Of a stretch of DNA of 64,000 nt, positions 1 through 64,000 are shown piece by piece. Location: contig OY979716.1 of the NCBI GenBank assembly GCA_963855995.1, positions 56,594,594 to 56,658,593 of the forward strand, in the 5' to 3' direction. Origin of the DNA: Muricea muricata. Lineage: Eukaryota > Cnidaria > Anthozoa > Malacalcyonacea > Plexauridae. A program made the translations under genes and the position numbers. The notes beneath the pieces are model-generated. The model had not been told where the DNA came from and searched no databases. It worked only from the letters and a program-made list of their open reading frames with translations. Each line of letters begins with the position of its first letter. The first letter of the stretch is position 1.

Positions 1-1702
1 ATTACCAATGATCATCAGTGAAATGCGTCTGCTTCATGACGATGTTAAATATTATATATTTACGTATTTGGCGAGATAAAAAGGAAAAAGCCAATAAAAA
101 GGATAAAGTCATGTTTCACTAAAGCAGTAGGTTTAAACAGCTAAAAAATAAAATTTAGGTGGTAAATTCGCGTGCGTAATTTCTCGCCGCCATGCGTAAT
201 TTTTGCCCGATTTGGCAGGTAAAAATTACGCAAACATTTTTTGTTTACTTCTGACATACAACAGCGGAAGTATTGAAATTTGATATGTACCTCAAAGACA
301 ATCACGTAAGCTATCATAATAAACATATAGCTTTCAGGCACGTTGATATTTTGCGATGAAATCAAAAGTTTGCTGAAAATGCGTTATTTTTACCCGACTT
401 GACTATACAAAATAATTTCATGATTATGGTGGTACAGTTCTCACCTTCACGTGCAATTGCGGGTGCAGTCGCCATTAATGTTTAATCGCCATTTTGAAAA
501 AATTGAATCATTTTTTTAAAAGAATCAGAAAACAATGCGTGAAAATGCTGTTTACCAGTCATTTGTTACTCATCTGTCATTGTCTGCACTCGTCTGTTAC
601 TCGTCTGTAATTGTCTGTTACTCGTCTGTCACTTGGGGGTAGTTTTAGAATAGATCTGTGCAATATATAGAGGTTATCATGCGATGTTGTTTAGCCTCGT
701 ACAATTAGGGATAAATAATACATGTGTTAGCAAATTTTGCCAAAATTGAAGCAGCTGGGGCAAGTACTATTTTCAAACATTACTTGTTTATTATTAGCTT
801 AGCAGAATTCACCATGATCTCAATGTCAACAACATATTCTCAATGTCATGCAATATATTCTGTTTCTTGCCAAAGCCATTCCTGCTACTTTCAACCAAAA
901 TTTGGTGCCTTTGTATTTTCATGCAGTGTTTTTGCTTTACTGTGAATTCCTGCAGAACAATTTCATTTGTGTTTAAATACCTTTCTGCCTTTTTGTGTTT
1001 TGGGAAAATCAATCAATAAAATAATCCAGTAATTTTGTCATGCTATTAGTAAATGGTTAAATTCTTGTTTACTTTGTTCCTTATGGCAAACAATTTGCAT
1101 TTCACTCCCTAGAATTTACTTCAGGTGATTGGAGAAAGTACTCATTAGTAGATTCATCCTCCCCCTGCAGGGCAGAAATTTTCCTGTGGGGCACAAATCC
1201 CCTGTGGGGATTGTGATCTTCACTGGAACATCGGTTTTGTTTGGGCCATTCCATTTACTGTCCACACACCCTACAGACCGACTTAAAATTGTTTTTGACA
1301 GCCATATCTAGAAATTATTTAGGAATACCCTTTGGAAGTTAGAAATACCTGACCAAAAGCCTCCATATATGGCAATAAACCTTTTCAAACTTTGCCATTT
1401 CTTTTCTTGACCCTCTTGAAATTTCATTACCTGTTTTAAAATTGTCAAATTGTTGTGGATGTTTTTAGAAATTTTTCACGTGCAGGAAATTGCAATTTCT
1501 AAGAACCTACCCTAAGTAATTGACGGGGGGAGGGGTCGATTTATGTATTAATCAATGAAATGGCCCTTCAGGTTAAAATCTTTAAATAGTGTAACGGTAT
1601 GCAAATATGGCAGAAAATACACCAAAAAAGATCACTGTTCATAGTTCGGTTTGTCGTTAATTGTTCGGTAATTGTTACAAAACTCACCATATGTTATGAA
1701 TA
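1..1702. other. No recognisable gene; short degenerate repeats
   Basis: No reading frame here resembles a protein family that I know. The stretch is AT-rich. Around 550-640 it contains a degenerate tandem repeat built on CTCGTCTGTTA and TTGTCTGT units. Short open frames exist on both strands but show no motif, intron boundary or neighbour that supports coding. Confidence 0.5.
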
Positions 1703-2545
1703 TTGAACAAGAGTGGTAATATGCGTGCAATAATTGAGCAAACTTGTGACATTCTTGTAAAGGAGGGTGATTCTCTTTTAAAGCTGATATGCAGAAACTG
1801 TAAGAAGCTTGATATTAAGATGAGTGAGTTCAGACAAAAATGTCAAAGTATGCAGGTTGGAATGGAACAGTCGTGTTCAGTGAAGCGATGTGTAGAACTC
1901 TCCCCTTCTTCACAACAGCCACCAAAACAAGTCCCTGCATCATCACACGCCACGCCAGATGCAGGAACTTCATGTCCAGCAAAGAAAAGCCTTTTTACAT
2001 GCAAAAGAACGACTACATCAGCATCAATGCCTCCCGAATCCTTTTTATTATTAGATGAGCGTGAATCTTTATTAAACGACGCGTAAATTGAGAAAATAAT
2101 TCGAGCATCAAAGTCCAGATATTCAAGTGTAGTAGTCCAAATCATTAAGGAACATTGTTCGGTGGTGGTTTGAGCATTGAAAAAGGCTGCGACTGATGAG
2201 ATAAGTTCGTCTTGCAAACAACTTTGCAAACGCTCTCACAGTTCAGTACTTTATGGCAATACATACGAGAGTCTGAAAGAATTTGAGTTCGACAAGGTGT
2301 GGAATGAAATGGCAACAAATGTTCCTTTCCTTAAAAACATTTTCAACTCGGTGTCAGGAAAGAATGGTGCAATTGAAATCTCACAAGATCAGCTAAAAGT
2401 AAAGTACGATTTTATTTATTCAATACTCATGAACGAACGGTGGCATGAGCTAAGTTTATTGAAACGTGTGCACACAGTTCTGGTGATCGAAGGTGGATGT
2501 ACAAAACAGGTAAGAATTTATTTTAATTGTAAATATGCAAACTAG
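1703..2545 (+). pseudogene. N-terminal fragment of a transposon-associated zinc-binding protein
   Basis: The first frame (1,703-2,086, about 127 aa) contains a zinc-binding-looking segment, LICRNCKKLD, followed by further cysteines (FRQKC), and then a Ser/Pro-rich linker (LSPSSQQPP). It ends early. A second frame (about 2,094-2,518) continues with KIIRASKSRYSSVVVQIIKE, then an in-frame stop near 2,174, then a hydrophobic domain that includes FDKVWNEMATNVPFLKNIF. It ends in TKQ just before a plausible GTAAGA splice donor at about 2,509. A frame at 35,893-36,231 has a similar domain layout. I think both are first exons of a repeated, transposon-borne gene family whose function I cannot name. 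The broken frame and the absence of downstream exons argue for a pseudogene. Confidence 0.45.
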
Positions 2546-3921
2546 ATTAGACCACATCTGGGCAATATAAGTGATAAAAAAATATTACAGTTCTAACATA
2601 AACATATACTATAGTTTTCTACGCTATCCTGCTTGTAAGTACTGTAATTCCCGTCAAAACAATATTTAAAGGCGTTTTCCTAAATTTATAAAAATTGGCA
2701 TGTTGTGGGCTTGGCTTGAGGAAATTTTCGCGCGAATCGACTTTTCTCTTTTGTCTTTTGTCTTAGACTCCGTTTACATGGTACCAGATTCGCTTGGTCA
2801 CGACATCAAATTTTGGTTCTTTCGCGGTCATATTTACTCTCACCACTGTTTTCTATGTCTGCTTGTTGGTAAATTCTGCAATACTATCGCAAATGTAAGG
2901 GCCACAATAGATTCCCCCCATGTAGCGCTCAAAGGGATGCCAAATATGACGTCATAGTGCATGAACAGCACATGCACATTGGTTTGTTCATAGCGCATGA
3001 CCAGCACAAATTTGGTTCCTAGGGGGATCCCAAGCACAGCGCATATAAATGAAGAAATGCAGTCTAGGTTTAACAAATATTCTATTTCTTTTGACCATTA
3101 CATAGCGAGATTAGTGTTTATACTTTAGTTTATAAATACATAAAAGATATTCGATTAAATGTTTATAGTAGAGTTTTATAGTAGAGTATCTGGTGTGTAA
3201 GTCAATGCACGATAATTTCAGAGTTTGTTCATAAATGTCTTGACACTTAATTTCCACATTTGTTGTTGTTCAATTTGCTTTTTGGCTTCGTTGGAGTAGT
3301 TCCACCAACTAAATAGCTGGTTATAGTTTTTGTAGTAGTGATTGGGATTTCTTTTTGTCTTTGAAATTCATCAATTTTTCGTTTGATCAGTTCGATGGCG
3401 ATTGCTGTCATTACTATATCTGTAATATCTTCCGAATACATTTGTTTAAAAAGATGTGCCATTTCAGATAGAGAGTTTAAGCAAGTTCTGTTTAATCCGT
3501 ACGACTTGGAGAGCAAGTGTATTGTGATCGAGTGTATTGCAATACATGTATTGAGTCAATAGAGCATTATGCGTAGAAGTGAATGTCAAGTATTTTTAGA
3601 GCGAACGATCGCCTTGTAAGTGTGTTAAGGTATTGTTGAAATGCTGTACGTACACTGTGCTACTGTTTAGACATTGTTTTAAGCATACTTACACGTGGCA
3701 CAGTCAATTCATGCAATGATATACACGGTACGTACAGTATGCTAATGCTTAGGCATTGCCAAAATGCCGCAATGCATATTCTAATTGCATCATACGGCAG
3801 GCATCGCCACGCGTACCTGAACTATAAAAATCTGTAAACAGAGCTACTTTTTATTGGATTGAAGTTTTTTTTTTACCCGAACTGTTTTTTACTGAATTTA
3901 AGCGTAGAACATCTGGAAAAA
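2546..3921. other. No gene supported; one weak minus-strand ORF
   Basis: A minus-strand frame at 3,247-3,516 (89 aa, containing MTAIAIELIKRKIDEFQRQK, possibly an amphipathic helix) is the only reading frame of note. I do not recognise it. It lies close to the Polinton-like remnant and could be a small protein of that element, but nothing in the sequence proves this. The rest of the stretch is AT-rich, with no motif or inverted repeat that I can see. Confidence 0.35.
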
Positions 3922-4383
3922 ATGAATTTTTCTAAAGAATTCACGTATGGAAACAAAGTGTTTACAGATGAAGTTTCTTCTGTGGACTATCAGAAACTTT
4001 GTAACTATTAGAAGCGATAATAGCCTGGGCTGTTTCTGACGAAATTGAAAAGGTTTTTAAGGAGAGATGTTTTGGATGTGAGCATGACCATCCCAGTCAG
4101 CGTCGACATGACTGCCTGATGTTAACGGTTGAAGAAAAGTGGACAATGTACGGTTTGGCAGCAATGGAAAGAGTGAACAGTAAACAGATGACATAGCATC
4201 TATTTTTGGAGGCGATGAGAATTTTAAAACTGAGATACTACAAGAGTATTGTTAATCATATACGCGATCCTGATCCAGCACTGCTGTGTTCCTTAATGGA
4301 ACTTCATCTCAATATGAACAATACAGAATTTAACTCTGTTTTAAACTATCTTTCCTACTGGAAAGAAGACAGAGGGTACTAAT
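3922..4383 (+). pseudogene. Small Cys/His-containing protein of the Polinton-like remnant
   Basis: A start at 3,922 opens a short frame (MNFSKEFTYG...) that stops near 4,011. The adjacent frame continues with AWAVSDEIEKVF and a Cys/His cluster, CFGCEHDHPSQRRHDC, then an in-frame TAG near 4,194, then LFLEAMRILKLRYYKS and ends at about 4,383. The Cys/His spacing suggests metal binding. I associate this kind of protein with animal Polinton-like elements, but I cannot assign a function. One shift and one stop make it a pseudogene as it stands. Confidence 0.45.
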
Positions 4384-4563
4384 AAACATTTACGAGCACG
4401 TGATCGGAAGTGACATGTAAGTTTAAAAACTATATAAGAGTGCATGATCTATAAAAATTTAGTTACATTAATATACTGTACGATGAAGTGTTTGCACGGA
4501 AAACCTGCTTCTTGCTCGATGACTGAAAAAAGCTCATTTTAATTCTGTGGTCAGAGTCAAACA

Positions 4564-5015
4564 TGTCACTCTTTTTGCACGGAAGACAATGGGTGTTTGT
4601 ATGAAAGAGCCATGGCTGTCTGGACATGCACGAATCAACCACATCCAGTATGTGGTGGTTATAATAAACTTGCGAAGATACAAGTCGTCAAAGACATGAT
4701 GAAAGAGAATTATGGAAGATCGTTTTTTGTGTGTTCTGAAAGAAACAGTCCATGTACCTTCTGGCAGTGGGGTGATGTACAGCCATTAACGCGTCCAATG
4801 TGTCGACATGGGTTTTGGTGTGTGTGGTTCTCAAAGTAAAAAAAGATGGCGTCAACAAGGGCTGTGTGTTTTTTAGCTGCCCAAAATGGAAAGGAAAACT
4901 CGTGTGGTTATTTCGAATGGGCTGCGGAAGAAGAAGAGGGTTCAATACAGCCGGTCAACTCATTCGTACCCGAACCCTAGAAATACAAAACCCAAGAGCA
5001 AGAGAACTATTTTAA
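4564..5015 (+). pseudogene. Tandem GRF-type zinc-finger protein
   Basis: The frame reads CTNQPHPVCGGYNK followed by GRSFFVCSE and CTFWQWGD. This matches the GRF zinc-finger pattern: paired cysteines, a G-R-x-F-x-x-C block and an aromatic block C-x-F-x-W. A second copy begins at about 4,791 with PMCRHG, continues in the next frame through NKGCVFFSCPKW, and ends in a third frame with SCGYFEWA before an acidic tail. GRF fingers bind single-stranded or structured nucleic acid and usually sit at the ends of nucleases, topoisomerases and helicases. Here two stand nearly alone. At least two frameshifts break the second finger. The position between Polinton-like genes suggests an element-borne protein, which is inference. 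Confidence 0.6.
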
Positions 5016-5207
5016 GAACTGCTTTGACAATTTAGTGCATAGTTTTCAGGACATGAATATTAACTAACCTGTTTAATGTTTGTATTAATTACTATACTTT
5101 AAATAAATACGTTTTACCTTTTTGTATTCATTCTTGTTTTGGTCTGTGTTTGAGGGGGAAATGGAAATAATTTTGGATGAGCTTCACAAAATAATGTAAA
5201 TATTGAT

Positions 5208-5480
5208 ATGCGAACGTTATCGCATCATGTGAACTATTTACTTGACAAGCATGGAGACATATATCAGTCAGTAGTTTCACGCTGTCCTGATCTTGTGACT
5301 ATTTTTTACAAAATCGACGTAGTCAATTTTGGTCGTGCCATTGCTTATTAAACACTGGTTTATTTAACGAAGGTTTCTGGGGATGAGATACGTGTAGCTG
5401 CACAGTTAGTTGCTAAATGTTTGAGGAGCTTTGAATTTGCTAAGTTCAAGATTGAAAGTTTTTTTTGACAAAATAATGCC
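5208..5480 (+). pseudogene. Possible Bcl-2-like remnant (BH1-like motif)
   Basis: From an ATG at 5,208 the frame encodes a short protein. It contains VNFGRAIAY followed directly by a stop, and then in-frame sequence TLVYLTKVSG. The N-F-G-R-A-I-A block resembles the BH1 motif of Bcl-2 family proteins. Bcl-2-like and E1B-19K-like genes are known from large DNA viruses and adeno-like elements. The match rests on one short motif and the frame is interrupted, so this is a weak call. An unrelated helical protein is equally possible. Confidence 0.25.
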
Positions 5481-6226
5481 TATTTTTCAACGCTTGTTTT
5501 TGTCATAAAATATAGAGGTTTTCAAAATAAAATTAAGTACATGTCTTCCTTGTGAACACGATGGATGTGAGATTTACGGCTCATATTAATTGTTTCATCG
5601 TGATGCTCCAACTGCTGACTGTTCCTGCGACAGCGAGTATAAAGTTTAAATTTAAAGCAGATTTACCAAAATGAAAACCGTGCAAATACTTGTCGACTGG
5701 TACATAAGCAGATCTTGAGAGCGGTGTTGATCTGTGGCGGTAGAAACGTTCGGTTTATTATAAGGGACATATGATGGCGCTGATGAAGTATTTGGCTCTG
5801 GATTGACAAAGTAGGTCTTGGTTTTAGTGACTGAAGTTGGTTGGTGTTGGCTTTTGGTACAGGGTGTTATTGGAGAAGATAGTTTAAGTTTTGAGGGGTG
5901 CAGGGTTTTACTGATTCGTGGAGTGACAAAAATGTTTGCACAGGAGAGGGTTGAGAGGTTAAAGTGATTTGAGAGGGGGTTGTGGCTCGTGGAAGGGGTA
6001 AATATTGTTCATGTGAGAGAGGTTTGCTGACTGGTTTCACCTGCTAATGGGTGGTACCCGCTAATACGCAATAATAATAAACTGATGTATACAAAAAAAA
6101 TTTATTCACGATATGCTAAGTATTACAAGATGCATTTTTTACTAATCTGATTATGGTTTGCATGCAAACGATTATCTATTACTTCAAAATTATTTTTGAC
6201 AAATTGAGACACCATGGCATCATTTA
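5481..6226. other. No gene recognised between converging Polinton-like blocks
   Basis: This is the gap between the plus-strand zinc-finger frames and the minus-strand capsid and protease block. From 5,800 to 6,050 it is G/T-rich, with repeated GGTT and GAGGG words that look like degraded repeat or former coding sequence. No frame is convincing. Confidence 0.4.
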
Positions 6227-6652
6227 TTAACATATTATTATTAAAACATTCACAATTTTGTTCAGGCTATGTCCCCGTGACCTTTGATACAAATAAAACA
6301 AACAATATTCCCCACACACAGCTAACCAATCGCTTTGTAGTTTATGGTTATTATGTACCCATTCGTCACAGTGTTTATTTAAAAAAGTTTGTAAACGAAG
6401 TCCTGTAAAATATTGGCGATTTTCCCAACGGATCAAAAAAGGACCCCTTTTTAAGGACCCTTTCTGTTCAATTGAGATAAACATCGTGATCCAGACTTCA
6501 CCTGGTTTATCGCTGGGATCTTTACTTGCAACAATTCCACAGGGATATTTTTCGATTGTTTGAGGCAGTTTATCACTAGGAAAGACACCGCAAAACGTTT
6601 TGCTTGTCATGGGATCCTGTTTCAATGCCCGAGTGATCTGAATAGTGTTCAT
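6227..6652 (-). pseudogene. Adenain-type cysteine protease, degenerate (Polinton)
   Basis: The frame opens with MNTIQITRALKQD and includes YPCGIVASKDPSDKPGEVW. Near the C-terminus it has the nucleophile region AVCGEYCLFYLYQRSRGHS. This layout is that of the adenovirus-type (Ulp1-like, C5/C48) maturation protease of Polintons, which processes capsid proteins. The cysteine of the CGEYC block is present. The catalytic histidine expected in the PGxxW region is missing (valine at that place), and the segment after it, which should carry the acidic partner, does not look like the family, probably because of a frame change. The enzyme is therefore expected to be dead. It abuts the next capsid-type frame at 6,653 on the same strand, as in a compact viral-like gene block. 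Confidence 0.7.
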
Positions 6653-7072
6653 TTAGCCAGAGTAGTCATAAACAACGTTTCTTTCTGGGTCGATTTGAAT
6701 TAGGTTCTCAAATTCCCCGTAGCATACAAGACTCATGGCAGATCCTGTGGCGGCAGAGAACCTAATGTCAACTGTTAGACTTCCTTTCTGCAATACCAAC
6801 CTTTCACAATACCAACCTTCGTCTGCATCTAGATCTGTTCCATTTGCCTTTGTGACCTTTCCTCTCACAATGAGAATCGCTTTAGATAAATTGACATAAT
6901 CTTCAGTACCCGGAGATAAGAATGTCATTGGACCAACATCCGATACACTGGCTGGTGATCCATAAAGTATCCCTTTTCTAAACTGACTCGTGTTGGGGGA
7001 ACAGAAAATAGATCTAGTTGGCTTTTGCTGCATTCTTGCGATTTGGAATGTACAAAATTCATGTTTTACCAA
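6653..7072 (-). pseudogene. F54H12.2-like capsid-family protein, internally deleted (Polinton)
   Basis: The 139-aa frame contains VGPMTFLSPGTEDYVNLSKA, then ILIVRGKVTKANGTDLDADE, and ends with CYGEFENLIQIDPERNV and a YDYSG tail. The first half looks like the N-terminal part, and the end like the extreme C-terminus, of the several-hundred-residue Polinton protein family represented by C. elegans F54H12.2. The middle is missing, which implies a large internal deletion that kept the frame open. The stop is directly followed by the protease start. As it stands it cannot form a full jelly-roll capsid subunit. Confidence 0.6.
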
Positions 7073-7192
7073 ATATGTCTTCAGGAGATGTTTCCATTTC
7101 TTGGCCTACTTGTTTCTGCTAACAGGCTGAGATGCCTTCCTCTTTTTAGCTGTGTTCCCTGCCTGTTTTGCTCCATGTTTTCCATTTCCTGT

Positions 7193-7459
7193 TTAGGCAT
7201 AAGTGTTTACTCGTTGTATAACTTTCTTTTTCACCATGTCAGCCACCTCCCCAATGTGTGCTCCCCCAATGTTGCCAAGGGCGTTTTCTTCCCTTTTGAT
7301 CATGGGCATAACCGCTCTTGCAACGCTACGAAACAGGCCTCCAAGACCAAATCTCACCTGCCCATGTCCAATTTCCCATGGACTGTCTCTGAACACAGAC
7401 ATCCCATGACCTTGTTGTTGATTGAGATAGTAGTTCACATACATATTGTTCTGAGTCAT
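7193..7459 (-). CDS. Small Gly-rich capsid-associated protein (Polinton)
   Basis: The 88-aa frame begins MTQNNMYVNYYLNQQQGHGM, continues GQVRFGLGGLFRSVARAV, and then KREENALGNIGG. The pattern of glycine-rich basic sequence with FGGLF/R repeats and an Asn-Tyr-rich start is typical of the small minor-capsid or core-like protein found next to penton genes in Polinton and adeno-like elements. It lies in the expected position between the penton-like frame and the F54H12.2-like frame on the same strand. The C-terminal third looks degraded. Confidence 0.5.
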   Translation of the reverse strand: MTQNNMYVNYYLNQQQGHGMSVFRDSPWEIGHGQVRFGLGGLFRSVARAVMPMIKREENALGNIGGAHIGEVADMVKKKVIQRVNTYA

Positions 7460-7516
7460 TTTTACAGAAAGGAAGGTGAGGTATTTTGCTTGAAGTGTAG
7501 TGTAATGATCACCTTT

Positions 7517-7828
7517 TTAGCACTCAAATGGCACTGGATCTCCTGTGTCATTCTTTAAAAGAACCTCCACGTCCTCGAATGATTTGGTTTTGACAGGTAC
7601 ATACTGAATGTTGGTAAACGTTTTAGCAATGACGTCACCAAACTTTCCCTTAGCTGGAATGCTTTTCAGTAATTGCACACTTGTATCTCCGACGACCTGC
7701 ATCTCAACAATATCGCAATACACATAAATCATCGATACAACTGTTAAGTCAGTTATGTAAGGACTAACAGTTGTTTTTGTGATAATTTTTAAATCATTAA
7801 CCCCAAACCCTAAGATAAGATCGACCAA
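7517..7828 (-). pseudogene. Penton-like minor capsid protein, N-terminally truncated (Polinton)
   Basis: The frame includes MIYVYCDIVEMQVVGDTSVQ, LLKSIPAKGKFGD and NIQYVPVKTKSFEDVEVLLK, and ends DDTGxPVPFE-like as NDTGDPVPFEC. This is the conserved C-terminal half of the Polinton penton-type minor capsid protein, which forms capsid vertices. The normal N-terminal half is absent and the frame opens in unrelated AT-rich sequence near 7,828, so only a partial gene remains. It marks the right edge of the recognisable Polinton-like block. Confidence 0.65.
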
Positions 7829-7911
7829 TTAAGCCAAGTTGGTACTCGTTTTTAGTGCAAAGTTTCTTCGAAACTTTGCAGTATTGTGATGAGTGGTGAA
7901 AATTTACATCA

Positions 7912-7957
7912 GTCAGTCAGTGAGTCAGTCAGTCAGTCAGTCAGTCAGTCAGTCAGT
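7912..7957. repeat. (CAGT)n microsatellite
   Basis: About eleven consecutive CAGT units, with one GAGT variant, lie between the Polinton-like remnant and the 3' end of the LINE. Confidence 0.95.
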
Positions 7958-8064
7958 TGTGCAAAATTTTGAACACGTTGCTTAAATGTCATTCTTACAA
8001 GGTTTTAATCAAAATTACTTGAATTTACCAGAGTTTACTTATACACTAGTGTCTGCTGTTACAT

Positions 8065-10590
8065 ACATACATACATGCACTTTATTTAAACTCAAATTTA
8101 CAGAGTAGCTTAAACTAATGAGCTAATATCTTCGAGCATAAACCCAAATACACAATTTATATTTTAAAAAGGAATAGAAAAATCTAACGTTCTAATTGCG
8201 GTTTTAAATTTATTAATATCCATTACCGTCCAAAGATCGTCCGTGAGCGAGTTCCAACTCTTAGCTGCTAAATATTTAATGGATTCCAATCTATACTTGG
8301 TCGTTTTTGGTTTTGTTAACGCTAATATATTTTGGCCTCTAAGCATGTATTTAGACGTTCTAGTTTTAAATAATCTTTTTATATAATTAGGATACTTAGG
8401 ATGCAAAAGGCTCTTATACACTATAGATAACATACTATGCATTCTAGCATTATATAATGTACTAGTATTTGCTTGAGATAATAAGTCACGATAATTAGAT
8501 CCCTTATTCTGAAAAATATATCTTAATATACACCTATTTAGAGATTCTAATTTGTCAGAATTTCTTTTTCCACAAAAATGCCATATCAGAGAGCAATAGC
8601 GGAAATGTGGTAAAACAAATACTTTATAAAGTTTTAATAATAATTTTTTTCTAAAGAGGCTTCCAAACCTCTTAATTACACTAAACTGATTGTTAACTTT
8701 GTCGCAAATTGTTGTAATGTGGCAATTAAACTTCAGATCATTATCTAGTGTTACTCCTAATAATTCGATCGATTTATTTACAGGAAATGCAAATTTGTGA
8801 TTGCAATTGCCAAGAATCATTGCTTGATGTTTTTCAGGATTTACAATCATGCCATTATTGCTGTACCATGTATTCACTAAGTCCATTTCATATTCAAGTT
8901 TTCTCTCCAAAACTGCAGGATCACGATCAGAATTGTATAATTGCTCATCATCTGCATAAGCATGAAGTGTTCCAAGATTTATATCATAAAATAAGTCATT
9001 TATGTGAATATTGAACAATCTTGGCCCCAAGACACTGCCTTGTGGAACTCCCCTAGTTACGCATTCCCAATTTGAATATGTATCACCAATTTTCACACGT
9101 TGCATAGGATTAGACAAATAGCTTTTAAATAAACTTACAGAATGTTCACTAACACCATATGCCTTAAGCTTTGCCAAGAGCAAATTGTGAGGTATACAGT
9201 CGAAAGCTTTAGACAAATCCAACGATATAACTGCGACAATTTCTTTGTTATCTAAAGATTGACGCCAGTCTTCAGTTAGCTTCAACAAGGATGTTTCACA
9301 ACTATAATTTTTCCTATATGCAGAAATATGATCCAACAATATATTCTCATAAAAATCTTCAAATTGATTAGCAAGGATTTTCTCGAAAACATTGTTAAAG
9401 GAGGGTAAAATGGATACTGGTCTATAGTTCTTTTTATTAAACTCGTTATCTTTCTTGAATAAAGGCGTCACTTGGCCTATTTTCTAAGAAGTAGGATATT
9501 GGCCTAGTGTAATTGAGCTATTTATTATTTTCGCAATTGGCTCAGCTAATATTGATGCAGAGTCTTTTATTAAGCGTGATGATATTTGATCGTGTCCGCA
9601 TGATTTTTTGCTTTTGATGTTTAACATAAGTTTCTCTACTTGATCCTTACCTATACAACAAAAGTTAAATTCAGATGATTCATCTTGGTTTTTATTATGC
9701 AATATCGTCTTAATGCTTGGGTGAAGACTAAAATCTGTTCCAAAAGACCTTTCATTAACTTTTGGCGCTACGTCTGCAACATGAACGAAATAGCTGTTAA
9801 ATAATTGTGCTAAAGTTCTTTTGTCTTTAACCAACAGGCCATCTTCTTGCAACACAATGTCGTTTGCTTGTTTAGACTTTTTTGAATGGAGGAAAGGCCG
9901 ACAAACATTCCAAAAATCGCCAGGATTTTTCGATGTTTCTACCTTGGAGTGAAAATATGATTTTATTGCTTTATGTCGCAAAGAAGTACATATATTTCTT
10001 TGTTTTTTGTAAATTGCATAAAGCTCATCAGTGCGATTTCGTATAAATTTTTATCTAAAGCATGTTTCTATGGCGAATGGCTTTCCTCCACTTTTCGCTC
10101 TTAAGTGGAATTGCTTAATAGGTGCATGTTCATTAACAATGTCAGAATATAAAGTGTCTAACACATAAACTTTATCATCCACTTCATCAAAAATATACAT
10201 TATATGAAATGGGACATTTTGTAAATCGCGCTGAAAGGCATTCTTATCAAAGTTTTTATAGCTTCTAGTACATACTTTACGTGAATTGAACCTTGGAGTT
10301 GTCAACCTTAATATGGCATAAACAAGTACATGGTCACTAATCTGTGCATCAAAAACACCTGATATCAGGACTTTTTCTTATTGTTGGTCAGGATTAAGTC
10401 AATTAAGGTCTCAGAAGTATTAGTGACATGTGTCGGGTCTTTTATTAAATTTACTAGATGGAAAACATCCATTAAATCAAGAAGTATACATCCATCTTTT
10501 GATGACTTATCTGGTTGTAGTAAATCACAATTAAAATCCCCCAATATGATAGCATTGTTTGCTCGTACCAATGGGAAAGATAGTTAAATA
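8065..10590 (-). mobile_element. 5'-truncated non-LTR retrotransposon (CR1/L2/Jockey-like LINE)
   Basis: Read on the minus strand, the element starts within the endonuclease at about 10,587 (NAIILGDFNCDLLQ, the conserved GDFN block), continues through the linker and reverse transcriptase, and ends in a 3' untranslated region finishing in (TGTA)n at about 8,065-8,075. Insertion must have left out the 5' part of ORF2 and all of ORF1, which is the usual outcome of target-primed reverse transcription. ORF2 has a frameshift at an A-run near 10,370, an in-frame TAA at 10,051-10,053 and an in-frame TAG at 9,484-9,486 where a Trp codon would be expected. The copy is dead. The short tandem 3' tail instead of poly(A) is typical of CR1/L2-related clades. 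Confidence 0.9.
8164..10587 (-). pseudogene. LINE ORF2: endonuclease C-terminus plus reverse transcriptase
   Basis: The longest uninterrupted part (8,164-9,471, 435 aa) holds the reverse transcriptase. Visible blocks are FKKDNEFNKKNYRPVSILPS, the motif A region VISLDLSKAFDCIPHNLL, the GVPQGSVLGPRLFNIHINDL block, the catalytic box HAYADDEQLY, and ELLGVTLDNDLKF. The thumb and C-terminal region follows with SKYMLRGQNILALTK and AAKSWNSLTDDLW. Upstream, 9,484-9,981 carries the LINE linker (WNVCRPFLHSKKS, KSKKSCGHDQISSRLIKDSA), and 10,051-10,571 carries the end of the endonuclease domain. YADD, the catalytic Asp residues and the template-grip motifs are intact, so the nonsense and frameshift changes, not active-site loss, inactivate it. 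Confidence 0.9.
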
Positions 10591-12046
10591 AGCATTATGA
10601 CATCTAATGAGAGTAATAGTTGTATTGCACATGTACATAAACAGTGCTGCCAACCCCCCCCCCCCCGGAATCTCAATTACTCGACTAAGCACGTGTATAA
10701 TGCGTAGCTCTTTACATGTAGGTCTCTAGGAGTGGGTCGCAAACATGAGTGTATTTCTATGACAATAAGAACGCTATTTTAACCAGCATTGGAAGATTTC
10801 AGTCTAGACTATTAGTTGTTCGTTTACAACGCGTAAAAAGGGATTTTTACCTTGGAAAGCATCAAATTAAACCGAGTTTGATATGAACTGATGAGTTATG
10901 TTCATAGTATCAACATATATAGCAGATACGACTAAAATTTTTGCCATGTTACGTCATATATTTCGTAAATTACTCTAAATGAATCGCCATAGTTTTCTCT
11001 ACATTTTGGCTGAGCTTCATGCGAAAATAATAAAGAGCAAACAAGATACACAGAAATCTTTCGCGTAATATAATGTAGCGGGCGCTTGCCGACTGCTCAT
11101 CGTTAGTGCAAACGTACACATACATCTGTATATTTAAAAACTTTGTCATATATTCGGCTATTCCTTTATCGTATATTCCTCAAAATATCACCATATGAAG
11201 CGGTGTCGTTTTCTTAATGTTTTTTTTTACTTAAAAACACTTTGTTAGGATTGACCAGTGTTTCAATACTCCTTTTATAATATCTCGTGCTGTATAGTGA
11301 AAAGATTCCACGTAAATACAAGAAGAAAGCAATACAAACAAAATTGGCGCTATTACGTATAAGCAAGGAAGTCAAAACCCCATGGTAATAAATTTTGGAC
11401 ACAATTGGGCGGAGCTTATATATGGCTAATAATTCAAAATTCAATATGGCTGTGCCTTAATTAACCTTTCCACTGCAGATTTTTGGACTAAAATGAAGAA
11501 AAAAAACTATGGATGGTGGAAAGCTTTACTCTGTTGATAAATTGCATCTCGGAAGCTGAAAGAGGGTAGTATATTTTGTTTGTTATATTTTGTTGGTATA
11601 TTATGGATATTTCAGTGTGAAAATTTGTTACCGCAGTTGCGGGATGACAGGTGCAAAATTTGAATGCAGTCGGTATATTTAATAATAGATATTAATAAAT
11701 TCAGTTTGGAAGGTTTTAAACTTTCAAAGAAAATTGGTTGGATGTATTATAGAAAATTATGAAGGTTCACAGGTTGAGGGTTGAAGGGGCGGGGCAGAAA
11801 GCGAGAAGGCCTAGCACAATTTGCAAATCTGCCCTTCTTTGCTCCATTTTTGTCCTTCGCACAAGACTGGGTTCGACTACTTACATTAATGTTTTTGACT
11901 AAACTTTTTGCATGCTACATAGCATAAACATACAATATGCAACAGCCAGCAACAAAAGAATGTACTGGCAGTTCAGGTAAGGAAACAAAATGTTTATGAA
12001 TAATACATTTCATATATGTAATTTGAGACTTTGCATGGTGAATTAT
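10591..12046. other. No gene recognised; poly(C) tract
   Basis: Nothing here resembles a gene. A run of about 13 cytosines starts near 10,652. The rest is AT-rich unique-looking sequence with short random frames on both strands. Confidence 0.5.
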
Positions 12047-12310
12047 AATATTTTATATAAGAAATTTGTGGAACACCATGTAATTAAATGGATTTTATTG
12101 AAAATATCTAAGCTTTCGGCCCATTTTTTTACCAAGCGCGCGCGCGCATTTGAACATTGTAATTAATTGACGTGTACATATATCTTGTGTGTTTTAACCG
12201 TTGTAATTTATCTCTGATGATGGCCTGAGTCAAATGGGCCGAAAGCTTAGATATTTTCCATAAAATCAATTTAATTACATGGTGTTCCACAAATTTCTTA
12301 TATAAAATAT
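12047..12310. mobile_element. Fold-back MITE, about 264 bp
   Basis: The left arm (12,047 to about 12,125) and the right arm (about 12,232-12,310) are inverted copies. Both contain GAAATTTGTGGAACACCATG and the block AAGCTTTCGGCCCA. The loop includes an alternating CG run at about 12,137. No protein is encoded. I could not define a convincing target duplication, so the superfamily is open. Confidence 0.85.
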
Positions 12311-12387
12311 AATACATTTCATGCTTTGATGCATATCAAATTACATAGTTATGCAATGCTTATCAAATTACAGTAACCCAGTGTCAC

Positions 12388-13760
12388 TTGTTGGCTTCTA
12401 TTTTGTTCAAAATTTTTATATTGGGCGAGTCGCTTTTGTTTCTAGAATTAGAAAGGTCGGTTTTTAAGGGGGCAAAGACACTGCACAGTGAGAAAGAGTT
12501 TACTCCAAGTCCAGACAGTAAACAAAATCGAAAGAAGCTGAAACATCGAGATGTTGAAGGTACTTATACGTCGATTAGAAGCTTATGTACTTTAAAATAC
12601 ATTGCTATTTCATAAAATCCATGGCAATTATTGTATATCTTTTATATAAGTAGTTAATAGCAATTGTACATTGTAGTTCGTCAATCGATTTATTACAAAA
12701 TTCAAATCATTGTGTTTGATGTTTATTGCCTTCTATACACTCTATACAGTGTCATGTACTGTTCAGTATATTCCAGTAAATAAATCTAGCATTTCTATAG
12801 CTATGCCTCGCCCATTGGCAGTGCAATAAAATTTATCAGTTTGTAAATCTTGCTCTTGTTGTTTTGATAGAACATCTTTGTGAAATGTTGCCTGATTTGT
12901 TTTTATACAAAGCTGGAGAAGAAATTAGTGTTACCAAGGACATGCGTGTTGTGGAGACTTCCTGTCCTGGTTTACATATAACAAGACCAGCGCTATCTAA
13001 GTGCATGCAAGAGGTGTTTTCTGGAGCTATTTTGTTACATAAAAGAATTGGTTCTCAAAAAGGTGATATTGACTTTCTACATGATTATGTCCTTTCTATA
13101 TGATCAACCTAACAATTAGTTCAGTGTCTCCACCAAATGCAACATTTTTTTTACTAGTTATGGAAATGACAGTACCAGACTGGTCAAGTGAAAAATCAAT
13201 AATTTCCCTGAATATATATATGTAAGTTTCCATTGTGCATTACTTTGTGGTTTTACTCTGACCAACACTATCTCATGCCAGACAATTTTTTGAGAGTGCC
13301 TCCAAGCTCAATGGGTTTGTGGGTTCATCATAACAGAAAAACTTCTACTAGTCTTATAAAATTCTATAATATGTAAAATTTGGCATAAAATTATGGCCCT
13401 TAATAATGTGCAGATCATTTTACCAAAACATTACACCAAGTACACCAACTTGTTCCAATGTTCTGATAAACCTGAAAATCAGCAGGTTGAGAATTTGATG
13501 TGTGAAAATAAATTACTTAGGGATGAGTTAGCAAAGTCAAAAGAGGCAATTGAAATTTTAAAAGCTAGCAAGACAGATGGATGCCTGTCTGAGAAGCAAT
13601 GCAAGCAACTAGAACAGGAAATGACTGTTGTTCATCAGATATACTCAATAGACCTTGGTAATTTTGCTGAGCCATGTGAAGATAACAGAAGTGCAGCACC
13701 TCTCGCAAGGTTTTCGCTGATTGGCTAAGAGCGTGATCGCAACACCGAGGACACCGAACC
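12388..13760 (+). pseudogene. Unrecognised multi-exon gene fragment with coiled coil
   Basis: Three plausible exons lie in order on the plus strand. The first (12,388 to about 12,560) encodes a basic segment, RSVFKGAKTLHSEKEFTPSP, then KQNRKKLKHRDVEG. The second begins after a TTTTGATAG acceptor near 12,870 and reads CEMLPDLFLYKAGEEISVTK, ending at 13,103. The third (13,400-13,728) has a leucine/glutamate heptad-like stretch, NLMCENKLLRDELAKSKEAI, consistent with a coiled coil. I do not recognise the family. It converges with the minus-strand SF3-like/PHD gene at 14.5-17.2 kb, so the two may be partner genes of one element, which is inference. No complete frame joins the exons. Confidence 0.35.
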
Positions 13761-14526
13761 AATAGGAATGCGTAATCTACTGGTTCCAGTCTACTTAGAA
13801 ATGTCTGTGCGCATTCGAATGCAGGGAAAATCCTTGCAAAGTCAAAGAATGATCTATTTCAAAATATGTATTTACTCTGTGGCAAAGTCGTGACCAACTG
13901 TAGGTAACTTTACATTTCACAAAGGTCACAGAGTCTTACGTCCGTGCTGAGCTGCCATAGATTCCTGAAGTTTATTCGAGATACTGTTACACACTGCTTA
14001 CGTTACACAATACGTTTGTTTGGGGTGATCGAGTAGGCTATGCAATTGTTGCTGTATTGTCGAATGAAGTTTGTCTCACTGTGGTATCATGCCGTTTTTA
14101 TGTTGTGTTATACAGCTTTCATGTTGCTCAAAAGACGTGATAATAATTATGCGTAAGTTCAATTATGTAATTTACAATTTATGTTTTTATATTTTAGAAT
14201 AGTACGTTTGATTTCGTGTAATCCAAAAGCAAATTTTACGTCTTTCTGAATGCTAATAATTACTGTTTCCTACTTAAATAACGCACACATTTTCCGACTT
14301 CCGACGTGAAAACGATCCGACGATAATGATCAATTTTGCTCGAAGTTGTCTGGTTTACAATACAATCACTAACAACTAACAACATATACTTACAACATTT
14401 TGATATATTATTATTTACTATACAGCTATATATGAAAATTCGTTGAGTGTTTGGAATCTTTGAAGTTGAATATTGAATTGTTGTCTTTAAATATAAATAT
14501 GAATTTTAGCTGTATACAGTCGACCA
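13761..14526. other. No gene recognised
   Basis: AT-rich sequence separating the two convergent gene fragments. I see no conserved motif, splice-supported frame or repeat structure in it. Confidence 0.5.
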
Positions 14527-17209
14527 TAATTTGTCTACTTTGGTAAGGTGCACAGGCATTCTCTGCAATGCCACAGTTCTTGTTGCGGTGTGGCCTTCAA
14601 GTTTTCACATTCCCTATCATAAATAGAAAGTAAAGATAATGATCAAATAAATCAATGTACAGTACAGTGAGTGCACATAAAAAATTGTGCTTTTTTTCCT
14701 TCATGGCTTCCATAGGTTCTCTTGCGACAATAACATGCACTACAGAAAAACTCTAAGTAGCTGTATGTTTTATATTAGCAGATGATGTGGCAAGAGTAAA
14801 GACCCAGCCGGAAAATTTGCTTGATTATAAATGTATATATAAACCATAAAAAACTACTATTTTGCATAACTTACCAATGGTACCAGCCATCACAAGAGTC
14901 ACACTGAACCCACTGGCCTGACCAATCTCGTTTCCTGGGACTTTTCCTTTTGCATTTGTTACATATTTCTGTGTCCATTACCTTTTGTGCGGCTAAATAA
15001 GAGTGAACTTTAAAAATGTTATAATTAATTGACAATAGAAAGTATAAGGAATTGAAACACTTGACTTAATTGTTTGAACTGGAAAGAAAAAAAAGCAATG
15101 TTGTAATTTTCAATTATCAGCATCAAAACATTTACATACTTCTTTTTGGAAGGACACCAACAGCCCCATCGGTAAATAGCCTCTTTCGTGTTAGGCCTAA
15201 AGTTAATAATTCATTTAAATTATTTCAAATGGACAAACTCACAAGGTTAAATTAACATACGTGCACTGTGATATTCAAGTGCACCAGAAACTAGCTTTAC
15301 AGTGTAACAAAAAAAAAATGCATTACCTAGTTTAGTGGGATTTGTTAACATATTTATTGGTATCTTCCAACCACTGGTATTGCTGCATTTTGCAGTTGTT
15401 CGTGCTTTTATATCGTTCATAGTGCACTCATCAGTTGAGGCAAAATAGATGGAAGTGCTTTTTGATGTTATATTTTTTTCTTTCAGCTTTAGTGATAGTT
15501 CCTGCATAAAGTAAGAAATGGCACACTGTAGTTGTAAGCAAGAAGGCAAAATGGTAAGTGTAGTTAGTTGACTTCATTTAGGGAGGACATGGACATGCAA
15601 TCAATCAGAATTAAGAATTATATCATATGATAATGAGTACAGTAACTTTTTGAATGAAAATGATCATTTCTCTGGTGTTCCTATACAAAAGAAATTGTGC
15701 AGCAGAATGGGATATTTCTAATAAGTGTTGAAAATGGCTATTTACCTTAGTTGACACCCGCGCAAACGCCACCACCACAGATGATTTCAGGCCAATTGCT
15801 GGAATGTATCTCTCATCTTTTAACACAGATACAAGTGGATTAATCCATTTTAGTGCCTGTGTAAATTAATTTGATCAATGTTGTTTTAGTTGCAAACAAT
15901 AATTCAGAAGTGTTGGGGAATTATAAGAGCGGGGATGTAGTTGAACTGCTTGTAAGGTAAGGTCTGGTCATTTTGAGGTGAGGTCTGGCCATTAACAGTT
16001 ATACTTACATTCATACTATTTTGAGATCCATTCAACTTGGAAAGTATGCTCCATTCGAGTCTTCCAATTACATCACTTTCCTCTCCTTTTTTATTCTGGC
16101 TTACAATGGTACGGATTAGGCCAGCTGTATTTGCAGCTAACCCAACTGTACTCTGAAACTATTAATAAACAAATTGTAAACAGGTATGAAACTAGAAAGT
16201 TAATTGAGGGTGTTATTCCTATACTCGTATAAATTTAACTTTTCTTATGAAATATGCTCACAATGACATGTGTTGCTAGAACACCACACATTCCTTTAAA
16301 CCATCTGATCTGGAGATGTGAGGGGAGCAAGCGTTGTAAGATATCAAAGATAACATCATGTACATCCATGTAGTGTTCATCCCAGAATGCTTTCATTTTT
16401 ATCACCCAAGCCAACAGGAATCCCTGATGAGACAGTGTTCAATAAGGTATTAGTTAAGGCCATTTCAATTTTAGTATTGGTCCTGAGAAATTAAGTGACG
16501 TAAAGTCTGATTAGTTTCTACTAGACTTTTTCCAATCATACTTGTTAAATGTCAGCATACCGTGTGTTGGCGAGCCAGTGATTTGATCCCAGTTTTTAAC
16601 GTTCTGTCGTCCATGGAAAACTCTCCTTTTCCATAGAAAAATGTCAGAACCCGGCCTTCTGCTCTGTAATGAAGTATTATAAAGTATGTTTAAGACCTTT
16701 TAATGCCAGAAACCTTACATTTTGTGTTTTAAACCATATTTTATTCGTTTCTTTGTTTATAAGTGGTTGTGATGGAGATGCCATGCATCGACTCGTAGTT
16801 ATGCTCGTTTGCTTTTTACCCTTTTCGACCATTATGCTCATGTATTTATTTATTAGTTTATATTATGGTTCCAATAAAGTTGTTAAACTAAGACTTTTCA
16901 TGAATGAACAGCATATATTATGATTATATTATGTACTAATATGGTAATCTTTTATAGTGGGTAATGTATCAATTCAAAAACCTTTGGGTTACATCTGTGT
17001 TCGATGTCAGTAAAATGCTTCCCTGTGGTGTTACAAGGCCAGCTGATTTTGATCCCATCAGTAATCCACTTTGGTATTGTAACAAAAATTCCTCCAGATT
17101 GGATGAAATTATTGGATCATCTATCATCACAATAAGGTTTGTCTTTGACAAAATTTCTCTTAAAGCAGCTCTAGGCAAAGCAAAACTTGGCGATTTAATA
17201 TCAATGTAG
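14527..17209 (-). pseudogene. SF3-helicase-like ATPase fragment with C-terminal PHD finger
   Basis: Seven or so short minus-strand exons can be read. The first (17,209-16,969) has TNLIVMIDDP (hydrophobic run plus Asp-Asp, Walker B-like) and, about 45 residues on, SILLTSN, which fits motif C (sensor 1) of superfamily 3 helicases. Next come RAEGRVLTFFYGKGEF (about 16,660), FLLAWVIKMKAFWDEHYMDV (about 16,430), LEWSILSKLNGSQNS (about 16,040), IPAIGLKSSVVVAFARVS (about 15,800) and STSIYFASTDECTMNDIKAR (about 15,430). The last two exons encode a PHD finger split by an intron: ICNKCK and WVQCDSCDGWYHW (about 14,955-14,880), then ECENLKATPQQELWHCREC (about 14,615-14,555), stop near 14,527. The Walker A region is not seen, so the N-terminal part is missing or lies upstream, perhaps beyond the TTAA element at 17.5-23.6 kb. 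PHD fingers read histone tails, so the protein may tether to chromatin (inference). Confidence 0.5.
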
Positions 17210-17460
17210 TTAGCGTTGCTTATGTATTTTATGTACTATTTAAAACACAAACTGCAGTGTTTTATCTTGTGTGTAAAAATAGAGGCTACAGTCGAGTGTT
17301 TTAGATGCTAAAAGCATGGGCTGCGAGTGTTTTAAATGTCTTCAAAAACGAGCAATCTTATGAAATAATTGGCAAAGAAATTTTGAAAGTCTAAGGTGAA
17401 AAAATACAAGTTGAAGTTTAAAGAGTTCTTTATCACATTGTAAAGACACTGATTAATTAA

Positions 17461-18080
17461 GAGGCTGTCTCTGCAAAAACGGACTAATCAAAATCTCATT
17501 AGTAATAGATTTTGCCTGAATTTTCTGAGAAGGTACAAAAATGTGTTTAGGTAAAGGATTTCTGATCGGTTTTGCAAATTTCTTATCTCTTCATGAGATT
17601 TTATTTTGTATACTATCAACCACCGAGCACGTCCAAATGTCGGCGATTTTTCGTACGCAAGTTGTTTAATTTCGGCAATCAAATACTTACACTTAGAAAA
17701 AGACCAAAAACAAATTTCTACTCAAATCTTAAGTACTTACGTATCCTCTATAAAATAATAATTGAAAGAATGAAAATCCATCTAAATCTTGCAGGTTGGG
17801 CAAATCTTAAATTTGCCTATTTCGAAGAATAACAGAAACCACCAAAACTACAGTCAAGACGACTTCGGATTACGCTAAAATGAGGCTCGTAAAAATAATG
17901 CCATCTATACTGGGTAAAGTTTAAGTCATGATTTAATGAGATCAAGCAAAAAATGTTTTGGTCTAACGTGCCTACAAGTATATTTGGCTCTCAAATAATT
18001 GTAAATCTGAGTTTGTGGCGTAATCTGCTTCACAAACACGGGTCGCTCAGGTGGTTAAAAAACTGCAAAATCGTACCTTA
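17461..18080 (+). repeat. Left terminal inverted repeat of the TTAA transposon
   Basis: Inverted copy of about 22,960-23,594. Similarity is strong at the outer 120 bp and persists with indels inward to AAATCGTACCTTAT near 18,085. Short frames in it, on both strands, are not coding. Confidence 0.85.
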
Positions 18081-18602
18081 TAATCTTGAATTTTTACAAG
18101 TCCATTTTTCCCAATCCCAACCAGCGAACACGTGTTGTAAGGAGGAAAACAACTGAATAGAAATACGCCGTTAACTCGCGGTAATTTTCTTCTTAAATGT
18201 TATAAATAATGTCCTTCGCGTGACGGATTACCATGCATTTTTGAATCTTTTTCTCCGGTGGGCAAAATGCTTTTTCAACACAGTTAAAGTGCTGTTCATG
18301 CACTCTTATTTTAACGAACAGTGAGTAAGAAGTTGAAAACGATTTTATATATATATTCTCCCCGTTTGTTGTTGACGTTTCTCGTAATACTTCATGTAAC
18401 TGTTACTGAAAGATGTCAACCCGTAACATGCACAGCTAATTGTACAGTTACTGTATTGGGGTTAAAAATCAACTTGTGTTAAGATAGTAAAAAAATAGTC
18501 TTTCCTGAATTGTCTTTAAGTTTATTCAATCCTTACCCATTAAATGACGCAATGTTAAAATCGTACACAACTTAACAATGTTACCAATTTGTTGACGACA
18601 TG

Positions 18603-21600
18603 TTACCGACAGGAACATTGGTCAAGCATTTCCTTGAGTTTGGTGACCAGCATTCCTTTGTTGTCTCTGGACTTGAAGGTAATATCAAATGTACTGCAAA
18701 TTTCCTTTAGCATGATAATCTTAAATACATTCAGACGGTTTTGCTTATTGAGTTCACACAATTCGAAAGTGTCATAAATTACTGGATGTGTTATCCCGAT
18801 CTGGCTTTCAACAGCTTCTAGTAACGAGCATCTTTCCTGCTCTTCCTCCAAACTCTCCAACTCTTCCATCCACTGATTTCCAGAAGGGATTGACTACCTC
18901 ACGGGCGTTCTTTGTGGGTGATGTCAATATTTTTGGCATGCGGTTGCTCATACAAATTCGTTATTTCTTCGTAAATAATCGTAAGACTATTCTCACTCAC
19001 TGGGACTCTATCTACTTCACCAAATTTTGCTAAAGAGGGAGCGCGTAGCGCGACAATCATTACTCGCCCTTCGGGCTCGCGCTTTTGCTAGATTTGGTGA
19101 AGTAGATAGAGTCCCAGTGACTGAGAATAGTCTTACGATTATTTACGAAGGAATAACGAATTTGTATGAGCAACCGCATGCCAAAAATATTGACGTCACC
19201 CACAAAGAACGCCCGTGAGGTAGTCAATCCCTTTCCAGAAATGTCGTCAATTTCAGAAAGACTAGCTAGGTCATCTTTGGAATCATTTGTTGCAACAATC
19301 TTTCTGCGTGCTGCCGCTAATCTTGAAAAAAAGCTTTTCACATGATTCTTTGTAAGCCATTGATCTCTCTGAAATAGCCGATTCCCGTTTTCATTTCGTG
19401 CGTTTCGCATATCCAGTGCAACTTGTTGTGAATCAGCCTTCTCGCCAGTCCTTTCCCCGAGGTCAAACTTCGCTTTCAGGTACATCCTTACGCAGTCTGG
19501 AAACCGAGATTTGGAAGCTGGCACATTAAGAGCCCAACCCATGGGCAGAGCTGAATGACAGCCGCTTTCGCCTTCAGAATGTATAGTGTTACCTGCTAAA
19601 ATTGGCTGTGTATTGCTTTTATGAACAGTAACGTTGCCAAACTGAGCTGGTCATAAATGCTTTGATTCGGATGAACGAGTTCATGGACTCCCAATTCCAT
19701 GTGGACATCTAAATCTTCTATTGAGTCAAACTCTTTGGAACATCCGGGTTCTGAGCACTCATAAATTTGAACTTCGGTGTCAGATCTCGAGTCTGAAGTT
19801 TTGTCTTGCTTGGTTTTAAAGCTTCTGCCACTCACTTCTGGAAAAAATGCTGATCTTCCTCAACTTTCAAATTGGTTGGTCCCTGGTGCTGCAAAAAGAT
19901 CTCAGAATAAGGAATGAATTTTCCACTACCAACAGAAAATGCTTTCCACATCCGAATTCCTTCGTCTTTGTGCTGAAAGTTATGAAAACTGCTGAACCCT
20001 TTCAATTTCTTGATTTTCAAGGTTTTGTTTTCTGTACTGACGGAGTTAACAGATGATGTTGTTCCCTTGACAGGTCATCGCTGTAAAGCTTCGCATATCT
20101 TTCGCTCGAATGACATCATGTCCTTCGTTGCAGAAGCGTCTTATCGACTCTTTCATCGGGCATAGGATTCGATCACACACATCTTTACCATACTGTGGCT
20201 CGGAGAAATCGTACTTTTCAAATTTGATACCATCTCTCTTACCAATATCTTGAACGGCGGCTATCAGCTCGCTATTGTGATAGCATCCCGCTTCATCGGA
20301 CCTTAGAAATGCTTTTTCAACTGCCGGTTGATCACGTTTCAGTGTCTTAAACAAGTCTTCGAGAATAGAAACGACGGTATACCAGTCCTGGGTGCAGCTA
20401 TCAAAGTGATGTACATACGACTTAATAGTATATGTTGCGCTCTTATCTCGATATATAACACTACTCACATACCAACTTAAGCCACGCTTACCGAACCAAT
20501 TGGATTGTTTCTCTCTGTAACGCATCTGCAAAAACTTCATTGCCCAGTCAATAACGACAAGTATAGAACTATCATCCAAAGTCTCCAGCACTGCTTGTTT
20601 TCCACATTCCTGATTCTCAGATGGCAAAATATGAGCATTCCATGCTAGAATAGCGTTAATTCTTAGCAAGTCCAAAATCATGCAAGATATATTCTTTCTG
20701 ATCATTCCCATAAATGTCAATCAAAACTTGAGTGAGTCTTTGGCACTGATCACACACAACGGTGTGCTGATGGTTGCACAGCTCCTGAAGTTCTTTATTT
20801 TCCGAATCGCTAAGCGCATACTTTCGGCAATGGTCAGGACATGGGCTTCCAGTCTCCTTACAATGCACCCTAAAATCGGTTTTGAGATACTTTTTGCTTG
20901 CTCGCAGTGATTTCCTCGTCTCTTCATACCAGCTTATCTTCTCATTAGACGCTTGCTGTAAACTATTTAGAATGTTTTCAATGGAATCGAATGCACTTGA
21001 GCCATCCGCTGCAGTATTATCTAGCCCATGCAAAGATTTTCGCTGCGAGGCTTCTCTCACATCTAGTATTCTGAACAGCGTAGCACGACTTAACGGCGAA
21101 AATTCTGTCTCTCTACAATGCTTTTGGTACTCCGAAATTAATGTAGACTTTGTAACCGTTCTGATGACGTTTGGCATGGTTATTCGTTGTCCACTTTCAA
21201 GTTTAAGGACCCGTGTTCCATGGGACACATCTTGATAGAAATACGGTCGATTGGAAAATTCGATAAAGTGATCAACCTTTGCTTTGTTCAAATAGATTCT
21301 GTGTTTTTTAGTCGTCTCGACGGGTGTTCCTGGGCCAAACGTTTTAGCGTGGGCTCTTGCTTTTTTCATTTGTCTTTCACTAAGCTTTTCGAACGAGGAA
21401 TGCATTTCTATTAACTTGCTTGCCGGGTATTCGTACGCATACAGACTCAGTATTTGTGTTTTGATCTTTTTAGAAGTCGTATTCCTGTATGCTGCAGTTA
21501 AGAAATCTAGGTTACAATCCCTTTCATGTTCTTGAACAGCATGAAACAAATTTTGACCATCGCTCGGACAGATAACATTACAAATAACTTGACAAGCTTC

Positions 21601-22660
21601 GGTGGCTTTCTCAGTGTACATTTTCTTCTCTTCTTTGGATGCATCACTCCAGCTAGTTTTCATTCTGGTTTGCAAGGTTTCAATTTCCTTTTCGTTCGTA
21701 CGCGACAACAGTTCCATCATTACCTTGTTGAAAGTTTCTAGAACCTCGTCTGTCTCATTCCTGGTTTCCTCGAGCAAAACGTCTTCCTGTGAGCTGCCAC
21801 TACCTGGACCACCCCACTGACCTGGTGTCCAGTTCGCGTCTTTATTGTAACTGGAAGGACGAGGTGTGTCACAAAGCGAGGTAAACGAAGTAACCCTTAA
21901 TGAAAAATGAAAATAGTGTTGTGTGGTGTAATTATGACTGCATGTAAATAGTGAACTATCTAATATATATTCCATGATATATCTATAAAGAGACGTTATA
22001 AAAGGGCTTCCAGGAACACCCATTCTCCTTTCAGTGTTCGTAATGTCCAAAATTTTGTACCTGTTTTTTGATACTACCCCTTCTGGCCCGACCATCCCTA
22101 TCCATTTGTCCATCAACGCATTTCTTGTGCGATTTCCGGCAATCAGAACATATAGCTGCAAGTATATTTAAAATCTATAGTTTAATAAGATTGATAGTTT
22201 AGTAGGATGGGAAAGAGAGAAACAATTGTTTGAGAACAATGAGAAGATATGATTACTTACATGATCCAACTGGTATAGTTGATCCATAGAGAGTATAGAT
22301 ATCTTTCGCCATTTGCAATGTGACTACATCTGTACCTTTCAATGTCTTGCTTTTACCTTTGTGCATTGGGTACTGGCACGTTACTTTAGAAGGCCGCCAA
22401 AATTTACCATATTTGTGTCGGTGGTAAGGACACAGGACAAACTGCTCTTTTTCCTGCTGGGAAACATCAAACATTCCAACCCTTGCGAGGATCAAGTCAC
22501 ATTCGTTTAGATTCGATTTTGAAAGGCGAAAAGTTGCCAGGTGTCGTGAGATGTCGTCATTGCAGTCGCATAACAGTACAACCCTCTTTACATCCCTGGA
22601 AGGGTCACACGAATTTGAATCTATCTCTTTAACAAAACACTGGGAAGCCGCCATTTTCAT
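18603..22660 (-). pseudogene. Large transposase-like protein with DDE-like core, C2H2 finger and SAP-like end
   Basis: Minus-strand gene of the TTAA transposon. Exon 1 (22,660 to about 22,255) starts MKMAASQCFVKEIDSN and has paired Cys/His (VLLCDCNDD, VLCPYHRHKYGKFW). After an intron comes a zinc-like block, CSDCRKSHKKCVDG, near 22,150. A second short intron near 21,900 leads into the long exon with GQWGGPGSGSSQEDV, helical linkers, and a Cys/His cluster (CPDHCRKYALSD, CNHQHTVVCDQC). The putative catalytic core follows: ILVVIDWAMKF, FGKRGLSWYV, LRSDEAGCYHNSEL and DFSEPQYGKDVCDRILCPMK, which I read as a D-D-E/D-type RNase H fold. Then come KFIPYSEIFL, a C2H2 finger (YECSEPGCSKEFDSIEDLDV followed by His), MGWALNVPASKSRF, WLTKNHVKSFFSRLAAARR, and a SAP-like end (IIMLKEICSTFDI, LVTKLKEML). 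Frameshifts near 20,690, 20,075, 19,835 and 19,630, plus a MITE in the last exon, disable it. I have no family name for it. Confidence 0.65.
18886..19231. mobile_element. 346-bp hairpin MITE with 9-bp target duplication (Mutator-like)
   Basis: The ends are GGGATTGACTACCTCACGGG and its inverse, ending GTCAATCCC. The arms are about 155 bp and almost identical, separated by a GC-rich loop with its own small palindrome (GAGCGCGTAGCGCGAC). The flanks TTTCCAGAA at 18,877-18,885 and 19,232-19,240 are a perfect 9-bp duplication, typical of Mutator-like elements. It lies in the final coding exon of the TTAA-transposon gene. Removing the element and one duplication copy rejoins the coding frame across ISGNQWMEE. 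Confidence 0.9.
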
Positions 22661-22959
22661 AATAATGTGATTTTCTTGGTTTACTCAAAAAGAGTCTTCA
22701 ATATCTAGTGATCACGTTTATTCAATTTGTTGTTACCAGTTGGTTCAATTAGCTTTCAGGTATATATTCACTGATTTATGCACACATCGATTATTTTTGG
22801 TATATTTTATTGAGAGTTACATGAAGTATGAAACGAAATAAAAACAATCGACATTCCACAACGACAAATACGTATGTTTTACGTATCTTCTTGTTGTTGT
22901 TTGGTAAGTTTTGAATAGAGCAAATGGTTTTGTAGAAAATTTAAGAAGTTGTGAGTGAA

Positions 22960-23594
22960 TAAGGTACGATTTTGCCCTTTTTTAACCTCTTGAGCCAGCC
23001 GTGTTTGTGAGGCGGATTACGTCATAAATTCAAATATACGCACTGGATTTATGATTATTTGTACAGCCAAATATACTGGTAAGCACGCTAAACCAAAATA
23101 TTTTTCACTTGATCTCAGTAAAACATGGCTTAAATTTTGACCCAATGTAGATTGCATTATTTTTACGAGCCTCACTTAAGTGTAATCCGGCGTCGTCTTT
23201 ACTGTAGTTTTGATGATTTCTGTTATTGTTCGAAATAGGCAAATTTAAGATTCGCACAATGTGCAAAATTTAGATGAAGTTTCATTATTTATTTTATCAT
23301 CTTGTAAAAGATACGGAAGTAGTTAAACTCTGAGTAGGAATTGGCTTTTGGCCTTCTTTTTAATGTAAGTAATCGATTGCCGAAATTAAACAATTTGTAT
23401 ACGAAAAATGGCCGACATTTTGACGTGGTCGGTGATTGATAGCATGTACATCAAAATCTTTTGAAGAAACAAGAAATTTGAAAAACCGATAAGAAATCCT
23501 TAATCTAGACACATTTTTGTACTTTCTCAGGAAATTCAGGCAAAATCTGTTTTTAATGACATTTTCAGTAGTCTGCGTTTGTAGAGACAGCCTC
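22960..23594 (-). repeat. Right terminal inverted repeat of the TTAA transposon
   Basis: Inverse of about 17,461-18,080. The outer end is followed by the TTAA duplication. Internal indels relative to the left copy show that the two ends have diverged for some time since insertion. Confidence 0.85.
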
Positions 23595-23884
23595 TTAAAC
23601 ATTGGTATTTCTTCTGAATTTTGCTCACAAGTTATTAATGAGTTTTTGAACTACATTCTACATTTACGTTACTGTAAAACACGTGCTCTTACTCTTCATG
23701 CCATTACAGGTTCTTGACGGGGATTTTTTCGACAGTATCTTTTTAAAATCATTAAAAAGCCATATTTTCATTTAGAGTCAGTTGCACCACTTTTCTAAAT
23801 GCCAGTGTGAACTTAAATGTACAAGTAGCTACATCTTTTGTATGAACACACAAAGTCTTACACTGATATGCCTGTTTGTATTTG

Positions 23885-25940
23885 ATCACCACCAGCGCAC
23901 ATTGTAGGGTGCTGTCTTGTGGCGACGCCTTGTGCCTTTGCCAGAATGTCTAATGTTAAGGACTTTCCTACATTTCTTCTTTAGAACATAGAAGTCCGAT
24001 TGTGCTTTCATCTGTGAATATAGTAAAAAGTGCGATTTATTAATAAACTTAATAATTTGTAATAAATCTTAGCAGCATGATTAACAAGAGAACAAGGTAC
24101 CCTAACCATTAGGCTTTCAAGCCTAATTAAATGACAACTTTCCATTGACAACTTTCTATAGTAAACGCAAACGTAATATTATGTGTTTTGCAATTTTCCC
24201 CTTCACATATTTTTTTTCTTTAAGTTCGGACAGAAACTATACAACATTTTAATTTTAGATAGATTTGAAGTACGAAGAGCTGCTGCAATCAAAGTACATT
24301 GAATATGAGATGACAACAAGACAAATGAATAGACTTATGGTAGTTTTATAAACTGTGCTAGTACAAACAGACAATTATTTAAAAATATCTTACCCCAGTT
24401 TTCTTCAAAGTTAATCCTAAACAGTCTCCACAATGCCAATGCTGAAACTAGTTTGAATGAATGACTGTTATGATGAAAGTCATCAGTATAATCTGCAAAT
24501 CTGAAGATTATAGAAATTACGTATAAAATGAAATGAATTGAAAAGCCCAGCAGGTGTTTTCTTAAATGAAACTTGAAGTCAATCCAGTATTTAGATTTGA
24601 AACAAAAAGAAATTTAGGGTTTTTTTTTTTATTTTGATATATTACATGTTATACAATGAGTGTAATCATTTACCTTCCACACACATGTAGTAAATGTGTG
24701 ATCTGATTTAGTAGTTGGACGTTAACAGTCACTTCATATATAATGCAATCGTTGTCTATAAACATGTAGAAATGTTCATCTTTGGACAACAATTTGGAAT
24801 CTGGACCAATTTGTACCTGTAAAAAATTAGCCTCTAGAGGTAAGTATAATTCAGGTATTTGAAAAGATTAGGTTGGCTCCCTGCAAAAGAATATTCTCAA
24901 CTGAAAAAAATGACGATGTTGACTAAAACTAATTAACGATGCACGAAAGAAAATATATATTTTAGACACTTGTTTTGTTCCACTCACTTCTCTAGATAAA
25001 CACCAGTGTGATGAAGGCTGTCGTCCAATCACGTTCACTGCATAATAGGCCTTCGGTTGCTCTTTATGGTAACTGTCCCTGAGGAACGAGTAAAAAGCTT
25101 GGATGTCGTTAGTGCACACTTCATTCAAGCTGAATGTGCCACCACCAAAGGCATTTCTTGTTTTTTCCAAAAACTTAGTTTTAGAATCAAATGTATTTGT
25201 TGGAACTACTATGATCCTAAAAAGAATACAAATGAAAGTTTAGTTATAATTCAATCCAAATTTTAGCTGACCATGTTGCCGTACAATTACACGACGTACC
25301 ACTGGCATTATAACATTTATTGTAACCATGCATTCAACTATAAAAGCCGTAGGTACAAACTTACTGTGTGGATTTTGGTTTTTAAATGTATTAATAATGC
25401 CCTTTCGCCATCCCAGATCTGTTGAGAGTCGTAAGAATCTGCCACAGGGTAGCACCTAGCACCGTACTAGTTTATGATTCTACACTATAGATAGGACCTA
25501 TCAAGTAGGTAGCCCCTGAGAGCTATGAGCTTGGTGGACGCTTTTAAAAATGGCTTTTACGTTGTTTAGCTGGCAAAAACTGTTCGAAATGCGACAGAAA
25601 AAAGGGCTTTGATTGATAATTGTACTTTATGCCAAAACATACTGTACTTTGTTGACCTTAAGAGTACTGACAGTTACTATTTTTTCCTATTTGAACTTCA
25701 TAGGTCTTATTCAATTTGCTTAATTATGAATGGCGTGATACTTTTTGGAATAACGTAAGCTCACCTTTCTTGTATTTTCCCCAGCATTGATGCGGCACAT
25801 GAACACACCCAGTTTCCTGAACCTGGTATTTCGCCGAGTAACTTTAGGGTGAAGTTGCCAAACATGACCCATTTGTTGCCATCGTACATGTAGGTCCACC
25901 CCTCTTTTGTTTTAAATTCTGCTGGTAACTTTTTTGCAAA
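23885..25940 (-). pseudogene. Unrecognised minus-strand multi-exon gene fragment
   Basis: At least six candidate exons with plausible splice sites can be read. At about 25,930-25,765 there is EGWTYMYDGNKWVMFGNF, with donor GTGAGC. At about 25,456-25,365 there is YPVADSYDSQQIWDGERALL. At about 25,215-24,990 there is IIVVPTNTFDSKTKF, then FGGGTFSLNEVCTNDIQAFY. At about 24,820-24,675 there is EHFYMFIDNDCIIYEVTVNV. At about 24,500-24,395 there is FADYTDDFHHNSHSFKLVS. The last, at about 24,015-23,885, is MKAQSDFYVLKKKCRKVLNI, ending in RWW and a stop. I do not recognise the family. It is co-oriented with the SF3-like/PHD exons on the other side of the TTAA transposon, so the two blocks could have been one gene or one element before that insertion. 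The stop in the last exon argues against a simple split. The phase at one junction does not fit, so some decay is likely. Confidence 0.4.
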
Positions 25941-26727
25941 GAAAAAAAGGATAGATTAAATATAATAGACCAGATACATAATGACATCACAAGGGGTGAC
26001 GCGTGCAGAGAATTCTGTTTTTAGTAGTCACAAAAATAAACTATTTTGTTTTGAAAGTTTCCTGCCGTCGTCGTTAAGACCAGAGTCACATGCACGCATC
26101 ACATCTTATGACTTCATTATGGATAACGTCTGCTCGTTTCAAACTGAAAGTTTTGAAAAGAAATAACAATATCAATTACAGATACATGTACCATTTTACA
26201 ATCAGCGCTTGACTGTTCTTTGTCTTTTTTCTCATTCATTTTGGAGACGATAGCCAGAAACGTTGCTTGCAACAAACGACGGGCAGCGTAACCCCTTTTT
26301 AAAACTACGATTAATCCAAATTCGTCTAGCTTTGAACTTCAAATGAAAGCGTGGCCACCAATATATTTCTTGAGATCTGCTCCTATTTGGTCGGAAAAAA
26401 AACCCGTTCCAAACATGTTTAAAAGAAACAAACTAAAACTATTGTTCTGAATGAAGCAAGATTGACGGAACTGAGAAAGTTCGTCACAAAACACTCAATC
26501 TTCGATCTCTCTATAATATTTGATAAGTAAAAACCATGTAGAAAGATATTGACAGTTGGTGCAAGCGAAAAGTCGAAGTTGTTATTTGAGACTATAATAA
26601 TGATATTGAGCTTTGACAAAATATTTAAAATATTCGTATGAAAGTATTCAATTGATGTCGTCATGAAGTCATTTTTGGTCTCATCATAATAAAGACATGA
26701 ATTGCATGACGTAGCAATTGAATACTA
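25941..26727. other. No gene recognised
   Basis: Short frames only. No motif, repeat or splice-supported coding is visible. Confidence 0.5.
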
Positions 26728-27005
26728 CAGTGTGTCCCAAAAAAAAAACTACCATTTAAAGTCATGCGTTAGTGTCTTAAGTTTGAATTTGAATGCTTTA
26801 ACTCCCCCTTGAACCCAAGAATGCGGGAATCGATTCGCAACGCATGCATAAAAATTTTCAGCTCGCATGCGGTACATGTTGAGAAGAGAATTTTTATGCA
26901 TGCGTTGCGAATTGACTTACGCATTCTTGGGCTCGTCAGGGGGTTAAAGCGTTCAAATTCGAACATGCGCTTGACTTCAAAGGGCAGTCTTTTTGGGACA
27001 CCCTG
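26728..27005. mobile_element. 278-bp Tc1/mariner-type hairpin MITE
   Basis: The ends are CAGTGTGTCCCAAAAAAA and the inverse, ...TTTTTGGGACACCCTG, each flanked by the dinucleotide TA (26,726-26,727 and 27,006-27,007). The arms are about 125 bp and inverted, sharing AATTTTTATGCATGCGTTGC-type blocks. A TA target duplication with CAGGGTGTCCC-like ends is characteristic of non-autonomous Tc1/mariner elements. Confidence 0.85.
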
Positions 27006-27541
27006 TATATTACACATATTTCTGATCATTCCCTTCTGCTAAATTCTTTTCTTTTAATGCGATTTTTATATGCACACAGTCACGCGGAACGCGTCATTTG
27101 GATGCGCAGTGTCAACTCTGAACGGCCTTATTAAATTCAATCTAGCAAGAGTTACCAATTTGGGTCTAAATGTTTAAATTTTGCAGAACGTGATAACAAA
27201 CATAAGATTCGCAAAATGTTCAGTGTTACTAATTTTAAGATGATCCTTCGAACGGTAGTGATCAATTTTGTTTATTATTTCCGGTCAAAATTTAGTCGGG
27301 CACAATATATATTCTAAAAAACACTATTTACTCAATAAATTGATCCTAGATATCAGTAGAAAATTTGATGACACTAAATAATTATTTCAATTGCACAATG
27401 ACACTCAATCCTGACAAAAGACCTCGACTCATAACGGGGCATGTAATAATAAACTTTGATGATGTCATAAATTAACCCCCCCCCCCACTATTCTCTTACT
27501 AAACACACGCATGTATTTAGAGAGGTGAAAGCAGTGCTAAC
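27006..27541. other. No gene recognised; poly(C) run
   Basis: AT-rich sequence with a C-run near 27,477-27,486. Possibly upstream sequence of the HMGXB3-like gene. I see no convincing promoter. Confidence 0.45.
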
Positions 27542-28947
27542 GTGTTATTCTCTAATATGAGCTCAAGCGGGAAACGTGGCAGTGGACTAATTATTTCAAT
27601 AGATATAAACCAAGGTTTTGCCCAACCTGTAACTATGTTATTGGGGGATCGCACATTCCCAAGGCAAAAAACCCCAAAAACAACGGTTTCACCAGCTGTG
27701 AGTGTGTGTCAGAGTGTAATATCGGTTTCGACAACAAATCGCAACGATCGATGTTTTGTTTCCCGAAATGAACAGGGGATATGGACAAGAGTCATGTAAG
27801 CAAAGAAGAGCCGTTGTTTACAACAGTGGCAATACTCATTTTCGTTGCGATCACATAGACAAAGCTGTTGACCAACTCAGCCAACCACAAGCGCTACACA
27901 GAATCAGCACCGACCAGTTAATGTCTTACACGTGTTCCACAGTTATGCGCGATGAGATTCGTGCCAACCTGGGTGAGTTGGCTGTCAGGTATGGGACGGC
28001 ACCAGTAATACAAGTAGGTGATATGGTATTTGCTGTATATGCAGCAGCTAGTGCAAGTAATCCTTTGGGGTTTTGTCACGTTAAACAAAACCCTGACAAT
28101 TCCTCAATAACCTGCTGTGGTAAAAATTGTCGTGGTATAATGTCAAAGGGAAAGCAAGAAAGAGTATGATCATTATGTATTCATGTCCATACCTTACTAT
28201 GTGCACTTGGGTCCACGCCTGCACCACCAAATCCTGTAGCACCTGAGGTCAACCTAAAGAAAGCAGAAATAATTTGCACGTCTGCAGAATCTTTTGCTGG
28301 ACCAGTTCAGTCAGTTTCGACTAACAATTCAAGGAAATCAACACTAAAGGTAAAATGTTTGAGACCTGGTATTTCGGCCGCATTTATATGATTCCTGCAG
28401 ATAGCGCAATTGTTTGAAGATTTGTGTACTCAAGGAATGTGGCCGGATAACGATAAGCATAATTATTGCGTACGTGAGAGGCATGGTGGAAAAGACGGAG
28501 TATGGAGTGCGGAGTACGGAGTCTGTCTGTGAAGTGTTTTCTCAGACTTGGCGGCGACTTGTAAACAGACTCCGTCTTTTCCACTTTATGGGGCATAAAG
28601 TGGAAAACACGGAGTCTGTCATAAAGTGTTTCCCTGCACATGGCGGTGATTTTTACGTGGAAGCCAAAATTATTTTTTAAAGATCAAGCTCTTTTTTCCA
28701 CCAACTATTGTTTATTTAGATGAATGAATCAAACGATAAGTGTTAAGTTGAATTATTCCTTATTGTTGAGACTACATGGCGCATATAATTGCAATATAAT
28801 TGATACATTTTTCTAAAAAGTGCTGACTGGTACTGTTTACTAGACTACATGGCGCCCGTGTAAGTTACTCGCTTGTGATTCTCACAGACAATGTGAGGTG
28901 AAATTGCCGGTTTTTAACTAGTTAGTGGGGCTTTTAAACTGCAAACT

Positions 28948-29122
28948 TTGCGTGATTTACCGCGACAGATTACCAGCGATCTGCCATCTTTCGATTATCA
29001 AGATGTCGCCAGTGAAAAACCAATCACAAAAGGAGGTTTCGGTTTTGTTTACAAAGCTAACTCTGAAAATTAAACGGTCGTTATCAAGAAGATTACAAGC
29101 GAATCGTATGATATCATAACTG
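28948..29122 (+). pseudogene. Captured protein-kinase N-lobe fragment
   Basis: One frame reads LRDLPRQITSDLPSF, then DYQDVASEKPITKGGFGFVY, then KANSEN, a TAA stop (29,071-29,073), TVVIKKITSESYD. The G-G-F-G-x-V block is a glycine-rich ATP-binding loop, and VVIKK, about 14 residues after it, fits the VAIK lysine strand of the kinase N-lobe. Nothing of the C-lobe (HRD, DFG) is visible, so only a fragment was acquired. It lies inside the Mutator-like element at 28,480-30,023, in the way plant Pack-MULEs carry host gene pieces. The donor kinase cannot be named from this alone. Confidence 0.6.
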
Positions 29123-29645
29123 TTCTGATACGCGTCTCCGTAAGCTACAACAGGGCTACATCATCAATATTACCCTTGAAACCCGAGAAATACACATGAA
29201 TGACCTTTAATACCGTAAAAAAGATGCTTGATCCCCGATTATTGACCCCAAACTCTTTATAGCCACTCAAAGTTGAATGCTCAAACGCGTGACACGTTCA
29301 TCCCAATAAATGAATGAGCCTTCTAGAATCTAGAAAACTGCAAACAAAGCTTAAATTGGCAGCAACGTTGAACATGGAAGGAAATAGTTGGCAGAATTTG
29401 ATCGCTGTTCCAACAATGAACATATGATTGTAGCTTATCAGAGCCATAGCTAAAAGTTACCAATAATAAAGCTTAATTTCATGTTATTTTTTGCTACATT
29501 AAGAGCATAATTGTGTTAGCGGTTGGACGCTGGTGAAATTTTTTATATGGTTAGATATAAAGATATCAATGTCAGTTATGATTATATGACATGTGATTAA
29601 ATAAAATAGAATGCTGTAAAATGAACGGAGATATATTTATGCCCC

Positions 29646-30012
29646 CATAAAGTGGAAAAGATGGAGTCTGTTTAAAAGTCACCGCCAGGTCTGGGCAAAC
29701 ACTTTACAGGCAGACTCCGTGTTTTCCACTTTATGCCCCCATAAAGTGGAAAAGACGGAGTCTGTTTAAAAGTCACCGCCAGGTTTTGGGAAACATTTTA
29801 CAGGCAGACTCCGTGTTTTCCACTTTATGCCCCATAAAGTGGAAAAGACGGAGTCTGTTTAAAAGTCACCGCCAGGTTTTGGGAAACATTTTACAGGCAG
29901 ACTCCGTGTTTTCCACTTTATGCCCCCATAAAGTGGAAAAGACGGAGTCTGTTTAAAAGTCACCGCCAGGTCTGGGGAAACACTTTACAGAGAGACTCCG
30001 TACTCCGTCTTT
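29646..30012. repeat. Four tandem palindromic units of about 94 bp
   Basis: Each unit begins CATAAAGTGGAAAAG and ends in CTTTTCCACTTTATG or a close variant, with AAAAGTCACCGCCAGG in the middle. The spacing of starts is 94, 93 and 94 bp. The last unit ends in the outer terminus of the Mutator-like element. A related but rearranged unit is at 28,487-28,665. Confidence 0.9.
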
Positions 30013-30032
30013 TCCACCATGCCTACGTGAGA

Positions 30033-31458
30033 GGAATAAGTCAAAATCAGTGATATATATATAGAGTCCAAGCACATATCAATGATTAAAAGGAGGTAAA
30101 AAAATAAACCTTTTTAAAAAATTCAGCACGTAGTCAAAACAATAATATAAACAAAAGTGTGGTATTTCAATTTTTTCATTAAAGCTTATCAAAGCTTGTT
30201 TTCATAGTCTTGTTTTGATCCATATCTTGGATTTGCATCATGAAACCGTAATTTTTTTAATTTTGTTTTGTCTTGAACCTTTTAAAGTCGTTTTTGTAAG
30301 GAAGTATTCGACAGAAATTGTGAATTTCTAGCATATCTATGATGCTGGTCGATGTTCTTTTTTTTCTTTTGTTTACTTTTCCCAAACAAATAGATCGCTG
30401 GAAGATATAAAACCTTGTTTTGCTGTTTGACATTTTGAATAGCCAGGAAAATGTATTGATCGATACGACTCTGTAAAGTTTGTTTGCAGAATAATGTCAA
30501 TTTAAATCGACTCAAATAGGTATTTAATCCAGTGCATGTAAAATACGGCGTTTAGAACGGGCCTTAAGCATTTTTGATTTTATGCTACATTCCCTCAAAT
30601 GATGCACATTCAGTGGAAGTGAATCCATTGTCACAACTGATTTCTAATGATAGAAAACATGCATACTTTTCAAATGGATTTTAACATGTACCATTTAATT
30701 AATTAAGTGTGTTATACTCACCTAAACACTTACGCCCTGAAAAAATAAGTACGTTATGCGTACATGTATCTGCGAAGGATATTGATCCTACGGCGATGCT
30801 AGAAACGCAATTAACCTCGCAGGCTTGTACACGGGGTATTTTTTTCTTGGCATTAAAAAAAATCTCTAAAAACGCTGCAGGAAGACTGATCGATAAATTT
30901 TTTTGGCCTGACTGATCAATTTCATTCCTTTCTATTACTGTAAAAACAAACTTAGGTGAAATCATGCACGCTTTACGACTTTGCCAATTGTTTCAAGCGT
31001 ACGAAACTAACATAGGATACTAGGAAACTAATCAATTGGCATGTAAGTTTTGCGACTTGGATGTGTCGTGTGAGACACAGCTATATGCAATTGCAATTTA
31101 TTCAAGTATTTTTCTTAAAGTTTAATTATATATTTTCAGTTTTTTGTTTTCACCTGCAGTTTAAAATGCAATTTACGACAAGTTTCCATACTGATAACTT
31201 GTCTGTATTCGAAATTTGAAGACAGCATTGCAGCATGTCAAAATAACAGTAAAAATTGACAAGATATGTCGAGGCGCCCGAACAGTCAGTGCACAAACAA
31301 TCACTCAACAAAATGCACAAGTAGGCAGGGGAGCAATGCCTTTTTGCGCAGCTTTGATGTGCGACTGATCTGTAAGCTATTAGTTGATTGGTTTTTCAAA
31401 GTTTCCGAACTTATGATACATGTTATGTACAACAGTAATTATGATAAATGCTTTTTAG
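30033..31458. other. Remainder of intron; nothing recognised
   Basis: Lies between the Mutator-like element and the exon starting at 31,459 of the HMGXB3-like gene. AT-rich, with open frames on both strands near 30,700-30,965 but no motif. Confidence 0.45.
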
Positions 31459-34400
31459 GTAGCATTTACAAGAAAGTTGCCATATGATATCGACATGAAA
31501 TCTGAAATATTAATTTCAACTGAAAAAGATGCACGTAGCGTATTAGGTCTCGATTCAGGATGGCCAAGCCAGTTTGAACCAACTGATCAGATATGTAAAC
31601 TTTGTTCCTCGCCCTTATCCGAACCAATGTTTCATCCAGGACGAAAAGGAAAGTCGTATCTATTAACTGAAATGAATCCATTTAAGGAAGTTGTAATAAA
31701 CGTAAAGTTTTGCAAAAATAATCAGTGCAAAGCCATGCATCAATCATTTCCCATAGATATAGGTAAGCATGCATACAATATGTTTAACGCTGTAGTAAAA
31801 TATTCGTGGCGACATGAGCAACGAACAATTCTTTTGTAGATCTGCAGTAGCAGTTATATTTGAAACCAGGTTCAATCTGATCAATGCCATATTGCCTATA
31901 TGTTTCTTTTTAGCGAGTTTTGCTGTTGTATCAAATCTAAATTCTGTTCACGTTAATTTTCATAAGTTATAATTGTCTCCCTTGTCTTGTAGGCTTGTTC
32001 AACATCTTTGACAAAATTATGGTTTCATTGTCCATATTTCTGGAGATAAGAGAGTTCTTCAAAACTGGACACCCTCTGACCAACATTATCAATGCTAAGT
32101 TTAACACACTGGTGGTGAGAAGTAAACAGGTACTAGTTAATTATTAAAAAATAAACACTGAATTATTGGACGAGGTTTTTATGAACTATCAAGGTTAATA
32201 TAAAAGTGTCGATAGAGCCAAAGACGATACTGATACTATCTGCCTGGACCTTGACAGTTCCAAATACTACAATAATTGTTTTAACTTGGCATTTAATGCG
32301 TGGTTGCTATATTTATCTGTACCAAATTAATCACAACGCATAAAGCAACTACAGTGTAAAATAATATTTTCCAAAAATGCATGTACCAATGAGAACGCAG
32401 ACACCCTTCTTACAAGGCTATTCATGCGATAAAATTCTATGAGCAAGTACTCATTAGAGTGATTATGAATGTGAATGGAAATATTAATAAAAAGAGATTT
32501 TAAAATTGCAGGCAAATGCATTGCCGTACAACGAGATTGAATATTTAAAAGATATCGTTTATAACGGCTTTATGGCATTTGAGGCAATGACAGAAAGGAA
32601 TCTAGAAAGTGTGATCTGTGGTAAATGTGGGGTGTGCCCAGAAGTATGTCTTGGAGATGGGAATGAAAAGAACTGTTGCGACAATTCACAGGTTGACAAG
32701 CGAACATTTTACTTTTATTTTAAGTGAGACCGTTCAAAATAACGAAACAATAAATCATTTTTGGTATTATACTAAAATTTTATAAGTTCTTAAGCCTCAA
32801 GCACACGAGAGTTATCAGCTGAGCAAAAATTTAGTCGTGACTGTCTTGTCATTATGCAACCCTTTCTTGCGTACTAAGCATGCTTGATACGAGAGAAAAG
32901 GTTTCATCAGGCAAAAAAAAACTAAGTATGATTCAGCACAATTACGATTTGACCATGTTCAGATAACATACACCAAAGAAAACAAGGAACATCTGGGCAT
33001 GCTGACTACAGAAGAACTGTTAGAAAAGATCAAATATAGAGCAATTGAGAAGGCTGTTTACACAAGAAACGAAACCGAATTTCGAATAAACTTGGAAGAA
33101 TTACCACCGATTATGCCTAAGGTCACCGCTAACAGGAATCCTGTGAACACTGAGCACGAAAAGCGAAGTGCATTATTAAAATCTTCACATTATACAGGTG
33201 CGTGCACATGCATTTCCTATACGTCAGTCTCTCTTATAGTCTTATTTCATTTTATAACAGTATGAAATGTGAAATGAGGTCCATGAGGGTACGTTGTGTT
33301 TTTCACAGTTTTGCAAAGTTATAATCAGGAAAGATCGATCATCGATTTGCAAGTAAAGTATTTTCTTACATGATTTGAATTAAGGTGATCCAGCGAGATT
33401 GCACCAACTAATACGAAACGATCAATTGGACATAGAGAATCTCAACGAATTGTCTTCTGAAAAGGTTAAAGATATATGTGAACAATGTGCAATTTCCACT
33501 CACCAAAAATCAAAGGTATCATTTCTCCATAAAAACTTTCGTGATTTCCGCTATTATTTTATACTTACAATATACATAGTTAACTATTTACGTTTTTAGA
33601 CTGCTATGATAGGCAATATTTACAGTTTGTATGCATCCATCACAACTGGTCTCAGTCCATGTCACAATTTTTCAAAACTTCCTGGTAAAACTGGCGGATT
33701 TTATCACATAGTATGCCGACATGGGGTAAGTTTTTTTCCCGCTTATATCACAAATTGATGTAAAGACTGCTTAATTACGCATTGCAAATTTGCAAATCTT
33801 TCTTATTACCTATTCTTTAGTTTAAAAATAGTTAGATACCATTAATCTTCATCTAGTTACCAGCTTAGAACGTAAAATAGTTTGTTGAATGAATTATCTA
33901 ATAAAATGAATTAAACCCGGTGGTTCTTACAGTGTACTGTGGCATCGAAGTTCCTTGGATTGACAGAGACTGTTAGAGATGCTGCGGACTTGTATTTGTC
34001 AATGCGATAGCCACCGGTAATGTTTATCAATGACACGCCATGTGGGTTAGCAAGGCATATGGAATGTAGATGTCCAAATATTTCCAGTGAACTTTGGGGA
34101 AACAGAGCCGGTTGCTTTGAAACACCAACGATTGGAGTGGATCCAATTCAGGTACAACTATATAAAAGAAATTAACACCATATAAGATTTCATTAGTCAG
34201 TTGAAATATTGTAACCCGTAACGAATTAGGCTTGAATATGGCAAATGAAGGCATTCAACTAGTGACTGAAAATCCAAACCTAATCACTGCTGACATTTCC
34301 AAATACAATTTTTTAACACAGGACATTCGCTCAGTCTAGTCGTTGTGTATTACTTAGTATTCAAAGGAAAATTTTGTAATTCTAATACACTGCCCAGAAT

Positions 34401-34871
34401 TTGGATTTTTGTAACAATTTTTTTTTTCATTGTTAGAATCACAACGTTCCATCAATAGTACCACCTGAGCACAAAACGAATGCTATTGTGTACGTAGAAG
34501 GTACCGGAGATACATCGCCATATATCCACCCGGTTTCTAGAACTGAAGACAGATACATTTTGGGAGATAGGTTCCATTCGTCCTCTAACCCGCACAAGTC
34601 ACCCTTATGCGCTTACCATGACATCAATCTGTGCAATCAGGCAAACTGCGTAACAACTAGCATTCAAGAATCGCAAAACAACAGGAAAAATGTTAGAAGG
34701 TTGCGTAGCACATGTCCTCAAAATTTTGAAACACATATTCTATTCAATTACCTGATGGATTTTTACCAAAATGAACAGATTGTCAATGGTCAACTACGAA
34801 GTTTTTCTAAGCAGCTGAAAGGAAACCAAAAGCTTGTTAGAGATCATATGTTGCGTTTTGTTATACAGTAA

Positions 34872-35892
34872 TACATAATGTGTGAATAAGTTACGTTGGA
34901 GTCAAGCTGATATTAATATCAAGCCGTGACACATTGTAGCCTGTGGGCAGTCCCATGACATATATACTGTTATATATATACTGTTAGATATTCACAGTCA
35001 CAAATGTAAACGTGCTGTCGGACTGGGTAGAATTAAAACAGACTGGAGACGGGGTAGAAAGTTTTGAAAAGCTTTGAGCCTTCAACTACAAAGCTTGAAA
35101 TTGAACTCGCATTACGCTTTGAGTTTAAGGTTTTTTTAAATGGCAACCTTTTTTGAATTAAATGTATTATAAAATTAATTGTAATCAAGCATAATGTTGA
35201 TTTTTTTCTCTGCAGGAGTTTGGCTAAATCTGATAGCTTTGTAAAACACAAACTCAGTCAGCTTTACATGATGTGCATGAATTGAAATAATTCGGTAACA
35301 AGGTAAACATTTTTTAAATTAGTGGATGGCACCGACCAACGAATTCAAATGTAATTTTATTTGATAGTTTTATATTGTTTATGAAAAATGTGATATAGAA
35401 AATAAGGAATTATTTGTATTGAAAGATTTTAATTAAGATTGGAAGTTCATGTGGATGCAATCTGTAAAAAGGCAGTGCATGGATAATAGAGATAGGAAAA
35501 CCGTTCTGTGATTCTCATTTTGCTTATGTTAGCTTTAACAATGATATTAAAAACCTTGATAAATTTGGTGGTCCTTGTGTCTGCTATTTTATTGCTGTTG
35601 TAAGCTACTGCGTGCCTTGCTTCGATGTTCTTTCCGTTCCTTTTCGTGTTTACGGCGTTCTCGTTGTTCTCGGCGTTCTCGTTGTTCTCGGCGTTCTCGT
35701 TGTTCTCGGTCTTGGTGTTCTTGGACTTTTTAGGTTACTCTCAGTCTTTGGAGTTACTTGCCTTAGTGCACTTTTTATTGCACATTTTTTTATCTTTTAA
35801 ATTCCTACTTTTTTAACTGTTACCGATGTCTTATTATTGATTACAACCTAAATTGTTGCATAGGTCTTGGTCATGCACAGCAAAAATACATC
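34872..35892. other. Intergenic; short minisatellite
   Basis: No gene is recognised. About three copies of an 18-bp unit, GTTCTCGTTGTTCTCGGC, lie at 35,655-35,710 and create spurious open frames rich in Val-Leu or Phe-Ser repeats. Confidence 0.6.
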
Positions 35893-36231
35893 ATGCTCAG
35901 GGAAAAACCACAATACCACCAAAAAGAGCATCAGCCAATCACTACCAACCTACCGAGAGGTGCTACAATACTCGAAGATAATGTCATAATGCCTAGTTTC
36001 CTTGATCAACTGACCAATGACATCAAGTTGAAATGTCCACTTCTGACTAATATAGTTAATTCTCTTGCTGTTGGAAAGTCAACTGAGAAAAATGTTGGGA
36101 AAAAGGATTGTGACTTTAAATTTAAGGCAGCTATTCAGACTGTCATGGCATTAGATGATATTAGAAGTGAAAGGTCCAAAAGTAGCTTCTCAACTATATT
36201 TGGACTGCTTTTAATTGCTCATGAAGCATAG
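35893..36231 (+). pseudogene. Second fragment similar to the 2.2-2.5 kb domain
   Basis: The frame contains VIMPSFLDQLTNDIKLKCPL, then LTNIVNSLAV, KFKAAIQTVMALDDIRSERS and FSTIFGLLLIAHEA, and then a stop. The pattern of an acidic/aromatic start, a PLLxNI block, and an approximately 20-residue gap to a helix ending in ERS/ERW parallels FDKVWNEMATNVPFLKNIF and FIYSILMNERW at 2,280-2,450. A TTGCATAG acceptor precedes it at about 35,863. I read both as degenerate members of one transposon-borne family. The function is unknown. Confidence 0.4.
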
Positions 36232-37004
36232 AAAGCAATGTTGATTGTACTGGAGCCATTTGGTCTTTGCAAATCATACAACTTTTAGTGAGTTTTAGTA
36301 CTTTTGCAGAATGTATTGCTAGTAGAAGGTGGGTTGGTGACAGTTACATTACTTTTAGTAAAATTAAGGTGGTCATTCTCTCTTTTTTTTCCAGTTTACA
36401 GCATATTAAGGTGCCTATAACACAAAAACTTTTTTGCAAGCATGATGTGAAAGAGTATTTAAAACTGTTAATGGTGTTACAAAAAAATTGAAATTATCCT
36501 AGAGTACAATAGTTTACATGCTTAAAATACAAAAAAAATATGAAAAATCACTTATAAAAGGGAGAATGACCACCCATAAAAAAGACAATTGGTTTACAAA
36601 CGAAACTACAAAGATCCAAGTGGTTGTTATTATATGGTCATTTCAATACAGAATATGGTTGGGCGATATTTTTACTCACGATTATCGTACTGAAGGTAGG
36701 AACTTGAGCGGTAATATATCCCAATTATGAAACCAACATGAATCAACAGTATTACTGTAGTCTATTGCGTAGTGAAACTGTGGCATGTGCAATGCACCTA
36801 TAGTACTTGAACAAACAAATGAAGACAAGTTTTATTTCCAATAAGATATGTGGCACAATTTGTTTTGCACTCATCACCATATTACAGATTATTGTGGCAA
36901 TTTCTCAGACGATAATCGGATACCAATTTCTAATATTGCCCAACTCCACTTATAGAATACACAAACAATCAATTTAAATTAAAAACACCATACTGTAGGA
37001 AATA
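36232..37004. other. No gene recognised downstream of the RecQ-like pseudogene
   Basis: AT-rich sequence with poly(A) and poly(T) runs and short frames only. Confidence 0.5.
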
Positions 37005-37313
37005 TTACTGTACGATTCTTGTGTATGAAATGGGTAGTTGACTATTCTGGACATATATGAACTGTGGTCCTAGGTCAATATAAAATGTATTTTTGTTCCT
37101 AGAACCTACCTCACTTGGTACTGGCCTTAACACTTCCATGTAAACAAGGATGTACAGAATGTACTCTGCATCACTTACAGTTGATTTGTAACACCCAAAT
37201 TTATCTGCATTATTGTATCCATATCTTCTCACATCTCCATTGCACTTTCCAGTGATAACATAAGCTAGTTGCTTTAGAGTGAACATTCTAGGACTTAATC
37301 TTTTCATGCTTAA

Positions 37314-37829
37314 AGGGAAATGGCAACAAAAATTTTTATTGTCTCATTTGAAAGAGACCCTAAAAGTAACATATAGACGTCTTTTACAAAGTTTTTATAT
37401 CTGTTTTACTTTGGGAGATATTGTCACCTGAATAATCGAACTGTCCGCCATCTTGGATTAATTTTTAACCTCATTAACAATGTTTTGGTGACGTCACAAC
37501 AGGGACAAGCTATTCAAAACTTCTCCTAAATATCTACCAACAATCAAATATTGTTTAAAATCTTTTCAGTCCGTGCTGAAATCTGAAACACCATATGTGT
37601 GGTTATTGCAGAAGATTAATCATTGTGTCGTAAGAAAAAAAAATTGCGTGACCCCAGTTGTGACGTATCATGCATATCTACAAATATCCAAGATGGCGAA
37701 CAACTAAAGATTTCAAGTCAAAATATCTCACCAAATAAGGCAGATATAAAAATTCTGTAGTAGACTTCTATGTATTGTTTTGGAGTCTCTTTCAAATTAG
37801 CCGATAAAAATTTTTGTTGCCATTTCCCT
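37314..37829. mobile_element. 516-bp TTAA MITE inside a RecQ coding exon
   Basis: The ends are AGGGAAATGGCAACAAAAAT and the inverse, ending GCCATTTCCCT, flanked by TTAA at 37,310-37,313 and 37,830-37,833. The inverted arms extend well over 100 bp. The AGGGAA terminus fits the RRGGRR pattern reported for Kolobok elements. No protein is encoded. On the minus strand the RecQ frame runs LCL into the TTAA and resumes LSMKRLSPRMF on the other side with one TTAA removed. Confidence 0.9.
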
Positions 37830-38026
37830 TTAATAGACATAGTATTATGTCACATGTTAGCTGTGTAATATCCTGAACAGTTGTGTTCAAGGCCTTGATG
37901 CATTGATCACATTTTAGATGACAACACGTTTCGTTCCCACTGTCAAAATACTTCAACAAAAGCATCTTTCAACACACACCCTTTTGAAAACAGAGATAAA
38001 AAACCCCAGAAAATGTTTGTACCTTT

Positions 38027-38085
38027 TGCTCAATGTATTTTATCCTATGTATTTTATCCTATGTATTTTATCCTATGTATTTGAA
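38027..38085. repeat. 14-bp tandem repeat
   Basis: Three to four copies of TATTTTATCCTATG in an apparent intron of the RecQ-like pseudogene. Confidence 0.9.
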
Positions 38086-38539
38086 CCTTTTTTTAGAATT
38101 TTTATATACCGTACATCATAGATATTTTAGTTTTATATAGTTGGTGTGATATCATTTGTAGATTTTACCGACTTAATTATATGTAGATGTAGATGAATGT
38201 GTTTATTGACTCTGTGTGCTGCCTGAAGATAGACTTAAAATGCTTAACTGCATCAGTTGGGCTGAAGTAGAGTGTGCACTTACACGGCTACACTCTCCTC
38301 CGCAGAGGCTTTATTGGTTTAAAATAGTTTTAGTAGGATAATAGGGGGTAATGAGGAGGGAAACAATTGAAATTTGAGAAGCCTCTGCAATAAAACGTTT
38401 TCAAAATGGCGTCAAATTACCGCGGGAGATTGGCACGAGCCCAGACAAAAGCTCATTCATTATTCATGATGGCGGAACCCATGCGTATGAGTGTGAGTGA
38501 CTCTGATTTAAAACGCCTTTTGTCTGATAGATTATTTCA

Positions 38540-40826
38540 AAATGCTAAACGTTGTGGCAAGGTAGTGTGCATCTGAAAACTTCGTAAACTCGTCCATCCC
38601 GTAGAAACGAAAGCTATCCCCAAGAAATGCACTTTGCCAGTACTTTGGTTGTGCCATGCACTTTGGCAAAAGTACTGAGATCTACGACGTAAATCGAAAT
38701 CCATGATCTGTGACAAACGAAAACAGTATTTCCAGACTCTCCTGAATCTGTTGAGATCAAGCAGCAAAAAATTTTGGTCAGTCTTTAAATCGGTTTCTAA
38801 GAACTCGAGTATTCCGAGTAAAATGAAGTGGTGTGAAAATGACGAATTGCATTGCTCAGCCAGCAACCCAACTGAAATTGCCAACATGTTCAACCGCTAT
38901 TTCTATTCTGTGTTTCACCCTTCTGACAGTAACATCGATGAAATTGATTTTTCCGAGTCGAACTATGATCAGACAAGTACTATCGCTAGTATCGTATTAA
39001 CAACTGAAGAAATCTATCATGTTCTTTCTAACCTCGATGATAATAAAGCAACTGGTCCAGACAAGATCCCTGCCACTTTACTTAAGAACTGTGCGTCGAG
39101 CATTTCCAAGTCATTATGCGAACTATTCAATAAAAGTTTGGTTTCTGGCAAACTTCCCGACGAATGGAAACTATCGCACATTATACCAATCCCGAAGAAA
39201 TGTCTGAATGACGAAGTAACCAATTACAGACCAATTTCTCTATTGTCTGTCGTGTCAAAAGTTCTCGAACGATGCATCTACAATCAGCTGATAGTGCATG
39301 TATCCAGTCAACTACACCATTTACAGTTTGGCTTTCTTAGAGGCAAGTCAACTACATCTCAACTACTTCACGTAGTGGATGAAATCAGCAAAGCTTTGGA
39401 GAACCGAGAACAAATTGACTCGATCTACCTTGATTTTGCGAAAGCATTTGATAAGGTAGGCCATATTCTTTTGTTAAAAAAATTTCGGAATAACGGGTAA
39501 ACTTCTTAATTGGTTCAACAACTACCTTTCAAACCGTTCGCAGAAAGTCACCGTTCTTGGCAGTACATCTCAACCGCTTCCTATTTTGTCTGGAGTTCCT
39601 CAGGGGTCTATCCTTGGTCCTCTTCTTTTCCTCGTCTTTGTCAACGACCTGCCTGATTCGATTTCTCGTCAATCATTGGTTGCTTTATTCGCTGACGACA
39701 CGAAGTGCTATCGCTCTGTGACAAGAGTAAGTGACTGTGAAATTTTACAATCTGATCTTCACAATCTTGTTCAATGGTGTTCCAATTGGAAGATGGACCT
39801 TAATCTTAGTAAATGCGCAGTTAGTCACATGTCTCGAAACTGTCAACCATTCATTATGATTATGAACTTCTTGGTCATTCTATTAAAGTTGTCGACGCCC
39901 AGAAAGACCTCAGGGTTGTCCTTTCAAGCGATTTAAAATGGAACAAACATGTAGACATAACATCGTCAATAGCAAACAGAATGCTTGGCTTCGTTCGCCG
40001 AGTAGCAATGAATATCAATGATTTCCAAGTTCGCAAAGTTCTTTATCTCTCTCTAGTTCGTGGATTGTTTGCTTATGCGAGTCAAGTGTGGTCACCACAA
40101 ACTGTTAGTAATATTGCCAAAATCGAAAAAGTACAGGGACGAGCAACAAAATTTATCCTCTCTCTCCCTTACAAGACTGATATCTCCTACAAGGAAAGAC
40201 TGCAAACTATCCATATTCTTCCGGTTTGTTATTGGCAAGAATATTTGGACATGGTATATATCTACAAATGCTTAGTATATAAATCTGACGAAAACATTTC
40301 AATAAAACGTCGTGGCCGTGTTACGAGGATGAATGATCCTACGAATGGTATTCTTCTAGAGATACCAAGAAGTAGAACTGTGGCATATAAAAACAGTTTT
40401 TATGTACAAGCAACCAGTGTGTGGAACACACTTCCTAAAGATCTGAGACACAACCAGATCAGTATCATCATTCAAGACAAATTTGTGCCAATTTTATAAT
40501 AAACTGCTTGATGATATATTTGATCCAGATGATTCAAGAACTTATAAGACAGTCTGCATTAAATGCCACTCCACATGCTCCCTGTTGACTTTGTCAACAT
40601 CTTTCTGTTGCTAAGGGGTGCGCTAGTTATTTCTGTTTATATGTGTGTTGTACTGTTGTAGTGTGTGTTGTGTTGTGTCCTGTTAATATTGGGGTCCCGT
40701 AATTGGAGTTTTTCTCTGTGGACAGCCCCTGCCTTTGTATTTTGTATTTTTTATGTTGTCAATTTTGTCCTTATTTTGTTGATGGCGAATTTTGTAAATA
40801 AATAAAAAAATAAATAAATAAATATG
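38540..40826 (+). mobile_element. 5'-truncated LINE inserted in the inverted-repeat element
   Basis: Coding similarity begins near 38,560 (KLRKLVHPVETKAIPKK) within the linker between endonuclease and reverse transcriptase, so the 5' end is missing. The 3' end is an AAATA/TAAA repeat tail at about 40,795-40,826, immediately followed by sequence of the host inverted-repeat element. It is a non-LTR element, related to but distinct from the minus-strand LINE at 8-10 kb, whose tail is (TGTA)n. Confidence 0.85.
38560..40499 (+). pseudogene. LINE ORF2 reverse transcriptase, frameshifted
   Basis: Frames in order are as follows. At 38,703-39,500: FWSVFKSVSKNSSIP, DDNKATGPDKIPATLLKNCA, SHIIPIPKKCLNDEVTNYRP and IYLDFAKAFDKVGH, which is motif A. 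At 39,494-39,860: LNWFNNYLSNRSQKV, SGVPQGSILGPLLFLVFVND, and the catalytic FADD box in LVALFADDTKCYRSV. At 39,860-40,499: KDLRVVLSSDLKWNKHVD, FAYASQVWSPQTVS, and the C-terminal ATSVWNTLPKDLRHN. There are shifts near 39,490 and 39,860. An in-frame TGA near 38,676 replaces an expected Arg codon. The active-site residues are preserved. The frame damage inactivates it. Confidence 0.9.
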
Positions 40827-42905
40827 GCAGAGGCTTCCTGTCAATTTTTGGATCGTACCCCCATTGCTAGATGCTATCCCTCATTACCCCATTACCCCCT
40901 ATTATCTTACTAAAACTATTTTAAACCAATAAAGCCTCTGCGGAGGAGAGTGACACGGCTCTCTGTTTTGGTCACCCCACCCTGTCTCTTGATAATAATC
41001 CTCCACGCAATCTGGGATTGACATATGAATGATGACCGCTGCATCAGGTTTGTCAACACCCACGCCAACAGCTTTGGTACAAACTAGACATTGTATTTCA
41101 CCAGACATCCATTTATCAGAAGTATCTTTTTTTAGAAACTTTGACATATCACCATGTTACGCTCTTGCATTAACTCTGACACAAGTTTAGCACATATGAC
41201 TTCACATTCCAACCGCGTTGCCCCATATACAAGCGAGCAGCTACAGTCTTTAATTTCATTTGCAATTTTTTCATCTAGTTTACCATCGTTACTTGCAGTC
41301 ACATATTGAAGGTTTAGTTTATTGTAATTGTCTCTAAGCACGATGGGTTCAACAACAGGCAGGACAGAACAAACATCCTGCTGTACAATATGTGTTGCTG
41401 TTGCAGTCAACATGACTACTTGCACAGTCGGGAAAAGCTTGTGCAGAAAGTCAAGTTTAAGATAACATGGCCTGAATTCTCTTCCCCACAGACTAATGCA
41501 GTGACACTCGTCTATTACAAATCGTTGTATGCTTCCTTTCAAATGCAACTCTTTTAAGACATTGTGAAATAACTTATCTGCCACAAGATATTCTGGTGTA
41601 GTATAAAGCAACTTGAAGGGGGGGGGGGGGGACTTCAAGATGTAGATAATGTAGTATGTGCTGTTTGACTGTCTCTGGTAACTCACCATGTAAAGCAGCA
41701 GCCAAGATACTTCTATTTCTACAATGATTAACTTGGTCAGCAATTAATGCTATAATGGGCTCCACGACAATAGTCACTCCAGATTGGGAAACAGCTGGCA
41801 GATGGTAAACAAGGGACTTGCCTCCACCAGTTTGCATGTTAATAAAACAATCTTTTGCTTGTAGAATTGCATCAACAGCAGCTTCTTGGTGCCCTTTAAG
41901 TGATGAAAACCCCCAGATCTTTGACATTATTTTTATTAGATCTGCAGCACATGTGGCATCCACGGGGACTTCAATTTGTATTGATGAATCTGGTGAAATA
42001 CTCATGTATTCTATCATTGGAATACATTGACTCAATGTACTTGGATCACTGTCAGTTGGTACAGCTATAAAATTTTCATTTCCATGTGTGTCAAACAATT
42101 CTCATTTACAAATGTTCTTTCACATTCAATAACAGGAACTTCACTTTCTCGCACATTGAATAATTTCCATGCCTTGTAAACTTTTGTTGAAAATAATCCA
42201 CAGACAGTTATAATAGTATGACCAACAGAGTACATCTTTAATTTGCCACTAACAAGTAGCACATATGATGCTTTAATAGCAGCATGATAGTGGTCGACAT
42301 CTTTTATTTCAAGGGATTTTGAACAATAGTTTATTGTAAAAATTTCTCCAACTTTCTAATGTACAAACAAGCATGTAGGTATGTATAGGTTTCAGGTGCA
42401 GATCCAGGCCATGGCAAAAGTGGCTTGAGCCATGGTCAGACTTTTTCCGCTTAAAATATTCCGAGTTAACCTTTTTTGGGGATTAGTTAAAATATTTTAC
42501 ACGATTTTAATAAGATTATATTATACAGCAAATATAGCTCTATAGCAAACAATTTGAACCATATCTTTCTTAGCTTTGCATAAAGCTATTTAATTTGTTA
42601 ACACGTGGAGCAAACTATCAACAAAAACGTAACAACTAATGCTCCCCGCGCAATTCAGTTTTCAAAGACATAAAAACACAAATTTATGACTATTGTATAA
42701 AAAACAATTACCACATGCTCACTTTCAAGATTTTTTCTTCCATTATTTCGCCTTGAAGTTGAAAGGTCCAGTCCCTAGCAGCGTTCATATTTATGTCTGC
42801 ACCATGTTCCCACAAGTAGTGTCTTTTAAAATTTCTATAAAATATTTTATGCCCTCTGCAAGTAATGTGCGGACATACCAAACTATCACTGCAAATCTCT
42901 GCCAT

Positions 42906-43135
42906 TTTGATTGCTAAACATCAAAGTTTATTAACATCGCTTGAAAGATGATCCGGGCAAAAGTATTGGGACCAAGTTGACGAATTTTGCTAGGCCTTCT
43001 CCCCACAAAAACCAATGGTTGACTCAACGAGAGAAAGCCTGGGACTAGGCTAGCATTTAATAGTTTCATGAAAAACTGCGCTGTCGTTGGATACAAACAG
43101 CATAAACCATACTATCAGTGGATACAACATGACAG
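42906..43135. other. Flank between RecQ start and composite element; one minisatellite unit
   Basis: About 155 bp of plain sequence upstream of the RecQ-like ATG (possible promoter remnant, nothing specific seen), then one copy (43,062-43,135) of a roughly 72-bp unit that starts AGTTTCATGAAAAACTGCGC and includes CTGTCGTTGGATACAAAC. The same unit occurs in the same orientation beyond the other end of the composite element (63,874 onward). Confidence 0.75.
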
Positions 43136-43772
43136 CACAGAATAGTAAAAAACAGAAAGCTCACTCCTTTGATCTTTTTGACGCGGCCGCCAATAGACGC
43201 AATGCGCATGTGCTGACGGCCGCCATGTTTCTGGCCAGGTCATCGCAGCCAGAATAATAGGAAATTGTATTAGCTGGAGGCGTATTTACTGCTAAAAAGT
43301 CAATATTTTCCCTGATTTTGCCATTTGTCGTGTCATTTGTGGTTTCTTCTATTTCTTTAATGTTCGAAATCATTTGAAAGAGTGGAGATCAAAGCAAGCA
43401 TTTATTTGTATGAATGTCTTGAATGATAAATGCAGTATTGCCAGTGTAAAATTTTACACACATGAAAAACAGTAATCGATTTAGCTTGTCGTAATTCATT
43501 TTTGAACACATAATTGTCATGTCCTCTATCGCATAACTCTTTGCAGCATGCATATGTTTCCATACTAAATGTAAGTTACATGTACAAATGAACATGCAGC
43601 ATCAGAAAGGGTGTTGTCAGTTGTGTTTTCTCTAATTTTTTTAGGTGAATATGCAGTTGCAATCAGCTAATCACGGACATCCACAGAATAAACTTCACAA
43701 ATTCACTGAAAATGATATTGTAACAGACCAAATCGTTTTAATTATAGTTTAACCATGTCCCTGTTTCTATTA

Positions 43773-44090
43773 GGGAGCTTAAGATCGACAACGCGGCAAG
43801 TTCGAGGACGCGGTGTCAATATATAAGTACAGGAAGAAGCTTTTTGGAATTTGATTGTTTTAATGCTTTGTGCTAAAAGTTGGACTTCCAAAACGCTTCT
43901 TACGCCATAGCATGCTTTCGCGTTGCCCAGGGGACGTGATAATTCTCAGTTTGATGTTCTATTAGGCATGGCTACGCACTTGAGAATACCCCTGGGACCA
44001 CAAATTATTCATGGCTGTTGTCTTCTATAAAAATATCTTTTGTTACGAAGCAGCGTCGTCGAGCTGCCGCGTTGTAAATCTTAAGGTTCT
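43773..44090. mobile_element. 318-bp MITE in the left repeat
   Basis: The ends are GGGAGCTTAAGATCGACAAC and the imperfect inverse GTTGTAAATCTTAAGGTTCT, with inner CGCGGC/GCCGCG. The flanks TATTA (43,768-43,772 and 44,091-44,095) look like a 5-bp duplication. The right repeat shows the empty site (around 63,190-63,200, TTAATAGAAACAGGG in inverse). A second inverted block, GCCCAGGGG/CCCCTGGG, lies in its centre. Confidence 0.8.
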
Positions 44091-45157
44091 TATTACCTAG
44101 TTTTTAACAGAATGGGTACATGCCAGTTATGGACTACTTGAAGGTTAAAATTTCTAGCAGAACAAATACTTATTAAAAGAGGGTAGATACATTGAAGGAA
44201 ACACTATAAAATTAGATATAGCTTTTTGTCTTTTTGATATTTTTTTAATCAAGATAAAAAGTTATACTGGATGAATTGTCTTCTTTGTATTTTCTGAAAT
44301 AACGTAAATAGTTGTACTGGATGAATCAAATTTGTGCTTCACTCCAAAGTTTGCTTACATGTGTATGGAGCATTCACATTTTGTTAAAATTCATCCAAGC
44401 AGCTGTCAGTATCTTTTTCAATTTGCAGTGTTGCACATCTGCTATTGGTGTAACATTGAATTTCTTGGACTTGCTTGAATGGTGAGATATGCAACTATGA
44501 TAATTTAAAAGTATTATTCCTATGACAGCTGCTTGGGTACAGTACATTTTAACAAAAATAAGTACGCGCAGCGTACATGTGGCTAGCCGAAGGTGCCGAA
44601 ATTGCAAAAATGTATTTGTACTACAGAACACTTGTATTCAACAACTTCACTTCCAAAAACGTAATGAACACATGTTGTAATTTTATACACGCTAAGTGAC
44701 TGGTAAAAATGCTGCTTCTGTTACACTTTTTTAAATGCTATACTGTAGGAATAAACATACAAGAAATTGAAATTAATTTATTACTGTCCAGAATTCATAC
44801 AGGATAGTCAGTTTTGCTTAATTAGTTAGCATGATGGTAAAATGAGTATTACAAATACATAAATTTCAGCCTTTTCTGCAGAGAATGTACAACAATGTGG
44901 TTTCTTTTTCTGAAGGTATTCCAGAATCTGGTTCAAAAGGTTGCAGTTTAAACATCAAACACAGTTCATTGAATCTTTAAGCTTTTTGTGATCATCTAAA
45001 TCTTGACTAAATCTACAACATTTTTACAACATAGAATATTAACTAAGGTTACACAATGGATAAATCATAAATGTGTCTTAAAGAGGTGGAAGTCACTCCT
45101 GGAAATCCTACACAGGTCGAAATTGAACAAATACCCATAATTATTCTTGTAATTCTG

Positions 45158-45235
45158 TAGCCGAGTGGTCAAGTGGGGTACTGACATCGCACAGGCATAG
45201 GTTTGATTGTAGCTGTCTGAAGACCTATAGTCAAT
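45158..45235 (+). repeat. tRNA-derived SINE-like or tRNA-pseudogene segment
   Basis: TAGCCGAGTGGTCAAGTGG fits a Pol III A box (TRGCnnARnGG), as found in tRNA-Ser/Leu D-arms. About 30 bp later, GGTTTGATTGTAGCT resembles a degenerate B box. The region between them does not fold as a good anticodon stem, so I favour a SINE head or an old tRNA pseudogene over a functional tRNA. Confidence 0.45.
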
Positions 45236-46055
45236 TAATGTTCATTAACATATTGCTCGAATTTCAGCATGTGCATGATTTCCATTTGAGATTAAGCCAC
45301 ATTTATCCCTTAATAACTATACAACATAAGTGCCTCCAGAGTCACATGTTTTACATCTTGCAAATTATCACATGTGGTTTGTATGATAGCAAAATAGTTG
45401 ATTTGTATTAACTGGCTTTGCTGCCAGTAAATAAGCTTCAATAAATTTCTGTAGAACTTTGAGAGTGAGGTAGGAACTGATAAATGCAGAGTTAACCCAT
45501 ATTTACACTTTAATAGGGCTTGGAAACAACTCTCTCCAGTGAGTTTGCACCACTAAATGATTGCAATAATATAGTTGCTACCTAGTACAGTTGGACTTGG
45601 ACATGAAATTTATTGTTATTATTAAAGCAGAGTATTTTTATATACTATATAAATTAATAATGATATACTCAATGTTAATAGTACTTGCACTTCTATATTC
45701 ATAGAGTTTTTGTGAGGCTACCGTTAAGATCATAATCGTCAATCAGCAGGATTAACAGGTTAATTATGCCCCAATTGTTTGTCAAAAATATAACTAAATT
45801 GTAATGACCAAACTAATACTATTTTAGTTGACTATAGTTAGGTTTGAGTTCAAGTATGACTTGTGAGTTCGCTTCGAACGATATTTTGTCCTCATAAACA
45901 GCAAAGTTTGCTCAAACACAAAATTATAATTACCTGTTGCACTAAGGACAAATTCCATGACAATGTAGTCCACCAAATATGTGCATTTTTACATCAAATA
46001 CACGAAATATAAACATAGTGGTTAGCCGCTGACCGGCTAGCCACAAAAAGTGAAT

Positions 46056-47300
46056 GAGGTACCACAAGTGGCCCAAGCTTACGAGTGGTTTTAACTAATT
46101 TTCTGTTTTTTTACACTTAATTTTGGAAATAAAATTTCTTTTGATTATACTTCAATTCTTTTATTGATTCTATACGTTTTTGGGCATTTTTGAAATAATA
46201 TCATAAAGTTAATTGCTAGCATTTGCTATCACTGGCATGTTGTAAAGTCAGAAAAAGGTAAAATACACATTAAATCACAATACTGACGAGTACACTTGTT
46301 TATCATGCTATTTAGTGCACACCTACCGATTTTCAAGCCATTTCATCAAGTCTGCCCCAAACAATATCACTTTGTATATATTGCATATATTGTATATATG
46401 TAAAATGCAAAGGTTGGAAGCTCGGCGCCAGGCAAACTTGGGCGAGGGCAAAATTGCAACGAAACTTGTCAATAAAAAATTATCGAACACGTCGATCGCC
46501 CTCAAATGTGGTGGCTATACGTACTCATGTCCATTTCACCTTTCCAACTTGTGAAATTGTCGCCATCGCTTTTCTATGGAGAAATAAATTGATTCAAAGT
46601 AGTTTCGCACATGCTTGAGTCGATCTGCCTTGACACCAGCGGTTTGGAAATTTAAATTTCCTTACCTTGTTACCGCGCCACAGGCGAAAATATTCATCCA
46701 CAATCCTCCTGATCAGAAATACATGGATCTCTGATCAGCAGGGTTGTGGTCGAATATTTTTGCGTGCGGCATGGTAACAAAATAAGGAAATTTAAATTTC
46801 CGAACCATTGGTGTCAAGGCAGATCGTGAATACGTATAGCCACCGTGTTTGAGGGCGATCAACGTGTTCGATAATTTTATATTGGCAAGTTTCGTTGCAA
46901 TTTTGCACTCGCCCAAGTTTGCCTGGCACCGAGCTTCCAACCTTTGCATTTTACATATATACAATATAAGCAATATATACAAAGTGATATTGCTCGGGGC
47001 AGACTCAATGAGATGGCTTGAAAATCGGTACGTGTGCACTAACTAGCATGATAAACAAGTGTACTCATCAGTATTGTGATTTAATGTGTATTTTACCATT
47101 TTCTGACTATACAACATGCCAGTGATAGCAAATGCTAGCAATTAACGCTATGATATTATTTCAAAAATACCCAAAAACGTATAGAATCGATAAAAGAATT
47201 GAAGTATAATCAAAAGAAATTTTATTTCCAAAATTAAGTGTAAAAAACAGAAAATTAGTTAAAACCACTTGTAAGCTTGGGCCATCTGTGGAGGTACTTC
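46056..47300. repeat. 1.25 kb near-perfect palindrome (fold-back)
   Basis: The arms 46,056-46,700 and about 46,720-47,300 are inverted copies. The outer parts share GGCCCAAGCTTACRAGTGGT and the inner parts GTTGGAAGCTCGGYGCCAGG. The centre is CTGATCAGAAATACATGGAT with the inverse CTGATCAG. The arms contain matching open frames (46,315-46,554 plus; 46,713-47,039 minus) only because they are copies. No protein function is seen. Confidence 0.85.
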
Positions 47301-47652
47301 ATACATATGTAAGCAAACTTTGGAGTAAAGTATGGAATGCCATATATGACAGTATATTATTCTGATAGATATGAATGAGAAAATATATATTTGTATTGGA
47401 AACCATTTATATATATGTATTTCAAATATATATGTATATTATTAAAAAATATATGTATTGTAAAATACCTACATATACTGTATATTAAAAATATATATAT
47501 CAGGATATATTAATACAAATATGTCCGAAATATGTATATACGTATTAGAAAAAAAATATATGTATTGAAAAAATTTTTAAATACATTTGAAAGCCAGCGG
47601 TTGTCGTAAAATGATAATAGAACATGCGCATTGTAATCATTAGATTACAAAC

Positions 47653-49548
47653 ATGGCGGCAGGAGATATTAATATTGAGGAGTTTATGGAGAACATTCCT
47701 TCGTTTGTTCGCGAGGCTGAACGAAATATTCACTGCAATAACATCAACGTTTTGGAGAATTTTGAACTGCGACTCAGCGACAAAGTAAATATTATTGGAG
47801 CCATAATTGAGCACTGTCTAAATTGTGGTTGTGACGACGATATCAACGGACGTTTATTGCTAATTTACAACATTCTGACCGATCTATCTAACCAATACAA
47901 AGAGACATGCTTTTTGCACAGGGACTACAGGGCAGAATGGGGTTTCTCGTGTCCCATCGAGCGGTCAGGAAGAGCGGGTCGACCACGATATGACATACCT
48001 CCAGGATCTATCAATCAACTGCATAGCATCCACAATAATTGGAACATTGTTTCAACACAGGCCAGCATCAGTTACATGACACTTCTGAGACGTCGTCACG
48101 AGTATGGATTCCCTGTCGCCAATACTTTCGGCCCTCGTGACACCTACTCAGATATTTCGGATGAGCATCTCACAAATGCTGTACGAGATATTTTAGCTAT
48201 CACACCTTCTGTTGGGAGACATATGTCATAGGTTCTTTGAGAAACAGAGGGATTCACGTCCAACGTTCGCGTGTAAGGGATGCCATACGTTCTGTAGACC
48301 CAATAGGCGGGTTTATAATGTTCTGTGCCCAAATGCATTATGGTGAGTTTTTTATTTAAGTTCCAATTTTATGCATTTTTTTTTCTTGAATTTTTCGTGT
48401 ATTATAAACTCATTAACAATTCATGAAGGCAATTCAAAAGAAGTACATGTTTGCCAATGTCTGTGTACATACGCTGGTACAGAATGGTCCTGATTTGCAC
48501 AAACGTTTCTTGCAATTTTTGAAGTTTTTAATGTTTATTTTTCAAATGTAATTTGAAAACATGACTATTTGTAGTCGTTTGATAAGTAATTTACAAAATT
48601 TGTTTCTGTTTTGTATCATTGTACACAGATACTCTTGCGAAGCACTCGTGTTTTTGCATACACTGATACAGAATGGCTACTCATATTGTAAACACTACTT
48701 ATTTGATAGTAATGTGATATACTGTATTACTTCTGTATTACAATATTAGGCACATCGATGGCCACCATAAGCTCGTCAGATGGAGAATAGTGGTGCATGG
48801 CGGCATTGATGGGTTCAGCAGATGTACTGTATATCTCAAAAGTTCAACTAACAACAAAGCAAATACTGTGACATCACTGTTTGAAGAAGCAGTCCAAGCA
48901 TATGGTCTTGCTTCTCGAGTCAGGTCAGATTTTGGCACTGAAAACATTGGAGTTGCTTCATTCATGCTCAATCATCTAGAGTGTGGTCCAAATCGTGGAA
49001 GTATGATAACAGGGTGCAGCATCCATAACCAGCGTATCGAACGCCTGTGGCTCGAAGTAAAGAAGAACATGGTGACTTATTATCGTAACATCTTCTACTA
49101 CCTAGAACAATGTCAAGCACTAGATATATTGGCAGAATCACATCTGTTTGCACTTCATTATGTCTTCCTGCCCCGCATAAATCAAACCTTTACTGAATTG
49201 TCGCAAAGTTGGAATAACCACCCAATGAGAACTGAAGGGAATAGATCCCCTAGACAACTTTGGCATTCTGGAATGTGTGCAGCTGTCAACTCAAGGTATT
49301 CTGCCATCGAGAGTGCATTTGATGACACACTGGATTTGGAGAACTATGGTGTGGAAGATGGTGAGTTTATTGAACTTGATACGAATAACGATGTTCAAAT
49401 ACCTGAAAAAACTGTAAACCTCACTAACGAACAACTTGAACAATTACGCCAGGCTGTTGTACCACTTGTTGAAGATGGAAATCATGGGATAAATCTTTAT
49501 CTTGCAGCTGTAGTAATGGTAACCGAGTTTTGCTCAGTGAATACATGA
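47653..49548 (+). pseudogene. Integrase-core (rve-like) DDE recombinase of the composite element
   Basis: It starts MAAGDINIEEFMENIPSFV. Residues 60-110 are helical (CGCDDDINGRLLLIYNILTD). A helix-turn-helix-like region follows: RSGRAGRPRYDIPPGSINQL, ISYMTLLRRRHEYGFP, then RSRVRDAIRSVDP in a second frame and RRVYNVLCPNALW in a third, so there are two 1-nt-type shifts near 48,213 and 48,295. A phase-2 intron (48,343-48,749) joins LW to HIDGHHKLVRWRIVVHGGID. The catalytic triad is readable: Asp in HIDG, Asp in VRSDFGTEN (56 residues between), Glu in IHNQRIERLW (36 residues between). That is the D-x(55-60)-D-x(35-36)-E spacing of retroviral-type integrases and related transposases. A long C-terminal tail includes NHPMRTEGNRSPRQLWHSG. 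The gene starts about 48 bp inside the left TIR. It most likely encoded the mobilising enzyme (inference). The shifts make this copy inactive. Confidence 0.8.
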
Positions 49549-49639
49549 ATTGTGTTATTTCAAAACAATAATTAAACTTGAGAAGGTCAATTTTATGTCA
49601 TGTACCTTAACCTTGAGGGGCTGGTTGTGCAAAATGTGG

Positions 49640-49835
49640 ATAGCACTTATCCACCAGACAGTGATTTTTTCAACTCTGACAAAAGCGCAAAAAATTGTAT
49701 ATTATTGATATTAATGTATTATATAAAGATAAAAAGTGATTTTAACTCAAAAATGCTGAATTGTGATATGGGTTTTACCAATTACTGGACATGTTTAGAA
49801 AGTTAAAAAAATCACTATCCGGTGGATAGTGCTAT
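49640..49835. mobile_element. About 196-bp MITE with short inverted ends
   Basis: The left end ATAGCACTTATCCACCAGAC, then AGTGATTTTTT, is mirrored by AAAAAAATCACTATCCGGTGG and ATAGTGCTAT at 49,804-49,835. It encodes nothing and lies just after the integrase stop. A target duplication is unclear. Confidence 0.65.
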
Positions 49836-50634
49836 TGATTCTTTTGTACAGTTAAACAACTTTTGTATTGTATCTGTATTAAATCCATATAAGCCTGTGT
49901 ACAGTATACAGTCATTTTGAATTGGTAAAGCAAGTGTTAACACAAGTGTTAAACAAAATGTTAAAATTTACACTATTTCTTTCATCAGTGAACAAAAACA
50001 AACCAACTATTTTCTAATATCAACTTAAATTGTCATATTAATTTTAAAAGAATATCAAACATATGACCAAATTATACATTTTTCAACCATATGACTTTCC
50101 AATAAAAATACCTGATAAAACAAAGTGTAATTCTTACAATGCCATTAATTGTAAGCCTTTAGATTTCTAATATACTTTTAATATACTTTAACTTGAATTC
50201 AGAATAACTTCTTTTGTAGAATTCTTGTGACTCTGCTCCTTGTCAAAATATTTAACTTTGAGACCTCTGCACTTATGTACAATAGTTTAGCTACTTCTAA
50301 ATAAATTAGTCTTTTTCAAGTCATTCAAAGTGATGTCACACGTACAGTATTAGTGGCATATCCAATAAAGCTGAATAACATGACAAGGAACGGAGTTACA
50401 AAAATTCTGCAAAAGCAGTTATTTTGTGATTTCAAGTGATCTTTGCAATGCAACCAAGAAAATACTGGACAAATTTTTGTTTCATAGGTGCTTTAAAAAA
50501 TCAATGAGTTCACATGGTTGATACAATATAACTATATGGTCAATTATGACCCTGCAAACAAGCTATTTGCAACATTTTCTGTAACTCCACATATGTAACA
50601 AGTGAACTAACAACAAGAAAAACAGTCTGTTATT
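49836..50634. other. Convergent 3' region between integrase and HECT genes
   Basis: Both genes end toward this AT-rich stretch. AATAAA words are present on the plus strand (50,101, 50,299). No reading frame or repeat of note is present. Confidence 0.5.
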
Positions 50635-53311
50635 TCACATGCGTCCTGTGCGCTGATACTGACATGAAATTGCTCCTGATAGTGCCGTTCTGAAAGTGTT
50701 GTGGCTGGAATGGCCACTCGGCAAAATGATTTTATTGAAAAAGCAATCAGCATCAGGTAATGGCTTGCTGTTATCAAAATAAACATTGATTTTTGCAGCA
50801 GGCAGTAGAGAACCCCCTGTAATGAACTGGAGTACTTTTTTCAAGTCCACAGCATGGTCAGCTCCTGAAAGAAAAAGCATGTCAAATTTGATTTCCATGT
50901 AATTCTCATTCAATTTTTTAAACTCTAAACTAACAAGTAACAATATTAGTTAAAATTTTCTTACCATTCCCTGTTTGTGGAGTTGTCTTGATGAAGTCCT
51001 TAAACCATTGAAAAGTTGTATTCTCCTGTTCATTCATAGGTTCAGCAGCATGCAGTTTTTCTGCACAACTCATCAGGTGAAAAGTGGCCATCACTTGGTC
51101 CAGGAAATCGGTGCTTCAGGGGAATGTCCTCATTTCTCTCCATAAAACTTGCCAATCCAAAGGGATCATTCAACCCCCATCAGATACTGGATGGCCCGGT
51201 CTTTGTTGTGAAGAGTCAAGAGATCTGGGAACCCTGAATTTGGATAGCAAGCCAGCCACTTCCCTGCCAACAGTCAATCTCTGTAATTCTTCTTCTTGGA
51301 TGGAAATTATCTGTTTCAAAAATTTACAAATATATATGTACAATGTATACATACACCTGTAAGCCTATAATCCCTATTGAAAACTTGCACCTAAAGGCAT
51401 CCCTGTCAAATTTGCATATACTGTACCTTGTTTATAATCTCTCTCAATTCCAGATCTGCCACATCTTTCACTGACATAGAGTTGCAGGCATTCTCAATGT
51501 TTCCACTGATGATAAACGATGCCACAGTTGAGGAAATACCAGTAACAGCAATGCCAGCATGTATAATACTGTAAGCTATTAACTGGCCAATGTAGAAAAA
51601 TATTCTAGATGCTAGGAGATCTGTGTTGTGACAAGGTACCATGTGCGGGTACTCTCCCTCAAATATAACCATGGATCCTTCTCCTTCTCTAATGGCTATT
51701 GTTAGGCAGGTTAGAAATTCTCGTGTTAATCCTTCAGCATCAATCCCTTCCTTGTAGACAAATCTTACATCTGGCACTGGCTGTAAATTGAACCTTTTTT
51801 GTTTCAGCAACCGCATGCATTGCAAGAGTAGCCTATCTCTTTTGATATCCAATGTTTGAACATGTTCTGAACTGCCTTGTACTTTTAAAAAGTTATAAAA
51901 CTTTTCATCAATACCAGCAATTGAAAGAATATCATCATCTATATCGTTGTGTGATTCTGACAACAAAAAGCAAGTAGTAACTTATAATAGTCACGAAAAC
52001 CACAAAACATATACAGGTAATGGCAGCAATGTACAAAGAAAGCCTTAAGAAATAGAACAGGGTTTACTGTATACAATGTTTTGATTTGACTTAGTGGAAC
52101 AATCAAATAGTTACATACTGAAGTATACTGATAGTATATCTATTGTACCAGAAGTAATAAAAATGTTATTGACTAAACTGACTGTGTATAAGTCAGTCTG
52201 CACATGCAAATCAGTTCCATGCTGACACAGTGACACTGACAAGATATTGCCAAAATGAAATCCTTACCTGAAGACATGATAAAATCTACTGCATGGTTCA
52301 TGTCCGTCTGCTTCATTGCTTTGTGAAGCATTTCACCACACAAATCTGGGAATATCTCTTTTAATTTGTTTATGGTTGGCACTGCTACTTGGCTCTAGAA
52401 GAAAAATAAAGCCTGTTTCATAAGTCACACTATCATAACACAAATGCAGTTCAAGCAATAGATAATGAAGGTACACTACAGGCCAATGAAAACAGGTACA
52501 CTACAAAGCCAACACAGTTACCAGAGTGCAGGAGTGTTTGTTAAAAAAATTTCAATTTTCAAACAAATTTTACAGGGCCTTTAAGCTTGCCAGGTGTCCT
52601 TTCTTATAAAGTGTTGATTATATGTGTGTATGCTAAGCTTAATTGCTAATTAAACTTGATTTTCTGAGATTATAATAGTGGGGGATAAGACTTATATGCT
52701 CAACCTGGGGCCAGGTTGGGCATATTTCAATATCTTCACTTGAGTGAGAGGGGTACAAAGGTAGAATAATTTTATTTTAAAACATTAGATTTAATCACAC
52801 TCTTACAGTTACTTTGGAATAAGTGTCTTGACGTCCCTCATTGATTACATGAGTGTTGTCTGGTTGACTTGAATTAGGAAGATTCTAGTGAAACCAAGAG
52901 ACATAATTGATTACACTGCAAAAACATTTTAAGCAATTTTTTACAGTAAATGTCTAATAATTTTAGTTTAAATTTCCATTTAAATAAAATTACCTCTGCA
53001 TTTAAGTGATCATTTTGGCCTTCAGATTCACATGAAGGTGGGGTGTGATGTGGCAGGAGCTAAAAAAGGGACATACTCGCTACTTGCAGTTGTCAATAAA
53101 AAGTAATTAATTATACGCTAAAAATTAAATTACATGTTACACTTACAAGTGCATTTATAAGGCAAAAATACATAGTCAACATAAAACACACCTTAATGCT
53201 GTCTTCAACATCACTTGAATTATCGTCACTTGAATTATTGATGATATTTTCCTCTGGCAGAAGCCACACTGTTCTCTGTGTGAGGCTGTGTGCATGATAT
53301 TGATTCCCAAA

Positions 53312-53437
53312 TGCATAACAGGCACGCTCTACCGTGCGTAAGTGCGCATGAGGCACGCTCACGCACGGTCTTCTTAATTGAGACCGTGCGTAAAACAACT
53401 GGGCACGCTGCTCTGTAATTTTAACCGTGCCTAGTGC
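53312..53437. repeat. Left cluster of GGCACG/CCGTGC motifs
   Basis: Within 125 bp there are at least seven occurrences in both orientations: AGGCACGCTC, ACCGTGCGTAAG, GAGGCACGCTCACGCACGGT, GACCGTGCGTAAAAC, GGGCACGCT and ACCGTGCCTAG. Related clusters are at 57,625-57,715, 59,625-59,725 and 59,930-60,135. Confidence 0.85.
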
Positions 53438-53559
53438 AAGGTAACAATGCTAGCGGTGAACATTTGCATGTTTTGTATGTTTTTTGCATCAATTGTTGCG
53501 TTAGATAATTGTAGCAATAAAAATAAACTCCTAGTAAGCGGAATTTTGTATTTAACTAA

Positions 53560-54901
53560 TTCCAGATAGCCTGAAAAAAATAGAGGAAAGAAGGAACGAA
53601 GTCCTGAAGACTCCTCTAAGTGACTTGTTGACCGAAGCAGACAAAAAGTTTGTTGAATCCTGGAGACTAAAAAACGATGAAAAGGCGGCAAGTAAATGTC
53701 GGATCAATAACGATGAAGTAGCTGTATCGAAGGCAAAGAAGAAACCTTTATCTTCCCTGACAACTGGCTCATCTTGCGCAATGACTTCCCCGCCTATGGA
53801 TGTAGCAAACACTATTGTTTCTTCTTCCATACCATTTTTGCAATCTTCAACTGTTTCTTCTGTCCAACCAGCTGCTCCATTATTTCACAGTTCAAACACA
53901 CATCCTGTTGAATCTGTTTCAAACAATGTTCTTACTATTTTACCTGACTTATCTTCATCTCCTACTCCTGTTTCAAACGACCATGATTTTCCTGTTTTGT
54001 CTTTGCCCTCATCATCTTTTGCTTCAACAAGTCAACCATCTGTCTCTTTAAACATACCTCCCAACCATCTGCAGCCTTTAACTCCTCTAAATGTTAGTGT
54101 TACCTCTGATGATCTCTCACTTCCAACATTTTTTACAGATTTACCTGCCAATAGTAATAACTTGCACACATCTGCAGAAACTTTATCTTTCAGTCCAGTC
54201 TCCACAAACTCATTCTCTTTTTCTTGGAGTGGTGTCTCACATAATAATCGCTATTTTGATCAATCTTATCCCCGGAGTTCTACTGCCGTGCGATCAAGTC
54301 TTCCGACACGTTTTTCAGTAAAAGACAACCTTACTTGCGCTGGCAACCCTTCAAGCAGCTTTTACAATATTCTGCCTGGCCAAGCACATCCAGAAAACAT
54401 TCCGAACCTTGAAGCTTTGGTTACCCAGAAAGTTGATAGCCTTTCTTGAAATGTTGATATGGTGTTAGCAAATCAACAAACCATCATCGACTACTTGATG
54501 AACCAACAACCAGTAAGGAACACGACGCCGGTCATATCAACAGCAAACAAAGACGACATTCTGCTAGCTGAGTCACATCGTTCTATCGACCCGTCGGCCG
54601 ACCTACATCACCCTTCAGAAGTTACGCTAGCAGAACTTGAGGTTCTTAAGAAGTCCAAGAAAAAAGGGACAAAAGATGCCCATTTTGCAGTGATGCTGCT
54701 AAAAAGTACACAACGCCCGAGGAACGTTTGAACTGTACGGTTTATGGAGAAGGGCGGAAATCCAAAGGGTTGGGCATACACATATTGACAAAAATTAAAG
54801 AAGCTTATAAACTTGTGTATTCAAACGAATCATGGGGTGAAGCTGTAAAGGCAATGAACAGTCACATGACAAAATATTGTTCTTCCAAAGACCAAGAGTA
54901 A
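53560..54901 (+). pseudogene. BEN-domain protein of the nested element
   Basis: The frame starts at about 53,560 with EERRNEVLKTPLSDLLTEAD, then KKFVESWRLKNDEKAASKCR. It passes through some 200 residues of very Ser/Pro/Thr-rich, probably disordered sequence, and reaches ENIPNLEALVTQKVDSLS and a TGA at 54,447-54,449. The same frame continues NVDMVLANQQTIIDYLMNQQ. Near 54,700 it shifts into KYTTPEERLNCTVYGEGRK, GLGIHILTKIKEAYKLVYSN and WGEAVKAMNSHMTKYCSS, ending at about 54,901. The last 80 residues match the BEN fold pattern (start of helices with FAxxLL, the C-T-V-x-G turn, and the final W-x-x-A-V-x-A-M/I block). BEN domains bind DNA or chromatin proteins. The protein is probably the DNA-binding partner of the transposase gene facing it (inference). 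One stop and one shift disable it. Confidence 0.6.
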
Positions 54902-56212
54902 CATTTGTGGCATAATAATATATCACTACAATATATAGCTAAATGAACTTATATTTAGATTGTGGCTGCATTTTATACGTTTCTATATTGATCATATGAT
55001 TATAAAGGTTAGTAAATCTGTTTTCTTTTGTGTGTCATCTCATGAATAGAATGTTTATATATAATTACCTATACAGGGTGTATAAAAAAGACCTTTTCAA
55101 ACTAGCCGCAATCTGTTGCATTAGTTTGACACTTGGAATGTTTCACTATATAGAACTAATGTTTCGAACTAGGGATCCAAGGATAGCGCAAAGTGTCAAC
55201 GTCAAACAACTGTATAACAAACTAACACAAATACCGACAAACAATGCATTTGATTTAATATCGGACTCATAGTACTCAGTAATATGGCCGATATATTTGA
55301 TGAGGTATACACATGCAGATAGCACACTGTCTGGCGCCGTAGCATATTTGGCTGATGAAAGATGTACGCCTGGTTAATTTTGCTTGCTTAAAATGAATAC
55401 TTCGTATTCCGTAAGCTAACATTTAGTGTTTCATTTCGTGGTATTTTGTGGAATATAGGATAAAATAAAATATGAAATATGATAAAATATTCTTTAGAGC
55501 TGATTCACAATCAGCAGTTGACACGCACAGGCTACATTATAAATACGCTAAAGATTTCACTATTTGAGATGTAAGAACTGTTTGAAATAATTATGTAATT
55601 TACTTGAATAAAACAACTTTCGATCTGTAGTATTTACAATGCATGATACTAATGTATACATTTATAGTAACTAAACGTCATAACGTGTATACAAGTTTGA
55701 TTGACAGTTATCAAATATATGTGTTCAGTTTATTCTACAGCTAGCTTGAATTCGAATCGAGATCGAAATTTATTCGAATCGAGATCGTGATCATGGCACG
55801 CACACATGTTTACTAAGTGTTTTTCTTAATTGACCAGTGCTGAATCGCAAAGACTACTAAAATCACTGTTAACATATAATGAAAAATATTAACATTAGGA
55901 AAGTTTTAAAACCTGGCCCGCACTAGCGCACGCTGCGTGTGTATAACCACAGGTATAAAATAATCCTAGCAGTGTGGGGACGAAATGAAGTAGTTGTCAT
56001 TCGTCACATATATACCAGTGTCAAATAAAACTTTACACGAATGACAAAAATATCATTTCGCGACCGCACACAAAGATTTTACCCAAGGCGTCACTAATGA
56101 CCTGTGTGCACGCAACTTGCACAAATGTGCGCAAGTTTTGTACTGCATGTTGGAAAACACATATTTAATACACGCGTAGGTTATTATTTGTCCACGTTAC
56201 AATCCATAATTC
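54902..56212. other. Convergent 3' region of the nested element
   Basis: No gene is recognised. A CAGGGTGTATAAAAAAGACC terminus-like sequence at 55,075 resembles one end of a Tc1/mariner-type MITE, but I found no partner. A 16-bp direct repeat, ATTCGAATCGAGATCG, is at about 55,750-55,785. Confidence 0.45.
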
Positions 56213-59200
56213 TTAAAACCCATACAAGGACTCCAATATATCCATGTGTAACGCTTCAGGAATTTCGTATACTGGTGGTGTGGCAGAGATGTCAGATACG
56301 CACAATTCTGGACAAATGAACCTCATAGTTGCAGCATAAACGGCAGCTGTTTTCTCCACGTTCAGTTGATAATGATAAGGGGGAAGTCTTGTGCGCTTTC
56401 TGACGAGAAAATGTCCACGAATTATCTCTGCACCTGGTGGGTATGATGCTCCCCAATCATCACTTTCTTCTGCAGTTATAACTTCCGGCCCTTCCCCAGT
56501 CACCTGTAAAAGATAGTAATCCTCACCTCTATCTGCAGCAGCAATTGCAACAATTGCATCCTTCGTTGCAAGCTGTTTAATCCCTTCTAACGCATCAGCA
56601 ACGTCCCCTCGAGTAACAACAGACGATTGATGGCCATGCTCTCGTTCCAACTCTTGTTCTTCCCATTTATCTACGTAAACTGAATTTTCACAAGAATCAT
56701 ATTGGAAATCCAAGCATGCATTGCAGTAACAAGGTAGGCGTCTCATGCTGATAGTACAACCACCGTCTGTTGACACGACTGCATGAATAGATCTGTTTCC
56801 CTTCACATCTTTAAAATACCGATCTCTTCTGTTGCGCAGTATATCGTCGTCGTAAAAAAATATACGCCGTTTGACTTTGATGCTCTCGGACTGGTATCTT
56901 GAGGGTGCAGGATCCTTCATTGTATTTTCAGCGAACTCATACAACTCTTTAGCGTTTCGAATAACAACTTGTAGAATATAAAAGAACGGGGTTATTGCCC
57001 CATGTCTACTAAAAATATCACTTATACTGCGGCAAGAAATGGATGATGTATAGGGCCTGGTATAAACAGAATTTCATGCTCTCTATTTTCATGATGTGGT
57101 CAAGCCTGGGTACAAGGTTCAGGTGGACTGCAGACGTTTTTGGATTCTTTTTCGAATTTTTTGTGCTTTAGTAAGGAAAAATTTTTTTTTCTTTAAATTG
57201 GAAAACTTGCATATTTACCTGACGTTTAATGACTGCCATGTCAGCTTCGTGTTTGAGATTGGCTCCAGCACCATCTTGTGGCCCTTTTGCATGCGATGTT
57301 TCGAAGTAGTTTTGAATCGTTATGTAACCAAAATCAGAAAATGATTGAGCAACATCTCCCATGCAGTGGCGGCTTTTATACTGCGTCGAACATCCATCCG
57401 TCCACTCGTGCATAGTTTTCACGTCATAACCTACAGTATAACATATGATTAAAGTTTCTCTTAGATGACAATGTTTTCCTAAATTGCATGGGCAATCAAA
57501 ATTGCCGAATACACATGAAGACCACAATTATTTGTTTTCCAATTGACATGTTCCAAAATTTAATTCCAGATTAAATTATTGGTTAAAATACGGTACCTCG
57601 CAAGCCTATGGCTATGCACTGTTAGGCACGGTCTACGCACGCTTTTCTCCCTAGAGTATGTAGTTGTACTTTCTGTGGGTTTCGACCGTGCGTGACCATG
57701 CATAACCGTGCGTGACCATAATATTGCAATTATTTACTAAAATAATTGACATTTTCCTACCTATTTCATCGAGATAACCATTCATCACCTTTCGAGCGCT
57801 GTGTACTGAGTGGTGGTCATGCTTGGAATCAGGAGATATAACAAAAATGTGCTCGGTGATAACATGTGGATTCTCATCCGTGCTTTGGATTCCGTCTACA
57901 TTGAGCAGAGCATGGCGGTGGAGAATGGTAATGTGAATTGATGCTTGAACTTGGTCTTGCATAGTACAGCTGTAGTTTTCTGAGTAATCGTGAACTGCCA
58001 CAGCATGGCCAACTGGAAGATTCTCGACTAAATCTCAAAGCTGTTAGTTTTGCCAGTTAGCTCGGAACTGATGGGAAGGATATGTCTCTACGAGTTTCTT
58101 TAGGTATACGAACATTTCGCCTGGAGACGTCAATTTATCGACTAACTTCAGCTTCCTTTTATCCGAGTTATCCTCGTTGACACCAGTGACGACATACTCA
58201 AACTTACGCCATTTGATTAATGGAGCATTGTCAGTGAAATCCTCTTCTTCTTCTAACACTTTAAACTCAGCAACTCCACAGTTTTGGCACTTTCGAAGAA
58301 GGCAATCTGGTTGGTGGTATTTGTCTCCATCCTTTTTTGGACATAAAGTTTCGTTAACTAAGTCAGTCAAATGTTTGTACACGATGTACTGTTCTGGACG
58401 CTCGGCGAGTTGTCGTCTGTATTCCATGCACGACTGAAAAACCATCCTTGTTTCCACGTGTATGCGACAGCAACAAGATATCTTGTCCTGAGATCGTGGC
58501 ATGGTAACATAAAAAGGTTTGCAGCTCTCGAACGTGCGCTGTCCCATTTTAATGTCGGGATACTTTTGCTGGAATCCGAGGTAGGCTTCAGTTTGGGTTT
58601 TTTCTAGGATTTGTCTTGCATGTGTCACATAGACTTTGGGTGCTAGTCTTTTGCGCACAATATCTCTTTTATTTGGAGTCGTCCTCGAAACATCAGGGCA
58701 AGCCTAAAAGTCGTAAGCGAGCTTTCGTTGCTCTGCTGGGATGGCATCAGATCTTGTTTTCCGTTCCGTATGTGTCCAACAAGATTTTTTGCTTTTCAAA
58801 ACTTTCTTACGATGAGTAAATGCTTTACCAACGCGCTTTCTATTAATATTCAGCATTTTGGACACTTTTGTCTTCATTCGTTTCTCTTTTACGTTATCGC
58901 CACATAGGAAGCCAAGAGCTGTCTGAGTAGCGGCTCGAGAGTCATTAGATCGTTGACTTTTTGTGACACTAATAGCATCTCTCGCATCGCCGAAAGAGCA
59001 ACACCACCTTCTTCTCTGTTTTTCGCTGAAGGAATAAGACCTTTACCTTCGAGCCCGCTTTTCGTCGTTGGGCTTTCCATAAGTGCTGCTACGACTGCAA
59101 CTTTCTTTGCAGGACTTTTTGGAAGATGCGATTTTACCAAGTCAACTTGGCGCTTCTTGGCCATTCTTGTTGGAAAAGCTGTACTAGTGGACAATTCATT

Positions 59201-59530
59201 ACTATCCAGTTTGCGTTTGTTTTTTCTCATCTGCGACTTTTCTTTTTTTTCCTTTGCTTCTTCTTTAGCCTTCGCTTGTTGTTGGCGTTTATAAAGTGCC
59301 CACTTTTGTCTTTTTACTTTGACACTGCTACTGTCGTCGTTTGTATCACCTTCAAGGACGGCGTGCTGAGCAGATAAAATAGATTTTGGCTCCTTGGCTT
59401 TCTGTCGCTTTTCACGACGCCTTTGATTAATTCTTTCTTTGTTCTCCTCGTAGTATTTTAGGCGGTCTTCTCTTTCTTTATTCTCTCGGCCTCTCTCAGT
59501 CTTTTCGTCTTACTGCTAATAGTTTTCTCC
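56213..59530 (-). pseudogene. DDE-like transposase of the nested element
   Basis: The N-terminus (from 59,530, MEKTISSKTKRLREAERIKK, shifting near 59,480) is long, basic and helical: YYEENKERINQRRREKRQ, KRQKWALYKRQQQAKAKEEA. Then, in a new frame from about 58,935, come QTALGFLCGDNVKEKRMK, HTERKTRSDAIPAEQRKLAY, a TAG at 58,704-58,706, and KMGQRTFESCKPFYVTMPRS with a Cys-rich block ISCCCRIHVETRMVFQSCME. After two in-frame stops at 58,044 and 58,035 the core follows: GHAVAVHDYSENYSCTMQDQ (first Asp), exon 57,430-57,195 with MHEWTDGCSTQYKSRH (second Asp) and SHAKGPQDGAGANLKHEADM (possible third acidic position). The final exon, 56,970-56,213, has YFKDVKGNRSIHAVVSTDGG and CYCNACLDFQYDSCENS. The D, D and GK-x-x-D/E order parallels the TTAA-transposon protein, so the two may be distant relatives. 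I have seen this family as an unnamed repeated gene in invertebrates. Confidence 0.65.
57625..57715. repeat. Intronic cluster of GGCACGGT/ACCGTGCG motifs
   Basis: TTAGGCACGGTCTACGCACG, then GACCGTGCGTGACCATG and AACCGTGCGTGACC, lie in the intron between the first-Asp and second-Asp exons of the nested transposase gene. The motif is the same as at the element's edges. Confidence 0.8.
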
Positions 59531-59619
59531 ATCCCAAATCGCTTTGAACCTTATTTACGCACAAGTCACGCTATACTACATACGCGTCAGTTTTTACGAC
59601 CTTAAATTGTTTTCCCCCA

Positions 59620-60140
59620 TGTTAAACCGTGCCTAAAATCACGCATGAAAACTCTAGGCACGGTGTCAATATATTAGCTAGCACGGCGTGCGTATACTTT
59701 AGGCACGGTGTGCCTATATAAAATCTTAAGTGAACCTTTCAAAATTACTTATTTAAGAAAGGTCCTACTGCAATTTGCTATACAGGGGATAAAGATTGAA
59801 ACGCGTGTAAAAAATCAATGCATTGCCTGCCGATTAACAAGTTTTGTATTACAGTTCCTGTCATTACACTAGAGCACTGAGGACGTTTTTGGGCTATATA
59901 TACTTCTATAACCTTGCATGCCAAAGCGTGCCCAAAATTACCTAAATCACCCATAAACCATATGCCATAAACCGTGCCTAATTGATCGGGATTTTTACCC
60001 GGCCGTATCTATAATAACAAACTTATTAAAGGTAAAAATTGAGCGTGCCCAAATACTGCCTCAAGGTATTTTACGCACTGTCTGTGGAATGTGAAAACGT
60101 GCCTAAAGGGTGCCAAGAAATTGCCTAGCTGTGCGTAAAG
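59620..60140. repeat. Right clusters of the GGCACG/CCGTGC motif
   Basis: Occurrences include AACCGTGCCTAAAATCACGC, TAGGCACGGTGTCAATA, GCACGGCGTGCGTATAC, TAGGCACGGTGTGCCTATA, GCGTGCCCAAA (twice), AACCGTGCCTAATTG and AACGTGCCTAAAG. Together with the left cluster they bracket the BEN and transposase genes. Between the motifs the sequence is AT-rich and noncoding. Confidence 0.8.
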
Positions 60141-60621
60141 CAACATACGACAAAGCAATGTGCACAAACGTACATCGGAGAGTCAAATGTATTTTACCGT
60201 AAGAATAATGAGTGCTAACTGGTGAAAATGCAACTAAGCTTGGTGCAAGTAGCTTGTCCAGCGATAGAACGTTAAATTAAAGCATCTGACGTACGTATAA
60301 ACATTTTATTATCAAGTTTAAAGTAGGCACTACCTGTAGTGGACAAATGGTATCAAACTGAATACATACAATTTCACTTACTGAATCACAATTAAAATAA
60401 AAAGTTATATTTTCTGTCGAAAGCGGAATATTTTGTCCATGCCCTATCCCAATATTTAGGCAAAAAAATACAAAACCTTGGATTTTAGGAGCATAAATAT
60501 ATTATGCACTCGTGATTTGTGACGCCAAATATGTAATTGTTCACAACATTATTGCCATTTTTTAAATTTTTAACAGTATTATACAATATTTGCAAATGAT
60601 AACATTGAATTAAGGACCAAA
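60141..60621. other. HECT-gene intron remnant
   Basis: Between the nested element's right motif cluster and the HECT-ligase exon at 60,622-60,828. AT-rich, no features seen. Confidence 0.45.
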
Positions 60622-60828
60622 TTATTCTTCACAATTAGTTTTGAGTTGGGCAAAGTTTGATTTGGTTAAAATATTAAGCAACAAATGCAGATTTTGCTGG
60701 TCTAGGGTATTGTAAACCGACACCATGCACACAGCCGTGAACACTTTATTCAGGACATCTCCACTAAGTTCCTGACCCTCGCAAAGATTAGGTGCAACTA
60801 ATTCACTGCCAACACCCATCATTATCTT

Positions 60829-61984
60829 AAACCTGACAAAAACCAGTTAATAATTTATTAGGGTTACACCAAATAGTGATACTATGTCGATCACTACATC
60901 CAATCTACCACTATTAAAAATAATACATGTATTGTCACTTAAAATACCCAACCATTAACCATTGTGACCAGGTGTGTGGCAATTTCATTGCTACTGTTGT
61001 GATTTTATTTTTTTGTATGATTATTTTTTTTTTGTAGTAGCTTGAAATTTGTGGTAATTGCTAACAGTATTTTTTTGAAAATTGTAAATTAAATATAGCA
61101 TTTAATCTTAAAACAGGTAAAAATCAATTAGTATCTAAATTTCCAATCATTGATTTTGTTCTCCACCCTACTGGTGAAAATTGAGCATTTTTGGGAGAGC
61201 ATTTTTGGGAGAGAATTTTTTGTTGAACTTGGAACCACTGAATTGATATGGTGATATGGTTTCAGCATCAGTTTCAGTGGCATGACAAAAGTGCTCACTC
61301 AATAACTATGTAACATCGATGATACAGAAACAGAGAAAACAAACAAACTTTTTTATTTTTATAAGGCATAAAGTATGCTCAGAATGGATCTGACCTCTTT
61401 GGTAAATAATTTATGTGGAATTTTTGAAAGTGTGAAATTGTAAACCAAAAATTCAGAGGCTGAATCTAGACACAAGGAGAAGAGATCATCAAAAATGTGA
61501 AAATCTGGTAACAGGTACTGTGGTAACTTTTGACTTAATTAACATGGTAACTTTATGAGATTGGATTTGGTAATTGCCCCTGACAAAAACCTGTCACACT
61601 GCCATTAACTTAACTAGTAGTGCAACTACACTAATTGTTTACAGTGGAAAAATTCAGTGGCATGAGAATTGCCAGTTTCATAAACAGATTTAACACCATT
61701 AAAAATACCCCATCTATTCCAAAATTTGCAATTTTCTCTACCTGATTAAAAAGTATTTTAAAAATTCTGCAAATATTGTTAGAACTTTGAATTTGCAGAA
61801 AATAGAAAATAAGAAAGTTTATCACCATGGCATAAAGCATGACAGTAGTGTTGTGTCATGAGACATCCACATTCTACACTTTACAAAAATCAGCATTGTT
61901 TATATTCGACTAAACTATTGATGTGTGGGATGTAATAAGGTGGTTAATTATTTTTTTTCATTTAAGTTTTGTAACTAAAATAGG
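60829..61984. other. HECT-gene intron
   Basis: AT-rich intron between the exons ending and starting at about 61,985 and 60,828. Contains T-runs and a tandem GAGCATTTTTGGGA duplication near 61,180-61,210. No gene is recognised. Confidence 0.5.
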
Positions 61985-62661
61985 TTAAAGTGCTAACCTT
62001 GCTGCATTAATATCAGAACTGGTAGTACTGGAGGTAGGGCTGGCCAATTTTGCACAAAATGCGTGTCGCAGACGATTTGTCAATTCTTCTGCACTCCAGC
62101 ATTTGTTGAATTCGAATGAATTTATTACATGGCCCATCCTTTGCAAAGTGGCCTTCTTTCTTCCTCGAACTAGATTATCATGGCGAGCGAAGAAGCACGA
62201 CCTCACAATTAAATGTAATTCTTTCTCCTTTGCAATTTCCCTTGCCCTTTCCTCCAACAGTACTACGGTTGTAAGGTGCAGCTGTGGCTCTTGACTGAGG
62301 ACCCCAGTTAACTCTCTGTTGGAACTGTGGAAGAGAATTTGCCCTCCCTCTAAAAAGGAGCTGTTGCAGTTCCTGTCTAGGTGTTCTGCGAGCTGTTGCA
62401 GTTCCAGTGGAACTGGAAGTCAGGGGCGATTCTGACGGCCGTGGTGATTTCGATGGTCCCAGAGACGAGGCAGGACTTTGATTGTTTCTCAAAGCATTGT
62501 GAAATGAGGGGTGATTTAACACCTCCCTGACTATTACTTCTACATTTTGCTCTTGTTGACGAGCTGGCAGTTATTCATTGGCAGCCATGTTTTCCGTTAA
62601 TTAATTCGCGGGAAATATACCGGAAGCGAACCGGTAGCGGAAATTGGGTTCTATTTGCAAA

Positions 62662-63868
62662 GACAACCGCTGGCTTTCAAAGGTATTTAAAAATTTTTTC
62701 AATACATATATTTTTTCTAATACATATATACATATTTCAGACATATTTGTATTAATATATCCTGATATATATATTTTTAATATACAGTATATACAGTATA
62801 TGTAGGTATTTTACAATACATATATTTTTTAATAATATACATATATATTTGAAATACATATATATAAATGGTTTCCAATACAAATATATATTTTTTCATT
62901 CATATCTATAAGAATAATATATTGTCACATATGGCATTCCATAGTAAAGCACAAATTTGATTCATCCAGTATAACTATTTATGTTATTTCAGAAAATACA
63001 AAGAAGACAATTCGTCAAGTATGACTTTTAATGTTGACTAAAAAAAAATTCAAAAAGACAAAAAGCTATATCTACTTTTATAGTGTTTCCTTCAATGTAT
63101 TTCCCCTCTTTTAATAAACATTTGTTTTGCTAGAAATTTCAACCTTCAAGCAGTCCATAACTGGCATGTACCCATTCTGTTAAAGCCTAGTTAATAGAAA
63201 CAGGGACATGGTTAAACTATGGTTAAAACGATTTAGTCTGTTAGAATACCATTTTCAGTGAATTTGTGAAGTTTGTTCTGTGGATGTCTGTGATTAGCTG
63301 ATTGCAACTGCATATTTACCTAAAAAAATTACAGAAAAAACAATTGACAACACCTTTCTGATGCTGCATGTTCATTTGTACATGCAACTTAAAACGTATG
63401 CATGCTGCAAACAGTTATGCGATAGAGGACATGACAATTATGTGTTCAAAAATGAATTAAGACAAGCTATATCGATTACTGTTTTTCATGTGTGTAAAAT
63501 TTTACACTGACAATACTGTATTTATCATTCAAGACATTCATACAAATAAATGCTTGCTTTGATCTCCACTCCTTCGAATGATTTCAATCACTTTTAAAAT
63601 CGTTTCGAGCTTCGTAACAGTAAAGAAATACTCTGCGTACCTTGAACTTTGATATTCCAACCACAAATGACATGACAAACGGCAAAATCAAAGAAAATAT
63701 TGACTTTTTAGCAGTAAATACACCTCTAGCTAATACAATTTCCTATTATTCTGGCTGTGATGACCTGGCCAGAAACATGGCGGCTGTCGGCGCATGCGTG
63801 TTGCGTCTATTGGCGGCCTCATCGAAAAAAAGCAAAGGAGTGAGCTTTCTGTTCTTTACGATTCTGTG
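62662..63868 (-). repeat. Right terminal inverted repeat of the composite element
   Basis: Full-length and uninterrupted, about 1.2 kb. The inner 250 bp is an AT dinucleotide-rich tract (TATATTTTTT, ATACATATAT). The middle part corresponds to 44,100-44,340 and the outer part to 43,136-43,770 on the left. It supplies the empty-site reference for both insertions in the left repeat. An outward-facing open frame (63,642-63,869) is shared with the left copy. Confidence 0.9.
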
Positions 63869-64000
63869 ACGACAGTTTCATGCAAACCTGCGCTGTCGTT
63901 GGATACAAATGACATAAACTATACTATCGGTGGATACAACACGATAGTTTCATGACAAACTGCGCTGTCGTTGGATACAAACAACATATAAACCATACTA
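63869..64000. repeat. Start of a roughly 71-bp tandem repeat array
   Basis: Two units begin at 63,874 and 63,945 with AGTTTCATG, each containing TGCGCTGTCGTTGGATACAA and a TGGATACAAC or expected equivalent. The second is cut off by the window end. One unit in the same orientation precedes the composite element at 43,062-43,135. Confidence 0.85.

Follow-up and report, generated by a model that had tools for sequence, protein, structure and literature searches.

A putative HECT ubiquitin ligase gene paired with the transposase of a decayed IS3EU/GingerRoot-type transposon in Muricea muricata

Nested elements in the window

Inverted repeats are present in the window, the stretch of 64,000 nucleotides of Muricea muricata DNA analysed here, as had been stated in a first-pass annotation of the same DNA. 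That annotation treated 43136-63868 as one gene-bearing transposon bounded by a single terminal inverted repeat (TIR) of about 1.2 kb. The supposed repeat, 62662-63868, was found to consist of parts of two adjoining elements: 62662-62943 pairs with 47331-47605, and 62943-63868 pairs with 43136-44343. The genome search with 62662-63868 that had been proposed as a check yielded 75 matches and did not recover the repeat as a unit: only the window's own row extended well across position 282, and one other row passed this position, by 19 bp. Since the two halves of the repeat were found separately in the genome, a single element with a 1.2 kb TIR was ruled out. The element that carries the genes is the inner one, 47331-62943, a nesting that the annotation had overlooked. 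The elements and their ends are as follows (no strand is given where none was assigned).

43136..63868: outer long-armed element, host of the inner transposon
43136..44343, + strand: left arm of the outer element
62950..63868, - strand: right arm of the outer element, past the target duplication of the inner transposon
47325..47330: left target duplication, GTAAAG
47331..62943, + strand: inner IS3EU-type transposon, family A copy, 15613 bp including a foreign insert of 7.45 kb
47331..47605, + strand: inner transposon, left TIR (275 bp)
62662..62943, - strand: inner transposon, right TIR (282 bp)
62944..62949: right target duplication, GTAAAG
53284..60736: foreign insert within HECT exon 2, about 7.45 kb

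The window is thus nested three deep, with an outer element, an inner transposon and a further insert. The outer element is flanked by an inexact 7-bp repeat (ATGACAG/ACGACAG), and no genes were recognised as its own between 43136 and 63868. The inner transposon has the termini TATGG...CCATA. The foreign insert has the termini GGCTGTGTGCATG...CATGCACACAGCC and a putative 4-bp duplication, GTGA, read by eye.

The transposase and HECT genes

Two convergent genes were located in the inner transposon.

47653..48231, + strand: N-terminal coding part of the transposase, starting at the ATG and open as far as 48231, after which the frame is broken
48750..49548, + strand: catalytic exon of the transposase, D-56-D-36-E, PF24764; open frame 48718-49548
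61998..62588, - strand: HECT exon 1; in-frame stop after five residues in the window copy
60737..60832, - strand: HECT exon 2, first part
53192..53283, - strand: HECT exon 2, second part, severed by the insert
52268..52394, - strand: HECT exon 3, CUE-like stretch by eye, no CUE score
51422..51956, - strand: HECT exon 4, N-lobe
50966..51244, - strand: HECT exon 5, frame broken in the window copy
50635..50865, - strand: HECT exon 6, C-lobe; F at the position of the catalytic Cys in the window copy

Each gene begins just within one of the TIRs, in agreement with the earlier description: the ATG of the transposase, at 47653, lies 47 bp inside the repeat that ends at 47605, and the HECT gene has its ATG at 62588, about 73 bp inward of the repeat that starts at 62662. 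The D-56-D-36-E triad read in the first pass was confirmed as an integrase core. The window core matched PF24764 with an E value of 7.3e-71, the three residues were invariant across 18 aligned relatives, and the first D lies about 240 residues from the N-terminus. PF24764 was also matched in the integrase frames of loci L045 and L047; in these open frames HTH-type matches were found before the core, with PF13384 above cut-off in L045 only. No integrase zinc (HHCC) domain was detected before the core among the families at E values up to 1 (full-length frames of L045 and L047).

The second gene codes for a putative HECT ubiquitin ligase, an assignment made by family membership. PF00632 was above cut-off in single unspliced frames of L009 (last exon, 28.1 bits) and of L026, L027, L028, L045, L046, L048 and L049 (above 23.9 bits); the N-lobe exons alone of the window, L009, L024 and L025 did not reach the cut-off. 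A nine-sequence HECT profile matched 54 PDB sequences, with E6AP as the best match and other HECT structures included. The catalytic Cys of the C-lobe was found, by sequence, in the eight loci with a PF00632 match and in L011, and it is retained in long open HECT frames of 580-684 aa, counted from the first Met. The structure predicted for the C-lobe exon had a mean pLDDT of 44.5 and was set aside.

The CUE-like module reported by the first-pass annotation gave no CUE score in the window family. PF02845 did not score above cut-off in L045, L046 or L048 either; it did so in the related family-C HECT protein of L032 (26.4 bits against a cut-off of 21.1, E 5.5e-6). The HECT protein of L045 has a C2HC-like stretch, seen only below threshold.

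The window copy of the inner transposon is decayed: one HECT exon is interrupted by the insert of 7.45 kb, and the ligase reading has a stop codon early on and no catalytic Cys. Clear constraint was looked for in family A and was not seen (dN/dS of 0.56-1.04 for the integrase and 0.71-0.81 for HECT). For three long open HECT frames, dN was modest, at 0.27-0.44, and dS was saturated.

Recurrence of the gene pair in the genome

The inner transposon of the window is collinear with a family-A copy of 8087 bp located elsewhere in the genome (L009:743-8829), which has its own target duplication. Two copies of family A have TATGG...CCATA ends and perfect 6-bp duplications (GTAAAG, CATGCA); a third copy is collinear and one of its ends is missing. 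Three copies of families B and C showed the same kind of ends, with the duplications AACTAC, CACAAT and CTTGAT, and have both genes inside. Hence TATGG...CCATA termini and perfect 6-bp duplications were observed, with both genes enclosed, in all five copies, from three families, for which both ends were located. For nine further fetched loci, mostly truncated stretches, the element ends could not be placed, and a search for ends in the short stretch L045 gave none.

A HECT match was present within 10 kb of 80 of the 140 scored integrase loci in the genome, and the two genes were convergent in all 80 cases; 1000 random placements gave a mean of 2.4 and a maximum of 8 pairs. In a first pairing, the gap between integrase and HECT fell within 0.57-3.53 kb for 60 of 62 pairs. 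HECT was also detected by tblastn at five of five loci around high-ranking integrases outside family A. No HECT was listed for the remaining 60 integrase loci; in the single one of these that was inspected, HECT was present. On the HECT side, 112 of 194 merged loci had no listed integrase within 10 kb.

The first-pass annotation had suggested that the pair might be examined for co-divergence, and the outcome was mixed. HECT and integrase distances correlate (r 0.55 over 11 loci, with 8 of 5000 permutations as high), but the trees agree only partly: three sister pairs are common to both and the other branching differs. Across the same loci divergence is greater for HECT than for the integrase.

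The three substantial family-A copies that were found hold both genes collinearly. With these copies, the 80 convergent pairs and the correlated distances, the earlier proposal that a DDE transposon regularly carries HECT withstood the refuting condition set for it in the first-pass annotation. The genome-wide convergent pairing, the complete copies in three families and the long open frames that keep the Cys suggest that these elements regularly carry HECT as a second gene.

Interpretation and relation to known elements

We interpret the window as containing a dead IS3EU/GingerRoot-type DDE transposon for which, in this genome, a HECT ligase is a regular and useful second gene, a reading to which we give a probability of about 0.8. 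The ligase would transfer ubiquitin and would aid the persistence of the element. The mechanism that we place first, with somewhat less than an even chance, is ubiquitylation of those host proteins by which the element is silenced or restrained. In a second mechanism, with a probability a step lower, the target would be the transposase or transpososome of the element itself and not host defence, and the effect would be turnover, dissociation from the ends or control of copy number. The joint maintenance of the two genes as a single unit and the correlation of their distances would be expected if the two proteins meet; the divergence of HECT beyond that of the integrase at the same loci fits a host-facing protein somewhat better.

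The HECT gene could instead be a passive passenger, acquired by an ancestral capture and of no present benefit. The broken frames of family A and its HECT dN/dS of about 0.7-0.8 would suit such a history, which we nevertheless consider unlikely, given that the long open frames hold the Cys despite saturated synonymous sites and that HECT adjoins many diverged integrases. Accidental nesting, in which an unrelated HECT and integrase were joined by repeat insertion, might be suggested by the three elements layered in the window. The genome-wide pairing, convergent throughout and with its narrow range of gaps, makes this highly improbable, as do the five two-ended copies whose perfect duplications enclose both genes. 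Accidental nesting was rejected.

A broader proposal, which we regard as rather doubtful, is that animal IS3EU elements as a class encode a HECT ligase with which they overcome the host's control of transposition, and that these mobile genes continue to supply animal genomes with new HECT-ligase genes. If the pairing extends beyond this genome, a ubiquitin ligase would be standard equipment of a broadly distributed group of DNA transposons in eukaryotes, and some HECT genes in animal annotations would be transposon genes. It would also offer a concrete handle on how host protein turnover may be manipulated by DNA transposons, in parallel with the genes for alpha-kinase and TET/JBP in rust-fungus IS3EU (PMC12730594). 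Ligase activity and substrate can be assayed directly with those copies whose frames are long and open.

No relatives of the family-A HECT were obtained from the protein collection at the thresholds used, and no HECT label was carried by any of the 120 listed integrase relatives. Relatives of the transposase occur in octocorals, stony corals, hydrozoans and fish. Two patterns used on viral contigs found no integrase relatives. In the search of bacterial and archaeal genomes, integrase relatives were seen on three short contigs (3.4-4.2 kb) from a sponge-symbiont MAG, and no HECT was found on these contigs. In the literature searched, by queries of which several were narrow and with Repbase outside the scope, no description of HECT in an IS3EU element was found.

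The putative ligase resembles E6AP/UBE3A and other HECT ligases in its PF00632 match, its N- and C-lobe matches and the Cys at the active-site position; it differs from them in being very diverged and in being coded between transposon ends. The superfamily, which the first-pass annotation had left unnamed, can be proposed from the end features: by its ends, 6-bp duplication and integrase-like core, and by the lack of an HHCC match in the full-length frames of L045 and L047, the inner transposon is classed as IS3EU/GingerRoot-type. As that group is presented in the main text of the IS3EU/GingerRoot paper, the likeness covers the TA..TA ends, the 6-bp duplications, a DDE transposase of integrase type whose first D lies about 240 residues in, and no HHCC domain seen, whereas the HECT gene is extra, the words "HECT" and "ubiquitin" being absent from that main text. 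The IS3EU elements of rust fungi, as described in the text of PMC12730594, have TAYGG..CCRTA ends, 6-bp duplications, an alpha-kinase gene opposite the transposase and a TET/JBP gene between. The main text of that paper likewise lacks the words HECT and ubiquitin. Ends, 6-bp duplications and a second enzyme gene antiparallel to the transposase are shared by the two systems; in the fungi the accompanying genes are alpha-kinase and TET/JBP, while here, in an animal genome, the HECT ligase gene occupies the place of the alpha-kinase.

Convergent pairing of the integrase and HECT genes

Transposable units in the genome of Muricea muricata repeatedly combine a gene for a DDE transposase with a convergent gene for a HECT-type protein. 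Searches of this genome yielded at least 140 scored integrase matches (811 candidates), at least 150 matches to the HECT exon of L009, which holds a second copy of the element (233 candidates), and at least 91 to the HECT protein of L027, another integrase locus (86 of 297 candidates scored). With the exon list, HECT was found within 10 kb of at least 62 of the 140 integrase loci, convergent in 62/62 and with 60 of the 62 gaps between 573 and 3530 bp; with both lists the count was at least 80 of 140, convergent in 80/80. In 500 random placements the first count averaged 1.7 and never exceeded 6; in 1000 placements the second averaged 2.4 and never exceeded 8 (0.58 and 5 for convergent pairs only). 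Loci were placed uniformly along contigs, ignoring repeat clustering, and near-identical copies were counted separately. The uniform orientation and tight gaps are independent of both simplifications. In the reverse direction, among the matches listed, an integrase lay within 10 kb of at least 82 of 194 merged HECT loci. The association proposed by the first-pass annotation thus recurs elsewhere in the genome.

Individual loci were also inspected. Five loci around high-ranking non-family integrases (L024-L028) all contained HECT by tblastn, three of them having been missed by the first pairing, and HECT was present in L049, the one locus inspected among the 60 integrase loci still unpaired in the lists. 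L032-L037 were picked as already paired and are therefore no test of pairing. Four of the HECT loci unpaired in the lists were inspected. An integrase is present in both L043 and L044; in L041 a diverged PF24764 integrase (3013-3885, E 5.5e-7) lies near HECT and shares its strand, which may represent a different arrangement. No integrase was found within 4.5 kb of HECT in L042, where a PF13843 transposase frame (1569-2786), of piggyBac type, is inserted between HECT pieces. At E 1e-4 these HECT and integrase queries matched none of eleven loci that had been selected on other grounds.

Ends of the transposable units

The inverted repeats of about 1.2 kb described previously are real, but the repeat at 62662-63868 is compound and not a single TIR: 47331-47605 is the partner of its first 282 bp, and pieces of 43136-44343 are the partners of its last 926 bp. 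Searched against the genome (453 Mb, 74 contigs), it gave at least 75 matches (40 of 555 candidates scored) which, the window's own row aside, were confined to approximately positions 1-282 or 282-1207; one crossed the junction, by 19 bp. The inner part bounds the element carrying both genes, which belongs to family A; families B and C have ends of the same type.

Elements with integrase and HECT genes
47331-62943 (window), family A: starts TATGGAATGCCATA, inverse at end; GTAAAG flanks both sides
L009:743-8829, family A: 8087 bp, collinear with the window copy; CATGCA flanks both sides
C1:34230113 onwards (L010, L011, L019), family A: third copy, both genes collinear
C1:50795376-50802799, family B: 7424 bp, TATGG...CCATA, perfect 6-bp duplication AACTAC
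C12:7398917-7406426, family B: 7510 bp, TATGG...CCATA, perfect 6-bp duplication CACAAT
L032:1437-8675, family C: 7239 bp, TATGG...CCATA, perfect 6-bp duplication CTTGAT

Both genes were read between the ends of the family-B copy on C1 and of the family-C element; for the C12 copy the end stretches were read and the gene positions come from genome-search matches. A scan of nine further stretches (L025-L028, L033-L037), mostly cut near genes, gave no TATGG...CCATA end pairs, and no element ends were seen in the L045 stretch.

The window copy is about 7.45 kb longer than that of L009 because a foreign piece (53284-60736; 13-bp inverted ends, GGCTGTGTGCATG; 4-bp repeat GTGA) interrupts HECT exon 2. 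Its frames at 56213-57073, 58044-58703 and 58889-59509 matched no Pfam family above cut-off. The third copy has other insertions and its integrase-side end is absent, C7 (L020/L021) holds family-A fragments only, and two C3 loci chosen around weak TIR-like matches (L022, L023) showed no match to the inner element. Immediately left of the inner transposon lies a near-perfect palindrome (46054-47302, arms 93.5% alike), not found in the other loci compared with it. Two overlapping minus-strand frames at 41132-42101 match DEAD-helicase PF00270 and appear RecQ-like by eye.

The outer part of the compound repeat is the arm of a long-armed element family (arms about 0.9-1.2 kb). Facing arms with 7-bp flanking repeats were found in L013, L016 and L018 (ACACTAC, GTTAAAC and ATATTAC) and in the window (ATGACAG/ACGACAG, one mismatch); L014 and L015 showed no such repeat at their guessed right ends. 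None of the seven long-armed loci (L012-L018) matched the HECT or integrase queries. This family (window 43136-63868; L012-L018) is without recognised genes and has 7-bp flanks where both ends were located. Repeats at 72 bp spacing surround the outer element (43060-43135 and 63872-63988).

Identity and divergence of the two proteins

The integrase and its D-56-D-36-E triad, as first described, were borne out: the catalytic exon matched PF24764 (E 7.3e-71), and the triad was invariant in 18 aligned relatives hand-picked from 120 listed matches. The protein search gave at least 1596 relatives (8000 candidates scored). Among the matches listed, the best three (63, 50 and 63% identity) were from the octocorals Paramuricea and Dendronephthya, and lower-ranking ones from fish, hydrozoans, stony corals, beetles and a limpet. 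No HECT label occurred among the 120 matches listed, where a length limit would conceal large fusions. Integrases of this eukaryotic type also occur on contigs assigned to a bacterial MAG, a Cycloclasticus symbiont of a sponge (L038-L040); these contigs are probably host DNA.

The HECT gene is intron-split and broken in the window and in L009. The joined L009 exons matched PF00632 (E 2.3e-9), and since its last exon alone (28.1 bits, cut-off 23.9) and individual frames read without splicing next to other integrases (L027 1.9e-14, L026 7.8e-11, L028 2.2e-7, L045 2.3e-13, L048 2.3e-17, L046 1.5e-17, L049 4.4e-7) also score, the identification is independent of exon joining. N-lobe exons alone (window, L009, L024, L025) matched no Pfam family. 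Searched against PDB, the joined L009 reading matched nothing up to E 1; a nine-sequence profile matched 54 different PDB sequences with E ≤0.01, all named HECT-type ligases, with E6AP (1c4z, 3.3e-11) on top, and L045 alone matched 1c4z at 2.4e-7. The active-site position is Cys in L009 and L011 and F in the window. For the CUE-like module first described, a CUE domain was scored in L032; none was scored in L045, L046, L048 or the window family. The family-B HECT gene contains an extended tract of short repeat units (L024:3886-4688).

Integrase and HECT distances across 11 loci, with short HECT stretches for L026 and L028, were correlated (r 0.55; 8 of 5000 permutations as high), and the two trees shared three sister pairs. 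L034, L028, L032 and L033 were placed differently, so some reassortment between the genes is possible. HECT diverged more than the integrase in most locus pairs. Within family A, dN/dS ranged from 0.56 (a partial match) to 1.04 for the integrase and from 0.71 to 0.81 for HECT; such values indicate little or no constraint, which relics would be expected to show. In comparisons between families, dN was 0.27-0.44 for the open HECT frames of L045, L046 and L048 (684, 580 and 666 aa, counted from the initial Met) and 0.32 for the L045 and L047 integrases; with dS saturated throughout, these dN values, taken without a ratio, point to purifying selection on both genes.

Class of the elements and putative role of HECT

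IS3EU elements are described with TA..TA ends and usually 6-bp duplications (PMC10045372), and rust-fungus members with TAYGG..CCRTA ends (PMC12730594). The present elements agree with IS3EU in every feature tested.

The DDE enzyme would carry out transposition, the HECT protein may transfer ubiquitin, and its gene would presumably benefit the element. Action of HECT on the element's own transposase is nearly as likely as action on the host side. We favour action on the host side, given the faster divergence of HECT relative to the integrase beside it and the proposal that TET/JBP genes of fungal IS3EU help in escaping silencing (PMC12730594).

No report of HECT in IS3EU was found in the literature searched, and a note on it may exist in Repbase. 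In the TET-carrying rust-fungus elements, an alpha-kinase gene lies opposite the transposase with TET/JBP between them (PMC12730594); in the elements described here, HECT stands in place of the alpha-kinase.
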